Part shown: piece by piece, positions 1-64,000 of the stretch | How positions within the stretch are numbered: position 1 is the stretch's first letter | Layout: each line of letters opens with the position of its first letter | Origin: Buxus sempervirens | Taxonomy: Eukaryota; Streptophyta; Magnoliopsida; Buxales; Buxaceae | Length of the DNA stretch: 64,000 nt | Assembly: GCA_947561395.2 (NCBI GenBank) | Contig: OX387182.1 | Location: forward strand, 37,999,949-38,063,948 | Direction of reading: 5' to 3' | Made by a program: the position numbers and the translations under genes | The notes under the pieces: model-generated | Database searches by the model: none | What the model was told of the DNA's origin: nothing | What the model saw: only the letters and a program-made list of their open reading frames with translations

Positions 1-370
1 ACTATAGAATATGGTAAAACATACTCCGAAGTGTACATCCATAAAAAAGAAACCTAAACCTAAACAAAAATATAGCATGCTATGTAATATGTTTAATCAA
101 ACCTGAAGCTAGGATATAAAACCGAATAAATGAAAGGACAAGAGGGAAAGTTAAAGGGTACATAAGAGTCAAAATAAGAGGAACATGCTCCCCTTTTAAT
201 GAATAAGAAATATTAGCCCAAATAGAATTTGGTAGATCCTTAAACCCAAACTTGAAAGTCTCTCTCCCTCTTACCTTTGGAGGTTGCTTGCATGTGAAGA
301 TGAGGGATTAATAAAAAAAAAAAAATGAGCTAACAAGCCAAAATAATAGAAAATAACAAGTATATAGCAT
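1..370 (-). repeat. Part of the 3' LTR of element 3, left of element 1
   Basis: A-rich non-coding sequence that aligns by eye with about 27060-27560 of the right LTR of element 3. It shares the GGAACATGCTCC block, a tract of small A/T blocks, and a CTCTCC...CTTACC stretch. The LTR continues at 20675 after element 1. No gene is present. Confidence 0.7.
366..370. repeat. Target-site duplication AGCAT (left) of element 1
   Basis: AGCAT directly precedes the TGTGAGAC start of the left LTR and is repeated at 20670-20674 directly after the ...GTCTACA end of the right LTR. A perfect 5-bp duplication is what LTR-element integrases leave. It fixes both element ends. Confidence 0.95.
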
Positions 371-1327
371 TGTGAGACATGGGAAAAAATCGATCTAATG
401 ATTTCCTCAATCATCACACGGGATCAAATAAAACAAAAAGTCGCCACCATTCAATTTAGGTGTGAATGGACACCAAAATATTAAATAAGCACAAAAGGCA
501 ATTTTAGGGCAAAATATCCCTCCTAAAAAAAACAACCAGAGATGGGTAAGGGGATTAAGTTATGAACAGGGGAAGGTGTTAGGCACCCCTATTCATCCAC
601 ACAAGGTGGTTGCCAGGCATTGTTCATGTTTTACAAATAAAAAAGGCTTGCTATAAAAATCACACAAAATCACAAAAAAGGCAAAAATATATGGTTTTTT
701 CATATGAATAGTCTGATTGATCCAGAACTATCAAACATGATCATACCATTCCTAGGGTTTCATGATCAAAATAAAATTGAGATGAAATCAAATAAAATCG
801 ATTTAAAGTGAAAAATCCAAAAATCTGGCTTCAAGTCAAAATTCTAGAAATCTAGAAAAATATGATTTTTATAAAATATTTCAAAATTGAACTTGAATAG
901 TCCAGGACATAGATAAAGCCCAAATTTCACATTAAATCAGAAAATAAAAACCAAAAATACCCAAGTTTATGAAAAATATCAAAATGGGAGAATTTAGACC
1001 GTAGGGTCTTCTCTCAATAATGAAAAATAATTTAAAAACAACATCATGAAACCTTAGAATTTACTTTCAGGCTTTTGGATCCAGATCTACCATATTGATC
1101 ATGATAAATCCAGGATCCTAGCCTAAAATCACGAAAATCACGAAAACAGTGCTGTAGGTGCAAAAGTGGCAAAAATCCAAATTTTATCAAAAAGAAGGGA
1201 TCTCGTGCTATAATCATCATGGATTCATGTTATTCATTCAGATATATCATAAAAAGCATTAAAACATGATCAGGATATCAAAAGCAGCCGCATCTCACAG
1301 ATTAGAGCACATGGGGGTGTACCCTAC

Positions 1328-1620
1328 GGATCCACCTGTTATCTTTTCCCCTAGTTCTCTCTTCACGTTTTACGGCTAGAGAGACTCTTGAGGTACTTAG
1401 AGATAGGTTTGGGAATACAAACACAATCAAAGGCCTTTATTCTATGAACAAAAGAAAAAATAGATATGGGGTTCTATTCTAGGGATCCACCTGTTCCCCT
1501 TTCCCCTAGTTCTCTCTTCACGTTTTACGGCTAGAGAGACCCTTGAGGTACTTAGAGACAAGTTTAGGGATACAAAATAGATATGGCCTTATTCTACAGC
1601 AATAGAGATGATCCTATTAC
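1328..1620 (-). repeat. Tandem duplication of about 155 bp inside the LTR of element 1
   Basis: Two copies start with GGATCCACCTGTT at 1328 and 1483. Both hold CCCCTAGTTCTCTCTTCACG, a TTTTACGGCTAGAGAGAC stretch and CTTGAGGTACTTAGAGA. The same pair occurs in the right LTR from about 19821. Element 2 has one copy of this module near 58192-58270, so the doubling arose within the element 1 lineage or was lost in element 2. Confidence 0.85.
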
Positions 1621-1769
1621 ATCTAGAATTGAAGACAGAAAATAAAAAGGGATAGGGGACTTACCTGGATTGAGCAGGCAGGCAGCAGGAGTTCCTTTCT
1701 CTTCTCTTGGAACTTCTTAGAATTCCTTGGCTTCAAAATTTTGTGGCCCTTAGCTAGAGGAGAGAGCCT

Positions 1770-1780
1770 CTATTTATAGA
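1770..1780 (-). promoter_or_regulatory. TATA box of the LTR promoter (left LTR)
   Basis: Minus strand reads TCTATAAATAG, a good plant TATA element, about 190 bp downstream (element direction) of the inverted-repeat cluster at 1970-2073. The same box is at 20263-20273 in the right LTR and at 58471-58480 in element 2. Confidence 0.7.
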
Positions 1781-1969
1781 CAAGCACAGGGGCATGGTTG
1801 GTCCAGAAGGATATATCCTGATTCTCAGGATATAGTGAAATATAGAGATAATGCCCATCCATAGTGGCTTTAGCGAATAAAATACTTAATTCGCTCGTTT
1901 AAAGATATATTGGACTTCAAATAAAGCTCGGAAATCGAGAGGATGACAAAACTTGCACGTGTCTTTAAT

Positions 1970-2073
1970 GCCCGTAAATACACTACGGTCCAACGGGGAC
2001 CGTATAGATACTACGGGCGCGCCTGCCCGTAGATATTTTGCGGGCAAGATCGGCCCGTGAAGTCAATACGGGC
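1970..2073. repeat. Cluster of four GCCCGTA/TACGGGC inverted repeats in U3
   Basis: Four short inverted repeats in about 100 bp: arms near 1970/1989, 1998/2019, 2025/2045 and 2053/2073. Arms are variants of GCCCGTA and TACGGGC with 5-8 base loops. The identical cluster is at 20463-20566. The same motif recurs at 2527-2628, 5734-5835 and 17503-17633. The role is unknown. Position upstream of a TATA box suggests a protein-binding module, and an RNA structure is the alternative. Confidence 0.8.
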
Positions 2074-2176
2074 AAAGCCTGTTCATTCTATTTTTAGGCC
2101 TTTTTGACCTGTTTTAAGCTCTAATTACATGTTTTTATTATTTTCTCATTTGGCAGTGCAATTTGGGGTGTCTACA

Positions 2177-2190
2177 GCTGCCCCCTCTTT
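2177..2190 (-). other. Polypurine tract of element 1
   Basis: Directly inside the left LTR the minus strand reads AAAGAGGGGGCAGC, followed at once by the LTR start TGTAGACAC. This is the expected position and composition for the plus-strand primer of reverse transcription. Confidence 0.85.
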
Positions 2191-2526
2191 GCTGGTAATT
2201 GGAACCAATTACAAGCAGAGAGCAAAAAGACCCACCAATTGCACCTTCTGAGATTTTTGTATAATCAATTGCACTTTGCAAGGATTAGATGGATGATTTT
2301 TGAAAAAAGGATTGATTGTGGAAGATTTGCTAAGAAATCCCTCAGCTTAAGGGCCAAATCTTCCTCTCTCTTCTCACTGAGCACTTGTGGGCTATGAAGT
2401 GAGATTTGAGACAAAATTTTTAAACAAAAGTGGGTAAGGTGGCAATCCTTGCAACTTACAACTAATATGTACATTGATCTCCTAAAACTTGTGAGAAAAT
2501 GATAAAAATGTGCAATTTATGGCTTC
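2191..2526. other. Internal stretch between polypurine tract and second inverted-repeat cluster
   Basis: AT-rich sequence of about 340 bp with no convincing coding region or repeat. A short minus-strand ORF at 2265-2474 looks like chance. Confidence 0.5.
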
Positions 2527-2628
2527 GCCCGTATTTGGCTTACGGACAGACCCTGCCCGTAGAGGTTGCACGGGCGACCGGGACCGTAGTACTTTCACGG
2601 GCGTCTGATGCCCGTACTAATTTTACGG
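2527..2628. repeat. Inverted-repeat cluster ahead of opposite-strand gene A
   Basis: Four hairpin-like units with arms of GCCCGTA/TACGG type (near 2527/2544, 2555/2574, 2583/2602 and 2610/2628). It is the same motif family as in the LTR U3. It lies at the head of the plus-strand gene A transcription unit. Confidence 0.8.
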
Positions 2629-4125
2629 ATTTTGAACTCCTTCTTAAGCTTGCGAACGCGACCATTTCTCCTCTACTCGCACTGTGCCCTATTTCCTCTG
2701 CGACCGTGCTTTCTTCTCCGGTCCTTGCTTCTTCTTCTCCAAGCGTCCGACGAACACTGTTCTCCGGCGAGCTTCTCATTTTTCCGACGATTCTCACTGT
2801 TCTCCGGTCAACTCTCTCGCGCGACCACTGCTCTCCATTAATTTTGGCCCCTTTTCTTCAGTCGACGATTCACCTCCTCCGGCGAACCACTTCATTTCAG
2901 TTGCACCTTGCTGTTGTGCCATTTTGCCAACCGATTTCTTTCTCACGTGAGTAGAACTCTTGCTTTTGAGGCAAGCTCATACAAATTTTTACCTTGCACA
3001 GAGGTATGCCGAAAAATCACTCCCTCTCTTTTTTTTTTTGATTGACTACTTTGCAATGCATCTTGAGCAATTTCTCCAAACTATATGCTTTGAAATTTCT
3101 GTTCTTGAATGGGCATTAGATGATTACTTTTTTGCTGCAACTGTTATGCTGTGAATGCCATATACTTCTCCTGGAGTTGCTGTGCAATCGGCCATAATGC
3201 CTGATTATTCTGTTATGCCATTTTTCTGTTCTTGCATGTATTAACCTTTGTTGTACAATTCCTCCATTCCTGATTGAATGCTTTTGATTCGGAATCCTCC
3301 ACATGCTAATTTACCTTATGATTCAACACTGTTTTGATTGTTCTATCCGAAAATTGATGTTTTCTGCATGTCCATGTATATATTTTTCTAGCTGATTGAA
3401 TGAACAACTTCTAATGCTTTTGGATTTTATTCTTGGGGTACCCAGCTGAATGGTTTGCAATTTTCCTGCTTGATTGAGTTCATGCCTTGTTTGCTGTATG
3501 CTTTAGACATTGATCATCATGGAGTAACTTTGCCATTGTCATTGGGTGTACTTAAACTCTTTACTGTTAGACCTTGTATTGTTGATAAGCTGATTAGCTT
3601 GCTAGTAACCCATGCATGTAATATCGATAAACTTGCCTTTTCCAGGAATTTTTCTGCACACTCCCCATGTATACATGGTTTGTTTTTATGCTGTCACTTG
3701 TTCCAGGTCTTGACAAATCTGAATGCTTTCTTCACTTGAATGCTCCAACTTTCTGCTAACCTCCTGAAATTACACAAAATTTAAGGAATTAAATCATGAT
3801 ACTCATAAATTAGACTTTAATCCAAAACTTTAAAAACATTTTCTCTCTTTTCTCTTTTTTCCTTTTGTTATATAAAAAGAATATGGGAGAAGTTTACACT
3901 TCTCGCATATGACTTTTATATGTTTTCTTGATTAAATCCCAGATATATAATAAAAGTTGAACTCCTTTAGTTGGCTCTGGACTTGATCAGGAATTTCTGA
4001 CTTATTTTCTTCCATTCTCCCTTTTTCCTTTTTCCTACAAATCAATTAAACTTGGTTAGAATGAAAATTAAACAATTAAGAATTTCAACAAGAAATAATT
4101 AACATCTCCCTGATTTGAACCGTAG
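2629..4125 (+). other. Probable 5' untranslated leader and leader intron of gene A
   Basis: Downstream of the inverted-repeat cluster the plus strand turns CT-rich (2640-2945), as plant 5' leaders often are. A good donor (GTGAGT) starts at 2947, and an acceptor ending ...CCGTAG at 4125 lies directly before the ATG of gene A. This would make a leader intron of 1179 bp (2947-4125) whose body is T-rich, as in plant introns. No TATA box is evident. Inference only; no transcript data. Confidence 0.45.
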
Positions 4126-5177
4126 ATGGCTCGTCTTCGATCAGCTTCTAGGGATCCTGCAGATGAGCCTTCCTCTTCGAGGGTTAGGCGAGATCCTGCT
4201 GATGTGGCCTCGTCTTCGAGGGCCGAGAGGGATTCTGATTCTGATATTCCAGATTTCCCTTCTGGGGATTCGCGTGAGGCGACCCCAGAGGTATACTCTA
4301 ACCTTTCTGCAATTTCCTATCCTTTCCCAAAATACATCTTCCTGATTCTTCCATTATTTTCTTTTAGCCAGCTATTGAGGCTTCTGGCAAAGATAGGAGC
4401 CGTAGCAGACGCAGAGCTGGAGGCAGAGATGGAGGCCATGATGAGGGCCATAGAGGAGGCCGCAGAGGGGGCCGTGGCAGGGATGAGGCCAGGACCAGGG
4501 TTGAGATCCCTGAGGAGGTGGCTGCCCAGATTAGGGACACCGATCTTCTGCATGGTTTGAGGACTCATCCCTCAGCGTGCGTTAGGGCGGATATCCCTTT
4601 GGAGTATCCGATGTCCCATTATAGAGGGAGCTGGGCCAGCTTCACTAGATTTTTGAGAGCTTGCAGTTCGGCCTATCGTCGGGAGCTAGGATTGTATGGT
4701 TTTGGTATGTTTATCACCATCCCGGACGTACGCTTAGATCGGGCCCTCATTGCCGCATTGTTGGAGAGGTTTTTCCCAGAGACACTGAGCTTCCACTTCC
4801 CAGATATAGAGATTGGGATCCGACCTTCTGATTTCACCCTCATTACCGGGATTAGGATGATCGGTGATGTTATTACTGAGATGACTATGCCAGAGGCTGA
4901 TGAGATTGCAGCTTATCTTGGATACATTGTGCTGCCTCCTGAGGCATGGGATCGGGGGAGAGCTAGATTATCTCTGACATGGTTGAGAGAGACCTTCCGG
5001 AGGAGGCAGTTTGGCCAGCTTGCTACCGGTGATCATGTATTCCCCTTCGCCTTCCGATTCCTCTTTCTGTATATGATGGGATCATGCTTCTTTCCAGAGG
5101 ACACGACCTCAGTTAGTCCTCACTTCTTGAGTCTTATGGGAGATTTGCAGCGGGCGAGGAGGTACGCCTGGGGTTGA
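4126..5177 (+). CDS. Opposite-strand gene A: plant mobile domain (PMD)-like protein
   Basis: Exon 1 is 4126-4290 (55 codons, Ser/Asp/Arg-rich, with repeated SSSR and RDPAD words). Exon 2 is 4368-5177. Exon 2 opens with an Arg/Gly-rich stretch (SRSRRR, RGGRRGGRG), then a domain with WASFTRF, ETLSFHF, FTLITGI, FRFLFLYMMGS, FLSLMGDLQRARRYAWG. The order and the final LxxLxDLxRxxxYAWG pattern fit the PMD family (MAIN/MAIL1 of Arabidopsis and related transposon-borne copies). The family's usual part after YAWG is not seen, so the gene may not be whole. It lies antisense to the retroelement, downstream of integrase. Start chosen because the ATG follows an intron acceptor and opens the longest frame. 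Function in the element is unknown. Confidence 0.65.
4291..4367 (+). other. Intron 1 of gene A (77 bp)
   Basis: GTATAC donor after ...ACCCCAGAG and TTTCTTTTAG acceptor. The body is T-rich and short, as in many plant introns. It is in phase 0, and exon 2 stays open in the PMD frame. The boundary is predicted from sequence only. Confidence 0.7.
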
Positions 5178-5217
5178 TGCTGATGTACCTGAGACCTCTG
5201 CCCCTGCTAGTCCTACT

Positions 5218-5505
5218 ATGGAGGATATCGAGGAGACGCATGCTGCTGTGGATACGTCAGAGGAGTCTTCCCGTACTGATTCTGATATAGATACTTCAGG
5301 GTATGTCCCTCCTGATCATCCCACTGCTGGCCTTGTACCTTTATATATGTGGCATGATGTTCAGTCTGTTTTGAGCAGGATGCCGCGTAGCACAGCCCGC
5401 ATTGTGGTGCGGCATGTCTTTGAGCGCAGGCGATCTTCAGGCCGAGGACGAAGCCGAGGACGAGGCCGTGGCAGTAGGGTCGGACCTGCATGGCCATTAG
5501 ATTAG
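5218..5505 (+). CDS. Small acidic then Arg/Gly-rich ORF following gene A
   Basis: 95-residue ORF: an acidic N-terminal half (MEDIEETHAAVDTSEESS...DSDIDTSG) and a basic RGG-like end (RRRSSGRGRSRGRGRG). Its codon style and Ser/Arg/Gly composition resemble the start of gene A, so it probably belongs to the same captured gene. It may be its tail or a leftover of it. No enzyme motif. The stretch 5506-5733 after it is AT-rich and may hold the polyadenylation region. Confidence 0.4.
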   Translation: MEDIEETHAAVDTSEESSRTDSDIDTSGYVPPDHPTAGLVPLYMWHDVQSVLSRMPRSTARIVVRHVFERRRSSGRGRSRGRGRGSRVGPAWPLD

Positions 5506-5733
5506 GATTATTCACATACACTTGTATTTTTGACAAAAGTGATGTAAACATTCATATATATAAAAGAAGTTTAATTTATTTCCATTTGTGTTCTTTCTTC
5601 TTTATTTACAGTATTTATTACCTGATGAATGTTAAACAGGGACAGGTGAAGCTTAGGGAAACCAAAGAAATTAAAAATTCCCATTTTTTTGCATTTTTTC
5701 GAAGGAACGGTACTTATAATACAAGCAGGCTGT

Positions 5734-5835
5734 GCCCGTAAAGTTATTACGGGCGTGCGCTGCCCGTGAAATTTTCACGGTCAGGCGTGTCCGTAATTCC
5801 TATACAGGCGAGCCTTGCCCGTAATATAATTACGG
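5734..5835. repeat. Inverted-repeat cluster ahead of opposite-strand gene B
   Basis: Units with arms GCCCGTAA/TTACGGGC (5734-5755), CCGTGAAA/TTTCACGG (5764-5780), a weaker middle unit, and CCGTAAT/ATTACGG (5819-5835). Same family as the clusters at 1970, 2527, 17503 and 20463. It ends 25 bp upstream of a TATA box, so it fills the upstream promoter region of gene B. Confidence 0.82.
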
Positions 5836-5859
5836 AATTTACTGTCTTACGATTTTTTC

Positions 5860-5867
5860 TATATAAA
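5860..5867 (+). promoter_or_regulatory. TATA box of gene B
   Basis: TATATAAA in the context TTTTTTCTATATAAACTC. A transcription start about 30 bp on (near 5895) would leave the ATG at 5902 almost at the cap. The ATG at 5959 is therefore the better start. Confidence 0.65.
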
Positions 5868-5958
5868 CTCCTAGGGAACATCATTGTGACACTTTTATTA
5901 ATTGGAAAACTCCCTGAGCACGTCTTTTCTCGCTTTCCTTGGCTTCTTTGGTGCTTCC

Positions 5959-7768
5959 ATGGCTTCCCCTATGCCGTTTTCTCCTGCCGTTGAATCTCCT
6001 CCTGCAAGACAACCTGTTAGATCAAAACCTCCTAATCTTACCAGGTACAATATTGTGGATTCCTTTTATGATAGATGGGTTAGCTCCATGACCCTTGATG
6101 AGGAGATTCGTTGGGATTCCATCCACTTAGGGCACATCCTACACCTCCCTAAAATTCCCTTTAAGTGGGAAATCATTGAAGCTTTGATAGGCTATTGGGT
6201 ACCTGAGCTGAATCTCTTCCGCTTTGATGATAAAGAGATGACTCCTACCATAGAAGAGATTGAAACCATCCTTGGCCTTAGATTTTCTGAAAAAGTTGTG
6301 AACCCACCCCTAAAGCTTAGTTATAAAAAAGAGGCTTCCACTTTCTTGGGTATAGGGAAGAAGGACTTAGGAAATTCTGATGCACTATTGACCTTGTCCA
6401 AGACCTTTTTGACTGAGAAACTTCTGAGGAGTAAGGACAAGGACTCTAGGTTTAATGCATTGACCCTGATAGTGGTCAATCAGCTGCTTTTTCCACGGGG
6501 TGATGACCAGGTTGACTTGGCTCTCATCTCAGTTATCTGTCAGGTTAGGGAACGCGAGAGGTTGGCCCCTATGATCCTAGCAGAGATATATCAGGCTCTT
6601 ACTGATTGTTATTTCAGGAAGAAGAAACGCTTCCTTGCCTGCGCCCCTATCCTACAGGTAAAATATGCATGTATTTTTTTTTTCTCTTTTTTTTCTTTTT
6701 TATTCTTCCTTTCTTTTTCTCTCTTTTTTTTTTCTTTTTACTTCTTCTTCTTTTTTTTTTCTTCTTTTTTTTTTCTTTCTCTTTTTTTTCTCTCTCTTTT
6801 TTTTCTTTTTTCTTTTTTTTCTTTTTTCTTTTTTTCTTTTTGGAAATAAATTGAAATACTCCCTTTTTCTGCAGCTTTGGTTGTTTGACCATCTTAGCCA
6901 GGTTGAAGAAATAACTCGCCGCTTCTTTCCAAGATTGAAAGTTCCTGTTTTGATGAGCAATAGGGGATGTCCTGACATCCAAGGTGGCAAGCAAGGCTGG
7001 TTCACTTTCTTGGGTACTCTCCAGGATGATCAAGTGAGATGGCCTGGCACTTATCAGCCTACTCCAGAGACAGTGATTAGTTTTAGGGATAAAAACTTTC
7101 TGGCCCTAGCAGGCTTGAAATCTGCTGTTCTCTATCTTCCTTTGAGGGTTCTTCGGCAATTTGGAGCGACCCAAGGAATTATGATTCCCACAGGTTATGA
7201 GAGCTTTATAGGGCCACTTACCTCAGCCACCATGGGGCTAAATGCTCAATTAATGAAAGAGTGGTCCTATGTTTGCTTTCTGCGGGGTCCAGTCTTTTCT
7301 GAGTCCCATGTGAAGGACTATCACTTCTGGATCAAGGAACAGGTGCAGAGTCATGCCCCAGTACCAGAGGATCCTCCTGCAGTTCTTCCTCCTACTTATG
7401 AGGACATTCTGGAGACAGAAAGGGCAACCCATAAGCGGCTTCAACAAATATGGGTACGGGAGGCTCAAGAACTTAGGATGAAGGTCCTTGTTCTGGAGAG
7501 AAAGCTTGAAGAGCAGAAGTCTGGCCGCATTGCCCTGGAGAAGAAACTTGAAGAACAAAGGCAGGCTCGTCGCTTTGAAGTCCGTGTGATGCGGAAGAAG
7601 TATCAGGATTCCTTGGCTGACCTTAGGGCGTTGAAGATCAAGCTTTCTTTTTCAGATGAGGTCATCTCCTTTTTGAGTGATCCTGATGCAGAGGGTGCTT
7701 CTGGAATCATTGCAACTCAGGCAGCTAGGATTAGGGAGCTTGAGGAGCAGTTAGGGAGTAGGGATTAG
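5959..7768 (+). CDS. Opposite-strand gene B: DUF7745-like protein with coiled-coil tail
   Basis: Exon 1 is 5959-6657 and exon 2 is 6875-7768, about 530 residues. The N-terminal domain has SFYDRW, LGHILHLPKIP, LIGYWVPELNLFRFDDKEMTPTIEE, LLFPR, RERLAPMILAEIYQALTDC, FLACAPILQ and LWLFDHL. The pattern TPTIEE plus the AEIYxxLxxC and LQ-LWxxDH blocks resembles plant DUF7745 proteins, often found beside Tat-type elements. The C-terminal third is heptad-rich (LRMKVLVLERKLEEQ, LEKKLEEQRQ, RIRELEEQLG), a likely coiled coil for self-association. It lies antisense to pol, convergent with integrase, and its own TATA box and inverted-repeat cluster lie just upstream. No catalytic motif is seen. Both exons are fully open, so it could be expressed. 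An alternative start is 5902. Confidence 0.68.
6658..6874 (+). other. Intron of gene B with CT/T-rich microsatellite body
   Basis: Donor GTAAAATATG after ...CTACAG, acceptor TTTTTCTGCAG at 6874, 217 bp, phase 0. Positions 6675-6842 are almost pure T with scattered C, a very long polypyrimidine stretch. The tract is open in several frames, so ORF finders read Phe/Ser- or Lys-rich proteins from it. These should be ignored. Confidence 0.75.
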
Positions 7769-8716
7769 ATTCTTTCATCATTTTTTTTTCTTTCATTTTT
7801 TCCATACTTTTTTTACAAAAGCAAACTCCATTAGTGGAAAGATATTAGATTTAATTCAAAAATAGGTTTTATATTATTGGCCTCAGAATTCTCAGATGCT
7901 TATAAAAACAGAAGTTTTATGAAAAAGTATTTGATTTCTCATCACTGGCCAAAGTATAGTTTTTTTTTTTTTTTTTTGAAAGCTGATCCAAAACACTTAA
8001 TCACATATAATTAAAGGAATTAAAATCAGGTTGAATAATGAGAAGGGTAGTCCAAGCAATAGGGAGAGACCAAATTTGTCTACCCCGTGACCATTAGAAT
8101 CATCCCCTAATGATTTTTCCTTCATGATTGGCCTTGCTAATCTGCTCAGTCTCCAGTGCTCATGCTGATTTGAAACTTAGACCACATGATCAACTCAACC
8201 CTTGATTCTTTTCTTCTTCTTTTTTTCTCTTTTTTTTTTCTTGCCCTTCTTGCCCCTAGTGCCAATTACGGTTTTCACTAGGGTTGGCCTTTGCATTCCG
8301 TCATCACCAATCTTACTCTGAAAGTTGAATGAATATTCTAAAATCACCGAGGTCTTAATAATAGGACGAAACAAAGGCTAGGTTTGGTTTATGAAAGAAA
8401 AGGTATTAAAGGCTCAAAATTTTCTAAGTGTGAAAATGGGTCAACTGGACTTACAGTCATGGTGAATTCAATCCCATTCCCCTTCTTTTGTATTTGGCAT
8501 TTATTTGCCCCTATTTTTTCTTTTCTCTTTTTTTTTTCAAAATTTTTCTTTTTGTCCCTATTGGCCTTGCCCTTATTGGCTTTGCCCCAGTATAAGGCTG
8601 TAAGTCCAGTTTAGGTTTAACAAAAAAGACGAACAGGCTCAAATTGGTTTGACTAAGGATTCAAACTTTGGGATATAAAGAACAATGGCCTTAGATCATT
8701 TCCTAGTAATATCCAT
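7769..8716. other. Non-coding stretch between gene B and integrase (convergent ends)
   Basis: AT-rich, with T-tracts near 7960, 8220 and 8530. It has no gene. It aligns by eye with 36290-36711 and about 41690-41820 of element 2, so it is an old, shared part of this element family. It would hold the 3' ends of both converging transcripts. Confidence 0.65.
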
Positions 8717-10492
8717 TCATGGAAAATATCTCTTTACTGCATCAGAGTTGATTGGCTCAGGAAAATCCTTCCCATCCATTTCTGTTAAGATGAGAGCACC
8801 CCCTGATAGGACCTTCTTGACCACATAAGGTCCTTCCCAATTTGGTTTAAACTTTCCACAAGGATCTTCCAAAAAGGGTAAAATCTTCTTTAATACCAAA
8901 TTTCCTTCTTGGAAAGTTCTGGGCTTCACCTTTTTATTGTAAGCCCTGGCCATCCTCTTACGATATAATTGGCCATGACTAAGTGCCTTCAAACGTTTTT
9001 CTTCTATTAAATTGAGTTGATCATGTCTTGATTGTATCCATTCAGCTTCTTCTAATTCTGCTTCCATTAGCACTCTTAGTGAAGGTATTTCCACTTCCAC
9101 TGGTAAAACTGCTTCCATTCCATAGACTAAGGAGTATGGGGTTGCCCCTGTAGAAGTCCGAATTGAGGTTCTGTAAGCATGTAGAGCAAGTGGCAGCATT
9201 TCATGCCAATCTTTAAAACTCACCACCATCTTTTGAATAATCTTCTTTATATTCTTATTCGCTGCTTCCACTGCCCCATTCATTTTTGGTCTGTAAGGCG
9301 CTGACTTGTGGTGGGTAATTTGAAATTGTTCACACATCTTCCTCATGTCTTTGTTCTTAAGGTTTGAAGCATTGTCTGTTACTATGGCACTTGGCAAACC
9401 ATAGCGGCAAATGATGTTGTGCTTCAAAAACTTAAGAACATGGCTACTCGTAATGTTCGCATATGAAGCTGCTTCTACCCACTTGGTGAAGTAATCAATT
9501 GCTACCAATATAAACCTGTGTCCATTCGATGCCTTTGGGGAGATCATTCCAATGACATCTATACCCCACATAGAAAAAGGCCACGGAGATGTCATACTGT
9601 GTAATTCACTTGGGGGTGCATTCTTGTTATCTGCGTACACTTGGCATAAATGACACCTTTTAACGTGCATATAGCAATCATGCTCCATAGTTGACCAGTA
9701 ATATCCCAATCGCAGAATCTTCTTGGCAAGCATATGCCCATTCATATGGGGTCCACACACTCCTCCATGTACCGTTTCAACTATCCTCTCTGACTCAGTC
9801 TTTGCAACACATCTAAGTAGTATATCATTGTGTGATCTTTTGTACAACTGCCCACCACTTAGTAAGAACTGTCCTGCCAGCCTCTGTATTGTTCTTTTCT
9901 CTGTAAAGGTGACATTTTCTGGTAAACTCCGATCATTTAGGAAGTTCTTAATGTCTTGAAACCATGGTACTTCTTCTTCTGGGGTTTCTTCTAGAACAAG
10001 GCAGTAAGCTGGTTCATCCCTGACTTCAATTTCCAATGGTCTAATATCAACACCTTCTGGCATACTGACCATTGAAGCCAATGTTGCCAGAGCATCTGCA
10101 AACTGGTTTTTGGCCCTTGGCATATAATTGAAGGAAATTCGAGTAAACTTGGTGCTTATTTCTTCCAAATACTGGTGATAGGGGATCAATTTGTGATCCT
10201 TGGTTTTCCATTCACCAGTTGTTTGGAAGATGATAAGACTCGAATCCCCATATACGTCAAGTTCCTCTACTTCATGATCTAAAGCTGCTTGTAACCCAAT
10301 TATGCATGCTTCATACTCTGCTATATTGTTTGTGCATTGGAATCTTAACTTCACTGCGATTGGGATATGTGCCCCATCTGGCTTGATCAATACAGCCCCT
10401 ATTCCATTTCCATTCATATTGGCGGCCCCATCAAAAAAACATTTGCCATGAGCTTTCCTCTTCTTCCTCTTCAGCAAACAGGATTGCCTCAT
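8717..10492 (-). CDS. Second (archaeal-type) RNase H and integrase of element 1
   Basis: 591 residues. Residues 15-145 are an extra RNase H with acidic residues in FFDGAA (D21), NNIAEYEA (E62), YGDS (D83) and FADALA (D133). A zinc-binding HHCC follows (H242, H249, C280, C283), then the integrase core with D312 (GIDVIG), D373 (VTDNAS) and E409 (NGAVEAANK). The end, with NLVLKK and KFKPNWEGPYVV, is the usual gypsy integrase tail. A second RNase H between pol RNase H and integrase marks the Tat lineage. The ORF overlaps the RT ORF by 62 bases, so expression probably uses the splicing or recoding of the family rather than separate starts. The protein would act in the cytoplasmic particle and then in the nucleus. 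Confidence 0.9.
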   Translation of the reverse strand: MRQSCLLKRKKRKAHGKCFFDGAANMNGNGIGAVLIKPDGAHIPIAVKLRFQCTNNIAEYEACIIGLQAALDHEVEELDVYGDSSLIIFQTTGEWKTKDHKLIPYHQYLEEISTKFTRISFNYMPRAKNQFADALATLASMVSMPEGVDIRPLEIEVRDEPAYCLVLEETPEEEVPWFQDIKNFLNDRSLPENVTFTEKRTIQRLAGQFLLSGGQLYKRSHNDILLRCVAKTESERIVETVHGGVCGPHMNGHMLAKKILRLGYYWSTMEHDCYMHVKRCHLCQVYADNKNAPPSELHSMTSPWPFSMWGIDVIGMISPKASNGHRFILVAIDYFTKWVEAASYANITSSHVLKFLKHNIICRYGLPSAIVTDNASNLKNKDMRKMCEQFQITHHKSAPYRPKMNGAVEAANKNIKKIIQKMVVSFKDWHEMLPLALHAYRTSIRTSTGATPYSLVYGMEAVLPVEVEIPSLRVLMEAELEEAEWIQSRHDQLNLIEEKRLKALSHGQLYRKRMARAYNKKVKPRTFQEGNLVLKKILPFLEDPCGKFKPNWEGPYVVKKVLSGGALILTEMDGKDFPEPINSDAVKRYFP

Positions 10493-12344
10493 CAGGGAAG
10501 TTGGTCTTTAAGGGTTGGTATTCTGGTAAAGGGTGTGCGGCTAAGTGATCTGCAATGGCTTGACCCTTAATGGCTTTCTGTGTGATATAGGTGAGGTCAA
10601 ATTCAGAGAGTAATAACTGCCACTTTGCTGTTCTGCCAATTAAGGCTGGTTTCTCAAATAGATATTTCAAAGGGTCCATGCGGGATATCAATAAGGTGGA
10701 ATGACTAAGGAAATAGTGCCTTAGTCTCTGAGTTGCCCATACTAAAGCACAACAAGTCTTTTCCAAAGGGGAATACTTTGCTTCATATTCTGTAAATTTC
10801 TTACTCAGGTAGTAAATCGCCCTCTCCTTTCTGCTTGTCTCGTCATGCTGTCCTAAGACACACCCCATTGATGTCTCCAAAACAGACAAGTATAGGATTA
10901 GTGGCCTTCCTGGAGTGGGTGGTACTAGCATAGGTGGGTTCAATAAATACTCCTTTATTGTGTCAAAGGCTTCTTGGCACTCATCATTCCAGACTGTCGG
11001 GTTATTCTTTCTTAGAAGTTTGAAAATTGGTTCACAGATAGCGGTGAGCTGTGCTATGAACCGGCTTATGTACTGAATCCTCCCAAGAAAACCCCGAACT
11101 TCCCTCTCGGTTCTAGGTGATGGCATTTCAATGATGGCTTTAGCTTTAGCTGGGTCAATCTCAATTCCTCTTCTGCTTACTATAAAGCCCAACAATTTTC
11201 CTGATGTAGCCCCAAAGACACATTTAGCAGGGTTAAGCCTTAGACTGTATTTCCTAAGCCGGTCAAATACCTTCTTCAAGTTGATCAAGTGGTCTTCTTC
11301 CTCACATGATTTGGCTATCATATCATCCACATAAACCTCCATCTCCTTATGGATCATATCATGGAATAAGGCTGTCATGGCCCTCTGGTAGGTTGCCCCA
11401 GCGTTCTTAAGTCCAAATGGCATGACAGTGTAGTGGAAGGTACCCCAAGGGGTGATAAAGGCTGTCTTCTCTTGGTCTTCCTTAGCCATCTTAATCTGAT
11501 TATACCCAGAAAACCCATCCATGAATGAGAATAGACTATGTACAGCGGTGTTATCCACCAAGATGTCTATGTGTGGAAGTGGAAAATCATCCTTTGGACT
11601 TGCCTTATTCAAATCTCTATAATCTACGCACATTCTGACCTTTCCATCCTTCTTTGGTACTGGTACTATATTTGCAAGCCATTCGGGGTATGTGGAAACT
11701 GCTAAGAATCCAGCTTGGAATTGCTTAACCACTTCATCTTTCACCTTTAATGTCCATTCAGGTTTTAACCTTCTCAGTTTCTGCTTAACTGGCTTAGAGT
11801 CTGGTAGAATGGGTAGCCTGTGCACCACCATATCTGTGTCTAATCCCGGCATATCCCGATACGACCATGCAAACACATCTTCATAATCAGCCAAAAATCG
11901 TATCATTTCATCCCGCTGTACCTCCGATAGACATACCCCAATCTTCACTATTTTTGGGTCATCTTCGGTCCCTAGGTTGATTGATATGGTCTCTTCGATA
12001 TTGGGTTGGACCCCCTTTTCATGACGCTCTAATTGATATGTGATTTCTTTTGGAACGTCGTCTTCTTCGTCCTTGGTCTCTTCTTCAACCCCCATTAGGT
12101 CAAAGTCGAGCTCAAGGTCGAAGTCATACTCATCCTGATCCAATTCCGTTTGCTTATATGGTTCATAAATGGTTTGGACCTTTTTGAAAAATTTATCTTT
12201 TCTATAAAAAACTGAAAAATCTTTTTGTGTTATTTGAGAGCCTTCTACAAAATCTTTCCCTGAAGACGAAGGCTCATTAAAACCTTCAGGAAAAGGGCAT
12301 TCCACTAATGGAGTTTTTTTTTGGAAGCCATGTCTGTTTGCCAA
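10431..12344 (-). CDS. Reverse transcriptase and RNase H of element 1
   Basis: 637 residues. An acidic linker (70-100) precedes RT: PVPKKDGKVRMCVDYRDLN (228-246), FSFMDGFSGYNQI (272-284), TPWGTFHYTVMPFGLKNAGATYQR (298-321) and the catalytic YVDD (338-341). The gypsy RNase H region follows (about 485-605, with LILYLS, AKYSPLEKTCCALVWATQRLRHY). The protein copies element RNA into DNA inside the particle, primed by tRNA at the site beside the right LTR. It overlaps gag-protease by 40 bases. In Ogre relatives the protease-RT boundary is crossed by partial splicing. A comparable device is likely here but is not shown by sequence alone. Confidence 0.92.
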   Translation of the reverse strand: MANRHGFQKKTPLVECPFPEGFNEPSSSGKDFVEGSQITQKDFSVFYRKDKFFKKVQTIYEPYKQTELDQDEYDFDLELDFDLMGVEEETKDEEDDVPKEITYQLERHEKGVQPNIEETISINLGTEDDPKIVKIGVCLSEVQRDEMIRFLADYEDVFAWSYRDMPGLDTDMVVHRLPILPDSKPVKQKLRRLKPEWTLKVKDEVVKQFQAGFLAVSTYPEWLANIVPVPKKDGKVRMCVDYRDLNKASPKDDFPLPHIDILVDNTAVHSLFSFMDGFSGYNQIKMAKEDQEKTAFITPWGTFHYTVMPFGLKNAGATYQRAMTALFHDMIHKEMEVYVDDMIAKSCEEEDHLINLKKVFDRLRKYSLRLNPAKCVFGATSGKLLGFIVSRRGIEIDPAKAKAIIEMPSPRTEREVRGFLGRIQYISRFIAQLTAICEPIFKLLRKNNPTVWNDECQEAFDTIKEYLLNPPMLVPPTPGRPLILYLSVLETSMGCVLGQHDETSRKERAIYYLSKKFTEYEAKYSPLEKTCCALVWATQRLRHYFLSHSTLLISRMDPLKYLFEKPALIGRTAKWQLLLSEFDLTYITQKAIKGQAIADHLAAHPLPEYQPLKTNFPDEAILFAEEEEEESSWQMFF

Positions 12345-15300
12345 ACAAACGCGGCTTCAAAAGTAAGGGGAGTTTCCTCCCAATTATTCAGAATGAAAGA
12401 ATCTGGGGCAGGGATACAAGCCTGCTCCTCAAGCTCAGGATCTGCATCTGAAATCACCAGTACTGGGTGAGTTGCATTGCCTGCTTCTTCGGTAGGGCCA
12501 GTTCCAGATGGAACTTCTACTGCAGCCCAATCAATAAAAGGTAGCTCCTCTGCTACTTTTTCTTGGTTGCCTTCTGTCATGGCAAAGAACGCCCCTATGT
12601 CCTCAGAAAAATCCTGCTTTTGTTCTGTCTGTGGCCCAGGCCCCCCAGATGCTTGAGGAGGTGGAACACATGGTTGTATTGTGGAGGGTTTGGGTTTCTG
12701 GAATGGGTTGACATTGTAGTATGGAGGTTTAGACTGATCCTCAGGAGGAGATAGCTGAATCATGTGAGACAGCTTAGGAAAAGTTTCCCTAATGTGCGGG
12801 AATTTCATAGCTTCTATCTGCCCCTGACTTTTCCATTTCCTTGGCTTGGACCCCAATCCTGCTCTGTGAACCATCTTCTTAACCTGTACTGGTTCTATCC
12901 TTCCTTGCAGGTTAACCCCCAGACCTTTTCCAGGGTGAAAATGGTACTTTTCTAGCACATTCTTGACCATTTTTTCAGCACAGGTCAATTTTCCTTCTTT
13001 TTGCTGATACCCCCCAGGTATATAATTCACAGCTTCAAATTGAAAAGAGTGAAACGCCATTTTATCCGCTGTCATTTCTGTGTTAATACAGGGTACATCA
13101 GGGGACCACATGGGGGGAACCAAATTTTCGGCCAGGACGGTAATCACCTTTTGCCCTCTAATGTATTTGACTCTCTGGTGGAGGGTAGATGGTATGGCCC
13201 TAGCCGTATGAATCCACGGCCTTCCTAGGAGTAGGTTGAAAGCCGCAGGTATATCCATCACTTCAAATGTGATGTTGAAAATATACGGTCCAATTGTGAC
13301 CGGCAGTTCAACCTCCCCTAGGGAGTGTGTTTTAGAGCTGTCAAATGCTCTTATAATTCTTCCGTTTTGTTTTATTTTGTTTCGCTCCAGATTGAGCTTA
13401 ACAAAGGTTACTAAAGGGCAGACATTGAGGGCTGACCCATTATCAATCAAGACCCGGGCTATCATGCAACCCTTACTGAGCACAGCAATGTGCAATGGAT
13501 CCACATGATGGTATCCTGCTGGACTAATTTCCGTTTCAGAAAAGGTTATAACATTATGAGATAATATTTGCCCAACCATCCGGCCTAGTTGGTCTGGTTC
13601 AATGTTTTTAGGCACATGGGCCCCCTGGAGTATCCTTAACAAGGAGTCCCTGTGTTTTTCAGAATTTAACAATAGGCCCAGTATTGAAATCTGGGCAGGG
13701 ACTTTGTTCAATTGCTCGAGGACATTGAACTCACTCTTTTTTATTACCTTCATGAGGTCAGCAGCCTCACTGTTAGTTACCTGAGGGGCCTCTTCCCCTA
13801 CTTTGGCCTTGCCTTTATTTTTTTCTTCTTCTTTATCCTTCTCTGTTTCTTTCTGTTTTTCTTCCGCCCCTACACACTTTCCTGACCTCATCATAAGGTT
13901 TACTTCTTCCTTGCTTTCAATTGCAGGGCATGTAGTGGTAAATGCTTCACTATAGTTCCATGGTACAGCCGATTCAATGTAGGAAGGCTTAGGGACATTC
14001 ACCACCAATGGGGGAAGTTTGGACTTGGCAATGGAAGTCTGAGTAATAGGAACATTAACAACCAATGGAGGAAGTTGTTTTGGTTGGGGGTTTGCAGAAG
14101 TGACTGATGCACTAAGGGGGTCACAATTTATGACCAATGATGGCTTAGACTGAATAGGCGGAGTAAAAGTGGATGGATGGCAATTAATGACCAAAGGTGG
14201 CTTGGTGATGTTCATCTGGGCCATGAGGGATGAAACCCGGTCCAAAGATGAGCTAATGTTCTTTGCAGCACTATCATTCCCCTTTGAAATCATATTTATT
14301 TCTTTACCTTCACTTTTTCTGTCAAAATATACTTTGACCGTTGTCCCTATGGGAGCAATTAATTGAGATGGGTCAAAGGTTATTTTGTCAGAAGAGATGA
14401 CTCCTATGACATTAGATGGGCCTGCCCCGTGATGTTGGGGCAGTGGGTTTTGTCCAATATCTGTTCTTGGAGGATTGGAAGCCCCTGTATTGAAAGACAG
14501 GGTATTCTGGTCTAGTAAATCCTGAATGGCATGTTTCGAAGGCCAGCACTTGTTTGTAGGGTGCTCAGGTGCACCCATATGGTAATCACAAGTGGTGGAG
14601 GGGTCAAAATTTCTCCCCTTAGATGCATTCGGATTAGGTTCTCTTAAGGTGATATACCCTCCTTGCAATAAAGTGGGCAGCAATTGAGAGGGAGTCATTG
14701 GAATAGGGGTGAAAACCCTATTTCTCCTTGCTGCAAAATAGGCATCCTTTTCCTCCTTGGTAAAAACCCTTTTTTGGTCTGAAGGTGCTGCTGGAACATT
14801 AACCCTCATAGGGGCCTGGGTAGGTGGAGATGGAGTAGGAAAATGAGCAGGTACGTTGATTTGTATGGGTTTGTTAGGGCCAGATGGTGGCTGTACCATG
14901 TTTACCTCACCCTCCTTCTTGTTCCCATTCTTTTTTGTTCCGCTTCCTTTCTTTAGGTTGGGGTCCTGCTGGCTAACCATGGCAGAGTGGTCAATTATCT
15001 TACCTGACCTTATTCCGTCCTCAATTCGGTCGGCCACTTGAACCAAAGCTGCAAAATTAGTGGTGGTCTGACCCACCAAGTGGCTGTAGAATGGTTGACC
15101 CAAAGTGCTTATGAAGGTAGAAATCATTTCCTGCTCTAGCATGGGTGGCCTGACCTGGGAGGCCGTCTCCCTCCACCTCTTGGCATATTGCCTTACAGTC
15201 TCTTCTCTTCCTTTGCTCATTCTCATGACGTCATACCTATCTGGCATGATCTCTGAATTGAACCGGTATTGAGTTAGGAATGCATCAGCTAGGTCCTTCC

Positions 15301-15931
15301 ATCTTTTGATCTTTCCATGGTCTAGAGTAGCAAACCATCTTAATGCGGTTCCAGTCAGGCTCCTTTGGAAAAGTTGAATTAGAACACCTTCATCTTGCCC
15401 AAACTGGCATAGGGCACCACAGTATAGCTTTAGGTGGCTCATAGGGCAACCAGTGCCATCATACTTGTCCAAGTCTGGGCACTTAAACTTAGCCGGCAGG
15501 TTAACATTGGGATATAGGCACAGGTCTTCAAAATTGGTGCCTCCAAAGTTGTTTACCCCTTTTACTTCCCTAAGTTCATCTTGGATCATTTCTAGCTTAT
15601 GCATGAACTTTCTTTCAACCTCTTCCCTTATCCTTTCCTTTTCCATAGCCTTGTTTGATTCAGCTGTCTCATCCCTGGTCAGTATAGGTTCAGGGGTGGG
15701 TTCGTAGACGGGTTCAGGAGTTGGTTGCACTGGAGGTGGAACATTGACTTGGGGTGGAGGTGCAGGGTTGGATGTGGATGCCTGGTTCTGGGCCTGCATT
15801 TGTTGGGCCTGCACTTGTTGGGCCTGTACTAACAGTATGTTCTCTAGCATTCGGGCTAGTCCTGCCACTTGTTCTTGGAGTAGAACAACATCTGGATGAG
15901 GAGCATCAACTTCATCTTCAATGGGATTCAT
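12305..15931 (-). CDS. Gag-protease polyprotein of element 1
   Basis: 1208 residues. Gln/Pro-rich N-terminus (36-85), then the Ty3/gypsy capsid domain (about 146-306, with KFKCPDLDKYDGTGCP, LRWFATL, FNSEIMPDRYDVMRM). A zinc-knuckle-like CX2HX5HX4C lies at 448-462, long low-complexity linkers with repeated LVINC/LVVNVP words at 578-648, and a charged Lys/Glu stretch near 690-712. The aspartic protease has VLIDNGSALNV (828-837) and LLGRPW (901-906). A Gly-rich G-patch-like segment follows (about 988-1029, GKGLGVN...GLGSKP). Start chosen at the MNPIEDE methionine, the first in the frame after the leader; element 2 has a matching MNPK start. The single open frame over 3.6 kb supports a recent, possibly still active copy. 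Confidence 0.9.
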   Translation of the reverse strand: MNPIEDEVDAPHPDVVLLQEQVAGLARMLENILLVQAQQVQAQQMQAQNQASTSNPAPPPQVNVPPPVQPTPEPVYEPTPEPILTRDETAESNKAMEKERIREEVERKFMHKLEMIQDELREVKGVNNFGGTNFEDLCLYPNVNLPAKFKCPDLDKYDGTGCPMSHLKLYCGALCQFGQDEGVLIQLFQRSLTGTALRWFATLDHGKIKRWKDLADAFLTQYRFNSEIMPDRYDVMRMSKGREETVRQYAKRWRETASQVRPPMLEQEMISTFISTLGQPFYSHLVGQTTTNFAALVQVADRIEDGIRSGKIIDHSAMVSQQDPNLKKGSGTKKNGNKKEGEVNMVQPPSGPNKPIQINVPAHFPTPSPPTQAPMRVNVPAAPSDQKRVFTKEEKDAYFAARRNRVFTPIPMTPSQLLPTLLQGGYITLREPNPNASKGRNFDPSTTCDYHMGAPEHPTNKCWPSKHAIQDLLDQNTLSFNTGASNPPRTDIGQNPLPQHHGAGPSNVIGVISSDKITFDPSQLIAPIGTTVKVYFDRKSEGKEINMISKGNDSAAKNISSSLDRVSSLMAQMNITKPPLVINCHPSTFTPPIQSKPSLVINCDPLSASVTSANPQPKQLPPLVVNVPITQTSIAKSKLPPLVVNVPKPSYIESAVPWNYSEAFTTTCPAIESKEEVNLMMRSGKCVGAEEKQKETEKDKEEEKNKGKAKVGEEAPQVTNSEAADLMKVIKKSEFNVLEQLNKVPAQISILGLLLNSEKHRDSLLRILQGAHVPKNIEPDQLGRMVGQILSHNVITFSETEISPAGYHHVDPLHIAVLSKGCMIARVLIDNGSALNVCPLVTFVKLNLERNKIKQNGRIIRAFDSSKTHSLGEVELPVTIGPYIFNITFEVMDIPAAFNLLLGRPWIHTARAIPSTLHQRVKYIRGQKVITVLAENLVPPMWSPDVPCINTEMTADKMAFHSFQFEAVNYIPGGYQQKEGKLTCAEKMVKNVLEKYHFHPGKGLGVNLQGRIEPVQVKKMVHRAGLGSKPRKWKSQGQIEAMKFPHIRETFPKLSHMIQLSPPEDQSKPPYYNVNPFQKPKPSTIQPCVPPPQASGGPGPQTEQKQDFSEDIGAFFAMTEGNQEKVAEELPFIDWAAVEVPSGTGPTEEAGNATHPVLVISDADPELEEQACIPAPDSFILNNWEETPLTFEAAFVWQTDMASKKKLH

Positions 15932-16104
15932 GGCTCGAGCTCTTGATCTGGTTACAGGAGCTATGATTGCGAGTGTATTAGTACCTGGAAAAATAAAGAG
16001 AAAATATCAGTGCCAATTTAATCTCATTCACATGCCTATGTGCAAGCTGGGTGAACACGAGTTTGGATTTGTTTCTTTATTTGCTTCTTTTTTTTTTTAG
16101 AATT

Positions 16105-17316
16105 GTTGGAATATTCTAGGGCTTCCAACGGGTCCCACAAAAAGAGAAAAGGATCTGAAATTTAAAGGCTTTCAGAGGCCCAGGGGTGTTTTTGAAAAAA
16201 AGTCTGAAATTCAAAGGCTTTCAGAGGCCCAGGGATATTTTTAGAAAAAGTCTGAAATTCAAAGGCTTTCAGAGGCCCAGAGATTTTTTAGAAAAGTCTG
16301 AAATTCAAAGGCTTTCAGAGGCCCGAGGAAAAAGATCTGAAATTCAAAGGCTTTCAGAGGCCCAAAGGATAGGTATCTATAATTCAGAGGCTTATAGACG
16401 GCCCAAAAGAAAAAGATATGTGTCTATAATTCAGAGGCTTATAGACGGCACAAAGGAATGATTTGTCTAAAATTCAGAGGCTTTTAGACGGCCCAAAGGA
16501 ATGATTGTCTAAAATTCAGAGGCTTTTAGACGGCCCAAAAGAATGATTTGTCTAAAATTCAGAGGCTTTTAGATGGCCCAAAGAAATGATTGTCTAAAAT
16601 TCAAAGGCTTTTAGACGGCCCAAAGGAATGATTGTCTAAAATTCAGAGGCTTTTAGATGGCCCAAAATAATGATTTGTCTAAAATTCAGAGGCTTTTAGA
16701 CGGCCCAAAAATGATTTATCTAAAATTCAGAGGCTTTTAGATGGCCCAAGGAAATGATTGTCTAAAATTCAGAGGCTTTTAGACGGCCCGAAAGAAAAAG
16801 GTCTGAAATTCAAAGGCTTTCAGAGGCCCAAAAGTTCTGAAATTCAAAGGCTTTCAGAGGCCCAAAAGAAAAAGGTCTGAAATTCAAAGGCTTTCAGAGG
16901 CCCAAAAGTTCTGAAATTCAAAGGCTTTCAGAGGCCCAAAAGAAAAAGGTCTGAAATTCAAAGGCTTTCAGAGGCCCAAAAGTTCTGAAATTCAAAGGCT
17001 TTCAGAGGCCCAAAAGTTCTGAAATTCAAAGGCTTTCAGAAGCCCAAAAGATCTGAAATTCAAAGGCTTTCAGAGGCTCGGAGTTTTTTGAGAAAAAGTC
17101 TGAAATTCAAAGGCTTTCAGAGGCCCGGGGTTTTTTGAGAAAAAGTCTGAAATTCAAAGGCTTTCAGAGGCCCAGGATTTTTTTTTCGAGAAAAAGTCTG
17201 AAATTCAAAGGCTTTTAGAGGCCCAAGATTTTTTTGAAAAATCTGAAATTCAAAGGCTTTCAGAGGCCCAAGAGTTTTGAAAAAGTCTGAAATTCAAAGG
17301 CTTTCAGAAGCCCAAG
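16105..17316. repeat. Tandem array of about 28 hairpin units in the leader of element 1
   Basis: Units of 34-50 bp. Each has a 7-8 base arm, a 9-base loop of TTCAAAGGC or TTCAGAGGC type, the matching arm, then GGCCC and an A-rich spacer. The arms vary but stay complementary: GTTGGAA/TTCCAAC (16105), TCTGAAA/TTTCAGA (most units), TCTATAA/TTATAGA (16376-16398), GTCTAAAA/TTTTAGAC (16465-16489). The loop and the GGCCC stay nearly constant. The same kind of array is in element 2 (48934-49231 and 54086-54820). This pattern of paired change suggests selection on, or a copying process that keeps, the fold. Confidence 0.88.
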
Positions 17317-17335
17317 GAACCTTTCTCTATTTTTG

Positions 17336-17404
17336 TTTTTTTTTTTTTGTTTTTTTTTTTGTTTTTTTTTTTTTTTGTTTTTTTTTTTTTTTGTTTTTTT
17401 TTTT
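17336..17404. repeat. Poly-T tract with regular G interruptions
   Basis: Runs of 8-14 T separated by single G. In element sense it is an A-rich tract. Simple sequence, prone to length change. Confidence 0.9.
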
Positions 17405-17502
17405 GAAGCATTTTATTCAAATTTGTTTCCCTTTATCATTATTTAAAGGTTAAAAGAATATTTTAGTGGGAAAAACTGATTAAAGTTGAATATTCCAAGA
17501 AA

Positions 17503-17633
17503 ACCGTATATACAGTACGGTCCAGCCCTGCCCGTATTCAAATTACGAGCAAGCCGTGACCGTATGGAAAACACGGGCGAGCCTAGCCCGTATAACTAAT
17601 ACGGGCAAGCCCAGCCCGTGTACTAAATGCGGT
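17503..17633. repeat. Inverted-repeat cluster in the leader of element 1
   Basis: Five units with arms such as ACCGTA/TACGGT, GACCGTAT/ACACGGGC, GCCCGTAT/ATACGGGC and GCCCGTG/TGCGG. Same motif family as the U3 cluster. Element 2 has its counterpart at 55431-55540 with altered arms. Confidence 0.8.
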
Positions 17634-18843
17634 TTCACCGAATCCTGTTATGTTTTTCCAGTTTTTAGATGGTTTGATCACTTTCATTGTTCGTCCAAAC
17701 GTACGGTTCACCCATTGCAGAGCTTTTAAACTGTCCCAAAGTGGACCTTGGCCTTTTTGCTAAAACACATGCTTAGGAAGGCACATGCACCCTCCAAATT
17801 GACACCATACTCAAGAATTTGGTACCCTTTTGTTGCCTCTTGTATGAACATAGGGTAGGATTGATTCTAAACAGAGTTAGAAACTCTTCCTATGGGCTGC
17901 ACCAATTTTAAAAACATGTATATTTTGGGACCAATTTTATCCCGAACCAATGGGCACTATGACACCCCTATGACATGAAAATAATGCAAAACCATAGGAT
18001 TACCTTGTTACCTTGTTTACCTTCAATATGGCATCCGCATTATGCCCTGGTTTGTAAGCCATGCACACGGCCTTCCCACAATCATACAACCCCATATTCC
18101 CACGTAATTGTGTAATTTAGCCAAAAACGTGTAACTCCACCTTCAAGCGTAGGGTTTTGGGTTTTGGGTTTTGGCTTAATGGCAACTTAGCACTCAAGCC
18201 TAGTGATGACCAGAATCCCAGATCCACGTTATCATCACATCATTAGCTCAAAGTTCTAAGGTGAATGTATTCACTTTCGCTTTCCGAAGTATCGACCTCG
18301 GTGCGCCAAGCTACACACATTCTTGTTCAACTTCCTATAGGTGATAGGTAGGCCGTGTAAAAAATAAAAGGTGCACAGTGCATTGTAAACATAGGTCACA
18401 TTCACAACGTCCCAAACCCTTGCCACTCTTTTCGCAGCCATGCATAAACAAACCAAGGCATAATAGGAAAGCATATTTAAAATAAACAAGTAAATAAAGC
18501 AATCCTATAGCACCCAAAACATGCTCATAAAAAAAAATCATCTATCATGCAAACATATGATCATGTTATACACCCAAAATCATCATGGAGATCATGCTGA
18601 AAATTAAAACATTCTATCCTAAAAATATAGCAGGAAATAAGCATGGTTCAGCAAAACGGACCTCCACTACGCATGTTTGTAGAAACAATCCTATAAATCA
18701 AAATTATGCATGTTTCTACCCCCATGAATTCTTAAGCAATAATTCAGATTTAAAACATACTCAACATGCTTAAGAACACAAAATAGCAAGCAAATCAAAA
18801 AATCAAAAACATGAACAAACACCAAAAGGCTCAAATCTACAAA

Positions 18844-18861
18844 TCCCCAGCAGAGTCGCCA
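18844..18861 (-). other. Primer binding site of element 1 (arginine-tRNA type)
   Basis: Minus strand reads TGGCGACTCTGCTGGGGA three bases inside the 5' LTR. TGGCGACTC...GGGGA is the form reported for Ogre-type elements that use arginine tRNA. The same site type is at 25514-25530 and 56864-56881. Confidence 0.85.
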
Positions 18862-18863
18862 GT

Positions 18864-20669
18864 TGTGAGACATGGGAAAAAATCGATCTAATGATTTCCT
18901 CAATCATCACACGGGATCAAATAAAACAAAGAGTCGCCACCATTCAATTTAGGTGTGAATGGACACCAAAATATTAAATAAGTACAAAAGGCAATTTTAG
19001 GGCAAAATATCCCTCCTAAAAAAAACAACCAGAGATGGGTAAGGGGATTAAGTTATGAACAGGGGAAGGTGTTAGGCACCCCTATTCATCCACACAAGGT
19101 GGTTGCCAGGCATTGTTCATGTTTTACAAATAAAAAAGGCTTGCTATAAAAATCACACAAAATCACAAAAAAGGCAAAAATATATGGTTTTTTCATATGA
19201 ATAGTCTGATTGATCCAGAACTATCAAACATGATCATACCATTCCTAGGGTTTCATGATCAAAATAAAATTGAGATGAAATCAAATAAAATCGATTTAAA
19301 GTGAAAAATCCAAAAATCTGGCTTCAAGTCAAAATTCTAGAAATCTAGAAAAATATGATTTTTATAAAATATTTCAAAATTGAACTTGAATAGTCCAGGA
19401 CATAGATAAAGCCCAAATTTCACATTAAATTAGAAAATAAAAACCAAAAATACCCAAGTTTATGAAAAATATCAAAATGGGAGAATTTAGACCGTAGTGT
19501 CTTCTCTCAATAATGAAAAATAATTTAAAAACAACATCATGAAACCTTAGAATTTACTTTCAGGCTTTTGGATCCAGATCTACCATATTGATCATGATAA
19601 ATCCAGGATCTTAGCCTAAAATCACGAAAATCACGAAAACAGTGCTGTAGGTGCAAAAGTGGCAAAAATCCAAATTTTATCAAAAAGAAGGGATCTCGTG
19701 CTATAATCATCATGGATTCATGTTATTCATTCAGATATATCATAAAAAGCATTAAAACATGATCAGGATATCAAAAGCAGCCGCATCTCACAGATTAGAG
19801 CACATGGGGGTCTACCCTACGGATCCACCTGTTATCTTTTCCCCTAGTTCTCTCTTCACGTTTTACGGCTAGAGAGACTCTTGAGGTACTTAGAGATAGG
19901 TTTGGGAATACAAACACAATCAAAGGCCTTTATTCTATGAACAAAAGAAAAAATAGATATGGGGTTCTATTCTAGGGATCCACCTGTTCCCCTTTCCCCT
20001 AGTTCTCTCTTCACGTTTTACGACTAGAGAGACCCTTGAGGTACTTAGAGACAAGTTTAGGGATACAAAATAGATATGGCCTTATTCTACAGCAATAGAG
20101 ATGATCCTATTACATCTAGAATTGAAGACAGAAAATAAAAAGGGATAGGGGACTTACCTGGATTGAGCAGGCAGGCAGCAGGAGTTCCTTTCTCTTCTCT
20201 TGGAACTTCTTAGAATTCCTTGGCTTCAAAATTTTGTGGCCCTTAGCTAGAGGAGAGAGCCTCTATTTATAGACAAGCACAGGGGCATGGTTGGTCCAGA
20301 AGGATATATCCTGATTCTCAGGATATAGTGAAATATAGAGATAATGCCCATCCATAGTGGCTTTAGCGAATAAAATACTTAATTCGCTCGTTTAAAGATA
20401 TATTGGACTTCAAATAAAGCTCGGAAATCGAGAGGATGACAAAACTTGCACGTGTCTTTAATGCCCGTAAATACACTACGGTCCAACGGGGACCGTATAG
20501 ATACTACGGGCGCGCCTGCCCGTAGATATTTTGCGGGCAAGATCGGCCCGTGAAGTCAATACGGGCAAAGCCTGTTCATTCTATTTTTAGGCCTTTTTCA
20601 CCTGTTTTAAGCTCTAATTACATGTTTTTATTATTTTCTCATTTGGCAGTGCAATTTGGGGTGTCTACA
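18864..20669 (-). repeat. 5' LTR of element 1 (right copy)
   Basis: Starts TGTGAGAC and ends GTCTACA, 1806 bp, about eight single differences from 371-2176 by eye and no visible gap. It carries the inverted-repeat cluster (20463-20566) upstream of its minus-strand TATA box (20263-20273). Confidence 0.95.
20263..20273 (-). promoter_or_regulatory. TATA box of the 5' LTR promoter of element 1
   Basis: Minus strand TCTATAAATAG. It drives transcription leftward through the leader and gag-pol. The upstream GCCCGTA cluster lies about 190 bp away. Confidence 0.7.
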
Positions 20670-20674
20670 AGCAT
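20670..20674. repeat. Target-site duplication AGCAT (right) of element 1
   Basis: Exact copy of 366-370. Confidence 0.95.
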
Positions 20675-21974
20675 ACAAAATATCAAAGAGTTCATATTTC
20701 ATTGATCTTCAACTATGTTAAATAAAAGGTACAAGAGATCTCACCTTGGAGATTTATGATCTCTGTTAATGTGTAGAACTCCTTATAGGACAAAAAAAAA
20801 AAAAGCACTTCAAGGCTTTTTCTTCAAGCACCAAAGGGCACCAAACACTCTCCTTGAGTTGAGAATGAAGAGGGAAGAGAGTAGGAGGGCTTTGGGATGA
20901 ATTTTGAAGGGTTTGGAGAGATTGAGTGATGAAGGAAAGTGTAGAAGATTGGGGGTCGTGTGGGAGCAAAATGGGAGAGGAAAGGAGGAAGTGAAAGAAG
21001 TCGTGCAAGATGAAAGACGGAGAGAAGGGAGTGGGTTTCTTCCCCTTCCAAGAATGGGGGGTAGCCCTCCTTTTATAATGAAAAAAATGAACCGAAAGTA
21101 AATTATAATCACACTTGTTGACCAAATTTTAATTTTATATTTAAATGTAACTAAAACTTAAATAACTTTTAATCTTATCTTGGACACCTCATGGGGGACA
21201 CGTATCCCCCATGTGCAAAATGCTTAATATTATATTATTTCCTAATATCTTTTATTTTCTAATTATCTAAATTACAAGATATTTTTAGATTTTCTTATTA
21301 TTTTATTTAGATCTTTTTGGTTTTTGAGCACATGCATGCTTTGATTTTTTTATTTTCTTTTTTCTTTATTTTAAACCTCTTAATTAGGTGTTGTATGAAA
21401 ATATTATTATTTTAATTGAAGATTCTTTTCTTTTTGCTGTTTTTGCCACATGTGCAGATTTTCTGAAACTTTGACTGCTCATATTTCTTTCATCTGGTAT
21501 CCGATTTCAGCAAACTCAGTGGCGTTGGAATCAGCTCGAGATTCCCTATCCGCTAAGCTAAAGGTTGGCAGCGAACTCGAGCTTTTTAGCAGAAGTGCAG
21601 ACTCGCGTCCCGGAGCCAGTTTTGCTCAAATCTCCTTATCCGGGACTCCGATTCCAGCAAACTCAGTTGTGTTGGAGTCGTGTCGATGCGCCCTTTATGC
21701 TAATATCCAATTGAGCAGCTAATTCGGAGTTCTGCAGAAAGCCGATTTCTGCTATTTCCAGATTTGACCAGCCCATAACTTCTTTATCCGGACTCCGATT
21801 TTAGCAAACTCAGTTGCGTTAGAATCGTATCGAAGTCCTCTTTCCAATGGTATGAAGTTTGGTGGTTAATTTGCAGCCAATCAAAAAGTCAACTTTTTGA
21901 GCCCTTCAAGTTTGACTTTTTCAATTAGGGTTTTATTCTTTCATTTTCGAGGGTGCAAAAATGAGGTGCTGACA
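20675..21974 (-). repeat. 3' LTR of element 3, part right of element 1
   Basis: Matches 27560-28806, ending GAGGTGCTGACA (the right LTR ends GAGGTGCTTGCA). It has a minus-strand TATA box (ATTATAAAAGG, 21068-21078). ORFs seen here (20766-21125, minus) lie in the LTR leader and are not supported as genes. Confidence 0.75.
21495..21860. repeat. Three imperfect direct repeats in the LTR of element 3
   Basis: Units of about 135-145 bp, each with TCCGATT...AGCAAACTCAGT...TTGGAATC-type core. The word GATTYC before and GGAATC after AGCAAACTCAGT can pair, and both words vary between units. Counterparts are near 28330-28690. Confidence 0.7.
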
Positions 21975-22634
21975 GGCCCCAAGCCCAATACCTGGCCCAC
22001 TTTGGTGAATTTTAATAAAAGATAAATTAAATCATTTGGCAACCAGGGTGAGGCCCACTCAAGGGCCCACAAATAGTCCCGGCCCACTTGTGCATAGAAA
22101 TCATTTAAATAATCATACTGGAATTTAAATAAAATCAATTCACTTGAACCAAAGCCCAAAGGGCCTCTCAGGCTAGACTGAGGCCCACAAGGGACACGTG
22201 GGCTCCACCAAGCCCACCAAGGAATCCACGGGCCTTCCAACGGGGCCCGCCCATGCAGACTCATCTCACTTTGAGCTAAAGAAGATAAAATCAAGTAAAG
22301 GGACCCACACCACTTTGGCGGTCCCGCCAGACTTAACTAAATTGAATGCTGGATTAGGAATCGGGTGAGCGAGAGACCAACCGAGTTGACTCAAACCAGG
22401 GAAACTTATGGGACCCGTCACTTGACGGGGTGGACTAGGGTGTCTACGGACTTCCCCAGACCGCAACCGAGAACCTACTTAGAATCTCAAGCCGCAGACC
22501 AAGCCTTAGTAGAAGAACTTAGGCACCCAGGTGTCTGCCTGCACCCCATCAGGCAGTGGCGACTCCAAACAAATCCCGAGGCACACATCGCATTGCGTGC
22601 GCCTCGCCGTGCGACCAAAATCGGGTGCGCACAG
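21975..22634 (+). repeat. Inverted copy of the start of the LTR of element 3
   Basis: Reverse complement of about 25534-26197, GGCCCA-rich, ending ...ATCGGGTGCGCACA where the right LTR begins TGTGTGCACCCGAT. It directly abuts the LTR end at 21974, where an internal region with a polypurine tract would be expected. It is a rearrangement inside element 3 or a second, inverted, truncated copy. Confidence 0.75.
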
Positions 22635-25513
22635 GAGGTTGATTCCTTTTAACCGCCACTTCGGAGGTAAAGGAAGAAGATTTTGAACCGCCACTTCGGA
22701 GGTAAGATTCCTTTTACCGCCACTTCGGAGATGAAGGAAGAGTCCCTGATTTTGATTTTCAGAAACTGCAAGAATTGATTTCTAAAAATTTTGGAAACTA
22801 CAAGAGTTGATTTCCAAAGATTGGTAAATGTCCATGGGATAGTCCCTATGTTTGATCTCCAGGAACTGAAAGAGTTGATTTCTGAAGTTTTTGGAAGCTG
22901 CAAGAGTTGATTTCCAAGAAACTCGAGGAGTTGATTTCTGAGAAACTCCGATAGTTGATTTTCGAGAAACTGCGAGAGTTGATTTCCAAGAAACTATAGG
23001 AGTTGATTTCTGAGAAACTCCAAGGAGTTGATTTCTGAGAAACTGGAGGAGTTGATTTCTGGGAAACTGCGAGAGTTAATTTCCAAGGAGTTGATTTCTG
23101 AGAAACTCCGAGGAGTTGATTTCTGAGAAACTGGAGGAGTTGATTTCTGGGAAACCGCGAGAGTTGATTTCCAAGAAACTTGAGGAGTTGATTTCTGAGA
23201 AACTATAGGAGCTGATTTCCAAGAAACTTGAGGAGTTGATTTCTGAGAAACTCTAGGAGTTGATTTCTGAGAAATTGCGAGAATTGATTTCCGAGAAACT
23301 CGAAGAGTTGATTTCTGGGAAACTGTAGGAGTTGATTTCTGAGAAACTCCGAGGAGTTGACTTCTGAGAAACTGGAGGAGTTGATTTCTGAGAAACTCTA
23401 GGAGTTGATTTCTGAAGTTTTTGGAAGTTGAATTAATTTTCACTTTGATCTCTTTTTAGCCGCTATCTGGGGGGCAAGGGGAGAGTCCTTGTTTTTGGTT
23501 CCAGAAACTGCAAGAGTTGATTTCTGAAATTTTTTGGGAATTTGCAAGAATTTAATTTTCACTCTGATCTCTTTTTAGCCACTATCTGGAGGCAAGGGGA
23601 GAGTCCCTGTTTTTGGGGGTAGTCCCGGTTTGGGGAGAAGTCCCGGTTTGGAAAGAAGTCCCTGCTTGGGGAGAAGTCCCGATTTTTTGGAACCACCAAA
23701 TGATTTCCTCTGGTTGCAGAAGCACAAAATGGCCCTAACTGAAATTTGAGATTAGCAATTGGGATTTTGCCATATTTGGTCTTTACTTGGATTTGAAATT
23801 TCTTCTTTATTTTCTTTTCATCATTTTTTTCTTTTTCAATTGGGCTGATGGTCCTTAACAAGGGTTAGACTCATCCTTGATTTTTCTTGACTTGTTATTT
23901 TGGGCTAGGTCATGACCCATTTATTTCATGATTTTTTTGATTAAGCTAAAGCTGATTGAGGCACAGGGAATTGGAGCCAGTCCCGGTGTAGCTTTGATCT
24001 TTGGAAATTTTTGCATTATTTCCTTTAAAAATGATTTGATCATAAATGTCTGTGCAAATGATCTTGAAGTGTGTGCACTCAATGCATGAAGATGCTTGCA
24101 CAAAATTAAAGCCAGGGCCAAATGGTATTACCATTCAAGAATTCAGTATCAAAAAATGAATATAAAAAGTACACCAAAAAGGGTGTGTGCACAATCCTAA
24201 AAAAGGGTTGGTGCCTCGCAGGGCACGACCTCTAGACACACTTGTGTATGGAAACACCCCGGAGTCCTAGTCTACTTTTCTTTCATCTGCTTTTGACTTC
24301 AGGTATCAAACCAAAAGAATTTACAACTTGCTAGCGAGGGCGAAAATTACATGATATTCACAAAATTTTGCAAAGAATTTGTCCTTAAGGCTGTTGGGAG
24401 CCAAAAGGAAGGATACAAATTTGCTTCAAGGAGGGTAGGCCAAATTCCTAAATCTAGGGTTTGGTGCCCCTACTCAAATCTGGCCTGCTTCCATCTGATT
24501 GTCTGATCTAGCCGGCTTTCATCTGCTCAAAAGGGCGACCCGGACTCAGGGTGCTTCCAGCGGACTCAAATGGGTCGAGGCCCATAGCTCGCAGGACTCA
24601 ATGCATGGACCTAGGGTGGTTCCCCTGATCAAAGTTAGGTTAGCTTTCTAAATTAGGGCTAAGGCAGCCCATGATCTAGGGTTTTACGCCATTTGATGCA
24701 AAAAGCGGGGGTCGCTGCCCCTGATGGACTCGTAGGTTTTAATTTATTTTTTCCTTCTTACTTCATCATTCACACTATCTCACAATCCCAAAACGCGACT
24801 CATTTAGAAGCGTTAGGTGGGGAAGGATACCCAGTCCGAGACATACGCCTACAAGGGTCTGGACCAGTACTGGATCCTCGCGTACCACGGCAAGAAACCT
24901 GTGGCGCTAATGGACTCCAAAAAACTAGGGGGATGGGTTTACCTTGCTTTCCCCGGCAAGCCACGGGAACGTAGGTGCTAATACCATCCCAAAGATCAGT
25001 TTATAGGAGTCAGAAGGGTAGGCTGCTAGAGAGGTCTAAGTCTTGGATAAGAAGAAGCAATATCCGCACTCATACATTCAGGGTCGAATCATCCACGCAG
25101 TCCCCCTCATGCGTGTCACCCCATGCATTTGATCACCATTTTGAAAATTAAATCCAACCACGATGTGGTGATGTGCCCATGTGTGCAGTTAGGCTGAGTG
25201 CTGTGTCTAATCGAGTGAGATTTGACTGGATTTTGTTGATAAAGGAATTTTCACCGTCTCGTGTAGTAAGGTACAGAATTGGCACGCAATACGAGGTTCT
25301 GGGAGAGTCCCCAGGTAAGTGGAGGGTCACAGGGAACCACTTAAATTCCACTTGCCTTAGCCAATTATCTCATCCTTATGACAGGACTCCCCAGAATACG
25401 TAATTACGTGTATTCCACGTCTTACTAAGCGAGGTAGTAAAAAACCCTAAAATCAACTAAATCCCTCTTTAGGTTGACTCATTCTAACCAAGGGTCCTAT
25501 TGGGTTGAGAATT
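22635..25513 (-). other. Internal region of element 3 without visible coding
   Basis: No gag, RT or integrase similarity in any frame that I can recognise. It holds four short ACCGCCACTTCGGAG repeats (22650-22735) and a tandem array (22745-23455). AGTCCC/TTTGGGG words follow (23600-23690), then paired words with CGGCAAG (24890-24960). Probably the leader of a non-autonomous or gutted element. Confidence 0.55.
22745..23455. repeat. Tandem array of short GAGTTGATTTCTGAGAAACT units
   Basis: About 24-30 bp period with some 20 variable copies. The core GAGTTGATTTC and GAGAAACT words persist while the linker (CCGAG, GGAG, ATAG, TCGAG) varies. ORF 22994-23443 (minus) is its translation and not a supported gene. 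Confidence 0.85.
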
Positions 25514-25530
25514 CCCCAGTGGAGTCGCCA
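25514..25530 (-). other. Primer binding site of element 3
   Basis: Minus strand TGGCGACTCCACTGGGG, three bases inside the right LTR. Same arginine-tRNA type as element 1. Confidence 0.8.
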
Positions 25531-25533
25531 GGC

Positions 25534-28500
25534 TGTGTGCACCCGATTTCAGTCGCACGACGAGGCGCACGCAAAACGATGCATACCTCGGGATTTGTTT
25601 GAAGTCGCCACTGCCTAATGGGGTGCAGGCAGATACTTGGGTGCCTAAGTTCTTCTACTAAGGCTTGGTCTGCGGCTTGAGATTCTAAGTAGGTTCTCGG
25701 TTGCGGTCTGGGGAAGTCCGTAGACACCCTAGTCCACCCCGTCGAGTGACGGGTCCCATAGGTTTCCCTGGTTTTGAGTCAATTCAATTGGTCTCTCACT
25801 CACCCGATTCCTAATCCAGCATTCAATTTGGTTAAGTCTGGCAGGACCGCCAAAGTGGTGTGGGTCCCTTTACTTGATTTTATCTTATTATTATTGAATG
25901 AAGTGAGTCTGATTGGGTGGGCCCCGTTGGAAGGCCCATGGATCCCTTGGTGGGCCAATTGTGGCCCATATGTCCCCTTGGTGGGCCTCAGTCTAAACCT
26001 GAGAGGCCCTTTGGGCTTTGGTTCAAATGAATTGATTTTTATTTGAAGTTTAAGTGTGATTATTTAAGTTGATTTCATGCCAAAGCGGGCCGGGATTGCT
26101 TTGTGGGCCCTTGAGTGGGCCACACAGTTGGTTGTCAAGTTGGTTGAGTTATCTTACTTAATCCATGCCAAAATGGGCCAAGCATTGGGCCTGGGGCCCT
26201 TTACCTGGGCTTGGGCTTGAAAGCCCAAGGCTTCCTGAGTTAGGGTTTGGAAACCCTAACCTTGGTTGGGTTTAATGGGCTTAGTGGGCCCGACAGGCCT
26301 TGTCCTTGGTCTCAGCCAAACCATGCCTAAATCTAAGCATCATGCTTCCAAAGTGGGCTTTGGTGGGCCTCAATGGGTTTGGCCCACTCAATCAACTTGA
26401 TTATCTTTATTTAACAAAAGTAACTTTTATCGGGCTTGGTGGGCCCCATTGGAAGGCCCACTGGAAATCAAATTGGACCGGGTCGGTCCATGGCCAATCT
26501 TGGGTTCCCGGGTGACCCGGAAACCCTACTAGTTCGACTGGTTTGATCAAATAAATCAAAAAAACAGCACAAGATCACAAAACGGCAAAAATAACATTCT
26601 GGTAGTGTAACCGGCCTAAGATGCTGGCTACACATGTAGGCCAGTGTATCCGGCATTCTTCACCGGTTACGAATAAGCCTCTATTGATCCGACCTGAGTT
26701 GCCGGATCAACACACAGAGGCCTCTTTTTCAGATTTTTGCACGGGGGTGGGGTTTCAAGGCTTCCTAGGGTGCCCCAGGGATTGTGTGGGCTCCTGTGTG
26801 AGCCCACGTTGGTTTAGGTGAGAGCCACTTGGATTTCTTCTTGGTGTTTTGAAAACTAAAGGGAGGAGGTGGTGGCCGGGGCTTGCCTCCTCCTCTTTTC
26901 CGGACCCACTTGATGCACAGACAGGAACTCAAGTGTCCCTGTCTTGGGTTCCTTTTCCTGCTAAAAGATCCACCATTATCCTACACAGAACAGCAAGCAA
27001 AGTGGAGCATCCACAAACATGCTTCAAGTAAACAAAGACCCAATCCAGCCCCATGGAACATGTGCAAAGGGGCGACTAACTTTTCATGGCCAAAACAGCA
27101 ACTAAACATGAGTTATAACCCTAAGTGAACATATGCAAAAGTAACGAAAAACAAGCATGCTTAAAGCTACGATCCTATCCAAATGAGTAAAGGAACATAT
27201 ATTACCCATCCCTCCTATTATAACCGTATGCACCCAACTCACACATCTACTAAAAAGTGTCTAAAGAAGGGAATAGGGGGGATTAAATGGGGGATACATT
27301 AGAATGAAATGGAAGGAACATGCTCCTCCATTAAATGTAAAATGATACCAATATTAATATCTCTATGGAATAGAAACCCTATACCACTCAAAACCATGCT
27401 TAAGGGACTCTCCTTCTCCTAAAATACCCATCTTACCTCATGAAAGCCACATCCTTGTGATGGCAAATATCAAAACAAAATAGTGAAAACAAAGGAACAA
27501 GCATGCATTTACCCTAGTAACAAGCACACGACATGCACAAAAACCAACATGCTTCAAATCATGTCATCTTTATATATGTTAAACAAGACAAAGAAAGGAG
27601 ACCACCTTGGGGGTTTAGACCCCTTTTTGAGTGTGTGGAACTCCTTTGAAGCTCCACCAGCAGCCGACCACCTCCTTTGGCTCCTCCAAGCAGCAACTCC
27701 ACGCTCCTTCCAAGACTTGCAATGAAGGAGAAGAAGGAGGGGGAAGGGTTGTAGAGTCTTAAGGTTATGCTTGAGGGTTTAGGGAGCCAAAGGAAGGTAA
27801 GGTGAGGGGAGAAGGAAGGAGCAAGTGAGAGAGGTGAGAGAGATTTTGCAAAGAAGAATGAACCGATCCCTTCAAAGTATGCTAAGGTGGCCTTTTATAT
27901 TGCATGACCAAAATGCAATTATTCTCTTGCTTTTTGACCAAAACTTTTCTCTTTCCATTTCATGCCCCCTTTTTTAAGAAAACCAATGATGGTTTTAAAA
28001 CTTAGAGGCCAAGCTTGCTTGAACGAATTCTCCACATGGGAGAATTCGTCCAATCATATTTTCTTTCATTTTATTTTTTCTTTATTTATTTAATTCATTA
28101 GATATTGTACTTTTATTATTATTTTATTAAGATTTTTGTTTTAGGTTTTGGATGTGCATGCATCTTTTAATTTTCTTTTCTTTTTCTTTTATTTTAAATA
28201 CTTTAATTAAATTTTTAGCAAAAATATTATTTTTTAATTCAAAACTTTTTACTTTGCTGCTCTGTCTTCACTATTTGCCACGTGTGCAGATTTTTAGAAA
28301 CTTTAACTGCCCACAACTCCCTCGTCTGATATCCGATTTTAGCAAACTTAGTGGCGTTGGAATCAGTGCGAGATTCCCTATCCACTGAACATCAGTTTAG
28401 CAGCAAATTCGAGTTTTTCAGCAGAAGTGCCGGGCCGCGTCCCGGAGCCAACTTTGCTCATATTTCCTTATTCAGGACTCCGATTCCAGCAAACTCAGTT

Positions 28501-28806
28501 GCGTTGGAATCGTGTCGAGATGCTCTTTCTGCTGGTATCAAATGGGGTAGCTGATCTGGGGTTTAGCAGAAAGTCAATTTCTGCTTTTCTCAGATTTGAC
28601 CAGTCCATAATTTCTTCATCTGGACTCCGATTTGAGCAAACTCTGTTCCATTAGAATCGTATCAGAATCCTCTTTCCAATGGTAGCAAGCATGGTGACTG
28701 ATTTGCACCAGATAAAAAAGTCAACCTTTTGACTTTCTCAAGTTTCACTTTTCCATTAAAATATCATTTTCTGCATTTTTGGAGGTGCAAAAATGAGGTG
28801 CTTGCA
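25534..28806 (-). repeat. 5' LTR of element 3 (right copy), 3.27 kb
   Basis: Begins TGTGTGCACCC and ends GAGGTGCTTGCA. Its left end is fixed by the adjoining primer site, its right end by the match to 21974. GGGCCC/GGCCCA words are very frequent in 25900-26500. It has a minus-strand TATA box (AATATAAAAGG near 27891). The following CTATA may be a target duplication, but the partner is outside the window. Confidence 0.78.
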
Positions 28807-29099
28807 CTATAGATAGCCCTAAATTTGCCTTGGAAGCTCCTAAGAATTTCTGGAGTTTATCTTTAATATTCTCATAGGGAATATTGTCTCTAGAGTCCTA
28901 AACAAGTGATTTGTTTAGTGCTTGAAACCTCCCATCATGAAAACCTAGCTTGGTTTAGTCAAACATACCATTTGGCAAGGAAATTAGACCATGCGCTGAC
29001 CTCCTGCACTAGGCGCGAGGTCGGCAGATAGGTCGAGTGTCAAATTCGGGGTTTGCACTCACTTAAAATCGAGTGAGCGTGAAGTGGGCGCGAGGTGGG

Positions 29100-29172
29100 C
29101 GCGAGGTTCGCGCGAGATGCGCGCATCGATTTGAAGTTCGCGCGAGCTTCGCGCGAACTGGGCGCAAGGTTC
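29100..29172. repeat. Cluster of GCGCGA palindromic words
   Basis: TTCGCGCGA-type words occur about five times in 70 bp, giving dense CpG in an otherwise AT-rich region. Within the reversed LTR fragment. Confidence 0.6.
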
Positions 29173-29876
29173 GCGCGAGATGTCATTTTACCCAGCACCT
29201 ACTACTCGAAGTTGGGGCCAGTAAGCGCCAAGTGGGCGGATACTCCATGTATTTTTTGAGTCTCTATTAAATCCAGATCTCCAACTCTGGCCGAACTTTT
29301 TCGGTCTGTAACCATTCCTTTAGTCTCCTAATATCCCCAGAACACATTCAAACTAGTTTTGGAATTAATCTAACACAAATTTTCGTCCAGAAAACAAATG
29401 AACATCTCAATCCACAAACATATGCATTCGAATTAAAGCTACGAATAATACGAAACCGAGGTTTTAAAACAGTGCCACTCACAGATATTGGAGATCTTCT
29501 TATAGCTTCCAGCCATTTTGATGGAGTCCTCTCGAGACGCAAGCTGTTCGGCCGTCGCCCTAATTTCAGAGCAGCAACTTTTCCCCAATCTCCAGAAAAT
29601 TTTTAGATTAGTTATCTATTTATAGGCGTCGCAAGGTTTAACCTAATTCACCCTCGGTGTTTAATTAACCCTTGGGATTCCTTATCTACCCCTCATTCAA
29701 CTTGAGTTTGCCCGGATTACTTATTTGCTAATTCCCTATTTACTACAATATATTTAAGTTCGCAATTAATTACGTAATAATATTCTATCTTATTTTCTTT
29801 GCCAACTAATTACCACAATCTCCAGCAATAAATAAATTTTTGATTAAACCTATCAATAAATCCATGTGTCCATATT

Positions 29877-29905
29877 TATGTATATATATATATTATTTTA
29901 TTTAC

Positions 29906-29981
<76 letters not shown>
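29877..29981. repeat. Microsatellite (TTA)n-(TA)n
   Basis: About 12 TTA units followed by about 20 TA units. The ORF at 29840-30058 across it is spurious. Confidence 0.95.
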
Positions 29982-29984
<3 letters not shown>

Positions 29985-30004
29985 ACTCAAAACTGGGGTT
30001 TTAC

Positions 30005-30315
30005 ATACCTAAAGTACCCCCCTTATATTACCTAAGGCACCTCACTCATATTGGTTAAGGTACCCCACTGTATTGCCTAAGGTACCCCATTCGAATACCT
30101 AAAGTACCCCCTAATTATACCTAAGGTACTTCACTTGTATTGCCTAAGGTGTCTCTTTATTTCAACTAAGGTACCCCACTGTTTTACCTAGGGTACACCC
30201 CCTATATAGCCAAAGTACCCCCTTTTGTCTAACTAAAGTAACCCCTATATAAGTAAGGTAAGCCCCCACTGTTTTGCCTAAGGTATAACCCCTTCTACAG
30301 CTAAGATACCCTCTC
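30005..30315. repeat. CTAAGGTACCCC minisatellite, left part
   Basis: About a dozen degenerate units of 20-26 bp around CTAAGGTACCCCACT, continuing at 33323-33510 beyond the solo LTR. Confidence 0.85.
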
Positions 30316-30320
30316 AATAA

Positions 30321-33317
30321 TGTAAAACCCCGATTTTTCACCTAATAAATAAATAAATAATAATAAAAGAAAATATGAGTTAAGTCCTAGTTAAAATAAA
30401 AAGTGAAGATTTAGAGGATAATTAATTCAAATAAGTCCTAAGTTGAAAATAAAGAAAGAATTTTAATGAAATTAGCCTAAAAGAATAAAAAGGGTATTTT
30501 GGTAATTTTCAGAAAAGGGTAATTAGTAAATAGATCATCAAATAATAATTAGAATTAGAAAATAGAAGAAAACAAATTATTTTGACAAGTTAGAAATTAA
30601 AAGAAATTAATAAAAGCCTAAAAGTGGGAAAAGGGGTAATTAGGAGATTTCACGTCTTAATTTGGAGAAAATAAGGTTTTAGGTGATAATAATGTTTAAT
30701 TAAATATTTTGCACGAAAATAGGTTATTTTCATGAGTTTAGATAATAAGAAACTTAATTAGTATTGTTTAAGTAGAAAATAGAAGGTGGAGAAAAAGTAG
30801 GAATTAAATTAGAAGGATTAGACATTAACTAGACCATGGTTGGGTTAGCCCAAATTAAATTAGCCAATTAGGGTTTGTTTAGGATTTCTAAAGCTTAGTA
30901 TAAATAGGAGACTAAGGTTAGAAGAGAGGGGATTTTCGTGGGTTTCTTATGGAGAGAAAAGAGGGAGAGGAAGGAAGGAGGTCTCTAATGGAGGTGTCTG
31001 ACCAGCCACCATCAAGATGCGATCGGGGAAATCCGTACGGTGGATCGCCTTCAAATTTTGAGGTTTTGTTCGTGACTGATAAAACTACATTGTGAACGGT
31101 GGAGATTTGAATTGGAAGAGTCTAGCTTGGTACGGATGGGAGCAACATTCTGGTCCAGAATTAGAAGGTGCAATAGAAGAAGGATTTAGCGTATAAGGCA
31201 AGTAGTAACCCTTGGAAAACGTGAGGATTTGCATGATTTTGATTTCTGTGATTTCATATGGATTGAACGGATTAGTCGGAATAGTATTTACATGGAATCA
31301 AACTATTTACATGTTAGTGATTTGTATTCTTGAAGGATTTATTGAATTAAAGAAGGAAACTTAGTTTGATTATGTAAATAAAGGTAGGAGGGTATTTAAT
31401 TAACAAGAATTAATCTGGAAGGCTTTAGGAATGTTTTAGAATGTTATTAGATTAATTTAGACCAAAGAAACATATGGCAAAGGCATAAAAATCAGAACTT
31501 TAGAAATCTGGAAAATTCTGTTAAAAATTGCACGAGCGCCTAGGATCGCCCAACACAGTAGAGGTAGGCGCTCTAAGTAAAATTTGTAGATTTTGGGGAT
31601 TTTGTAATTCGAATAAATACCTAATAATTCTTATGATTAGTTAAGCATGTTAGCATCTTTATAAGGACCTAATTAAGCTATAAAAATTATAAAATTAATT
31701 GGGAAAGATTAAGCAATAAATAGAAGGTTATAATGAAAGGATTGTTTATAAAAGAGTGAAAGGGTATGGATATTGCTAGAAATAATACTACTGAAATTTA
31801 TAGCTTACAAACATCTTTTAAACTTCATTCTAGGTCTGTAAAACATGTTGGAAAAATAAAATACAGAAAATTCAAATAAAAACTAGCTTAGGTGCTAAGG
31901 TAGGAAATTGGATTCTAATAAAGGGATTAAGAAGGAAAAGATCAAGCATGATTTGATTTACTTTTATTTGAGCTTTATATAAGAATACTGGCTACTGGAT
32001 TTGCATAAACTTTAAGTTGCATCGAACTTATGATTCATGGGTTTATTTTGAATATAATTAAAGAATTGCATCTGTTATCATGCAAAAGGCTCTGTTTGGA
32101 TTATTGAGGATTGAAACATGGTTTTCACTTGGAATTGAATACTTTGGTATGGATTGGTATGTGGTATGATATTGTTCTCTTTAATTTTACGGTTGGGTGA
32201 TACGGCTTCTGTGGTAGAGTTTGATACTATCTTTTACGGCAGAGATGGGTAATCCTCTGTGTAGAGATGTGTAATCCTTTACGGGTAAAAGTGTGTATGC
32301 CTCCTACATTAGCGTGTCCTCCCGGATGTGGTTTTATCGTGGTTTGTGTCAGTGGGCTTAGCTGTATATGGATCCATAGTTTTGGCTGGTTAGCTAAGTG
32401 GTATTTAGTTTGGGTTGATTTACTCCTATATTGCGAGCGCGCTTCCCTTTGCAAGTTAGTTTGCTCTGGGAGGGTCCTATGTCTGGAGGGACACCCCGGT
32501 GAGCCGCTGGTGATTCCCTGTACATGTGGATAAGCGACCACACTCCATGTATTGATTCTGGTGCTGCATGCTGGTGGTACGTCCAACTCTGCGGGGTTCG
32601 TGCGCAATAAGTCGATGACTACGGCTCTTGCCTAAGCTGCGCTGCATGGGGCTTGAGTATCATCAAGTAGCACTGCCCCTAAGCCGCACGGTGGAACAGC
32701 ATTTAGTTGAGTGTCATCTCAAATACTTATCATCTTTGTGAGTCTTGCAATGGCACGTGTTTTATCGCTTTGTCGGTTTTATCTCGTTAACATCAAGAGA
32801 CTGGTATTTATACATGATCATATGTTTCATCGCCTTATTTGTAATTGCCATGAATAACTTGGATTTCTCGTCTTATCGTTGATTAATCGAATACCTCATG
32901 ACTATTTGCTTATAATGGACTATTTCAAATTGCATGCACCTGCTACTTGCTGAGATGTAAATCTCACTCCGTTTTCCCCTATATTTTTCAGGTTGCTTGG
33001 AGAGATCGCGAAGATGGGGTTTTAATTTGATGGGTAGAATTATAATTGGTATTAATGTCACATGTTGATTAGATAAACTTAATTGTAAATTGAATTGAAT
33101 ATATTGATTAAAGAATTGCTTATTTTATTTGGCCACCATAACTCTGATGTAATTGATTTATAAATTTTAAAATTATTGTGAATCTTGGTATGTATCTGAC
33201 CCCAGCTTCGTGGTAACATCTCGAGTTTGATTGTTGAATCGGACTTGGGTTGTTACAGTAGCGAACCGGGTTCGGGTTGGGTGCCGGTTTGCACTGACCC
33301 GGGTTCGGGGCGTTACA
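30321..33317 (+). repeat. Solo LTR, 2997 bp, with AATAA target duplications
   Basis: Starts TGTAAAACCCCG, ends GGGGCGTTACA, and is flanked by AATAA at 30316-30320 and 33318-33322. The TATA box TATAAATA is at 30899-30906. It has no primer site or coding next to it, and it splits the minisatellite. Thus it is a solo LTR left by recombination of a Ty3/gypsy element (Tekay/Del-like by its ends). Small ORFs within it (32227-32607 and 32267-32533) overlap on both strands and are not supported as genes. Confidence 0.92.
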
Positions 33318-33322
33318 AATAA

Positions 33323-33510
33323 CACTAAAGTACTCCTACTTCACACTAGGGTATCCCATCTTGTATAACTAAAGTACCCCCAAGCATCCCTAGAGTATGC
33401 CTTTTGAAATGGCTAAGGAAAAACCCCTTAAAACACCTAGGTACCCCTGCAAATAATACTAAAGTACCCTCTACTTATCACAAGGTATACCCATACTTAA
33501 CACTAAGGTA
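33323..33510. repeat. CTAAGGTACCCC minisatellite, right part
   Basis: Resumes the degenerate repeat of 30005-30315 directly after the AATAA duplication. Confidence 0.82.
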
Positions 33511-36158
33511 CCCCTTAGGGTTTTAGTTGAATAAAAGCCTTGTTTAGGGGCAAATTTGAAAGACCCAAAACTTGGGCATATAAAAGGATGCCCTAACTTC
33601 TAATTAAGTGTTTGAAAACCCATTTCTCTTGCTTGGACGTATAGAACAAAAAGAAGAGTGGGAGCTCACTTGAAAAGCATGAAGGAGAAGAAAAGGAGAG
33701 ATTGAAGAGAAGTTTTGCCTCTCCATTAACATGTAAGGAGCAAACCCTTTCAAAACAAAATGAATTACAAAATTCGTATTCTCTCTCTAGGGTTTGATTA
33801 ATTTTGAAGAAATGATCTTGCATGTTGTATTTGCATCTAAAACTTGTAGGTTTTGATTTTATAACACTCATGGTTTGTTTTCCATTGATTATTATGTGTT
33901 TGCAACCTAGATTAATCATACTCTAGATTTTGGTATGAGTTTTGTGTTTGGAATGAGGTTTCATGTGTTAATTTGTGTTCTTGTGGATTTGGGATGATGT
34001 ATGATCATCAAATTTGGGGTTGGAAAGGTTATGGATGAATTGTAGCAGTTTTCATGTTGAAAATAGCCAAAAATATTTCAAACCCTGACCTGGCGATTAA
34101 TCCTGACAATTGGTGATTAATCCTGAGCCAAACCCCCAAAAATTAGGTTTCTGTTAAGGACAAGATTAACTCCACGATTAATCATGGGGTTAATCGTGAG
34201 CTTTAGCGTGCGAACGTCAACCCCATCGTGCGCAGGTCAACCAGTGTATAGCCTTAACGCGTGAACGTTAAACCTTATCGCGCGCGTGCTGAACCTGTTT
34301 TACGCATGGGCGCGTGCTCTTCAAACCTGCATGCGCGAGCATTAAAGCTAATCGCCCCTAGGCGATTAATCCAGGGGCTAATCGTGGACCTGTTTTTGAT
34401 TGTTCTTCACCCTTTTTCTCCTGTGTATTTATTGCTCCATTTACTTAAGTCTTTACAAGTAAATAAGGTTCTACCCACCATTTGGAACCAATAAAAATAC
34501 TCTCAAGGCCTAATTCCCAACCAATAAAAAGTCAACTTTTCAGTTTGTGCCTAAATTTCTAGTTTTCCCGATTTTCAAAAATGGCCACTTTTTGAGTTTG
34601 ATATCCAAATGAGTGATTTAGAAGCTCAGAAAATTCTAGATGATTTGTATACCCTCCAATAAACTACAGCCAGAATTTGAGCCCCAAACTCCTTGTACAT
34701 TTGTCTAGAAAAATTCGACACCGAAAAGTCAACGTTTTCAACCAGACTTGGAATATTTTTTAGGTCTAAAACTTTTTATCTCGGAATCTATTAATTTTGG
34801 TATGGTGACTTATTTGGGATTTTTAAGATCAACCCACTTATCAAAAATGCGTTTCGAGGATTTTATGACCTTCGTTTTGATTGGCTTGGATTTATGAAAA
34901 CAATGTTGAAAAACCCTTATATGACTTGACAAGGCTTTTGACTTATGGTTTTACTGGTGGTGGATGGGGAATTCCACTTGGCCTCTGTTGATGTGATAGT
35001 GGATGGGGAATTCCACTTGGCTTATGTTGTGATTTGGTGGTGGATGAGGTATTCCACTTGGCCTTAGATTGAGCACCAGTTTTACTCATGGATTTGATTT
35101 GATTGGTTTGTTTTGTGAGTCGTCCAATTGGACATGGTTCTTAGTGTGGATCCATAGTAAGTCTAGTAGTGTGATGGTGTTGGCTTGCTAGCGTTAATTT
35201 TCCTTGTCCATATAGCTTTCCACTGTGGGGTGTCAGTGAGGCCCTCTTGGGGCATAGAGGTGCTGCGGCAACCACCCGCCATGGGGCATCGGTGGGACGT
35301 TCTTGTGATTCATGTGGTTTGGTTCGGTAGTGGATGGGGCCATTCCATGTAGCCTTGATTATTACTTTGGTTGTCACTTGCCAACTCATACGTGGGTGCT
35401 CCGCTTGCTGAGATGTCCCTAGCTAGGCTTCTCTCTGTAAGTCGTGTAGGTGGCAAATGGATAGTTGACATTAACCTAATTTAGAGACACGCCAACTCAC
35501 AAGTCCTAACAAGTCATACTTGCAGTATTTGATTGTAATCGCTGATTTAATTTCATATATTATATATATTGAGATGCTTTTACTTGAGATTTACATTTTA
35601 TAATTGTGAATGTGATCATGATGTTATATAATTGCATAAACTGTTTCTATCCATGCATGTTTGCTGCTTACTGGGACTTTATGTCTCACACGTGTTTTGT
35701 TTTACCGGATTTGTTTTCAGATCCTCCTGGTGAGCCACGCATAGAGGGAGATCCAGACTATAGACCCGAGGACTACTACTACTATCCACAGTAGGATCCT
35801 CTTTATGTTGATGTATTTTGGTTTGGGAAATTTGTAAATGCAATGTAAATAATATTTTTGGACTTACACTTTGGGAGATATCTTTTATATATGACTGTAT
35901 ATTTGGGAAAGGATTTGTGAGCATTTAGTTGCCTTAGTTGTATATGGTATGCACAGACATCATGTTTTGGAGATTATAATACAGATGATCTTTGTTAGAT
36001 GGAAAATTTTTATTCCATGCTTCTTTAGTTATGCACTCTGATAATTACTTTGCAATTTCCCAGGATTGATTGTGTTAATCAGGTTCTACTGGGCCCATAG
36101 GTAGGTCTCGGGACAGGTTGGTGCCGTGATAGGGCAGATCCAGATTTGGGGCGTTACA
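33511..36158 (+). repeat. LTR of another gypsy-type element, start not located
   Basis: Ends TTTGGGGCGTTACA at 36158. TATA box TATAAAAG at 33579-33586. It carries short GTGGATGGGGAATTCCAC repeats (34950-35075) and the TTACTGGGAC...GTCTC block (35670-35690) shared with 43888 and 61680. The minisatellite at 30005-33510 may be its first part. No primer site follows, so it is a solo or 3' LTR. Confidence 0.65.
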
Positions 36159-36711
36159 AAGATGCTGAGCATGCCCCAATTTTGATTGCTTGAAGAAGTA
36201 TTTGCTTCTCAGTAAAGATGATCCTCTTTTTTTTTTTTTACTTTTCTCTTTTTTCCTTTTCTCTCTTCTTTTATACCTTTGCAAAAAGAAACCCTAATAA
36301 AAGAATGCAAATACAAAAATAAGAAAATAGGTTTTATACTAGTGGCCTTAGAATTCTCTAATGCTTGCAAAACCAATGTTTTATGAAAAGACATAGATGC
36401 TCATCATGGGCCAAAAATATAGTTGTTGCTTTTTTTTGTGTTTTTATATTTTTTTGAAAAACAATCCAATCACTTATTAGCATATAGTCCAAAAGAATTA
36501 AAATCCAGTTGAATAATGAGAAGATTATTTCAGTTTCAGAACCTTTATAATCATTCCCATGACCATTTATGACTTCAATTTTAGCAACAATTTCCTAATG
36601 GCAATTTTGATGGCCATCAACTTGTTCACAGATGTTTCATATCATAGTTCTGAATATGTTGCTTCAGTCTTTAAAAGAGAATTTTCCTCAGTCACTTGAA
36701 AAGTGACTGTA
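36159..36711 (-). other. Element 2, stretch downstream of integrase
   Basis: Aligns with 7840-8150 of element 1 (shared AATAGGTTTTATA, TGGCCTNAGAATTCTC, GTTTTATGAAAA words). No coding. Confidence 0.65.
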
Positions 36712-39700
36712 TGTAAAACCCTGGATTTTCCTAAAATAAGGTAAATTAAATAAGCCTAAATATTGAGAAGTTAAGATTTAATTTAGGTATTGGAGGAATA
36801 ATATTATGATCCAAAGAGATATTAGTAACTAAATAAATAAATAATAATTTTGAGTAATTAGGAATTTAAATAGTGGCATTATTTAAATAGGAAAGAGCAT
36901 GGTGATTTAGATAAATTGGGGAGAGTACACTAAATATAAAGGATTGGAAAAGATAGGTATGAATCTAAGTGCATTATATGGTTAAGATCAATGTAAGGAA
37001 TAAAGAGGAGAATTTTGGGAAAAAGATCCAAAGGTTAGATATGGAATACCAAGGAAAGGGTATTTTGGTCATTTTCCAATTAGCCAAATTAATATATTGA
37101 GTAATTAAATAATTTTTAGACTTGAAATATTTAACTAGACTTAATTTGTGTTAAGTTTGAATTTAAATAGCAAATTATGGCTTAAAAGTAGGAAAAATGG
37201 TATATTGGTGATTATGGTTGATAAGGAGCCTTAAATTTGAAGATAAGAGGAGCTTTGGCGTGTTTTAGTAATATTTTAAAATGAGAAATTAAATTAGCAC
37301 GAAAATAAATTAAATTAAATCCTTCTTTTGTATGAGATTCTTTAAAAAGGAATTTGAGAGAGGGGTAAGATAGAAAACTTTCCAATTAAGAGTGGGAATC
37401 CTATTTAGAAGGACTCTTAAACCTATTAGGACTTCTAATTAAGTAAGCTTATAAAAGGGAAAGTCTAGGGAAGGTTTAGGGTTTTTAGAAAATCAAATAT
37501 ACGGAGAAAGAGAGGCGAATTTGTGGTAGGGCTTGGAGAAAAATAAGGGGAAGAAGAGAATGAGAGAAAAGAGAGGGAAGAAAAGAAAAGGGAGGTGCTG
37601 CAGAGGTCCGACTAGCAGACTTTGAACGACTATCCCTGGAGATCTAACCGTTGGAATGAGCTGAAATTTGGAGGTTATGATCTTCACTTTCAATTTGAAT
37701 AGTGGAGATTGGATTTGAAGGAGTCTAAGGTGGTGCGAACTAACCCAGAAACTGGTGGAAAATCAGATTTAGAAAGAAAAAGAAGTTGCAGAAATGGCTG
37801 ACCAGCCAACTTTGAACAATGAGCTAGGAAGATCCAACTGTTGGAATAGGCTGAAATTTTAGGTTTTTGACCTACTCATGGAGGACTTCAAACTGAACGG
37901 TGGAGATTTGAATTGGAAAAATTTAGAGGGGTGCTATCGAGATCATAAAATGGGAACAGAAGAAGTTTTCGACAAATCTGAGTTCATAAAAAAGGCAAGT
38001 AGCAAACCCTTGAAACTAGAGGAATTGCATGTTTTATTGTGATTTTGATGTTTGATCGTATTGGTTTTTAAGTTGGATTTCATTGGAAAAGTTGGATGAT
38101 TATAAAGTTTTGGTTTGGTGATTTAAATCTCTCTTTAAGAATCTAGAAAATTGTTGCTTATGGGTGGTTTAATTTAGAAATAAATTTTAGATAAATTTTA
38201 ATCACCAAGATTTGATTAGGATTGTCTTATGAGTAATTTAGACTGAAGTTTAGATGTTTAGAAACAATTTAAAACCATAGGAATTTCAGAAGTTTCGAAA
38301 ATTATGAAAAACCCAGAAAAACTGAGTTTTGGGCAAAGCACCCGAAAGGCCACTCGAGCGCCCTATCTGTACACCTTAAACAGAACCTGAAACCCAGCCG
38401 CTCGAAACATCGCTTGAGCGCAACTACGGGTGACTTGCCTGTGTATCTAAAACAAAACCTGTAATTACAGCCGCTAGAACAGTCGCTCGAGCGCCTCTTC
38501 GAGCGACCTATGTCAGAAATTCCAGATTTTGGGATTTGTGACCAGATTTAATTTTTAATGATTTTTCTGCAAATTTTAAAATTGAAACACCTGTAACTAG
38601 GTTAATTTGAGATGTAGGAAGTGGCGGAATTAAATTTGAATTAAAGAATAGTAATTTGGGACGATGATTTTAAATATGAAACTTTTGGAGATATTTTAAG
38701 TATAAAGAGGCAACAACCTATTTAGTTCTGATTTTGGGTAACCTAATCTATTCTTAAACTTCAATATAGACCTAAGTTACCTTCTGGAAGTACTAAATAA
38801 CAGAGTTAATAAGTTTTTACACCTTAGGTTCTTTAAATGGTAACTTTGGGTGTTCTCTAGCAAACATCTAGAATAAAAAACCAACTAGGGGATGAATCTT
38901 TTTAAATCATAAAATACTGACTTGGAAAATTATCTAACACTTTCACATGGGCAAATCAAGGGTGATCATATTATTAAATTAATGTTTAGAAAAATTAATG
39001 AGTGATTTGGGCATGTTTAACTATAATATTGTGTTTTCAAGGCTTGGATTTTGTCTTTTGGATGTGATCCATTTCTTACATTTGATGTTATATCTCTGGA
39101 CATTTGCATATGGTTTCATTAATGAGTTGGTAGAAGTATTGAAGACCTTCGTATACCTTGGGGATGCCCCATGTATCTTAGGAAGATATGATTTTGGTTA
39201 ATTTTCCTTTCTTATGTATCTTGAGATGAGTTGTTTATTTTCTTTCTATTATGGTTGAGTGATACTGCTTCCTGTGGTTTAGTTGATACTAGCCTTTACG
39301 GTAGAGATATGGTATCCTCTGCTGTAGAGATGTGGAATCCTCTACATAAAGATGTGGTTTCCTTTAAGGTAAAGGTGTGTATGCCTCCTACAGTAGAAGT
39401 GTGTCATCCCGCTTTCTATTATAGTATTGATTGATATGTTATTAAGTTATTTAGAGTTTGATTGTGAGTTGTGTCTAGAAGGCTTAGCTCTTACATGGAT
39501 CCATTAGAGTAGCTAGTAAATGAAATTGTTTTCTGGAGTTTCTTATTTTGTGTCATAGGCATTCCATCATCTCGAGGATGGTACCGCTCCTGGATTGGTC
39601 AGTCACTACGTTATCCACTTCTGAATTGGTTGGGCCGTACATGCTAACCCATCTTGGTTATTGGTTATTGGTTATTGGTTGTTGGTGGGTTCTTCCATCA

Positions 39701-40246
39701 GTGTTGAATAGCAAGACTGCAGGGCGGCTGGTCCATTTGTAATTCAGAAGGTAGCATATTGGCACATGTCTGTAGGACTCTATTTACGATTCCATTAGTC
39801 TTGTGATGTCACAGAAGTGGTATGCTATTTGCCGTGATTTCTCTATATTATCGTTTTTCTTGTTGATGTTGTTGTTGTTAGTTTAATCGTACTCCTCATG
39901 ACTTATTTTATATAAACATGGATTGATTTCATGCATGCACCTTGCTACTTGTTGAGATTTATTCTCACTCCGGTTTCTCCCAGCTTTCAGGTATTCTTGG
40001 AAAGGACGACAGCATTGAGCTAGTATGTAAAGGGTGGTCAGTTTAGTTGTAGCTTAGCTTCCTGAGATTAAAAACATTGTAATGGTTTAAAGTTTATTTG
40101 TTATTGGATATTATTTCAAGTTTCCGCATATAATTCTAATGATGAAATTAATTGAAGGTTTAAATTGATTCAGATTTTTAGTTGCTTTTGTTACTTACCA
40201 TAACACCTCAGGTTTTGGGAAATGGACTCGGAACAGGGGTGTTACA
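36712..40246 (+). repeat. LTR (3.5 kb) of a plus-strand Ty3/gypsy element inserted in element 2
   Basis: Starts TGTAAAACCCTGG, ends GGGGTGTTACA, and is followed by a methionine-type primer site, so this is the 5' LTR of an element. TATA box TATAAAAG at 37450-37457. A duplicated segment of about 190 bp lies near 37605-37990 (repeated GGAGATTTGAATTGG and GTTGGAATRRGCTGAAATTT words). CGAGCG words recur at 38350-38510. Confidence 0.85.
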
Positions 40247-40249
40247 AGG

Positions 40250-40261
40250 TGGTATTAGAGC
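40250..40261 (+). other. Primer binding site (initiator-methionine type)
   Basis: TGGTATTAGAGC, three bases after the LTR end. One base from the common TGGTATCAGAGC found at 62206. Confidence 0.8.
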
Positions 40262-41640
40262 ATATAGGATCCCTAAACCTAGGAAGTAAAATCTTAGGTG
40301 GGTATTGGGACTGTGTGCTCGCTAGTTAGAACATTTTAGGGCCATATTAGGTTGAGAGTGTTCTAACCTAATTCTTTTGTTCCAATTATCAATTCCAAAC
40401 ATATGCTCGTAATCATTGTTAGTCATCATAGTGTTATTTTCTAGAAATTTTTCTTGATATTGATTATGTTATGATTCAAATGTGATGATAATTAAGGATT
40501 TATCCAAAAGGAAATGATTATAAAATTCAATAATTTGAGGATTGTTTGAAGTATCACAATGCAGTATCCTAAGGGAACGTGATTATGATATTTGAGATAT
40601 TTGGTGTTGTTATCGACATGTGTAATTGGAATATGATGATATGATGAGATTAATATGATTTGACTTAATTTAAGCAAGTTGATTTAATATTATTTGAAGT
40701 ACTTTAATATGAGTATTGAGAAGACCAATGGAAGTACTTAGTATGATTTGATTTACTTTGATAACGGATATTTATGGTTGATTGAGATGATGATTAAATG
40801 ATAGGTAGCAGAATTTAGGAGTTGTTAGAGGTATGTTCCCCTCCTTATCCATTTCTTTCACATAAATGTTTGAGCCTTGTTTGTTGATTGAGCCTTGTTT
40901 AAATTAAGAAAATTTTGATGTGTAAGAATTTAGGTTATGCATAAGGATCTATATTATTATTGACAATAATCTGATATGTAAGTTGGGATGGATGATTAAT
41001 TATGTAGTGTGTTATTGTTTGCTTCATAATGAGCCAGTTGTATTAAGTCATGCTTAAAGTGGTGTAAAGAATTTTATCAATGCTAAGCATTTACTTGGGT
41101 ATTGAACTAGTACAATATGGGTTACTGCAGTTATAAAGCATCTGAACAATGCTTAACATTTGAGTGTAGTATTATGTATGTGATGCGTTATTTTGGCATA
41201 AGTTAAATCAGAAAGGAATTACATGATTTTCACATCAACCTACATATAGTCATGAATATATGCAAGGGATGGATGGTAGAAAAGTTATGGAACTCTTTTA
41301 TAAGATATTTGAAATTTATATAATTTTTATTTATGGTTGGTATAATAGGGTTATTACTATGTCCTTAAACTAAGAATGAAATTATATTAAAAAAAAAAAT
41401 CAGATTTCTACATATAAATTCAATTAAAATGGAATTTTAACATACTTTTAGAGGAAGATTTAGGTCAAGTGTTCTATATGAAAGTTGTTTAATTCTAAAA
41501 TCTAGTTTGACTTAAAAATAAAATTTTACTGATATTCTACTGTTTAGTATTTCTGATATAATTTTTATTAGTTATTAGTATATACAGGTTTTTAATAAAA
41601 GTGAACTTTAAAATACTATAATTAATTAACCACTTGGAAT
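40262..41640 (+). other. Truncated leader of the inserted element
   Basis: The first 130 bp match the leader at 62218-62320 (GGATCCCTA...CCTAGGA...TTGGGA...GTGTG/AGAGTG...TTAGAAC). The remainder is AT-rich without recognisable gag. The element is cut short here, and the join back to element 2 lies before about 41690 but cannot be fixed by eye. Confidence 0.5.
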
Positions 41641-43395
41641 TTCGAAAATCTGTTATAGGTTATTTTAGTACCATGAGTCAAGATTCCAATGCCTTAATAA
41701 ATTTGCCCCAGTGTGGGGTTACAATTCTCAGTTTAGGTTACTTAGAAGAATTTATCAAGCTCAAAGGGTCTAACTAGGGATTTCAAAAATTTTGGGGATA
41801 TAAGAAAGAAAGGCCTCTTATCATTTTAAGAAAAATTTGAATTTTTAGAGTTGGTAAAGTTGTACTACATGACTGGCTCACGATTTTTCCTTCCTTTTTT
41901 TTTTCTTCTTTTTTTTTTAAATCACCTTCTATCAAGATGAAAGCCTCTTCAAATAGAACCTCTATTATGAACAAGTTCTTCACCTTTTGATCAATCTTAT
42001 GGATTTGGATTCTTTCCATCAAATGATGCCCAATTCGATTTCTAATGACAAGGTCAAATCTTCTCCCATATTTTCAAGTGCAAAGTCCCAAAATTTCTTC
42101 AAACAATATTATCAACTTTCCTATGAATGAATCAATAAGTGGTGCAATCCTTTCAATATTCTAATGAAGAAATTTCAATCTTCTTCTATCTTTCCTGTTG
42201 AAGGTTATGGGTCATCTTTGGTTCCAAAGGCCATAAAATTGGTCATCTCATAATTTTGTAGAATATTCTTCTCATGACACTTTAAAAGATTTGAATTTTC
42301 ATATAAAATGTCTTTTTCTTCGATTTTGGTCTAAAAATTGAGCCCAATGTCGAAGTCATATTCAACTTAATGAAATTCAATGGGAGATATGACTCATAAA
42401 TAAAAGGGACCTTGTTGAAAACTTTTTCCTTTTTTCTAGAAAAAGTTAAAGGGGAAAATCCTTTTTTTTTTTTTTTGCTTTTTAAAGAGCCTTTATTGAA
42501 ATCACTTCCTGAGAACAAGGCTCCTTAGAATCCTCAGGAAACGTGCATTCTTTTCATGGGGGTTTCTTTTCAGAGAACGTGGGAATTAAAAAATTGGCCC
42601 TATTCTTAAAGGCCAAAGTTGATTTTCCTTTCTTTTTTAGAAAATTTCTTTCTCTTGCTAAGTGAGGCAAGCCTCTCTTTTTATGATTTGAGATGATCTC
42701 CTTCTCTGGGGCGTTGTGGTCAATCTCTGAAAGAAGTGACATTCCTTAATATTGAATTTGGATAACAGCCCAATCAAATCAATGGAAGCTTAAACTTGGC
42801 CTCAATCTTTTCATTTGAATATTCCTTTTTCTTTTTCTTGGGATTTTCCTTTTTTCAATTACCTCTGCTTCATTTTCTTCTTGTATGAAGAGTGATTCCA
42901 TACCCTTCGGACAATCATTATCATCCATACTGAATTCTTGTTCAACATCTGGTGCTAGGCCATTTGTTTGCCCATACTGCTCAAATGGAATTGTTTACAC
43001 CTCCTCTGCCCTTTCACCTGTCATTTCATTTTCTTTCAAGTTTAGCTTCTCTTCTTCCTCTTCCTTCCTTTCCTTGATATTAAAATCTGCCCGTGTGAAT
43101 CTCTTTCTCCACATGGCCCCATTCATCTTCTTTTTCAAAATAAACCTGGACTGTGATACCCACTAGAGCAATAAGTTGAGAAGGGTTAAATCTTATTTTT
43201 CCCGAAAAAATCACCCCTACTGCATTTTAGCTGCCTGCCCCATTGTTATCGGTAGGTGGGATGGGTGTGACTAAATTGAATGATAAGGAGTTATTATCCA
43301 ACAAATCCTGGATTGCATGTTTTAGGGCCAGGAAATGATCAGTGGTATGCCCTGGAGTGCTCATATGATAATCACAGATTGCAGATGAATCATAA
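41641..43395 (-). pseudogene. Pol and gag remnants of element 2
   Basis: Segments match, in order, the stretch beside integrase, the integrase end, the acidic linker before RT, and the gag zinc-knuckle region of element 1 (ICDYHMSTPGHTTDHF...KHAIQDLLDNNSLSF at 43227-43395, against CDYHMGAPEH...KHAIQDLLDQNTLSF). The frame is broken and large parts of pol are missing. A fossil. Confidence 0.7.
43391..43395. repeat. Target-site duplication CATAA (left)
   Basis: CATAA here and at 47362-47366 flank the solo LTR 43396-47361. Confidence 0.9.
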
Positions 43396-44449
43396 TGTAG
43401 CACCCCAAAACCAGGTCCACCCGGGTAAGGCTTATACTGGCTCTCGAGCGCTAATTTAGAGCCCAAATTGCGATGCGATAACTTAAGAAACTAACCAAAG
43501 CAATTATATTCTAATCCTAAAATTTTTAGAAAAACGGCTATATAACGCCTGCAAATACAGGAATGGGCTAAGCCCCCAATACCTGATAATCACAAACATT
43601 TATATAAACCATATATATCCTTTCACAAACTAACCCATCAACATACACAAATCAAAAATAAAGTTCACTAAGGTTCTCACTCTTTCTTTTTTCATTTACA
43701 ACATATACAATGTACAATTCCCAAAAATTTAACATTTACAACTATCCAAAAAGAATTGCCTTCTCAACCTCTAATCAGGACGGTATTAATCTTCCAGCCG
43801 ATATTCCGGATAACCCTCAAACTCGGCCCCACTACGCGACTCATCCACCGGGTCAGAAAACAAAACCGGTAAAAACAAAAACTCGCGTGAGACAATTGTC
43901 TCAGTAAGTAGCATCCTGCATGCTATAAACAGTTTTATGCAATTTCAAATATAAATAACATGCTCGAATATAACACGATCAAATCTCATCAATTTCATGC
44001 TGAAAATAATTCAAATACAAAGAAGCAGTTCATTTTCAATTAAACCAATATTTCAGTATTCAGGATCATACTAATAAACAAATAAAAAGTAAATCAATCC
44101 AATTTACGAGATAATCACCCTCTACCCTCTAACCAAGATTCAAGGTCTAGCGGAGTGCTTATCTACGCTTCCTGACAAATCAAAATAAGCGGAGTGCCCT
44201 CTACGCGACCTAACGAATCCAGGTCAACGGAATGCTTCTCTATGCTGCCCGATGAAGCAAGGCTAAGCGGAGTGCCCCTTAATGCTGCCTATTCATAGCA
44301 CATACCAAGTGGAATTCCCTTCCACTTCCCAAATCTTACGAAGAAACAATTCTATACATAACCCAACTTTCCAGATAAACTCATACAAATCAATCACTGT
44401 TAAACAAATTTCATAGTTTTGAGCTTCTGGGGTGAATTTAGGTTCACAA

Positions 44450-44770
44450 TCCACAATGCCTCAAAGCACATGGTGTTCACGATCCCCAGAATTCATATTT
44501 GTGGTGGATGGTTCACGATCCCCTGCTAGGGTGAACAACAGTTCACGATCCCCAACTGAGGTGAACAACAACCCACGATCCACAAATATCCAGATTTGTG
44601 ATGGATGCATGTTCATGATCCTCCGCTAGGGTGAACACCAGTTCACGATCCCCAACTGAGGTGAACAGCAATCCCAGTCCACAGATACCCATGTTTGTAG
44701 TGGATGCAGGTTCACGATCCCCCGCTACGGTGAACACCAGTTCACGATCCCCAGCCGAGGTGAACTACAA
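44450..44770. repeat. GTTCACGATCCCC...GTGAAC inverted-repeat array
   Basis: About seven units. Each has GTTCAC, a GATCCCC-type loop of variable end, then GTGAAC, so each can fold. Two larger sub-repeats with CCACAAATATCC or CCACAGATACCC are interleaved. Confidence 0.8.
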
Positions 44771-44949
44771 TCCCAGCCCACAGAACATCCAACCATAGGC
44801 CCTTGGCCCTTTTTAAACTAACAGGAAGACTCAGCTTCATAATTTAAATCACCATCAATCACAACTAATATTATAGAATCCACAATACACAATTTCACCC
44901 TTGGCATTACTGCCATCAACACATTTACTTTCAAATAACCAACCATTGG

Positions 44950-45450
44950 TTGCCAAAACAATAGTGAATAGTAACAGTAATTACGAACTATCCGAAACTA
45001 ACAACACTTACGAACTGTAATTAACCAATTACTAATAGTAATTACTAATTAACCAATTTACCAACTCCTACCAGTGATTTACCAATTACTAATAGTAATT
45101 ACTAATTTTCCAATTTACCAATTACTACCAGTAATTACTAATTAACCAATTTACCAATTCCTAACAGTGATTTACCAATTACTAACAATAGTTACTAACA
45201 GCAATTTCTTTCCTAGTTACTAACAGTTGTTAACAGCAATTAATCTCGGCATCTTCTTGCAACCAATTACTAACAGTTTCTAACAGCAACTCATTTCCTA
45301 GTTACTAATAGTTATTAACAGCAGTTAATCTCTACGCTTTCTTGCAACCAATTACTAACGGTGATTGACCCATTCCTAACAGTAACTACTAACACTAACA
45401 GCAATTAACTTAGGCATTTTTCCTACAATCAGTTACTAATAGATTCGAAT
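44950..45450. repeat. Degenerate tandem repeat of TTACTAAYAGTRATT words
   Basis: About 20-30 copies of related 12-18 bp words (ACCAATTACTAATAGTAATT and shorter forms), some self-complementary. Within the solo LTR. Confidence 0.75.
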
Positions 45451-46739
45451 CATACTCCACAATCATCTACTAAACAATATTATCAATTAATGCCTCAAAG
45501 ATCAGAGAACATACAAGAGAGAACCTAACCAAGCAAGCTTGCTTTCATCACAGTTCATTTAAAAACAAAATTAGTTTGGTTTCTCAGACCAATGACTTCA
45601 GCAAACGACCCAAACACCTTCGGCAAGCAAGCTAGCAAGCAAGCTTCCAAAGCATCATACAACTCCAATACAAAGATCTGCATTTCAAATAACTGTCTAG
45701 ATTTACAAACACATATGGAACCATTCAAAATTGCCGTTAAAGAAAGCATCCACTTTGGCGGCTCAATAACAACATCAAATGAACACACCAGGGATAATTT
45801 AACAAACTGAAGAAAAGAAAATTTCCGCTGTTTTCTGCAATTCAGGTTTATAAACAAATGAATTAAGAACTAAATTAGTTCAGGTAATATTAAGAGAGGG
45901 GTTGCTGATGATGCCCAAAATATAGACTTAGAATGGTTGTTTCAAGGGTCTGATCTATTTGAAACTCCCCAAGAAGCATGCCGTGGAAGCAATTTAAGAA
46001 GACAAAAATTAAATGTGGTGCTTGGCATTAAATCACTAAGGATTCGTATGGGTTAATTCAACCAAGAATTCAGGATCTAGTATATATATTCAAAACAGAA
46101 TTTTTCTTTTCTCCCAAATTATGTTTCGATCGGATTAAAATATACCAATCGCTAACTCATCCTAAATATACCTCTGTTAGGTTTTGATCCATCAAACCTT
46201 GAAAAATACCAATTGCTAAACTCATCCCAAAACAGAATAATTTCATCAACGAATAAGGGTAAAATACCAATCGCTACACTCAATCAAGGGTAACACCATA
46301 CAGTCTACCGCAACTGATTTACAAAGGGTATGCTTATCAAGAGAACAAAACAGAACCATAATGCAAATCTTATCTTATGGTAAAAGTTATACTCATATTT
46401 CTTAATTACACAAAATGATATGATACCAAACGATCAAAGGAAATCAAACCACAATCAAAGATCAAGTAGCAAATTTAGGCGTTTGGGGCATTTTCTTACA
46501 ACAAAAATGATAAGATACCATGACGCAGGACTGCTCTAATTTGAGCGTTGTCTTGTAACCAGAAAATCCAAAGATCAAACAATAATCGAACAGAGGAAAT
46601 TGAACTATAAACGAAAATCTGTTGAAGGCAACGACAAGAGACATTAACACATGCTGCCAAGGTTCAAAAAAAGCAAACAAGAGTCATTTAACTGAAAGAA
46701 ATGCTACTTACCTGGAATTTCAAAATCCACCGCTCAGAA

Positions 46740-47140
46740 CAAAACCAATCACCCAGCACAGAACCCCTTCTCCTCTTTTTCCCTCTTTCTCTCCTGCGTG
46801 TTCCCCTTGTTCTGTTAACCCTCGACAAACTTCCTCTATTCTCTTCCTCTCTTTTCTCTTCCAACTCCTCCACTCGATTTCCCCTTTTCTATTAACCCTC
46901 AACAACGATCAGCCCTCTTCTTCTCTTCCTCCTCCTTTTCTTCTTCTTCTTCCACTCGATTTCTTCCTCTGCGGCTAATCCTCACGAACAATCCCCTCGT
47001 TCCTCTTCTTCTCGTCTTCCTCCTCTTCTTTTTCCCCCTTTCCTTCTTCCCCGATTCCTCCTTTCTTCTCCACTCGATTCCCCCCCCTCCCCCCCCCCCT
47101 TTCGTTTTTTTTCCTTCTTCTCAAACCCTAACGCCAAAAC
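46740..47140. repeat. Polypyrimidine tract with CCTCTTCTT words and C-run
   Basis: Nearly pure C/T over 400 bp, including a C-run at 47083-47100. In the LTR's own direction it is purine-rich, as leaders of this LTR group are (compare 30940-30985). Confidence 0.8.
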
Positions 47141-47361
47141 ACATAAACCCCAAACGAAAAAACGAAATTTGCTTTTGTGTTTTTTTTTTCTAAACCATTG
47201 AACCATTGAATCGGTTCATTAACTTGAACCAAACCCCATTTACCCACTAACCTAACCAACCCATTCAAACCAAATGCTTAAATTGAATTTTTATTCCTCT
47301 ATTTGTTCTTATTTAATATTTTTAATCTTAATTACAATTTCTCAAAATTCTGGGCCTTACA

Positions 47362-48649
47362 CATAATTCCTTCTCTTGCTTGCATGAGGATTTGGCAGCT
47401 TTAAAGTCACATAACCCTTCTAAAGTAAGGTAGGCAAAAGTTCAGTTGGTCTTATAGGCAGTTTAGAAAATTCCCTTCTCTTCCTTACTTCTGTTTCCTC
47501 CTTCACAGGCTGTGCGGAAGGGACATTAATTTGGATAGGTAGCAAAAGAACTTGATGGGTTGGCTTGATAGGAGGTGGATGGACATTGATTTGAAAGGGT
47601 TCCTTGGGAAGTTGCACCATATTCACTTCTGCTTCTCTTCTTCCTTCATTCTTCTTCACTCCATTCCCTTTCTTTTGGGCTGAGAAGGTGGTGGAGTCTT
47701 CTTGGCTAGGCATGGCAGAATAATCAATAATTTTTCCTGTCTTGATCTCGCCCTCAATTCTATCTACCAATTGTACTAGGGCAGCAAAGCTTGTTGTGGT
47801 CTGACCCACAAGATGATTGTAGAAGGGTTGCCCCAATGTCATGATGAAGGTTGAAATCATTTCTGGTTCTCCCATGGGTGGCCTGACTTGTGCAGCCAAT
47901 TCCCTCCACCTCTTAGCATACTCTCGAATAGTCTCACTTTCCTTCTTAGCCATCCTCATCACATCATATCTATCTGGGACAATTTTAGAGTTGAAGCGAT
48001 ATTGGGCCAATAAAGCATCTGCCAAATCCTTCTATTTCCTGATTTTAGAGTGATCCAGTGTGGAGAACTATTTCAACGCAGGCCCAGATAGGCTTCTTTG
48101 GAAAATTTGGATCAGAATGCCATAATATTTGCCAAATTGACATAATGCCCCACAGTAAAGCTTGAGATGGCTCATGGGACAACCTGTGCCATCATACTTT
48201 TCAAAATCAGGGCACTTGAACTTAGGTGGCAAGTTAACATCAGGGTACAAGCATAAGTCCTCAAAACTGGTGCCTCCATAAGTTCCCACCCCTTTTACTT
48301 CTCTCAACTCATCTTGTATTATCTCCAGTTTGCTCAATAAGTTCTTTTCCACTTCCTCCCTTATCCTTTCCTTCTCTCATTCTTTCTTAGCTTTAGATAT
48401 CTCTTCTCTATTCAAAACAAGTTCAGGAATGGATTGGTAAAATTCTGGTTGAGGTTGTGGCTGAGGTGGAATTGGTATTTGAGGTTCTGGCGGTGGTGCT
48501 TGTTGAGATGAAGAAGCTTGGTTTTGAGCTGCTTGGGCTTGGACTTGGTTATATAGCAGTGTTGCCAATAGCTTAGACATCTCGGCCACTTGCTCTTGAA
48601 GCTGATGAAAGTCTTGAGTAGATACAGTTGATTGGTTCTTCGGATTCAT
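47362..48649 (-). pseudogene. Gag remnant of element 2
   Basis: Matches the N-terminal half of element 1 gag: start MNPK, QLQEQVAEMSKLL, KFKCPDFEKYDGTGCP, YRFNSKIVPDRYDVMRMAK, FAALVQLVDRIE. Broken at a few places and interrupted by the solo LTR on its downstream side. Not functional. Confidence 0.85.
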
Positions 48650-49231
48650 TCTGGCAGCTTTGGATCTTAGCTAGTATGGACTTCGGTGCGTAGCAATGAT
48701 TGCCACAAAGAGAAACCTAGTAAAAGAAGAGAAAAAGAAACACAATCAGTGCATAATTCAACTCAAACTCACAATTTATGGATGCATGTTTGGGTGAACA
48801 TGCGTTTGAATTAAATTTTTTTTTTTGGTTTTTGCTTTTCTTATTTTGTTTTATATTTTTTTCTTTTCTTTGTTTTGGTTGAAATTGACCTTGTGAAGAG
48901 AAGTGGTTGGTACAAATGATCATCCAAAAGAATATGGAATTTAAGGGCTTCCAAAAGGTCCCAAAGAATGAGAAATGTCTAAAATTCAAAGGCTTTAGAC
49001 GGCCCAAGATATGAGTTCTGAAATTTAAAGGCTTTCAGAAGTCCTATGATTTTCCAAAGTTCAGGCTTTAGAAGGCCTATGAGGTGTTTAAAATTCAGAG
49101 GATTTTAGAAGGCCCAAGAGATAAATTCTGAAATTTTAGGCTTTCAGAGGTCCTATAAGTGGGTTCTAGAATCATGCAAGCTTCTAGAGACTTATGCAGG
49201 TGTCTAAAATTCAGAGGCTTTTAGATGGCCT
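48650..49231 (-). other. Leader of element 2 next to gag, with hairpin units
   Basis: From 48934 it carries the same hairpin units as element 1: TGGAA/TTCCA (48936), TCTAAAA/TTTAGA, TCTGAAA/TTTCAGA, with TTCAAAGGC-type loops. It continues at 54086 beyond the solo LTR. Confidence 0.75.
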
Positions 49232-50879
49232 TGTAAAACCCCGAATTTTTACCTAATAAATAAATAAATAATAAATAAAAGAAAATATGAGTTAAGTCCT
49301 AGTTAAAATAAAAAGTAAAGATATAGAGGATAATTAATTCGAATAAGTCATAAGTTGTAAATAAAGAAAGAATTTTTAATGAAATTAGCCTAAAAGAGTA
49401 AAAAGGGTATTTTGGTAATTTTCAAGTCTTAATTTGGAGAAAATAAGTTTTTAGATGATAATAAGGTTTAATTAATTAGTATGCACGAAAATATGTTGTA
49501 AGTAGGAGTTTAAATGATAAAAGATTTAATTAATAATGTTTAAGTTGAAAAATAGAAGGTGGAGAAAAAGTAGGAATTAATTAGGAGTTAGACTTTAATT
49601 AGACCTTGGTTGGGTTAGCCCAAATTAAAGGAGCCTATTAGGGTTGGTTTAGGACTTCTAAAGCCAAGTATAAATAGGAGAGTAAGGGGAGACAAGAGAG
49701 AATTTTCGTGGGTTTTATTAATGAGAGAAAAGAGGGAGAGAAAGGAAGAAGGCTGTTAATGGAGTTATCCGACAAGTCTCCATCAAATCGCAATCAGGGA
49801 AAATCCGTACGGTGGATTGCCTTCACATTTGAAGCCTTTGTTCATGACAGATGGAACTACAATGTGAACGGTGGAGATTTGATTTGAAGAACTTTAGCTT
49901 GGTGAGTTTGAGAACAAAAGTGAGGTCCAAAATTAGAAGCTTCAATGGAAGAAGGATTTTAGCGTGTAAGGCAAGTAGGAACCTTGGAAAACGTGAGGAA
50001 CTGCATGATTTTGTTTTCTGTGGTTTCATATGGATTGAATGGATTAGTTGGAATAGTATTTACATGGAATCAAACGATTTATATTTTAGAGTTTTGTGTT
50101 CTTGAAGGATTTGCTAAAATAATGAATAAATCTTAGTTTGATTATGTAAATAAAGGTAGGAGGGTATTTTATTAACAAGAATTAATCTAGAAGGCTTTAG
50201 GAATGTTTTAAAATGTTATTAGATTAATTTAGACCAAAGAAACATATGGCAAAAGCATAAAAATCCGAACTTTGTAAATCTGGAAATTTTCTGTTTAATT
50301 TTGCATGAGCGCCTAGGATCACCTAGCCCTGTAAAGGTCGGCGCTCTATGTAAAATTTTCAGATTTTAGGGATTTTGTAATATGAATAAATATCCAATAA
50401 TTTTTTTGATTGGTTAAGCACGTTAGCATCTTTATAAGGACCTAATTAAGGTATAAAAATTATAAAATTAAATTGGAAAGATTAATCAATAAATTGAAGG
50501 TTATAATGAAAGGGTGTGCATAAAAGGGTCTAAATGGTATGGGATATTGATAGAAATAATTCTACTGGAATTCCTAGGGTAAAACATCTCATAAACTTCA
50601 TTCTAGGTCTGTAGGACATACTGGAGAATAAAAATACAGAAATCTTTAATAAAAAAATATCTTAGGTATTAATATGGGAACTTGGATTATAATAAGGGGA
50701 TTAATAAGGAAAACTCTAAGTAAGACTTGAATTACTTTGGTTTGTGATTTAAATATGAATACTGATTTTTTGGAAATTACATTAATTTTGATTTCTATGA
50801 GATTTATGTTCAGGAGTTTTATTTTGAATATAATTGGGACTATGGATTGAATGCCATGATGGCAATAAGAGATTTGTAC

Positions 50880-51515
50880 CATCTGCGGATGAGATATGTG
50901 ACCACTTGTGGGTGAGAAGTGTAACTCCTGTGGGAGAGACCTCTTGTGGGACAGATATAGTCACGATGTGATTGCATCCCACAAGGGAGATGTGTATGTG
51001 ACCACCTACAGGTGAGATGAGACCTCCTGTGAGGAAGATGTGATCCTGATTGGATTGCATCCCACAGGGGAGATACGTGACCATTTGCAGGTGAGATAAG
51101 ACCTCCTGTGGGGGAGTTGTGATCCTGATTGGATTGCATCTCACAGGGAAGATATGTGACCACCTGCGGGTGAGATGAGACCTCCTATGGGGGAGATGTG
51201 ATCCTGATTGGATTGCATCCTACATGGGAGATATGTGACCTCCTGCGGGAGAGATGTGACCTCTTGTGGGGGAGATGTAATCATGATGTGATTGCATCTT
51301 ACAAGGGAGATATGTGATTACCACCTGCGGGTGAGATGTGTAACTCCTGCAGGAGAGACCTCTTGTGGGGGAGATGTAATCATGATGTAATTGCATCCCA
51401 CAAGGGAGATGTATGTGTTACCACCTGCGGGTGAGATGTGTTAGCTCCTACGGGAGGAACCTCATGTAGGGGAGATGTGAATACTACGTGTTTGCATCCT
51501 ACATGGGAGAATGTT
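50880..51515. repeat. Array of CACCTGCGGGTG / CTCCTGCGGGAG hairpin words
   Basis: About 20 units. Self-complementary words CACCTGCGGGTG (51161-51172), CTCCTGCGGGAG (51240-51251) and CTCCTGCAGGAG (51344-51355) alternate with GAGATGTGA and GCATCCCACA. Arms change in pairs (CACC/GGTG against CTCC/GGAG). Confidence 0.82.
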
Positions 51516-51774
51516 ACTATCGGATTTGTGAATGGATCATTAATTATGAATACATGTTTTATCGCTAATCTTTGGTTTCATCTATCGATAACATATTTTT
51601 ACTTGCATTTACATATGATTGCATATCCTATTGCTTTATTTGGAATTGGCCATGTTGTTTTGAATTCATCGCCTTATCGTTGATTAATCGTATGCCTCAT
51701 GATTATTTGCCTAAATGAGACTGTTTACTTGCATGCACCTACTACTTGCTGAGATGTAAATCTCACTCCGTTTT

Positions 51775-53731
51775 TGTCATGCCCCGAATACTAAGCCTTA
51801 ATAAATACATAGGCCCGTATCCCAAAGCACGACCTCGCTCGTAAGCCAACAACGATGTGAAAACAAATGTACGAACCAGATTCAAATTTATAATAAAATT
51901 CAAAGATTTTAATAACATCTCCTAATGAAAAATTTAGAAATACCATAAGTGAAATTCCTATAAAAGTTCCTCCATATTCAATATCTCAATAAAATCCTAT
52001 CACTACAAAGTGTTCAGACCTACCTATCAATTTAAAACTAGTAACTTAAGAGGAAGGTCGTTCACTGCCCTTTTGGTTCTGCGTTCTCCTCAGGACCTGA
52101 AATTTAATCAGTAGGGATGAGTACGACGACTCAGTAGATGGAGCTATTTCACTCCATATAATAAGATTCACAAAATATGGCAGTTATCTCAGTATTTAGA
52201 GTCTAACAAGAATAAAATAATATGCAGAAATCAGCACCATCATGAACAACTTTATCATATATCATGTGCTACAACCATGTGTTTTAGAATCACGTATGCC
52301 ATATGCAAACATTACTTGTAAATCAATCACACGATTGAAGGTTCTTCAGCATCAATGGGTCTTTCCCCCCTGCTACCCTGCTATATTTCACAAGTCTCGT
52401 GGGTCCTTTTCCCCCCTGCTACCCTGCCAGACTTTATAAATCTCAAGGGTCCTTCTCCCCCTGCTACCCTGCCAGTCTTTATAAATCTCATTAATCAACA
52501 TTTAATAACAAGCAGGATGAAAGAAATAAATATTTCCAAACTCTAAATATTTAAAGATAGGTTCCTCATGCCTAAATTTAAATATTTAAGTAATCAAACA
52601 ATGGTTTGTCTCTGTTCTGAAAACAGTGGGTAGGTTCTCCAATTCAAAATATTTAATGTAAGTTAATGATACTTAAATTCACTTATTTAAATAATCAAAC
52701 CATTCTCAGTCTTTTCCCGGAACCAAAAGAGAATCAAATCATTCTCTGTCTTTTCCTAGAACTCAAAAGAAGTTCAGGCTTTTACTTTATGCCTAAACTT
52801 TAAATATGTAAAAGTAACTTGATTCTTTTTAAAGAATATTTCATGACAGAAACGTCCCATTCATTTTTCAATTCCTAAATATTTATAGAAAGGTTCATGC
52901 ACCTGAACTTTAAATATAACATTAACTTTTAATTTCAAATAAATCATGTATTTCTTTTCCCAAACGAGCATATCACTTCTTTTCTCATACCAAAGGATCT
53001 GACAGAAACAGAACGTCAAGCAGCATTCAATCTTTCTCTCTAAATTTTTATAAAACAATTTAGGTACCTGAACTTTAAATATTTATAAAACAATTCATGA
53101 AACGTTTCTCTCTCTTGTTCCCTCTTTGTATCTTTTTCTACCAAACAAAAGGGCTGACGTCCCTTCCCATTCTCTCTCTCTCTCTCTCTTTCTTCTCTCT
53201 TCCCAAAACAAAACAAAAGTACAAAGGCTCATGTCACTTTCCATTCTCTCTCATTTTCTTTCCTTTCTCTCTCACTTCCCAAAACAAAAAGGACCCTCAT
53301 CTCTACGGTCTCTCTCTTTCTTTTTCACCAAAACACGAACCACTTTCTTTTATATAACACATTAAAATAGAACAAACATAACTCACAAAAGGGCAAATCA
53401 AATCATAAGGAGAGAATAGCAGCACCTACCTGGCTTTTGCTGTTTGAAGACCAAACAAAAGGAACTCAACGTGAAAGCCTCTCCTCTCCTGGTCGTCCAG
53501 TACCAAAACCCCAAATTAGTATTGCTCAAAACTAATAAGATAACCCTAATCCTCCTTTATACTTATAAAGTAAAATTTCTTTATTACCCTTTAATTATAT
53601 TCATAATACCCATCTTGTCCTTAGGGTGTGAGACTTAATCTCAACCCTCCAATTTACTATCTACTCAAGATCTTGGACTAGCCAATAGGTTGAACCCTGG
53701 TCAATGTTGAAAGGTTGACCGGGTCCTTACA
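51775..53731 (-). repeat. Solo LTR nested in another solo LTR, GTTTT duplications
   Basis: Plus strand TGTCATGCCCCG...GGGTCCTTACA, 1957 bp, with GTTTT at 51770-51774 and 53732-53736. The host LTR resumes exactly (TCTCACTCCGTTTT...CCCC...TTTTTCAGG compared with 32960-32990). The minus orientation is inferred from the reversed TACTGAGTCG...CTGATT block near 52110. It includes a CCTGCTACCCTGC triplet (52355-52480) and a (CT)n tract (53171-53190). Confidence 0.93.
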
Positions 53732-54085
53732 GTTTTCCCCTATTTTTCAGGTTGTTTGGAGAGATCGTGAAGATGGGGTTTTATTTAATGGCTAGAATTG
53801 TAATTGATAATTTTGGTTCACATTTTGATTAGACAACCCTATTTTAAACTGAATTGATATTATTGAATAAAGAATTGTTTTATTTTCTACCATAACTTTG
53901 ATATAATTAATTAGTTTAAAAATTATTGTGAATCTTAGTTTGTATCTGACCCTAGCTTCGTGGTAACACCTCAGGTTTGGTTGTTGAACCAGACTTAGGT
54001 TGTTACAGTAGCGAACCGGGTTCGGGTTGGGTGCTGGTTTGCACTAACCTGAGTTCAGGGCGTTACAGGCCCAAAAGAATTGATG

Positions 54086-54820
54086 TTTGAAATTCAAAAG
54101 CTTTCAAACGGCCCAAAAAGGTTGTATCTAAAATTCAGAGGCTTTTAGATAGCCCAAAGATATGTGTCTATAATTTAGAGGCTTATAGATGGCCCAAAAA
54201 GGTTGTGTCTAAAATTCAGAGGCTTTTAGATGGTCCATAAAGGTTGTGTCTAAAATTCAGAGGCTTTTAGACAGTCCAAAAAAATGATTTGTCTAAAATT
54301 CATAGGCTTTTAGACAGCACAAGCAATGGCTTCTAGAATTACTCAAGCTTCTAGAGGCCTATGAATTGGTTGGTACGAAAAAGACCATCCAGAGAGTTGT
54401 TGGAATATTTTAGGGCTTCCCACATGTCCCACAAGATATGAAATGCCTAAAATAAAGCTTTTAGACAAATCACAAAGTATCTTGGAATTACTCAAGCTTC
54501 CAAGGGCTTATGAATTGATTGGTACAAAAAAGACCATCTAAAGAGTTTGTTGGAATGTTTTAGGGCTTCCAACATGTCTCACAAGATATAAATTGGAATT
54601 AAGGCTTCCAAAGCCTCCTGAAATTACACAGGCTTTCAGGAGCCTATGAAGGGTTAAATGGAATTGCTCAGGCTTCCAAGGGCCTATGAAGTTAAAAATC
54701 TGAAATTCAAAGGCTTTCTGAGGCCCATGAAAATTTTGAAAGAAATCTGAAATTCAAAGGCTTTCAGAGGCCCAATGGAAATTTTAGAGAAAATTTGAAA
54801 TTCAAAGGCTTTGAGAAGCC
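54086..54820. repeat. Hairpin-unit array in the leader of element 2
   Basis: Arms include GTTTGAAA/TTTCAAAC (54086), TCTAAAA/TTTTAGA, TCTATAA/TTATAGA, TTCTAGAA/TTCTAGAG (54331-54356), TTGGAA/TTCCAA, CCTGAAA/TTTCAGG (near 54625). Loops are TTCAAAGGC or TTACTCAAGC. The set of arms is wider than in element 1. Confidence 0.85.
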
Positions 54821-55430
54821 TAAAGATATTTTTGAATCTTCTTTAAGACTTTTGAGTTGAAAAAGAAACTCAAGTTGATTTTTAAATCTTTAATTTCTGA
54901 TTTTTTTTTCTGCTTTTGTTTTTTTTGTTTTTGTTTTTGCATGGAATTTGATGGCTTCCAAGTCCTATTTGAGATTCCAAGGTTCCCAAGATACCTATAG
55001 TTTGACAATCCCATTGTTCTTTAAGAAAAAGTATTTTGGAAGTCTTTTTGTTTGGAAATTTCTTATTCAAGAACAGATTTTTAAATTGAATTGTTCTTAT
55101 CAATGATTTGGAATTTTCTTTCCTTATCCCCCCTTAGATTGCATTTCAAGAATGTGTTTTGCAACATTGATGTAGTTTAAGGTTCAATTGAAGTGTATTT
55201 TGATTCAAATACATTTTTCCTTAATCACTTCCATTCTTTGAGTTAAGTTACATGTTCAAATTAGGTAAAAATTTCCTAAACATGCTTAACCCTTTGATTT
55301 GAGTGAGTTTAGAAGAATTTGGATGCTATTTACTCTTATTGAAGTGTTTATTATCTGTTTATATCACTTAAGAGGTTAAAGGAACCAAGTTTGTTCGCAA
55401 AAGTTCCTGGAAATGCAACCAAGTCCGTAA

Positions 55431-55540
55431 ACCGCATACTTAGTGCGGATTAGCAGTGACCGCATTTACAATGGGATCAGGCTATGTCTGCAAATAAAAT
55501 GCGGCCAGGTTACATCAGCATATTAAGTGTGGATTACGGA
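55431..55540. repeat. Inverted-repeat cluster, GACCGCAT type, leader of element 2
   Basis: ACCGCAT/GTGCGG and related arms at the position of the GCCCGTA cluster 17503-17633 in element 1. Confidence 0.7.
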
Positions 55541-56863
55541 CAGATTTCAAATTTTTTTGGTCTTCCAATCGATTTGATTAACTTGATTGCTCATCCAAAC
55601 ATACGGTTCACCATTGAAAGGCTTCTAGATTGTCCCCAAAGTGGACTTTGACACTATATTTACAAAAATGCATGAATGCTCATAAGGGCACATGTTCCCT
55701 CCAAAATTAAACACCATATTCATGGATTTTGTACTTTTGGTTGCCTCCTATATGGATTTTGGGTAGGATCACTTCTGAGAAGAGTTAAAAACTCTTCTTA
55801 TAGGCTACACCAATCTTAGGATACAGACCTCATTAGGAAAAATTTCATCCCAACATATGGACACTATAGCACTTACTTTACATAATATGAAGATAATTTT
55901 TAATAAAATGATATTACCTTGTTACCTTGTATTTACCCTCAATATGGTATTCATATCATACCTTGGCCTTGTGAACCATGCAACCGGCGTTCCTTTAATT
56001 ACAAACCCATTTTCCCATCGTAATTGTTTACTTTAGTTGAAAACGTGTTTCTCCACCTTCAAGCGTAGGGGTTTTGGGTTTTGGCTTAATGACAACTTAG
56101 ATTTCAAGCCTAGTGATGACCAGAATCAAAGATCAACAATGTCATCACATCATTAGCTCAAAGTTCTAAGGTGAATGTTTTCACTTTCGCTTTCCGAAGT
56201 AACGACCTCGTTACGCCAAACTACACACATTCGGGTTTAACTTCCTATAGGTGATGGGTAGGCTATATAAAAGATTTAAAGTACTCAAGTGCATTTGAAA
56301 TAAAGGAAACATTCACAACGTCCTAACCCCTTGTCACTCTTTTTCGTAGCCAAGCACATTTTTTATTCACAAACCAAGGTATAATGAAAAGACCATATTT
56401 GAAGTAAGCATAGGTAAACAAAGTAATAACCTAACCTAAACATGCTCATGTTAACCATACATCCATACAAAACATCAAACATGCCTAGGGACATGCTATC
56501 ATATTATACAAAGAGGCAATCAACCACGCTTGAACATGCTGAAAATTTCAAAACATATACCAAATATTCAGATTTCATACTCATCCTCTCATTATCAAAA
56601 CATAGCATTGAAAATCTATATTAAAACATGCTATCATAAAAATACAGCAATTGAGCATGATTTGACAAGGCAAATTTCCTAAACATGGTACTAAACATCA
56701 CCAAACATATGAATATATTCATGCCATATCCTCATGAATTCTTCACCATATATATCAGATTTAAAATACATCCAACATGCCGAATAAAATAATCAAAACA
56801 GCAAGCAATCAAAATAAAAAAAAGCATGAACAAATACACCAATCATGGGTTAAATCCACAAGG

Positions 56864-56881
56864 TCCGCAATGGAGTCGCCA
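56864..56881 (-). other. Primer binding site of element 2
   Basis: Minus strand TGGCGACTCCATTGCGGA, two bases inside the LTR. Arginine-tRNA type, slightly diverged from element 1. Confidence 0.78.
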
Positions 56882-57402
56882 GTTGTGAGACATGGAAGAT
56901 CAATTTAATGACTTCCTAATCATCACACCGGATTCATAAAAAAGAGGAGTCGCCACCATTCTGTTTAGGTATGAATGGACACCAAAATAATCCAGTAAAA
57001 TACAAAAAGGGTAAAACTAGAGTAAAAATAACTCTACTTTAAAATAAAAAACCAGAGATGGATACGGAGATTAGGTTATGAATAGGGGAAGGTATTAGGC
57101 ACTCCTATTCATCCACACAAGGTGGTTGCCAAGTATTGTTCATGCTTTAAAAATGGCTTGCTAAAGAAAATCAAATTAAAAGTAAAGAAAAACAACAAAA
57201 GAATGTATGGTTTTTCCATATGAATAGCCCATTAGTTCTGGACCCTTCATATGAACACACCATTTCTAGGGTTTCATGATTGAGTAAAATCAAGATAAAG
57301 AAAACAAGCCTAAAGTAAAAACTTAAAAAAACTAGCTTTAAGTTAAATCCTTGAAATCTTGGAACTACATAATCAAAGTTAAAAATCTTTTCACAAAATA
57401 TT

Positions 57403-57911
57403 GAAGAATTAAACCTGAACAATCTAGGGTACAGATTTGGTCCAGATTTCTCATTAGTTGAGAGATCTAAATTAGATATACCTATGTTGATATAAAAAAA
57501 AGCATAAAAAAGGAGAGTTTAGATCATAGGATCCTCTCTCAAAAATTAAAACAACTTAAAAATTATCTCATGATATTGAAGAATAAATCTGAACAATTTA
57601 GGGTACAGATCTGGTCCAGATTTCTCATTAGTTGAGAGATCTAAACCAGATACACCCATGTTGATGGAAAACATAAAAAAGAGAGTTTAGACCATAGGAT
57701 CTTCTCTCAAAAATTGAAAACAACTCAAAAATCACCTCATAATATTGAAGAATAAATTTGATCAATCTAGGGTACAGATCTGGTCCAGATTTCTTATTAG
57801 TTTGAGAGATCTAAACCATATACACCCATGTTGATGAAAAACATAAAAAATGGAGAGTTTAGACCATAGGATCCTTTCTCAAGAATTAAAACAACTTAAA
57901 AATCACCTCAT
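57403..57911. repeat. Three tandem copies of a ~170-bp unit in the LTR of element 2
   Basis: Units start GAAGAATTAAA or GAAGAATAAAT at 57403, 57578 and 57747. Each includes GGGTACAGAT, GGTCCAGATTTCT, GAGAGATCTAAA and TAGGATCCTCTCTCAA-type words. The element 1 LTR has one diverged copy (near 890-1060). Confidence 0.9.
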
Positions 57912-58470
57912 GAAACCCTAGAGGTTACTTTAAGGCTTATGATTTTAGATCTACCATATTGATCATGGTAGATCCAAAATCCTAGCCTAATAATAACCAA
58001 AAGAAAGAAAACAATGTGGTGGGTGTAGTTGTGTGAAAAATCAAAACTCTAGGAGGAAAATGAGATCTAATGCTATGAACAGCATAGATCCATGGTATTC
58101 GTCCACATTTCAAAAATAAACAATCACATAATACAAACAAAGTATTAAAAGATACATATCAAGGATTACAACACATAGGGGCCTATCCTACGGATCCACC
58201 TGTTCTCCTTTCCCCTAACTTTCTCTTCACGTTTTACGGCTAGAAAGTAGTCTTGAGGTACTTAGAGGTAGGTTTGGGGTTACAACCATACATAGGCCTT
58301 ATTCTACAGAAAAAGTAGAAGATAGAATAATCCTGGAATTTAAAAAAAACAGGAAAGAAAAAGGAAGAGAGGCTTACCTAGATTTGAGAAAACAGAGAGG
58401 CAAGGTTCCCTTCTTCTCTTAGAGCTCTTATAGCTTTCAATTCTCAGCCTTTTGCTTGAGGTAAGGCCCT

Positions 58471-58480
58471 CTATTTATAG
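58471..58480 (-). promoter_or_regulatory. TATA box of the LTR of element 2
   Basis: Minus strand CTATAAATAG, at the same place relative to the upstream inverted-repeat cluster (about 200 bp) as in element 1. Confidence 0.65.
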
Positions 58481-58682
58481 GCAAACCCAGGGGCATGGTT
58501 GGTCACAAGGGTATGCCAAACTAGGGTTCTAGAATGTTCCAACTCAGTTTTAAAACATGAATTGGAGTAAATCTGAAAGCCAACGGAGGGTAAAAAAGGA
58601 AGATTACATCTCCTAGAGAGAGGTGTGAATGTAAATAAGGCTCAGAAATTGAAAATTTGCAAATTCGCTCAAAATTATGCAT

Positions 58683-58763
58683 GACCGCATATATATTGCA
58701 TGCGGTCACGCCTTGACCGCAGATCAAATGCGGTCAAGGCAAATCCGCATACCAAATGCGGTC
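58683..58763. repeat. Inverted-repeat cluster, GACCGCAT/ATGCGGTC type, U3 of element 2
   Basis: Three units: arms at 58683/58706, 58714/58735 and 58745/58763. Homologous in place to 1970-2073, with different arm sequence that is still complementary. Confidence 0.8.
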
Positions 58764-59336
58764 AACACAGGTTCTGCATAGCCTTGACCCTTTTTATCTG
58801 CATATGCAATACTTATTTACATGTAATATCATTTAAGTAAATGTCTTCATTTTTTTAATCTCCATTTACTTAAGATATTACATGTAAATAAGCACACAAC
58901 TCCTCATCTGAATCCATTAAAAATAGTTTCAGATCCAAATTCCAAGTGAAAAGTCAACTTTCCAGTTCAAGGCTAAATTCCGGTTTTTCAGGTCCAGTAA
59001 AAAGATTCATCATGTTAATACCAAGGTATTTGTCAAGATTTAAAGGCTCAAAAAATTCATTTATGCAATAAAATTGCTAAAAACTTGATTACCGGGAAAA
59101 AATTATCTTGAAATCTTGCCTTAAAAAATATTTCATTTTTTAGGGTCAAAAGTCAACAAAATTCAACCGGAAAAGTTTGACTTTGTGCAAACGATTGAAT
59201 TTGGGCCCTTTCCTTTGTGGTTTTGGATTCAAATGGGTTAAGGATCTCAAACCCAATGCTAAGAATTGAAAATTCCAATAAAATATTTCTCTCCTTCAAG
59301 ATTTATCAAAAATCGTGCAATTTTGGAGTGTCTACA

Positions 59337-60480
59337 AGTACATCCAGAAGGTATCTTAGGCCTGTATTGAAGTTTAAGAACAAGTTATGTTATCCAAAAT
59401 CAGATCTAAATAGATTTGGTCCTCTATTTCCTCAAAATATCTCCATAAGATTCTACTTTACATTTATCGTTCCAAATTACTAACCATTAATCCAATATTA
59501 ACTCCGTCACTTCCTCCATCTCAAATTATCCTAGTTACAGGTATTACAACTTTAAAATTACAAGAAAAATCATTAAAAATGGATTTGGCCTAAATTTCAA
59601 AAATCTAGAAATTCTAACAGAAGCCGCTTGACTGGGCGCTCAAGCAGTCTATTGGGTGATCTATACTGGGTAAATTTCCACACTGCCGCTCGCAATGGCG
59701 TTCAAGCGGTTAATTGGGTGTTGGGTTTTCAAGTTCTATTTCAAAATACATAAGTGCAGCACCTACATTTGTGCTCGAGCGGCCACTTGGGCCCTCGGCC
59801 AAAACTCACTGTTTTTTTTGGGTTTTCTGATTTCCGAAGTGTTCAATGATTTTTATAATTTTAAATTGTTTCTAATCACCTTATTTTCATCCTAAATTAC
59901 TTCTAAGACAATCCTATACCAATCTCAGTGATTAAAATTTATCCAAGTCTTTCCTACTAAATTTAATCTTTTATAATCAACGCTTTTCTAGATTCTTAAA
60001 AAAAAGAGTGTAAAAGCAAAAACCAACTTATAAATCTCCCAACTTTTCAAAACGAAATCTAAATCAAAATAAACCGTGATTAAGCATCTAAAACATATGA
60101 AAATCATGCAGTTTCTCTAGTTTCAAAAGGGTTTGCTACTTGCCTTAATCAAAAGGGTTTGCTACTTGCCTTAATATGTGAATTCATTCTTCCAAGAACC
60201 CTGATCGTCCACTGATTTTCTGAGCTTGATCGCACTACCTTAGACTTCTCCAAATCCCATCTCCACCATTCAGATTGAAGTTCTTCGAGTGAAGATCAAA
60301 ACCACCAAGTTTGAGGTCGATCCAACAACTGGATTTCTCTAGATCTCCATTCGAATAGGGTTGGTTGGAATTCTGCAACACCCTGTCTTCTTCACAAACA
60401 CTTCTTTTTCTCTCTAACCCTTTTTGTATTTTTCTCCAAATTTTATGCATGAATCTTTCCTCTTCTTTTCTCCTCAGATC
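59337..60480 (-). repeat. Reversed fragment of an LTR related to 36712-40246
   Basis: The reverse complement matches 37500-38400: GGCAAGTAGCAAACCC...GAAACTAGAG, then CCGCTCGA...GCGCC words (59620-59790). A duplicated TTTGCTACTTGCCTTAA is at 60129-60173. Ends are not fixed. The boundary with the next LTR lies in the CT-rich stretch 60380-60700. Confidence 0.55.
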
Positions 60481-62201
60481 TGATGGATATCAACCCAGCA
60501 ATGAAAGAAAAACACCATGGAGGAAGGGCGCCTACAACCCCTCTATTCTTCTTCCTTTTTTTTTTCTCTTCTTCTTCTTCTAACGCCCAACCTCTCATCT
60601 TCTCCTTCTCTTCAGTTTTCAATCTTCTTCTTCTTCTAACGCCCAACCTTAAGCTTGGAGAAAAGACAAGGTCGGAAATTTGAAGAAAACAGTATTTTGA
60701 TTTTATATTTGGGTTGCCAAAGCTAAGAAGAAGGTGATTATAGCTTCAAGGTAAGCAACACCCTTCTAAGAAAACCTTGTTTTAGTTTTCTTGAATTCAA
60801 AATGAATTTCGAACCTCTGTTGCAAATATGGGATTAATATTATTATATGTTGCTGTTAAATAAGTTACAATTTATTTTAGATGCATGTGACTATAGTAGG
60901 TTTGCAAATTGAGATAAATGTGATATTCTGTTTGCATAAGAAATCATTGCCTGAATTTATACATGAAATGTATGGAAGCATGAGGGCATAGGCCCATGAT
61001 CTGAAAACGAAATGTAAACCATGGGGCAATGGCCTGGATGATTGTGAACTAGTAGCCCTATAGGCTGTGCTTGAGAAACATAGTTCTGTTGACATGGAAA
61101 TGATTGTGTAAGATACTAAATAAAATGAAAGGCATAAAATTTTAACTTAAGATGCGGATCCGTATAACTTAAGTAGGTGTGTTTAAATATAAATGCCATG
61201 ACCTTGGATACTATTGTTTCATCATGTGTGGATTCTATTGATACCGGCTAGAGGCTGATAGTTGTACTAAATTCCAGCACCAAGGGGAATCGGTGGCTGA
61301 TGCCCAAGCTTCATTTGGATGCCCTACGCTAAGGGGAATTGGCGTTAGGATGCCCAATACCAAGGGGAATCGGGTTGGATGCCTCACCTATATGGGAAAC
61401 CTATAGATTTAGATGTGGTCATGATGTTTACAATTAAACCACCTAATTAACTCTATAAATGGAATGAGATTAACATGGTTGTTGTCGCTAAGAGTTAGTA
61501 TATTTTAATGCTGGTTTCCATTGATTAATGAATGCCCTTGTATGCTTGTGCTAAATATCATGAATGATAGGCAAAGATGTATATCGGCATTATTACATCG
61601 GTTTTCGATACATTGCTATGCATCATGGAATTGAAAAGATATGGCATGAACTGTGGTTTTCAAAAGCATGCATAGTGTTGCTTACTGGGACCCTTCGTCT
61701 AATCAAACGTGGTTTATCGGTTTTGTTTTAGATCCATGGACGTCTGGAGCTAAAGCTGATAAGGGGAAGGAGAAAGCTTTGGGCTACAGAGAGGAGGATT
61801 TCTTCAGGCCAGCTAGGTCTTCTTAGATAAATGTATATCTTATTTTGGATTTATGTTGATAGAAAGAAAGAAAGAGAGGGAAGTGAGATGCTTAGATGAC
61901 CCACTTTTGTAAAACCATGTATATAACTTTTAATGGGTTCTTTTGATACCTTTACCTCATGGTTTATACTTTAAATGCCTCTTTTATAGTTAGTTTGACT
62001 GTACACATATAGTATATGTTGCACCCACATTTATCAGGCATTTCTCACACTTGGATATCGTCCATTTTCTAGGCGTTATATACGCCTTTTGTCGAAAAAA
62101 ATAAAGGAAAAACTTTACCATCATGTTTATTAGGGCCTGGTTAACATCCTTTAGCTGATCTTAGTCCAAAGGGATGAGATGCGGTTTATTGGGGTGTTAC
62201 A
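60481..62201 (+). repeat. LTR (right part) of element 5
   Basis: Ends GGGGTGTTACA at 62201, followed by a primer site. The TTACTGGGACCC...CGTCT block (61680) and a CACCAAGGGGAATCGGTG-type array (61270-61390) mark it as kin to the LTRs ending at 36158 and lying at 43396. Its 5' limit was not located. Confidence 0.65.
61270..61390. repeat. AAGGGGAAT-loop hairpin array in the LTR of element 5
   Basis: Three units with loop AAGGGGAATY and arms CACC/GGTG (61278-61295), ACGC/GCGT (61326-61345) and a weaker CCAA/TTGG pair (from 61353). Separated by GATGCC words. Confidence 0.75.
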
Positions 62202-62205
62202 ATTT

Positions 62206-62217
62206 TGGTATCAGAGC
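62206..62217 (+). other. Primer binding site of element 5
   Basis: TGGTATCAGAGC, the standard initiator-methionine tRNA complement in plant LTR elements, four bases after the LTR end. Confidence 0.92.
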
Positions 62218-62356
62218 GAAAGATCCCTATGAACCTCAACCTAGGATTAGCAGCTTTAGGTTGGGATTGGGTTGAGAGTGCGATAATTAGAACCTTGAAC
62301 TATTTAGGACTTTGCATTTTTGGTTTTGATTGAAATTTTGTAAATTTCAGATTGTG

Positions 62357-64000
62357 ATGGCACCCCGACAGAGGGGTAGACCTCGCCGAGCTGCAGCAGC
62401 AGCTGCGCCTGCGCCTGCTCCTGCTCCTGCTCCTGCACCTGATATTCCAGCAGGTGAGCCAGTTGAGTTACCAGCTGAGATTCCTGTTTATGTGCCAGTT
62501 GCAGCTCCAGCGGATGTTCCCGTTGCTGCACTTGATGCCCCACTCACACAAAGGCAGATGGGTCAGATTTTACGTGAGTTTGGGGAGATATCTTCTACCC
62601 TTAGACAGGCAGTTGCTATGAATTAGCAACAACCACATAACCAGCCCAGAGGTGAGCAAGAAAAAAGGGGCAGAGCAAGGGAAATGGATGATCCCATGAG
62701 GAGCTTTAGGAGATTGTCTCCTCCACCTTTTTATGGAAGTCCAGATCCAATGGAAGCTGAAGGTTGGATTAAGCAAATAGAGAAGATCTTTGTTGCTTCT
62801 CGATGTCCAGAGGAAGATAAGGTGACCTTAGCCATGTTTATGTTACGTGGTGATGCGGATTACTGGTGGAGATCTGTACAGAATGAGATGGCTATTGCCG
62901 GTGTGCCTATTACATGGGCGGAGTTCAAGCGTAGATTTGATCTACGTTACTTTCCAGAGCATGTAAGGGTGAGGAAAGTAGAGGAGTTTGAGTATATCTC
63001 AGGGAGACATGTCTGTTGCACACTACGAGGCAAAGTTTGCAGAGCTTTCACGATTTGCACCTCGGATTGTGGAGACAGAGGAAGACAGGACTAGACACTT
63101 TCGACGGGGATTGAGGCCGGGTATTAAAGAAAAGGTTGAGATGTTTTGTTGTACCGTCTTCCACGAGTTAGTGCACAAGGCCACTGTAGCTGAGAGGGCT
63201 ATAGAGGAGAGAGCTATGGAGGTGAGAGTGCCGAGAGTGCCACCTCGACCAGCATATAGTCAGCAGAGATTTCCTGCCAGAGATCAGAGGCAGAGGTTCA
63301 CTCCTAGAGATCAGTGGAGGTCTAGTGGATCAGGACAGTTTAGGGGAGGTTTCCAGGCAGGGCAGAGTCAGAGGCCAGTGACTGCCAGCTGTCTTAGGTG
63401 TGGTAGGTCTCATATACCAGGGCCGTGTTTTGCACCGGCAGGAGCTTGCTATAGGTGTGGTCAGCATGGCCACAGGATTGATGACTGCCCACATCCTGCT
63501 CAGTACCAGTCATTGCAGTCACGACCATATCAGTCAGAGGCATTGCCTACTGCAGACACACCGAGATATCAGCGGCCACATCCTTATAGAGGAAGACATG
63601 GAGGCCAGAGGCAGCAAGGCAGACCAGTAGGCGGAGGTGGAGCACCCCGATTAGAGCAGAGGACCTAGACTGCACCATTACAGCCACAGCATCTTCAGGC
63701 CAGAGCTTATGCTGTAGCACCTTCTGAGCAGTCTGTAGCTTATGTACCATCAGTGGTTGGAGGTACTATATTTATTTCTGGTCATCCTGCTTTGAGTTTG
63801 TTTGATTCAGGAGCTACTCACTCCTTTATTACTCCTAAATGTGCATGCCATGCTGGGTTATTTCCGTCTGTTATGGAATTTCCATTGACTGTTAGTACTC
63901 CTTTGGGAAAGAATAGCAGTGTAGAAACAGTGTTTAAAGATTGCATGATTAGACTGGGAAGATTAGAATTACCCGGAGATTTGATTAGTCTAGATATCAG
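62357..64000 (+). pseudogene. Gag and start of protease of element 5
   Basis: Start MAPRQRGRPRR followed by an Ala/Pro repeat (APAPAPAP). The capsid region has FRRLSPPPFYGSPDP, GWIKQIEKIF, LAMFMLRGDADYWWR and FKRRFDLRYFPEHV. Two zinc knuckles follow: CLRCGRSHIPGPC (CX2CX3HX4C) and CYRCGQHGHRIDDC (CX2CX4HX4C, from 63447). The protease start has GHPALSLFDSGATHSFI (active Asp codon at 63804). The order and the paired knuckles fit Tekay/Del chromoviruses. Not one open frame as given; a likely fossil copy. Confidence 0.82.

Follow-up and report, generated by a model that had tools for sequence, protein, structure and literature searches.

Tandem stem-loops with covarying arms in the 5' leader of a probable Ogre-lineage LTR retrotransposon

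A young Tat/Ogre-like element with a long 5' leader

The window, a stretch of 64,000 nucleotides, is plant-like DNA rich in LTR retrotransposons, as judged by the families found. Element 1 is read from the minus strand, as set by its gag-containing ORF, and has the following parts:

370-2176, minus strand: 3' LTR, compared with 18863-20669 (ends from BLAST, accurate to a few bases)
4518-5177, plus strand: antisense ORF between integrase and 3' LTR, plant mobile domain (PMD, 3.3e-16)
5902-6849, plus strand: antisense ORF between integrase and 3' LTR, DUF7745 (1.4e-21) and PMD (4.1e-12)
8717-10492, minus strand: ORF with a second RNase H (RVT_3) and integrase (ORF list, domain scan)
10431-12344, minus strand: ORF with reverse transcriptase and RNase H (ORF list, domain scan)
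12305-15931, minus strand: gag-containing ORF (Retrotrans_gag, G-patch)
15932-18862, minus strand: 5' leader, 2931 nt, with 46 upstream AUGs
16060-16104, minus strand: A-rich tract (sense) between array and gag (from reading the leader)
16105-17316, minus strand: leader hairpin array, 29 units
17330-17404, minus strand: A-rich tract (sense) directly 5' of the array, poly-T on the plus strand
18863-20669, minus strand: 5' LTR (ends from BLAST, accurate to a few bases), with the sense start TGTAGACACC

Element 1 is a young LTR retrotransposon, with an LTR pair that is 99.56% identical over 1807 bp (BLAST) and the sequence ATGCT flanking it at both ends (by eye). On the minus strand, two ORFs encode in order RVT_1, RT_RNaseH, RVT_3, Integrase_H2C2 and rve, the Integrase_H2C2 match scoring below its curated cut-off. 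An additional archaeal-type RNase H (aRH) is described as a mark of the Tat clade of plant Ty3/gypsy elements, and its position between RNase H and integrase as the layout of Ogre/Retand, the angiosperm Tat elements (PMC6317226). Element 1 has the same order, with RT_RNaseH in one ORF and RVT_3 before the integrase in the next; the RVT_3 match and its place suggest that this second RNase H is an aRH. An extra ORF with a PMD is reported for 57% of Ogre elements, as a typical and not a defining trait (PMC6317226), and element 1 carries two, both antisense. TRP28 (PF04195), a mark of Retand, had no match in the nine ORFs scanned at E 0.001. Because of the domain order (RNase H, second RNase H, integrase), the PMD/DUF7745 ORFs and the absence of TRP28 from the nine ORFs, element 1 probably belongs to the Ogre lineage of the Tat clade. 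This assignment from domain content and order agrees with the Tat/Ogre attribution in the first-pass annotation of this DNA.

The leader array is built from paired units

The distance from the array to gag is 174 nt, and to the LTR 1546 nt. Its siting in a 5' leader, proposed in the first-pass annotation, was borne out by the 2931-nt minus-strand leader upstream of the gag ORF. Read in sense, each unit consists of a GGGCC spacer, a 7-nt arm ending in AA, a loop that starts with GCC or GCT and ends with A, and a second arm beginning with TT. A search of the window for the unit core with up to three mismatches gave 40 matches, 28 at 16154-17308 and 12 at 48-55 kb, and the same pattern had no match in 100 dinucleotide shuffles. 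The earlier figure of about 28 tandem units corresponds to these 28 near-exact copies, to which a divergent 29th (16105-16129) with the arms GTTGGAA/TTCCAAC and an 11-nt loop has to be added.

Watson-Crick pairing was found in 202 of 203 arm cells, and 28 of the 29 units are perfect. The units form blocks of four perfect arm types (TCTGAAA, TCTAAAA, TCTATAA and GTTGGAA), plus one mismatched unit, and all four arm pairs quoted earlier are found in the array. The GGCCC spacer, which had been named as shared by the units, is intact in 24 of the 29 units by manual count but not in the remaining five; the middle block of ten TCTAAAA/TCTATAA units has one extra base before the spacer.

A diverged relative keeps the pairing with new arms

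The unit matches at 48-55 kb lie in element 2, an older relative of element 1 on the same strand (47.6-58.5 kb). The two elements share 72-76% identity in LTR pieces, 76% in a leader piece and 71% in a gag piece, a single alignment of leader and LTR gave 66% over 3.7 kb, and the gag start ATGAATCC is common to both. The array of element 2 is arranged as follows:

48935-49230, minus strand: gag-proximal part of the array (unit matches, pairing tests, covariance model)
49232-54067, no strand assigned: inserted element splitting the array, with TGTAA...TTACA ends (by eye), outside the array proper
54068-54840, minus strand: LTR-proximal part of the array (unit matches, pairing tests, covariance model)
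54900-54938, minus strand: A-rich tract (sense) 5' of the array, in the same place as in element 1

The insert is flanked by GGCCT and GGCCC, which differ by one base, and its insertion site is a GGCC spacer of the array. Parts of the insert also match 30321-33317 at 78-95%.

The arms of element 2 are more varied, with GTTGGAA/TTCCAAC, CTTGGAA/TTCCAAG, TCTAGAA/TTCTAGA and TTTGAAA/TTTCAAA among the examples, and a CCTGAAA/TTTCAGG unit reaches 9 bp if neighbouring bases are counted. Pairing is perfect in 16 of 25 units and holds in 164 of 175 arm cells. When the units of the two elements are pooled (54), each of the two innermost pairs is A-T throughout (54/54), the third pair from the loop is paired in every unit with three pair types, and the loop begins with G in 53 units and ends with A in 52 (sense). 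A lack of pairing in other family members had been named in advance as the result that would speak against a preserved fold; the diverged element 2 in the window keeps the pairing, with new arms.

We also counted hairpins in 17 tandem stretches. Three stretches exceeded all 60 shuffles, namely the element 1 array, the right part of the element 2 array and 44510-44784. The left part of the element 2 array contained six hairpins, equal to the largest of 60 shuffles, and in a second count with other settings six against a maximum of four, above all 100 shuffles.

Arm changes are paired beyond founder copying

Pairing in a tandem array could result if two or three founder repeats, palindromic by chance, were copied as whole units. 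Element 1, taken alone, is compatible with such copying: with its four perfect arm types it gave two paired events (null mean 0.02, max 1, 0/500), no arm pair at E<0.05 (per-pair E at least 1.9) and several non-arm column pairs that outscored the best arm pair, as block-wise copying would produce. An array of copies derived from four perfect arm types, as in element 1, is on its own weak evidence for covariation. The decisive evidence comes from the arrays of element 2, outside 16105-17316.

Our comparison covers two elements of one genome, both within the window, and the 25 units of element 2 were chosen by visual inspection, with their pairing as part of the reason. This selection bias is answered by an anchor test, for which GC[TA]T sites were taken without looking at the left arm. 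In element 2, 22 of 26 anchors paired at six or more of the seven positions (null 7.0%) and 16 of 26 at all seven (null 1.6%). The corresponding count at six or more positions was 29 of 29 in element 1 (null 12.7%), 1 of 14 in a control leader stretch and 1 of 78 in a control coding stretch.

On a tree built from the 39-column units of both elements (54 units, 51 distinct rows), 14 events changed both sides of a pair, one of them leading to G.U, and 12 were one-sided. The null for the paired events had a mean of 0.79 and a maximum of 5, and 14 was reached in 0/500, which is the phylogeny-aware covariation looked for in a conserved structured RNA. Element 2 alone gave 14 paired events (null 0.62, max 3), and in four slid registers no paired event was seen on the tree. 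The five variable arm pairs (3-7 from the loop) ranked 2, 1, 23, 4 and 7 among 741 column pairs by APC-G, with E values of 0.005, 0.005, 25, 1.2 and 2.4; the value for pairs 3 and 4 is the resolution limit of the simulation (G statistic null of 200 simulations). Thus, two of the seven arm pairs are significant at E<0.05 over both elements, two (the innermost) are invariant and three are not significant singly. A spacer column pair, which is not an arm pair, ranked third of the 741.

With one row for each of the 19 distinct arm types, pairing held in 83 of the 95 cells belonging to pairs 3-7, compared with a null mean of 47.6 and a maximum of 68, and 83 was reached in 0/20000. The MAFFT alignment A1 (27 of 54 units) was excluded from the counts, its 3' arms being out of register because of differing loop lengths. 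In alignment A2, restricted to the 16 units with nine-nt loops, 95.5% of 112 cells were paired and the covariation score was 0.212, each reached in 0/500 shuffles, and slid registers gave at most 54.2% pairing. Three pairs changed on both sides, which 17 of 500 shuffles reached, and three further pair types were reached by 497 of 500. Of the 50 matches listed for a covariance model built from these 16 units, the 46 with E<0.5 all fall within the two leader arrays, in sense; the other four (E 0.54-0.96) comprise two in array antisense, one in array sense and one in the inserted element.

Founder copying therefore cannot explain the pairing. The founders themselves differ by paired changes, the two elements together have nine perfect arm types and need at least eight paired steps, and a minimum spanning tree of the arm types has 11 paired steps, of which a single edge, leading to a shifted-register type, accounts for three. 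As an account of the family such copying is refuted, and as a general explanation we regard it as highly improbable, yet it does account for the copy number inside element 1. The first-pass annotation had offered founder copying as the test of its own reading, a test not safely passed on element 1 but passed once element 2 is added. In two diverged elements, Watson-Crick pairing of the arms persists through changes in their sequence, as the annotation had claimed, a pattern suggesting that it is the fold that is preserved.

Template switching and the fixed loop

A second way to keep arms paired requires no selection: a nascent strand copies the opposite arm and thereby writes the change of one arm into the other. 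Tandem arrays and reverse transcription both favour strand switching. Template switching during replication or reverse transcription is a published source of compensatory changes and of stem fixation (PMC8794818), and six of the eight spanning-tree edges between perfect arm types are a single paired change, which fits either process. Against this mechanism, none of the 54 loops looks inverted: read in sense, G is the first base in 53 and A the last in 52. Moreover, element 2 has decayed and still carries 11 broken arm cells out of 175, which ordinary genomic replication has therefore left unrepaired. The mechanism also predicts no preference for the sense strand, and it needs a separate cause for the fixed loop start and spacer. 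We consider mutational maintenance rather unlikely and tentatively infer that selection, and not template-switch repair, maintains the pairing. Sequence is kept at the loop start (GCY) and in the loop-closing AA/TT pairs, and less strictly in the GGCC spacer. A fixed loop start with free arms has the look of a candidate binding site made of shape plus motif, and would be hard to obtain from mutation alone.

Fold predictions moderately favour the sense RNA

For the three array stretches, predicted hairpin probabilities in sense and antisense (spans up to 60 nt) were 0.65/0.38, 0.57/0.43 and 0.79/0.31; sense was higher in all three, comparisons that are not independent because the two elements are related. 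Sense units with a probability above 0.5 numbered 18 of 29, 11 of 17 and 6 of 8, so not all hairpins are predicted to form. When loops and spacers were shuffled with the arms fixed, the gap between sense and antisense was reached 5, 1 and 1 times in 60 (tiled version), and the sense probability itself by 9, 9 and 24 of 60 shuffles. As the latter is unexceptional, the strand effect is partly a suppression of antisense folding. In 22 of 25 arm-loop combinations the loop ends are G..A. The fold predictions and the G..A loop closure lend moderate support to sense RNA, rather than DNA, as the folding strand. An RNA or cruciform fold had been proposed for the array; the RNA side of this proposal is moderately favoured by the fold predictions, but the wobbles show no sense bias, the 12 non-Watson-Crick cells being two G.U, three A.C and seven others.

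Individually the stems are weak, with scored energies of -2.4 to -6.4 kcal/mol. Folding of the leader, suggested in the first-pass annotation, favoured the sense hairpins in all three stretches but argues against a very stable overall fold: an 891-nt stretch of the element 1 array showed no extra stability against shuffles (z -0.34 sense, +1.46 antisense; 20 shuffles each). The right part of the element 2 array was unusually stable (z -6.06 sense, -5.75 antisense; again 20 each). Rfam 15 gave four matches at E<=1 for 15900-20700, all below their gathering scores.

Hairpins are possible on both strands, and the unusual stability of the right part of the element 2 array also applies to both. These points would fit a role of the array in DNA or small RNAs, either as cruciform-prone palindromes or as a dsRNA/siRNA decoy region, and decoy leaders are described for pararetroviruses (PMC5902531). 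However, arms of 7 bp are short for cruciforms and the fold preference is one-stranded. The stems are also far below the length used by Dicer enzymes. We judge such a role improbable.

A separate candidate, an H-type pseudoknot between the spacer GGGC and the loop GCCU, was not supported as a covarying helix. At least three bases can pair in 42 of 54 units, with element 1 contributing 26 of its 29 and element 2 16 of its 25. The element 2 count is within reach of loops shuffled among its units, which gave a mean of 14.4 and reached 16 in 206 of 2000 shuffles.

Upstream AUGs and a possible role in translation

The element 1 leader has 46 upstream AUGs: 44 precede the array (18812-17411), two come just before gag (16033, 16027), and none starts in sense in the 1.4 kb between them (17410-16034). 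The array itself has no sense AUG, where a first-order model predicts 11.3 and the opposite strand has 12. In both elements, A-rich tracts flank the array (by eye). The array and its A-rich flanks could thus form a region of ribosome landing or internal entry that leads past the upstream AUGs to gag, and structured shunts are known from the leaders of plant pararetroviruses (PMC5902531). Several observations make this unlikely. The AUG deficit is by our estimate mostly explained by a single AUG-free founder of which the units are copies; the 5' part, with 44 AUGs, is close to what its composition predicts (36.8); the element 2 array contains eight sense AUGs against 14.0 expected; and shunt leaders have a single long stem, in contrast to the weak, isolated stems of the array. 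AUG depletion as proof of function was rejected, as the units are not independent despite the large raw deficit.

A possible Gag docking platform

The explanation that we put first, tentatively, is a multivalent platform for Gag on the genomic RNA that would serve packaging and/or dimerisation. The leader of the genomic RNA would carry about 25-30 short stem-loops in series, each repeated stem-loop acting as a docking site recognised by its hairpin shape and the fixed AA-GCY...A-TT top. The reader would most likely be the element's own Gag polyprotein, and many weak sites in a row would mark the long RNA for co-assembly into particles. Unequal exchange could let the copy number grow or shrink while each unit stays functional.

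Retroviral packaging signals likewise lie in the leader and comprise several stem-loops, as does the array described here; they differ in consisting of a few distinct stem-loops that are bound by CCHC knuckles. In the gag ORF of element 1, neither the motif C-x2-C-x3-5-H-x3-5-C nor Pfam (zf-CCHC) revealed the CCHC zinc knuckle of such a nucleocapsid, so recognition in the retroviral style is unsupported. A new mode of genomic-RNA recognition, in which a knuckle-less Gag would read a series of 25-30 covarying and mutually interchangeable stem-loops, expandable in number, by their fold and AA-GCY...A-TT top, is a doubtful prospect at this stage. If true, it would amount to a multivalent 'barcode of shape', with a dose tuned by copy number and arms drifting freely between families.

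LTR retrotransposons fill large shares of plant genomes, and little is known about the way they choose their own RNA for packaging. A repeated stem-loop with covarying arms offers a concrete cis element for probing and deletion. With dozens of natural replicates per element, the array could also be used to tell whether paired changes reflect selection for RNA structure or template-switch mutation, as asked in PMC8794818.

Relation to known systems

Short family-specific tandem repeats inside the element are described for other members of the Tat/Ogre/Retand clade as well, where the arrays are placed between pol and the 3' LTR or in the 3' UTR region (PMC11963269, PMC7004042, PMC6317226). Unlike the arrays in these descriptions, that of element 1 is composed of covarying hairpins and sits in the 5' leader. 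Another parallel is Ty1 of yeast, in which packaging and dimerisation signals are also reported in structured 5' RNA and compensatory mutations in the 5' TIPIRT domain rescue transposition (PMC5454406). As described there, this domain differs in being a compact pseudoknot with two kissing hairpins and not a tandem series of near-identical stem-loops; the same source notes that RNA recognition for virus-like particles is little known. The shunt or decoy leaders of plant pararetroviruses are long, structured and rich in upstream AUGs, as here, but are described with one large stem-loop and defined uORFs (PMC5902531) instead of many small hairpins.

Among the titles and abstract openings listed from open-licence literature, we found no covarying hairpin array in the leader of a plant LTR element. 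The unit core pattern had no match in viral contigs, and a search there with the RT protein gave 29 pattern stretches, none confirmed. A looser core matched two bacterial stretches in genome contigs, with one match each, and a 15-base pattern matched at least 120 stretches in viral contigs, 80 of them with one match each among the matches listed; both were taken as chance.

Further repeats and hairpins in the window

The leader of element 1 contains a possible second cluster of GC-rich hairpins, some of them imperfect and identified by eye:

17495-17640, minus strand: possible second GC-rich hairpin cluster, CCGTA/TACGG type

By eye, its arms read CCGTAT/ATACGG in element 1 and CCGCA/TGCGG in the element 2 counterpart at 55424-55545, an apparent paired change from T-A to C-G between the elements. 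Hairpins with arms of at least 6 bp numbered two in element 1 against a null of 0.4, equal to the largest shuffle (2), and none in element 2.

The stretch 44510-44784 is another tandem array of hairpins, mostly GTTCAC/GTGAAC, with six hairpins against a null of 0.7 (max 3). At 22760-23415, 24-bp tandem repeats with GGAGTT/AACTCC arms gave five hairpins, not above chance (null 2.7, max 6). Finally, 21975-22634 and 25533-26198 form an inverted repeat of about 660 bp with 87% identity.
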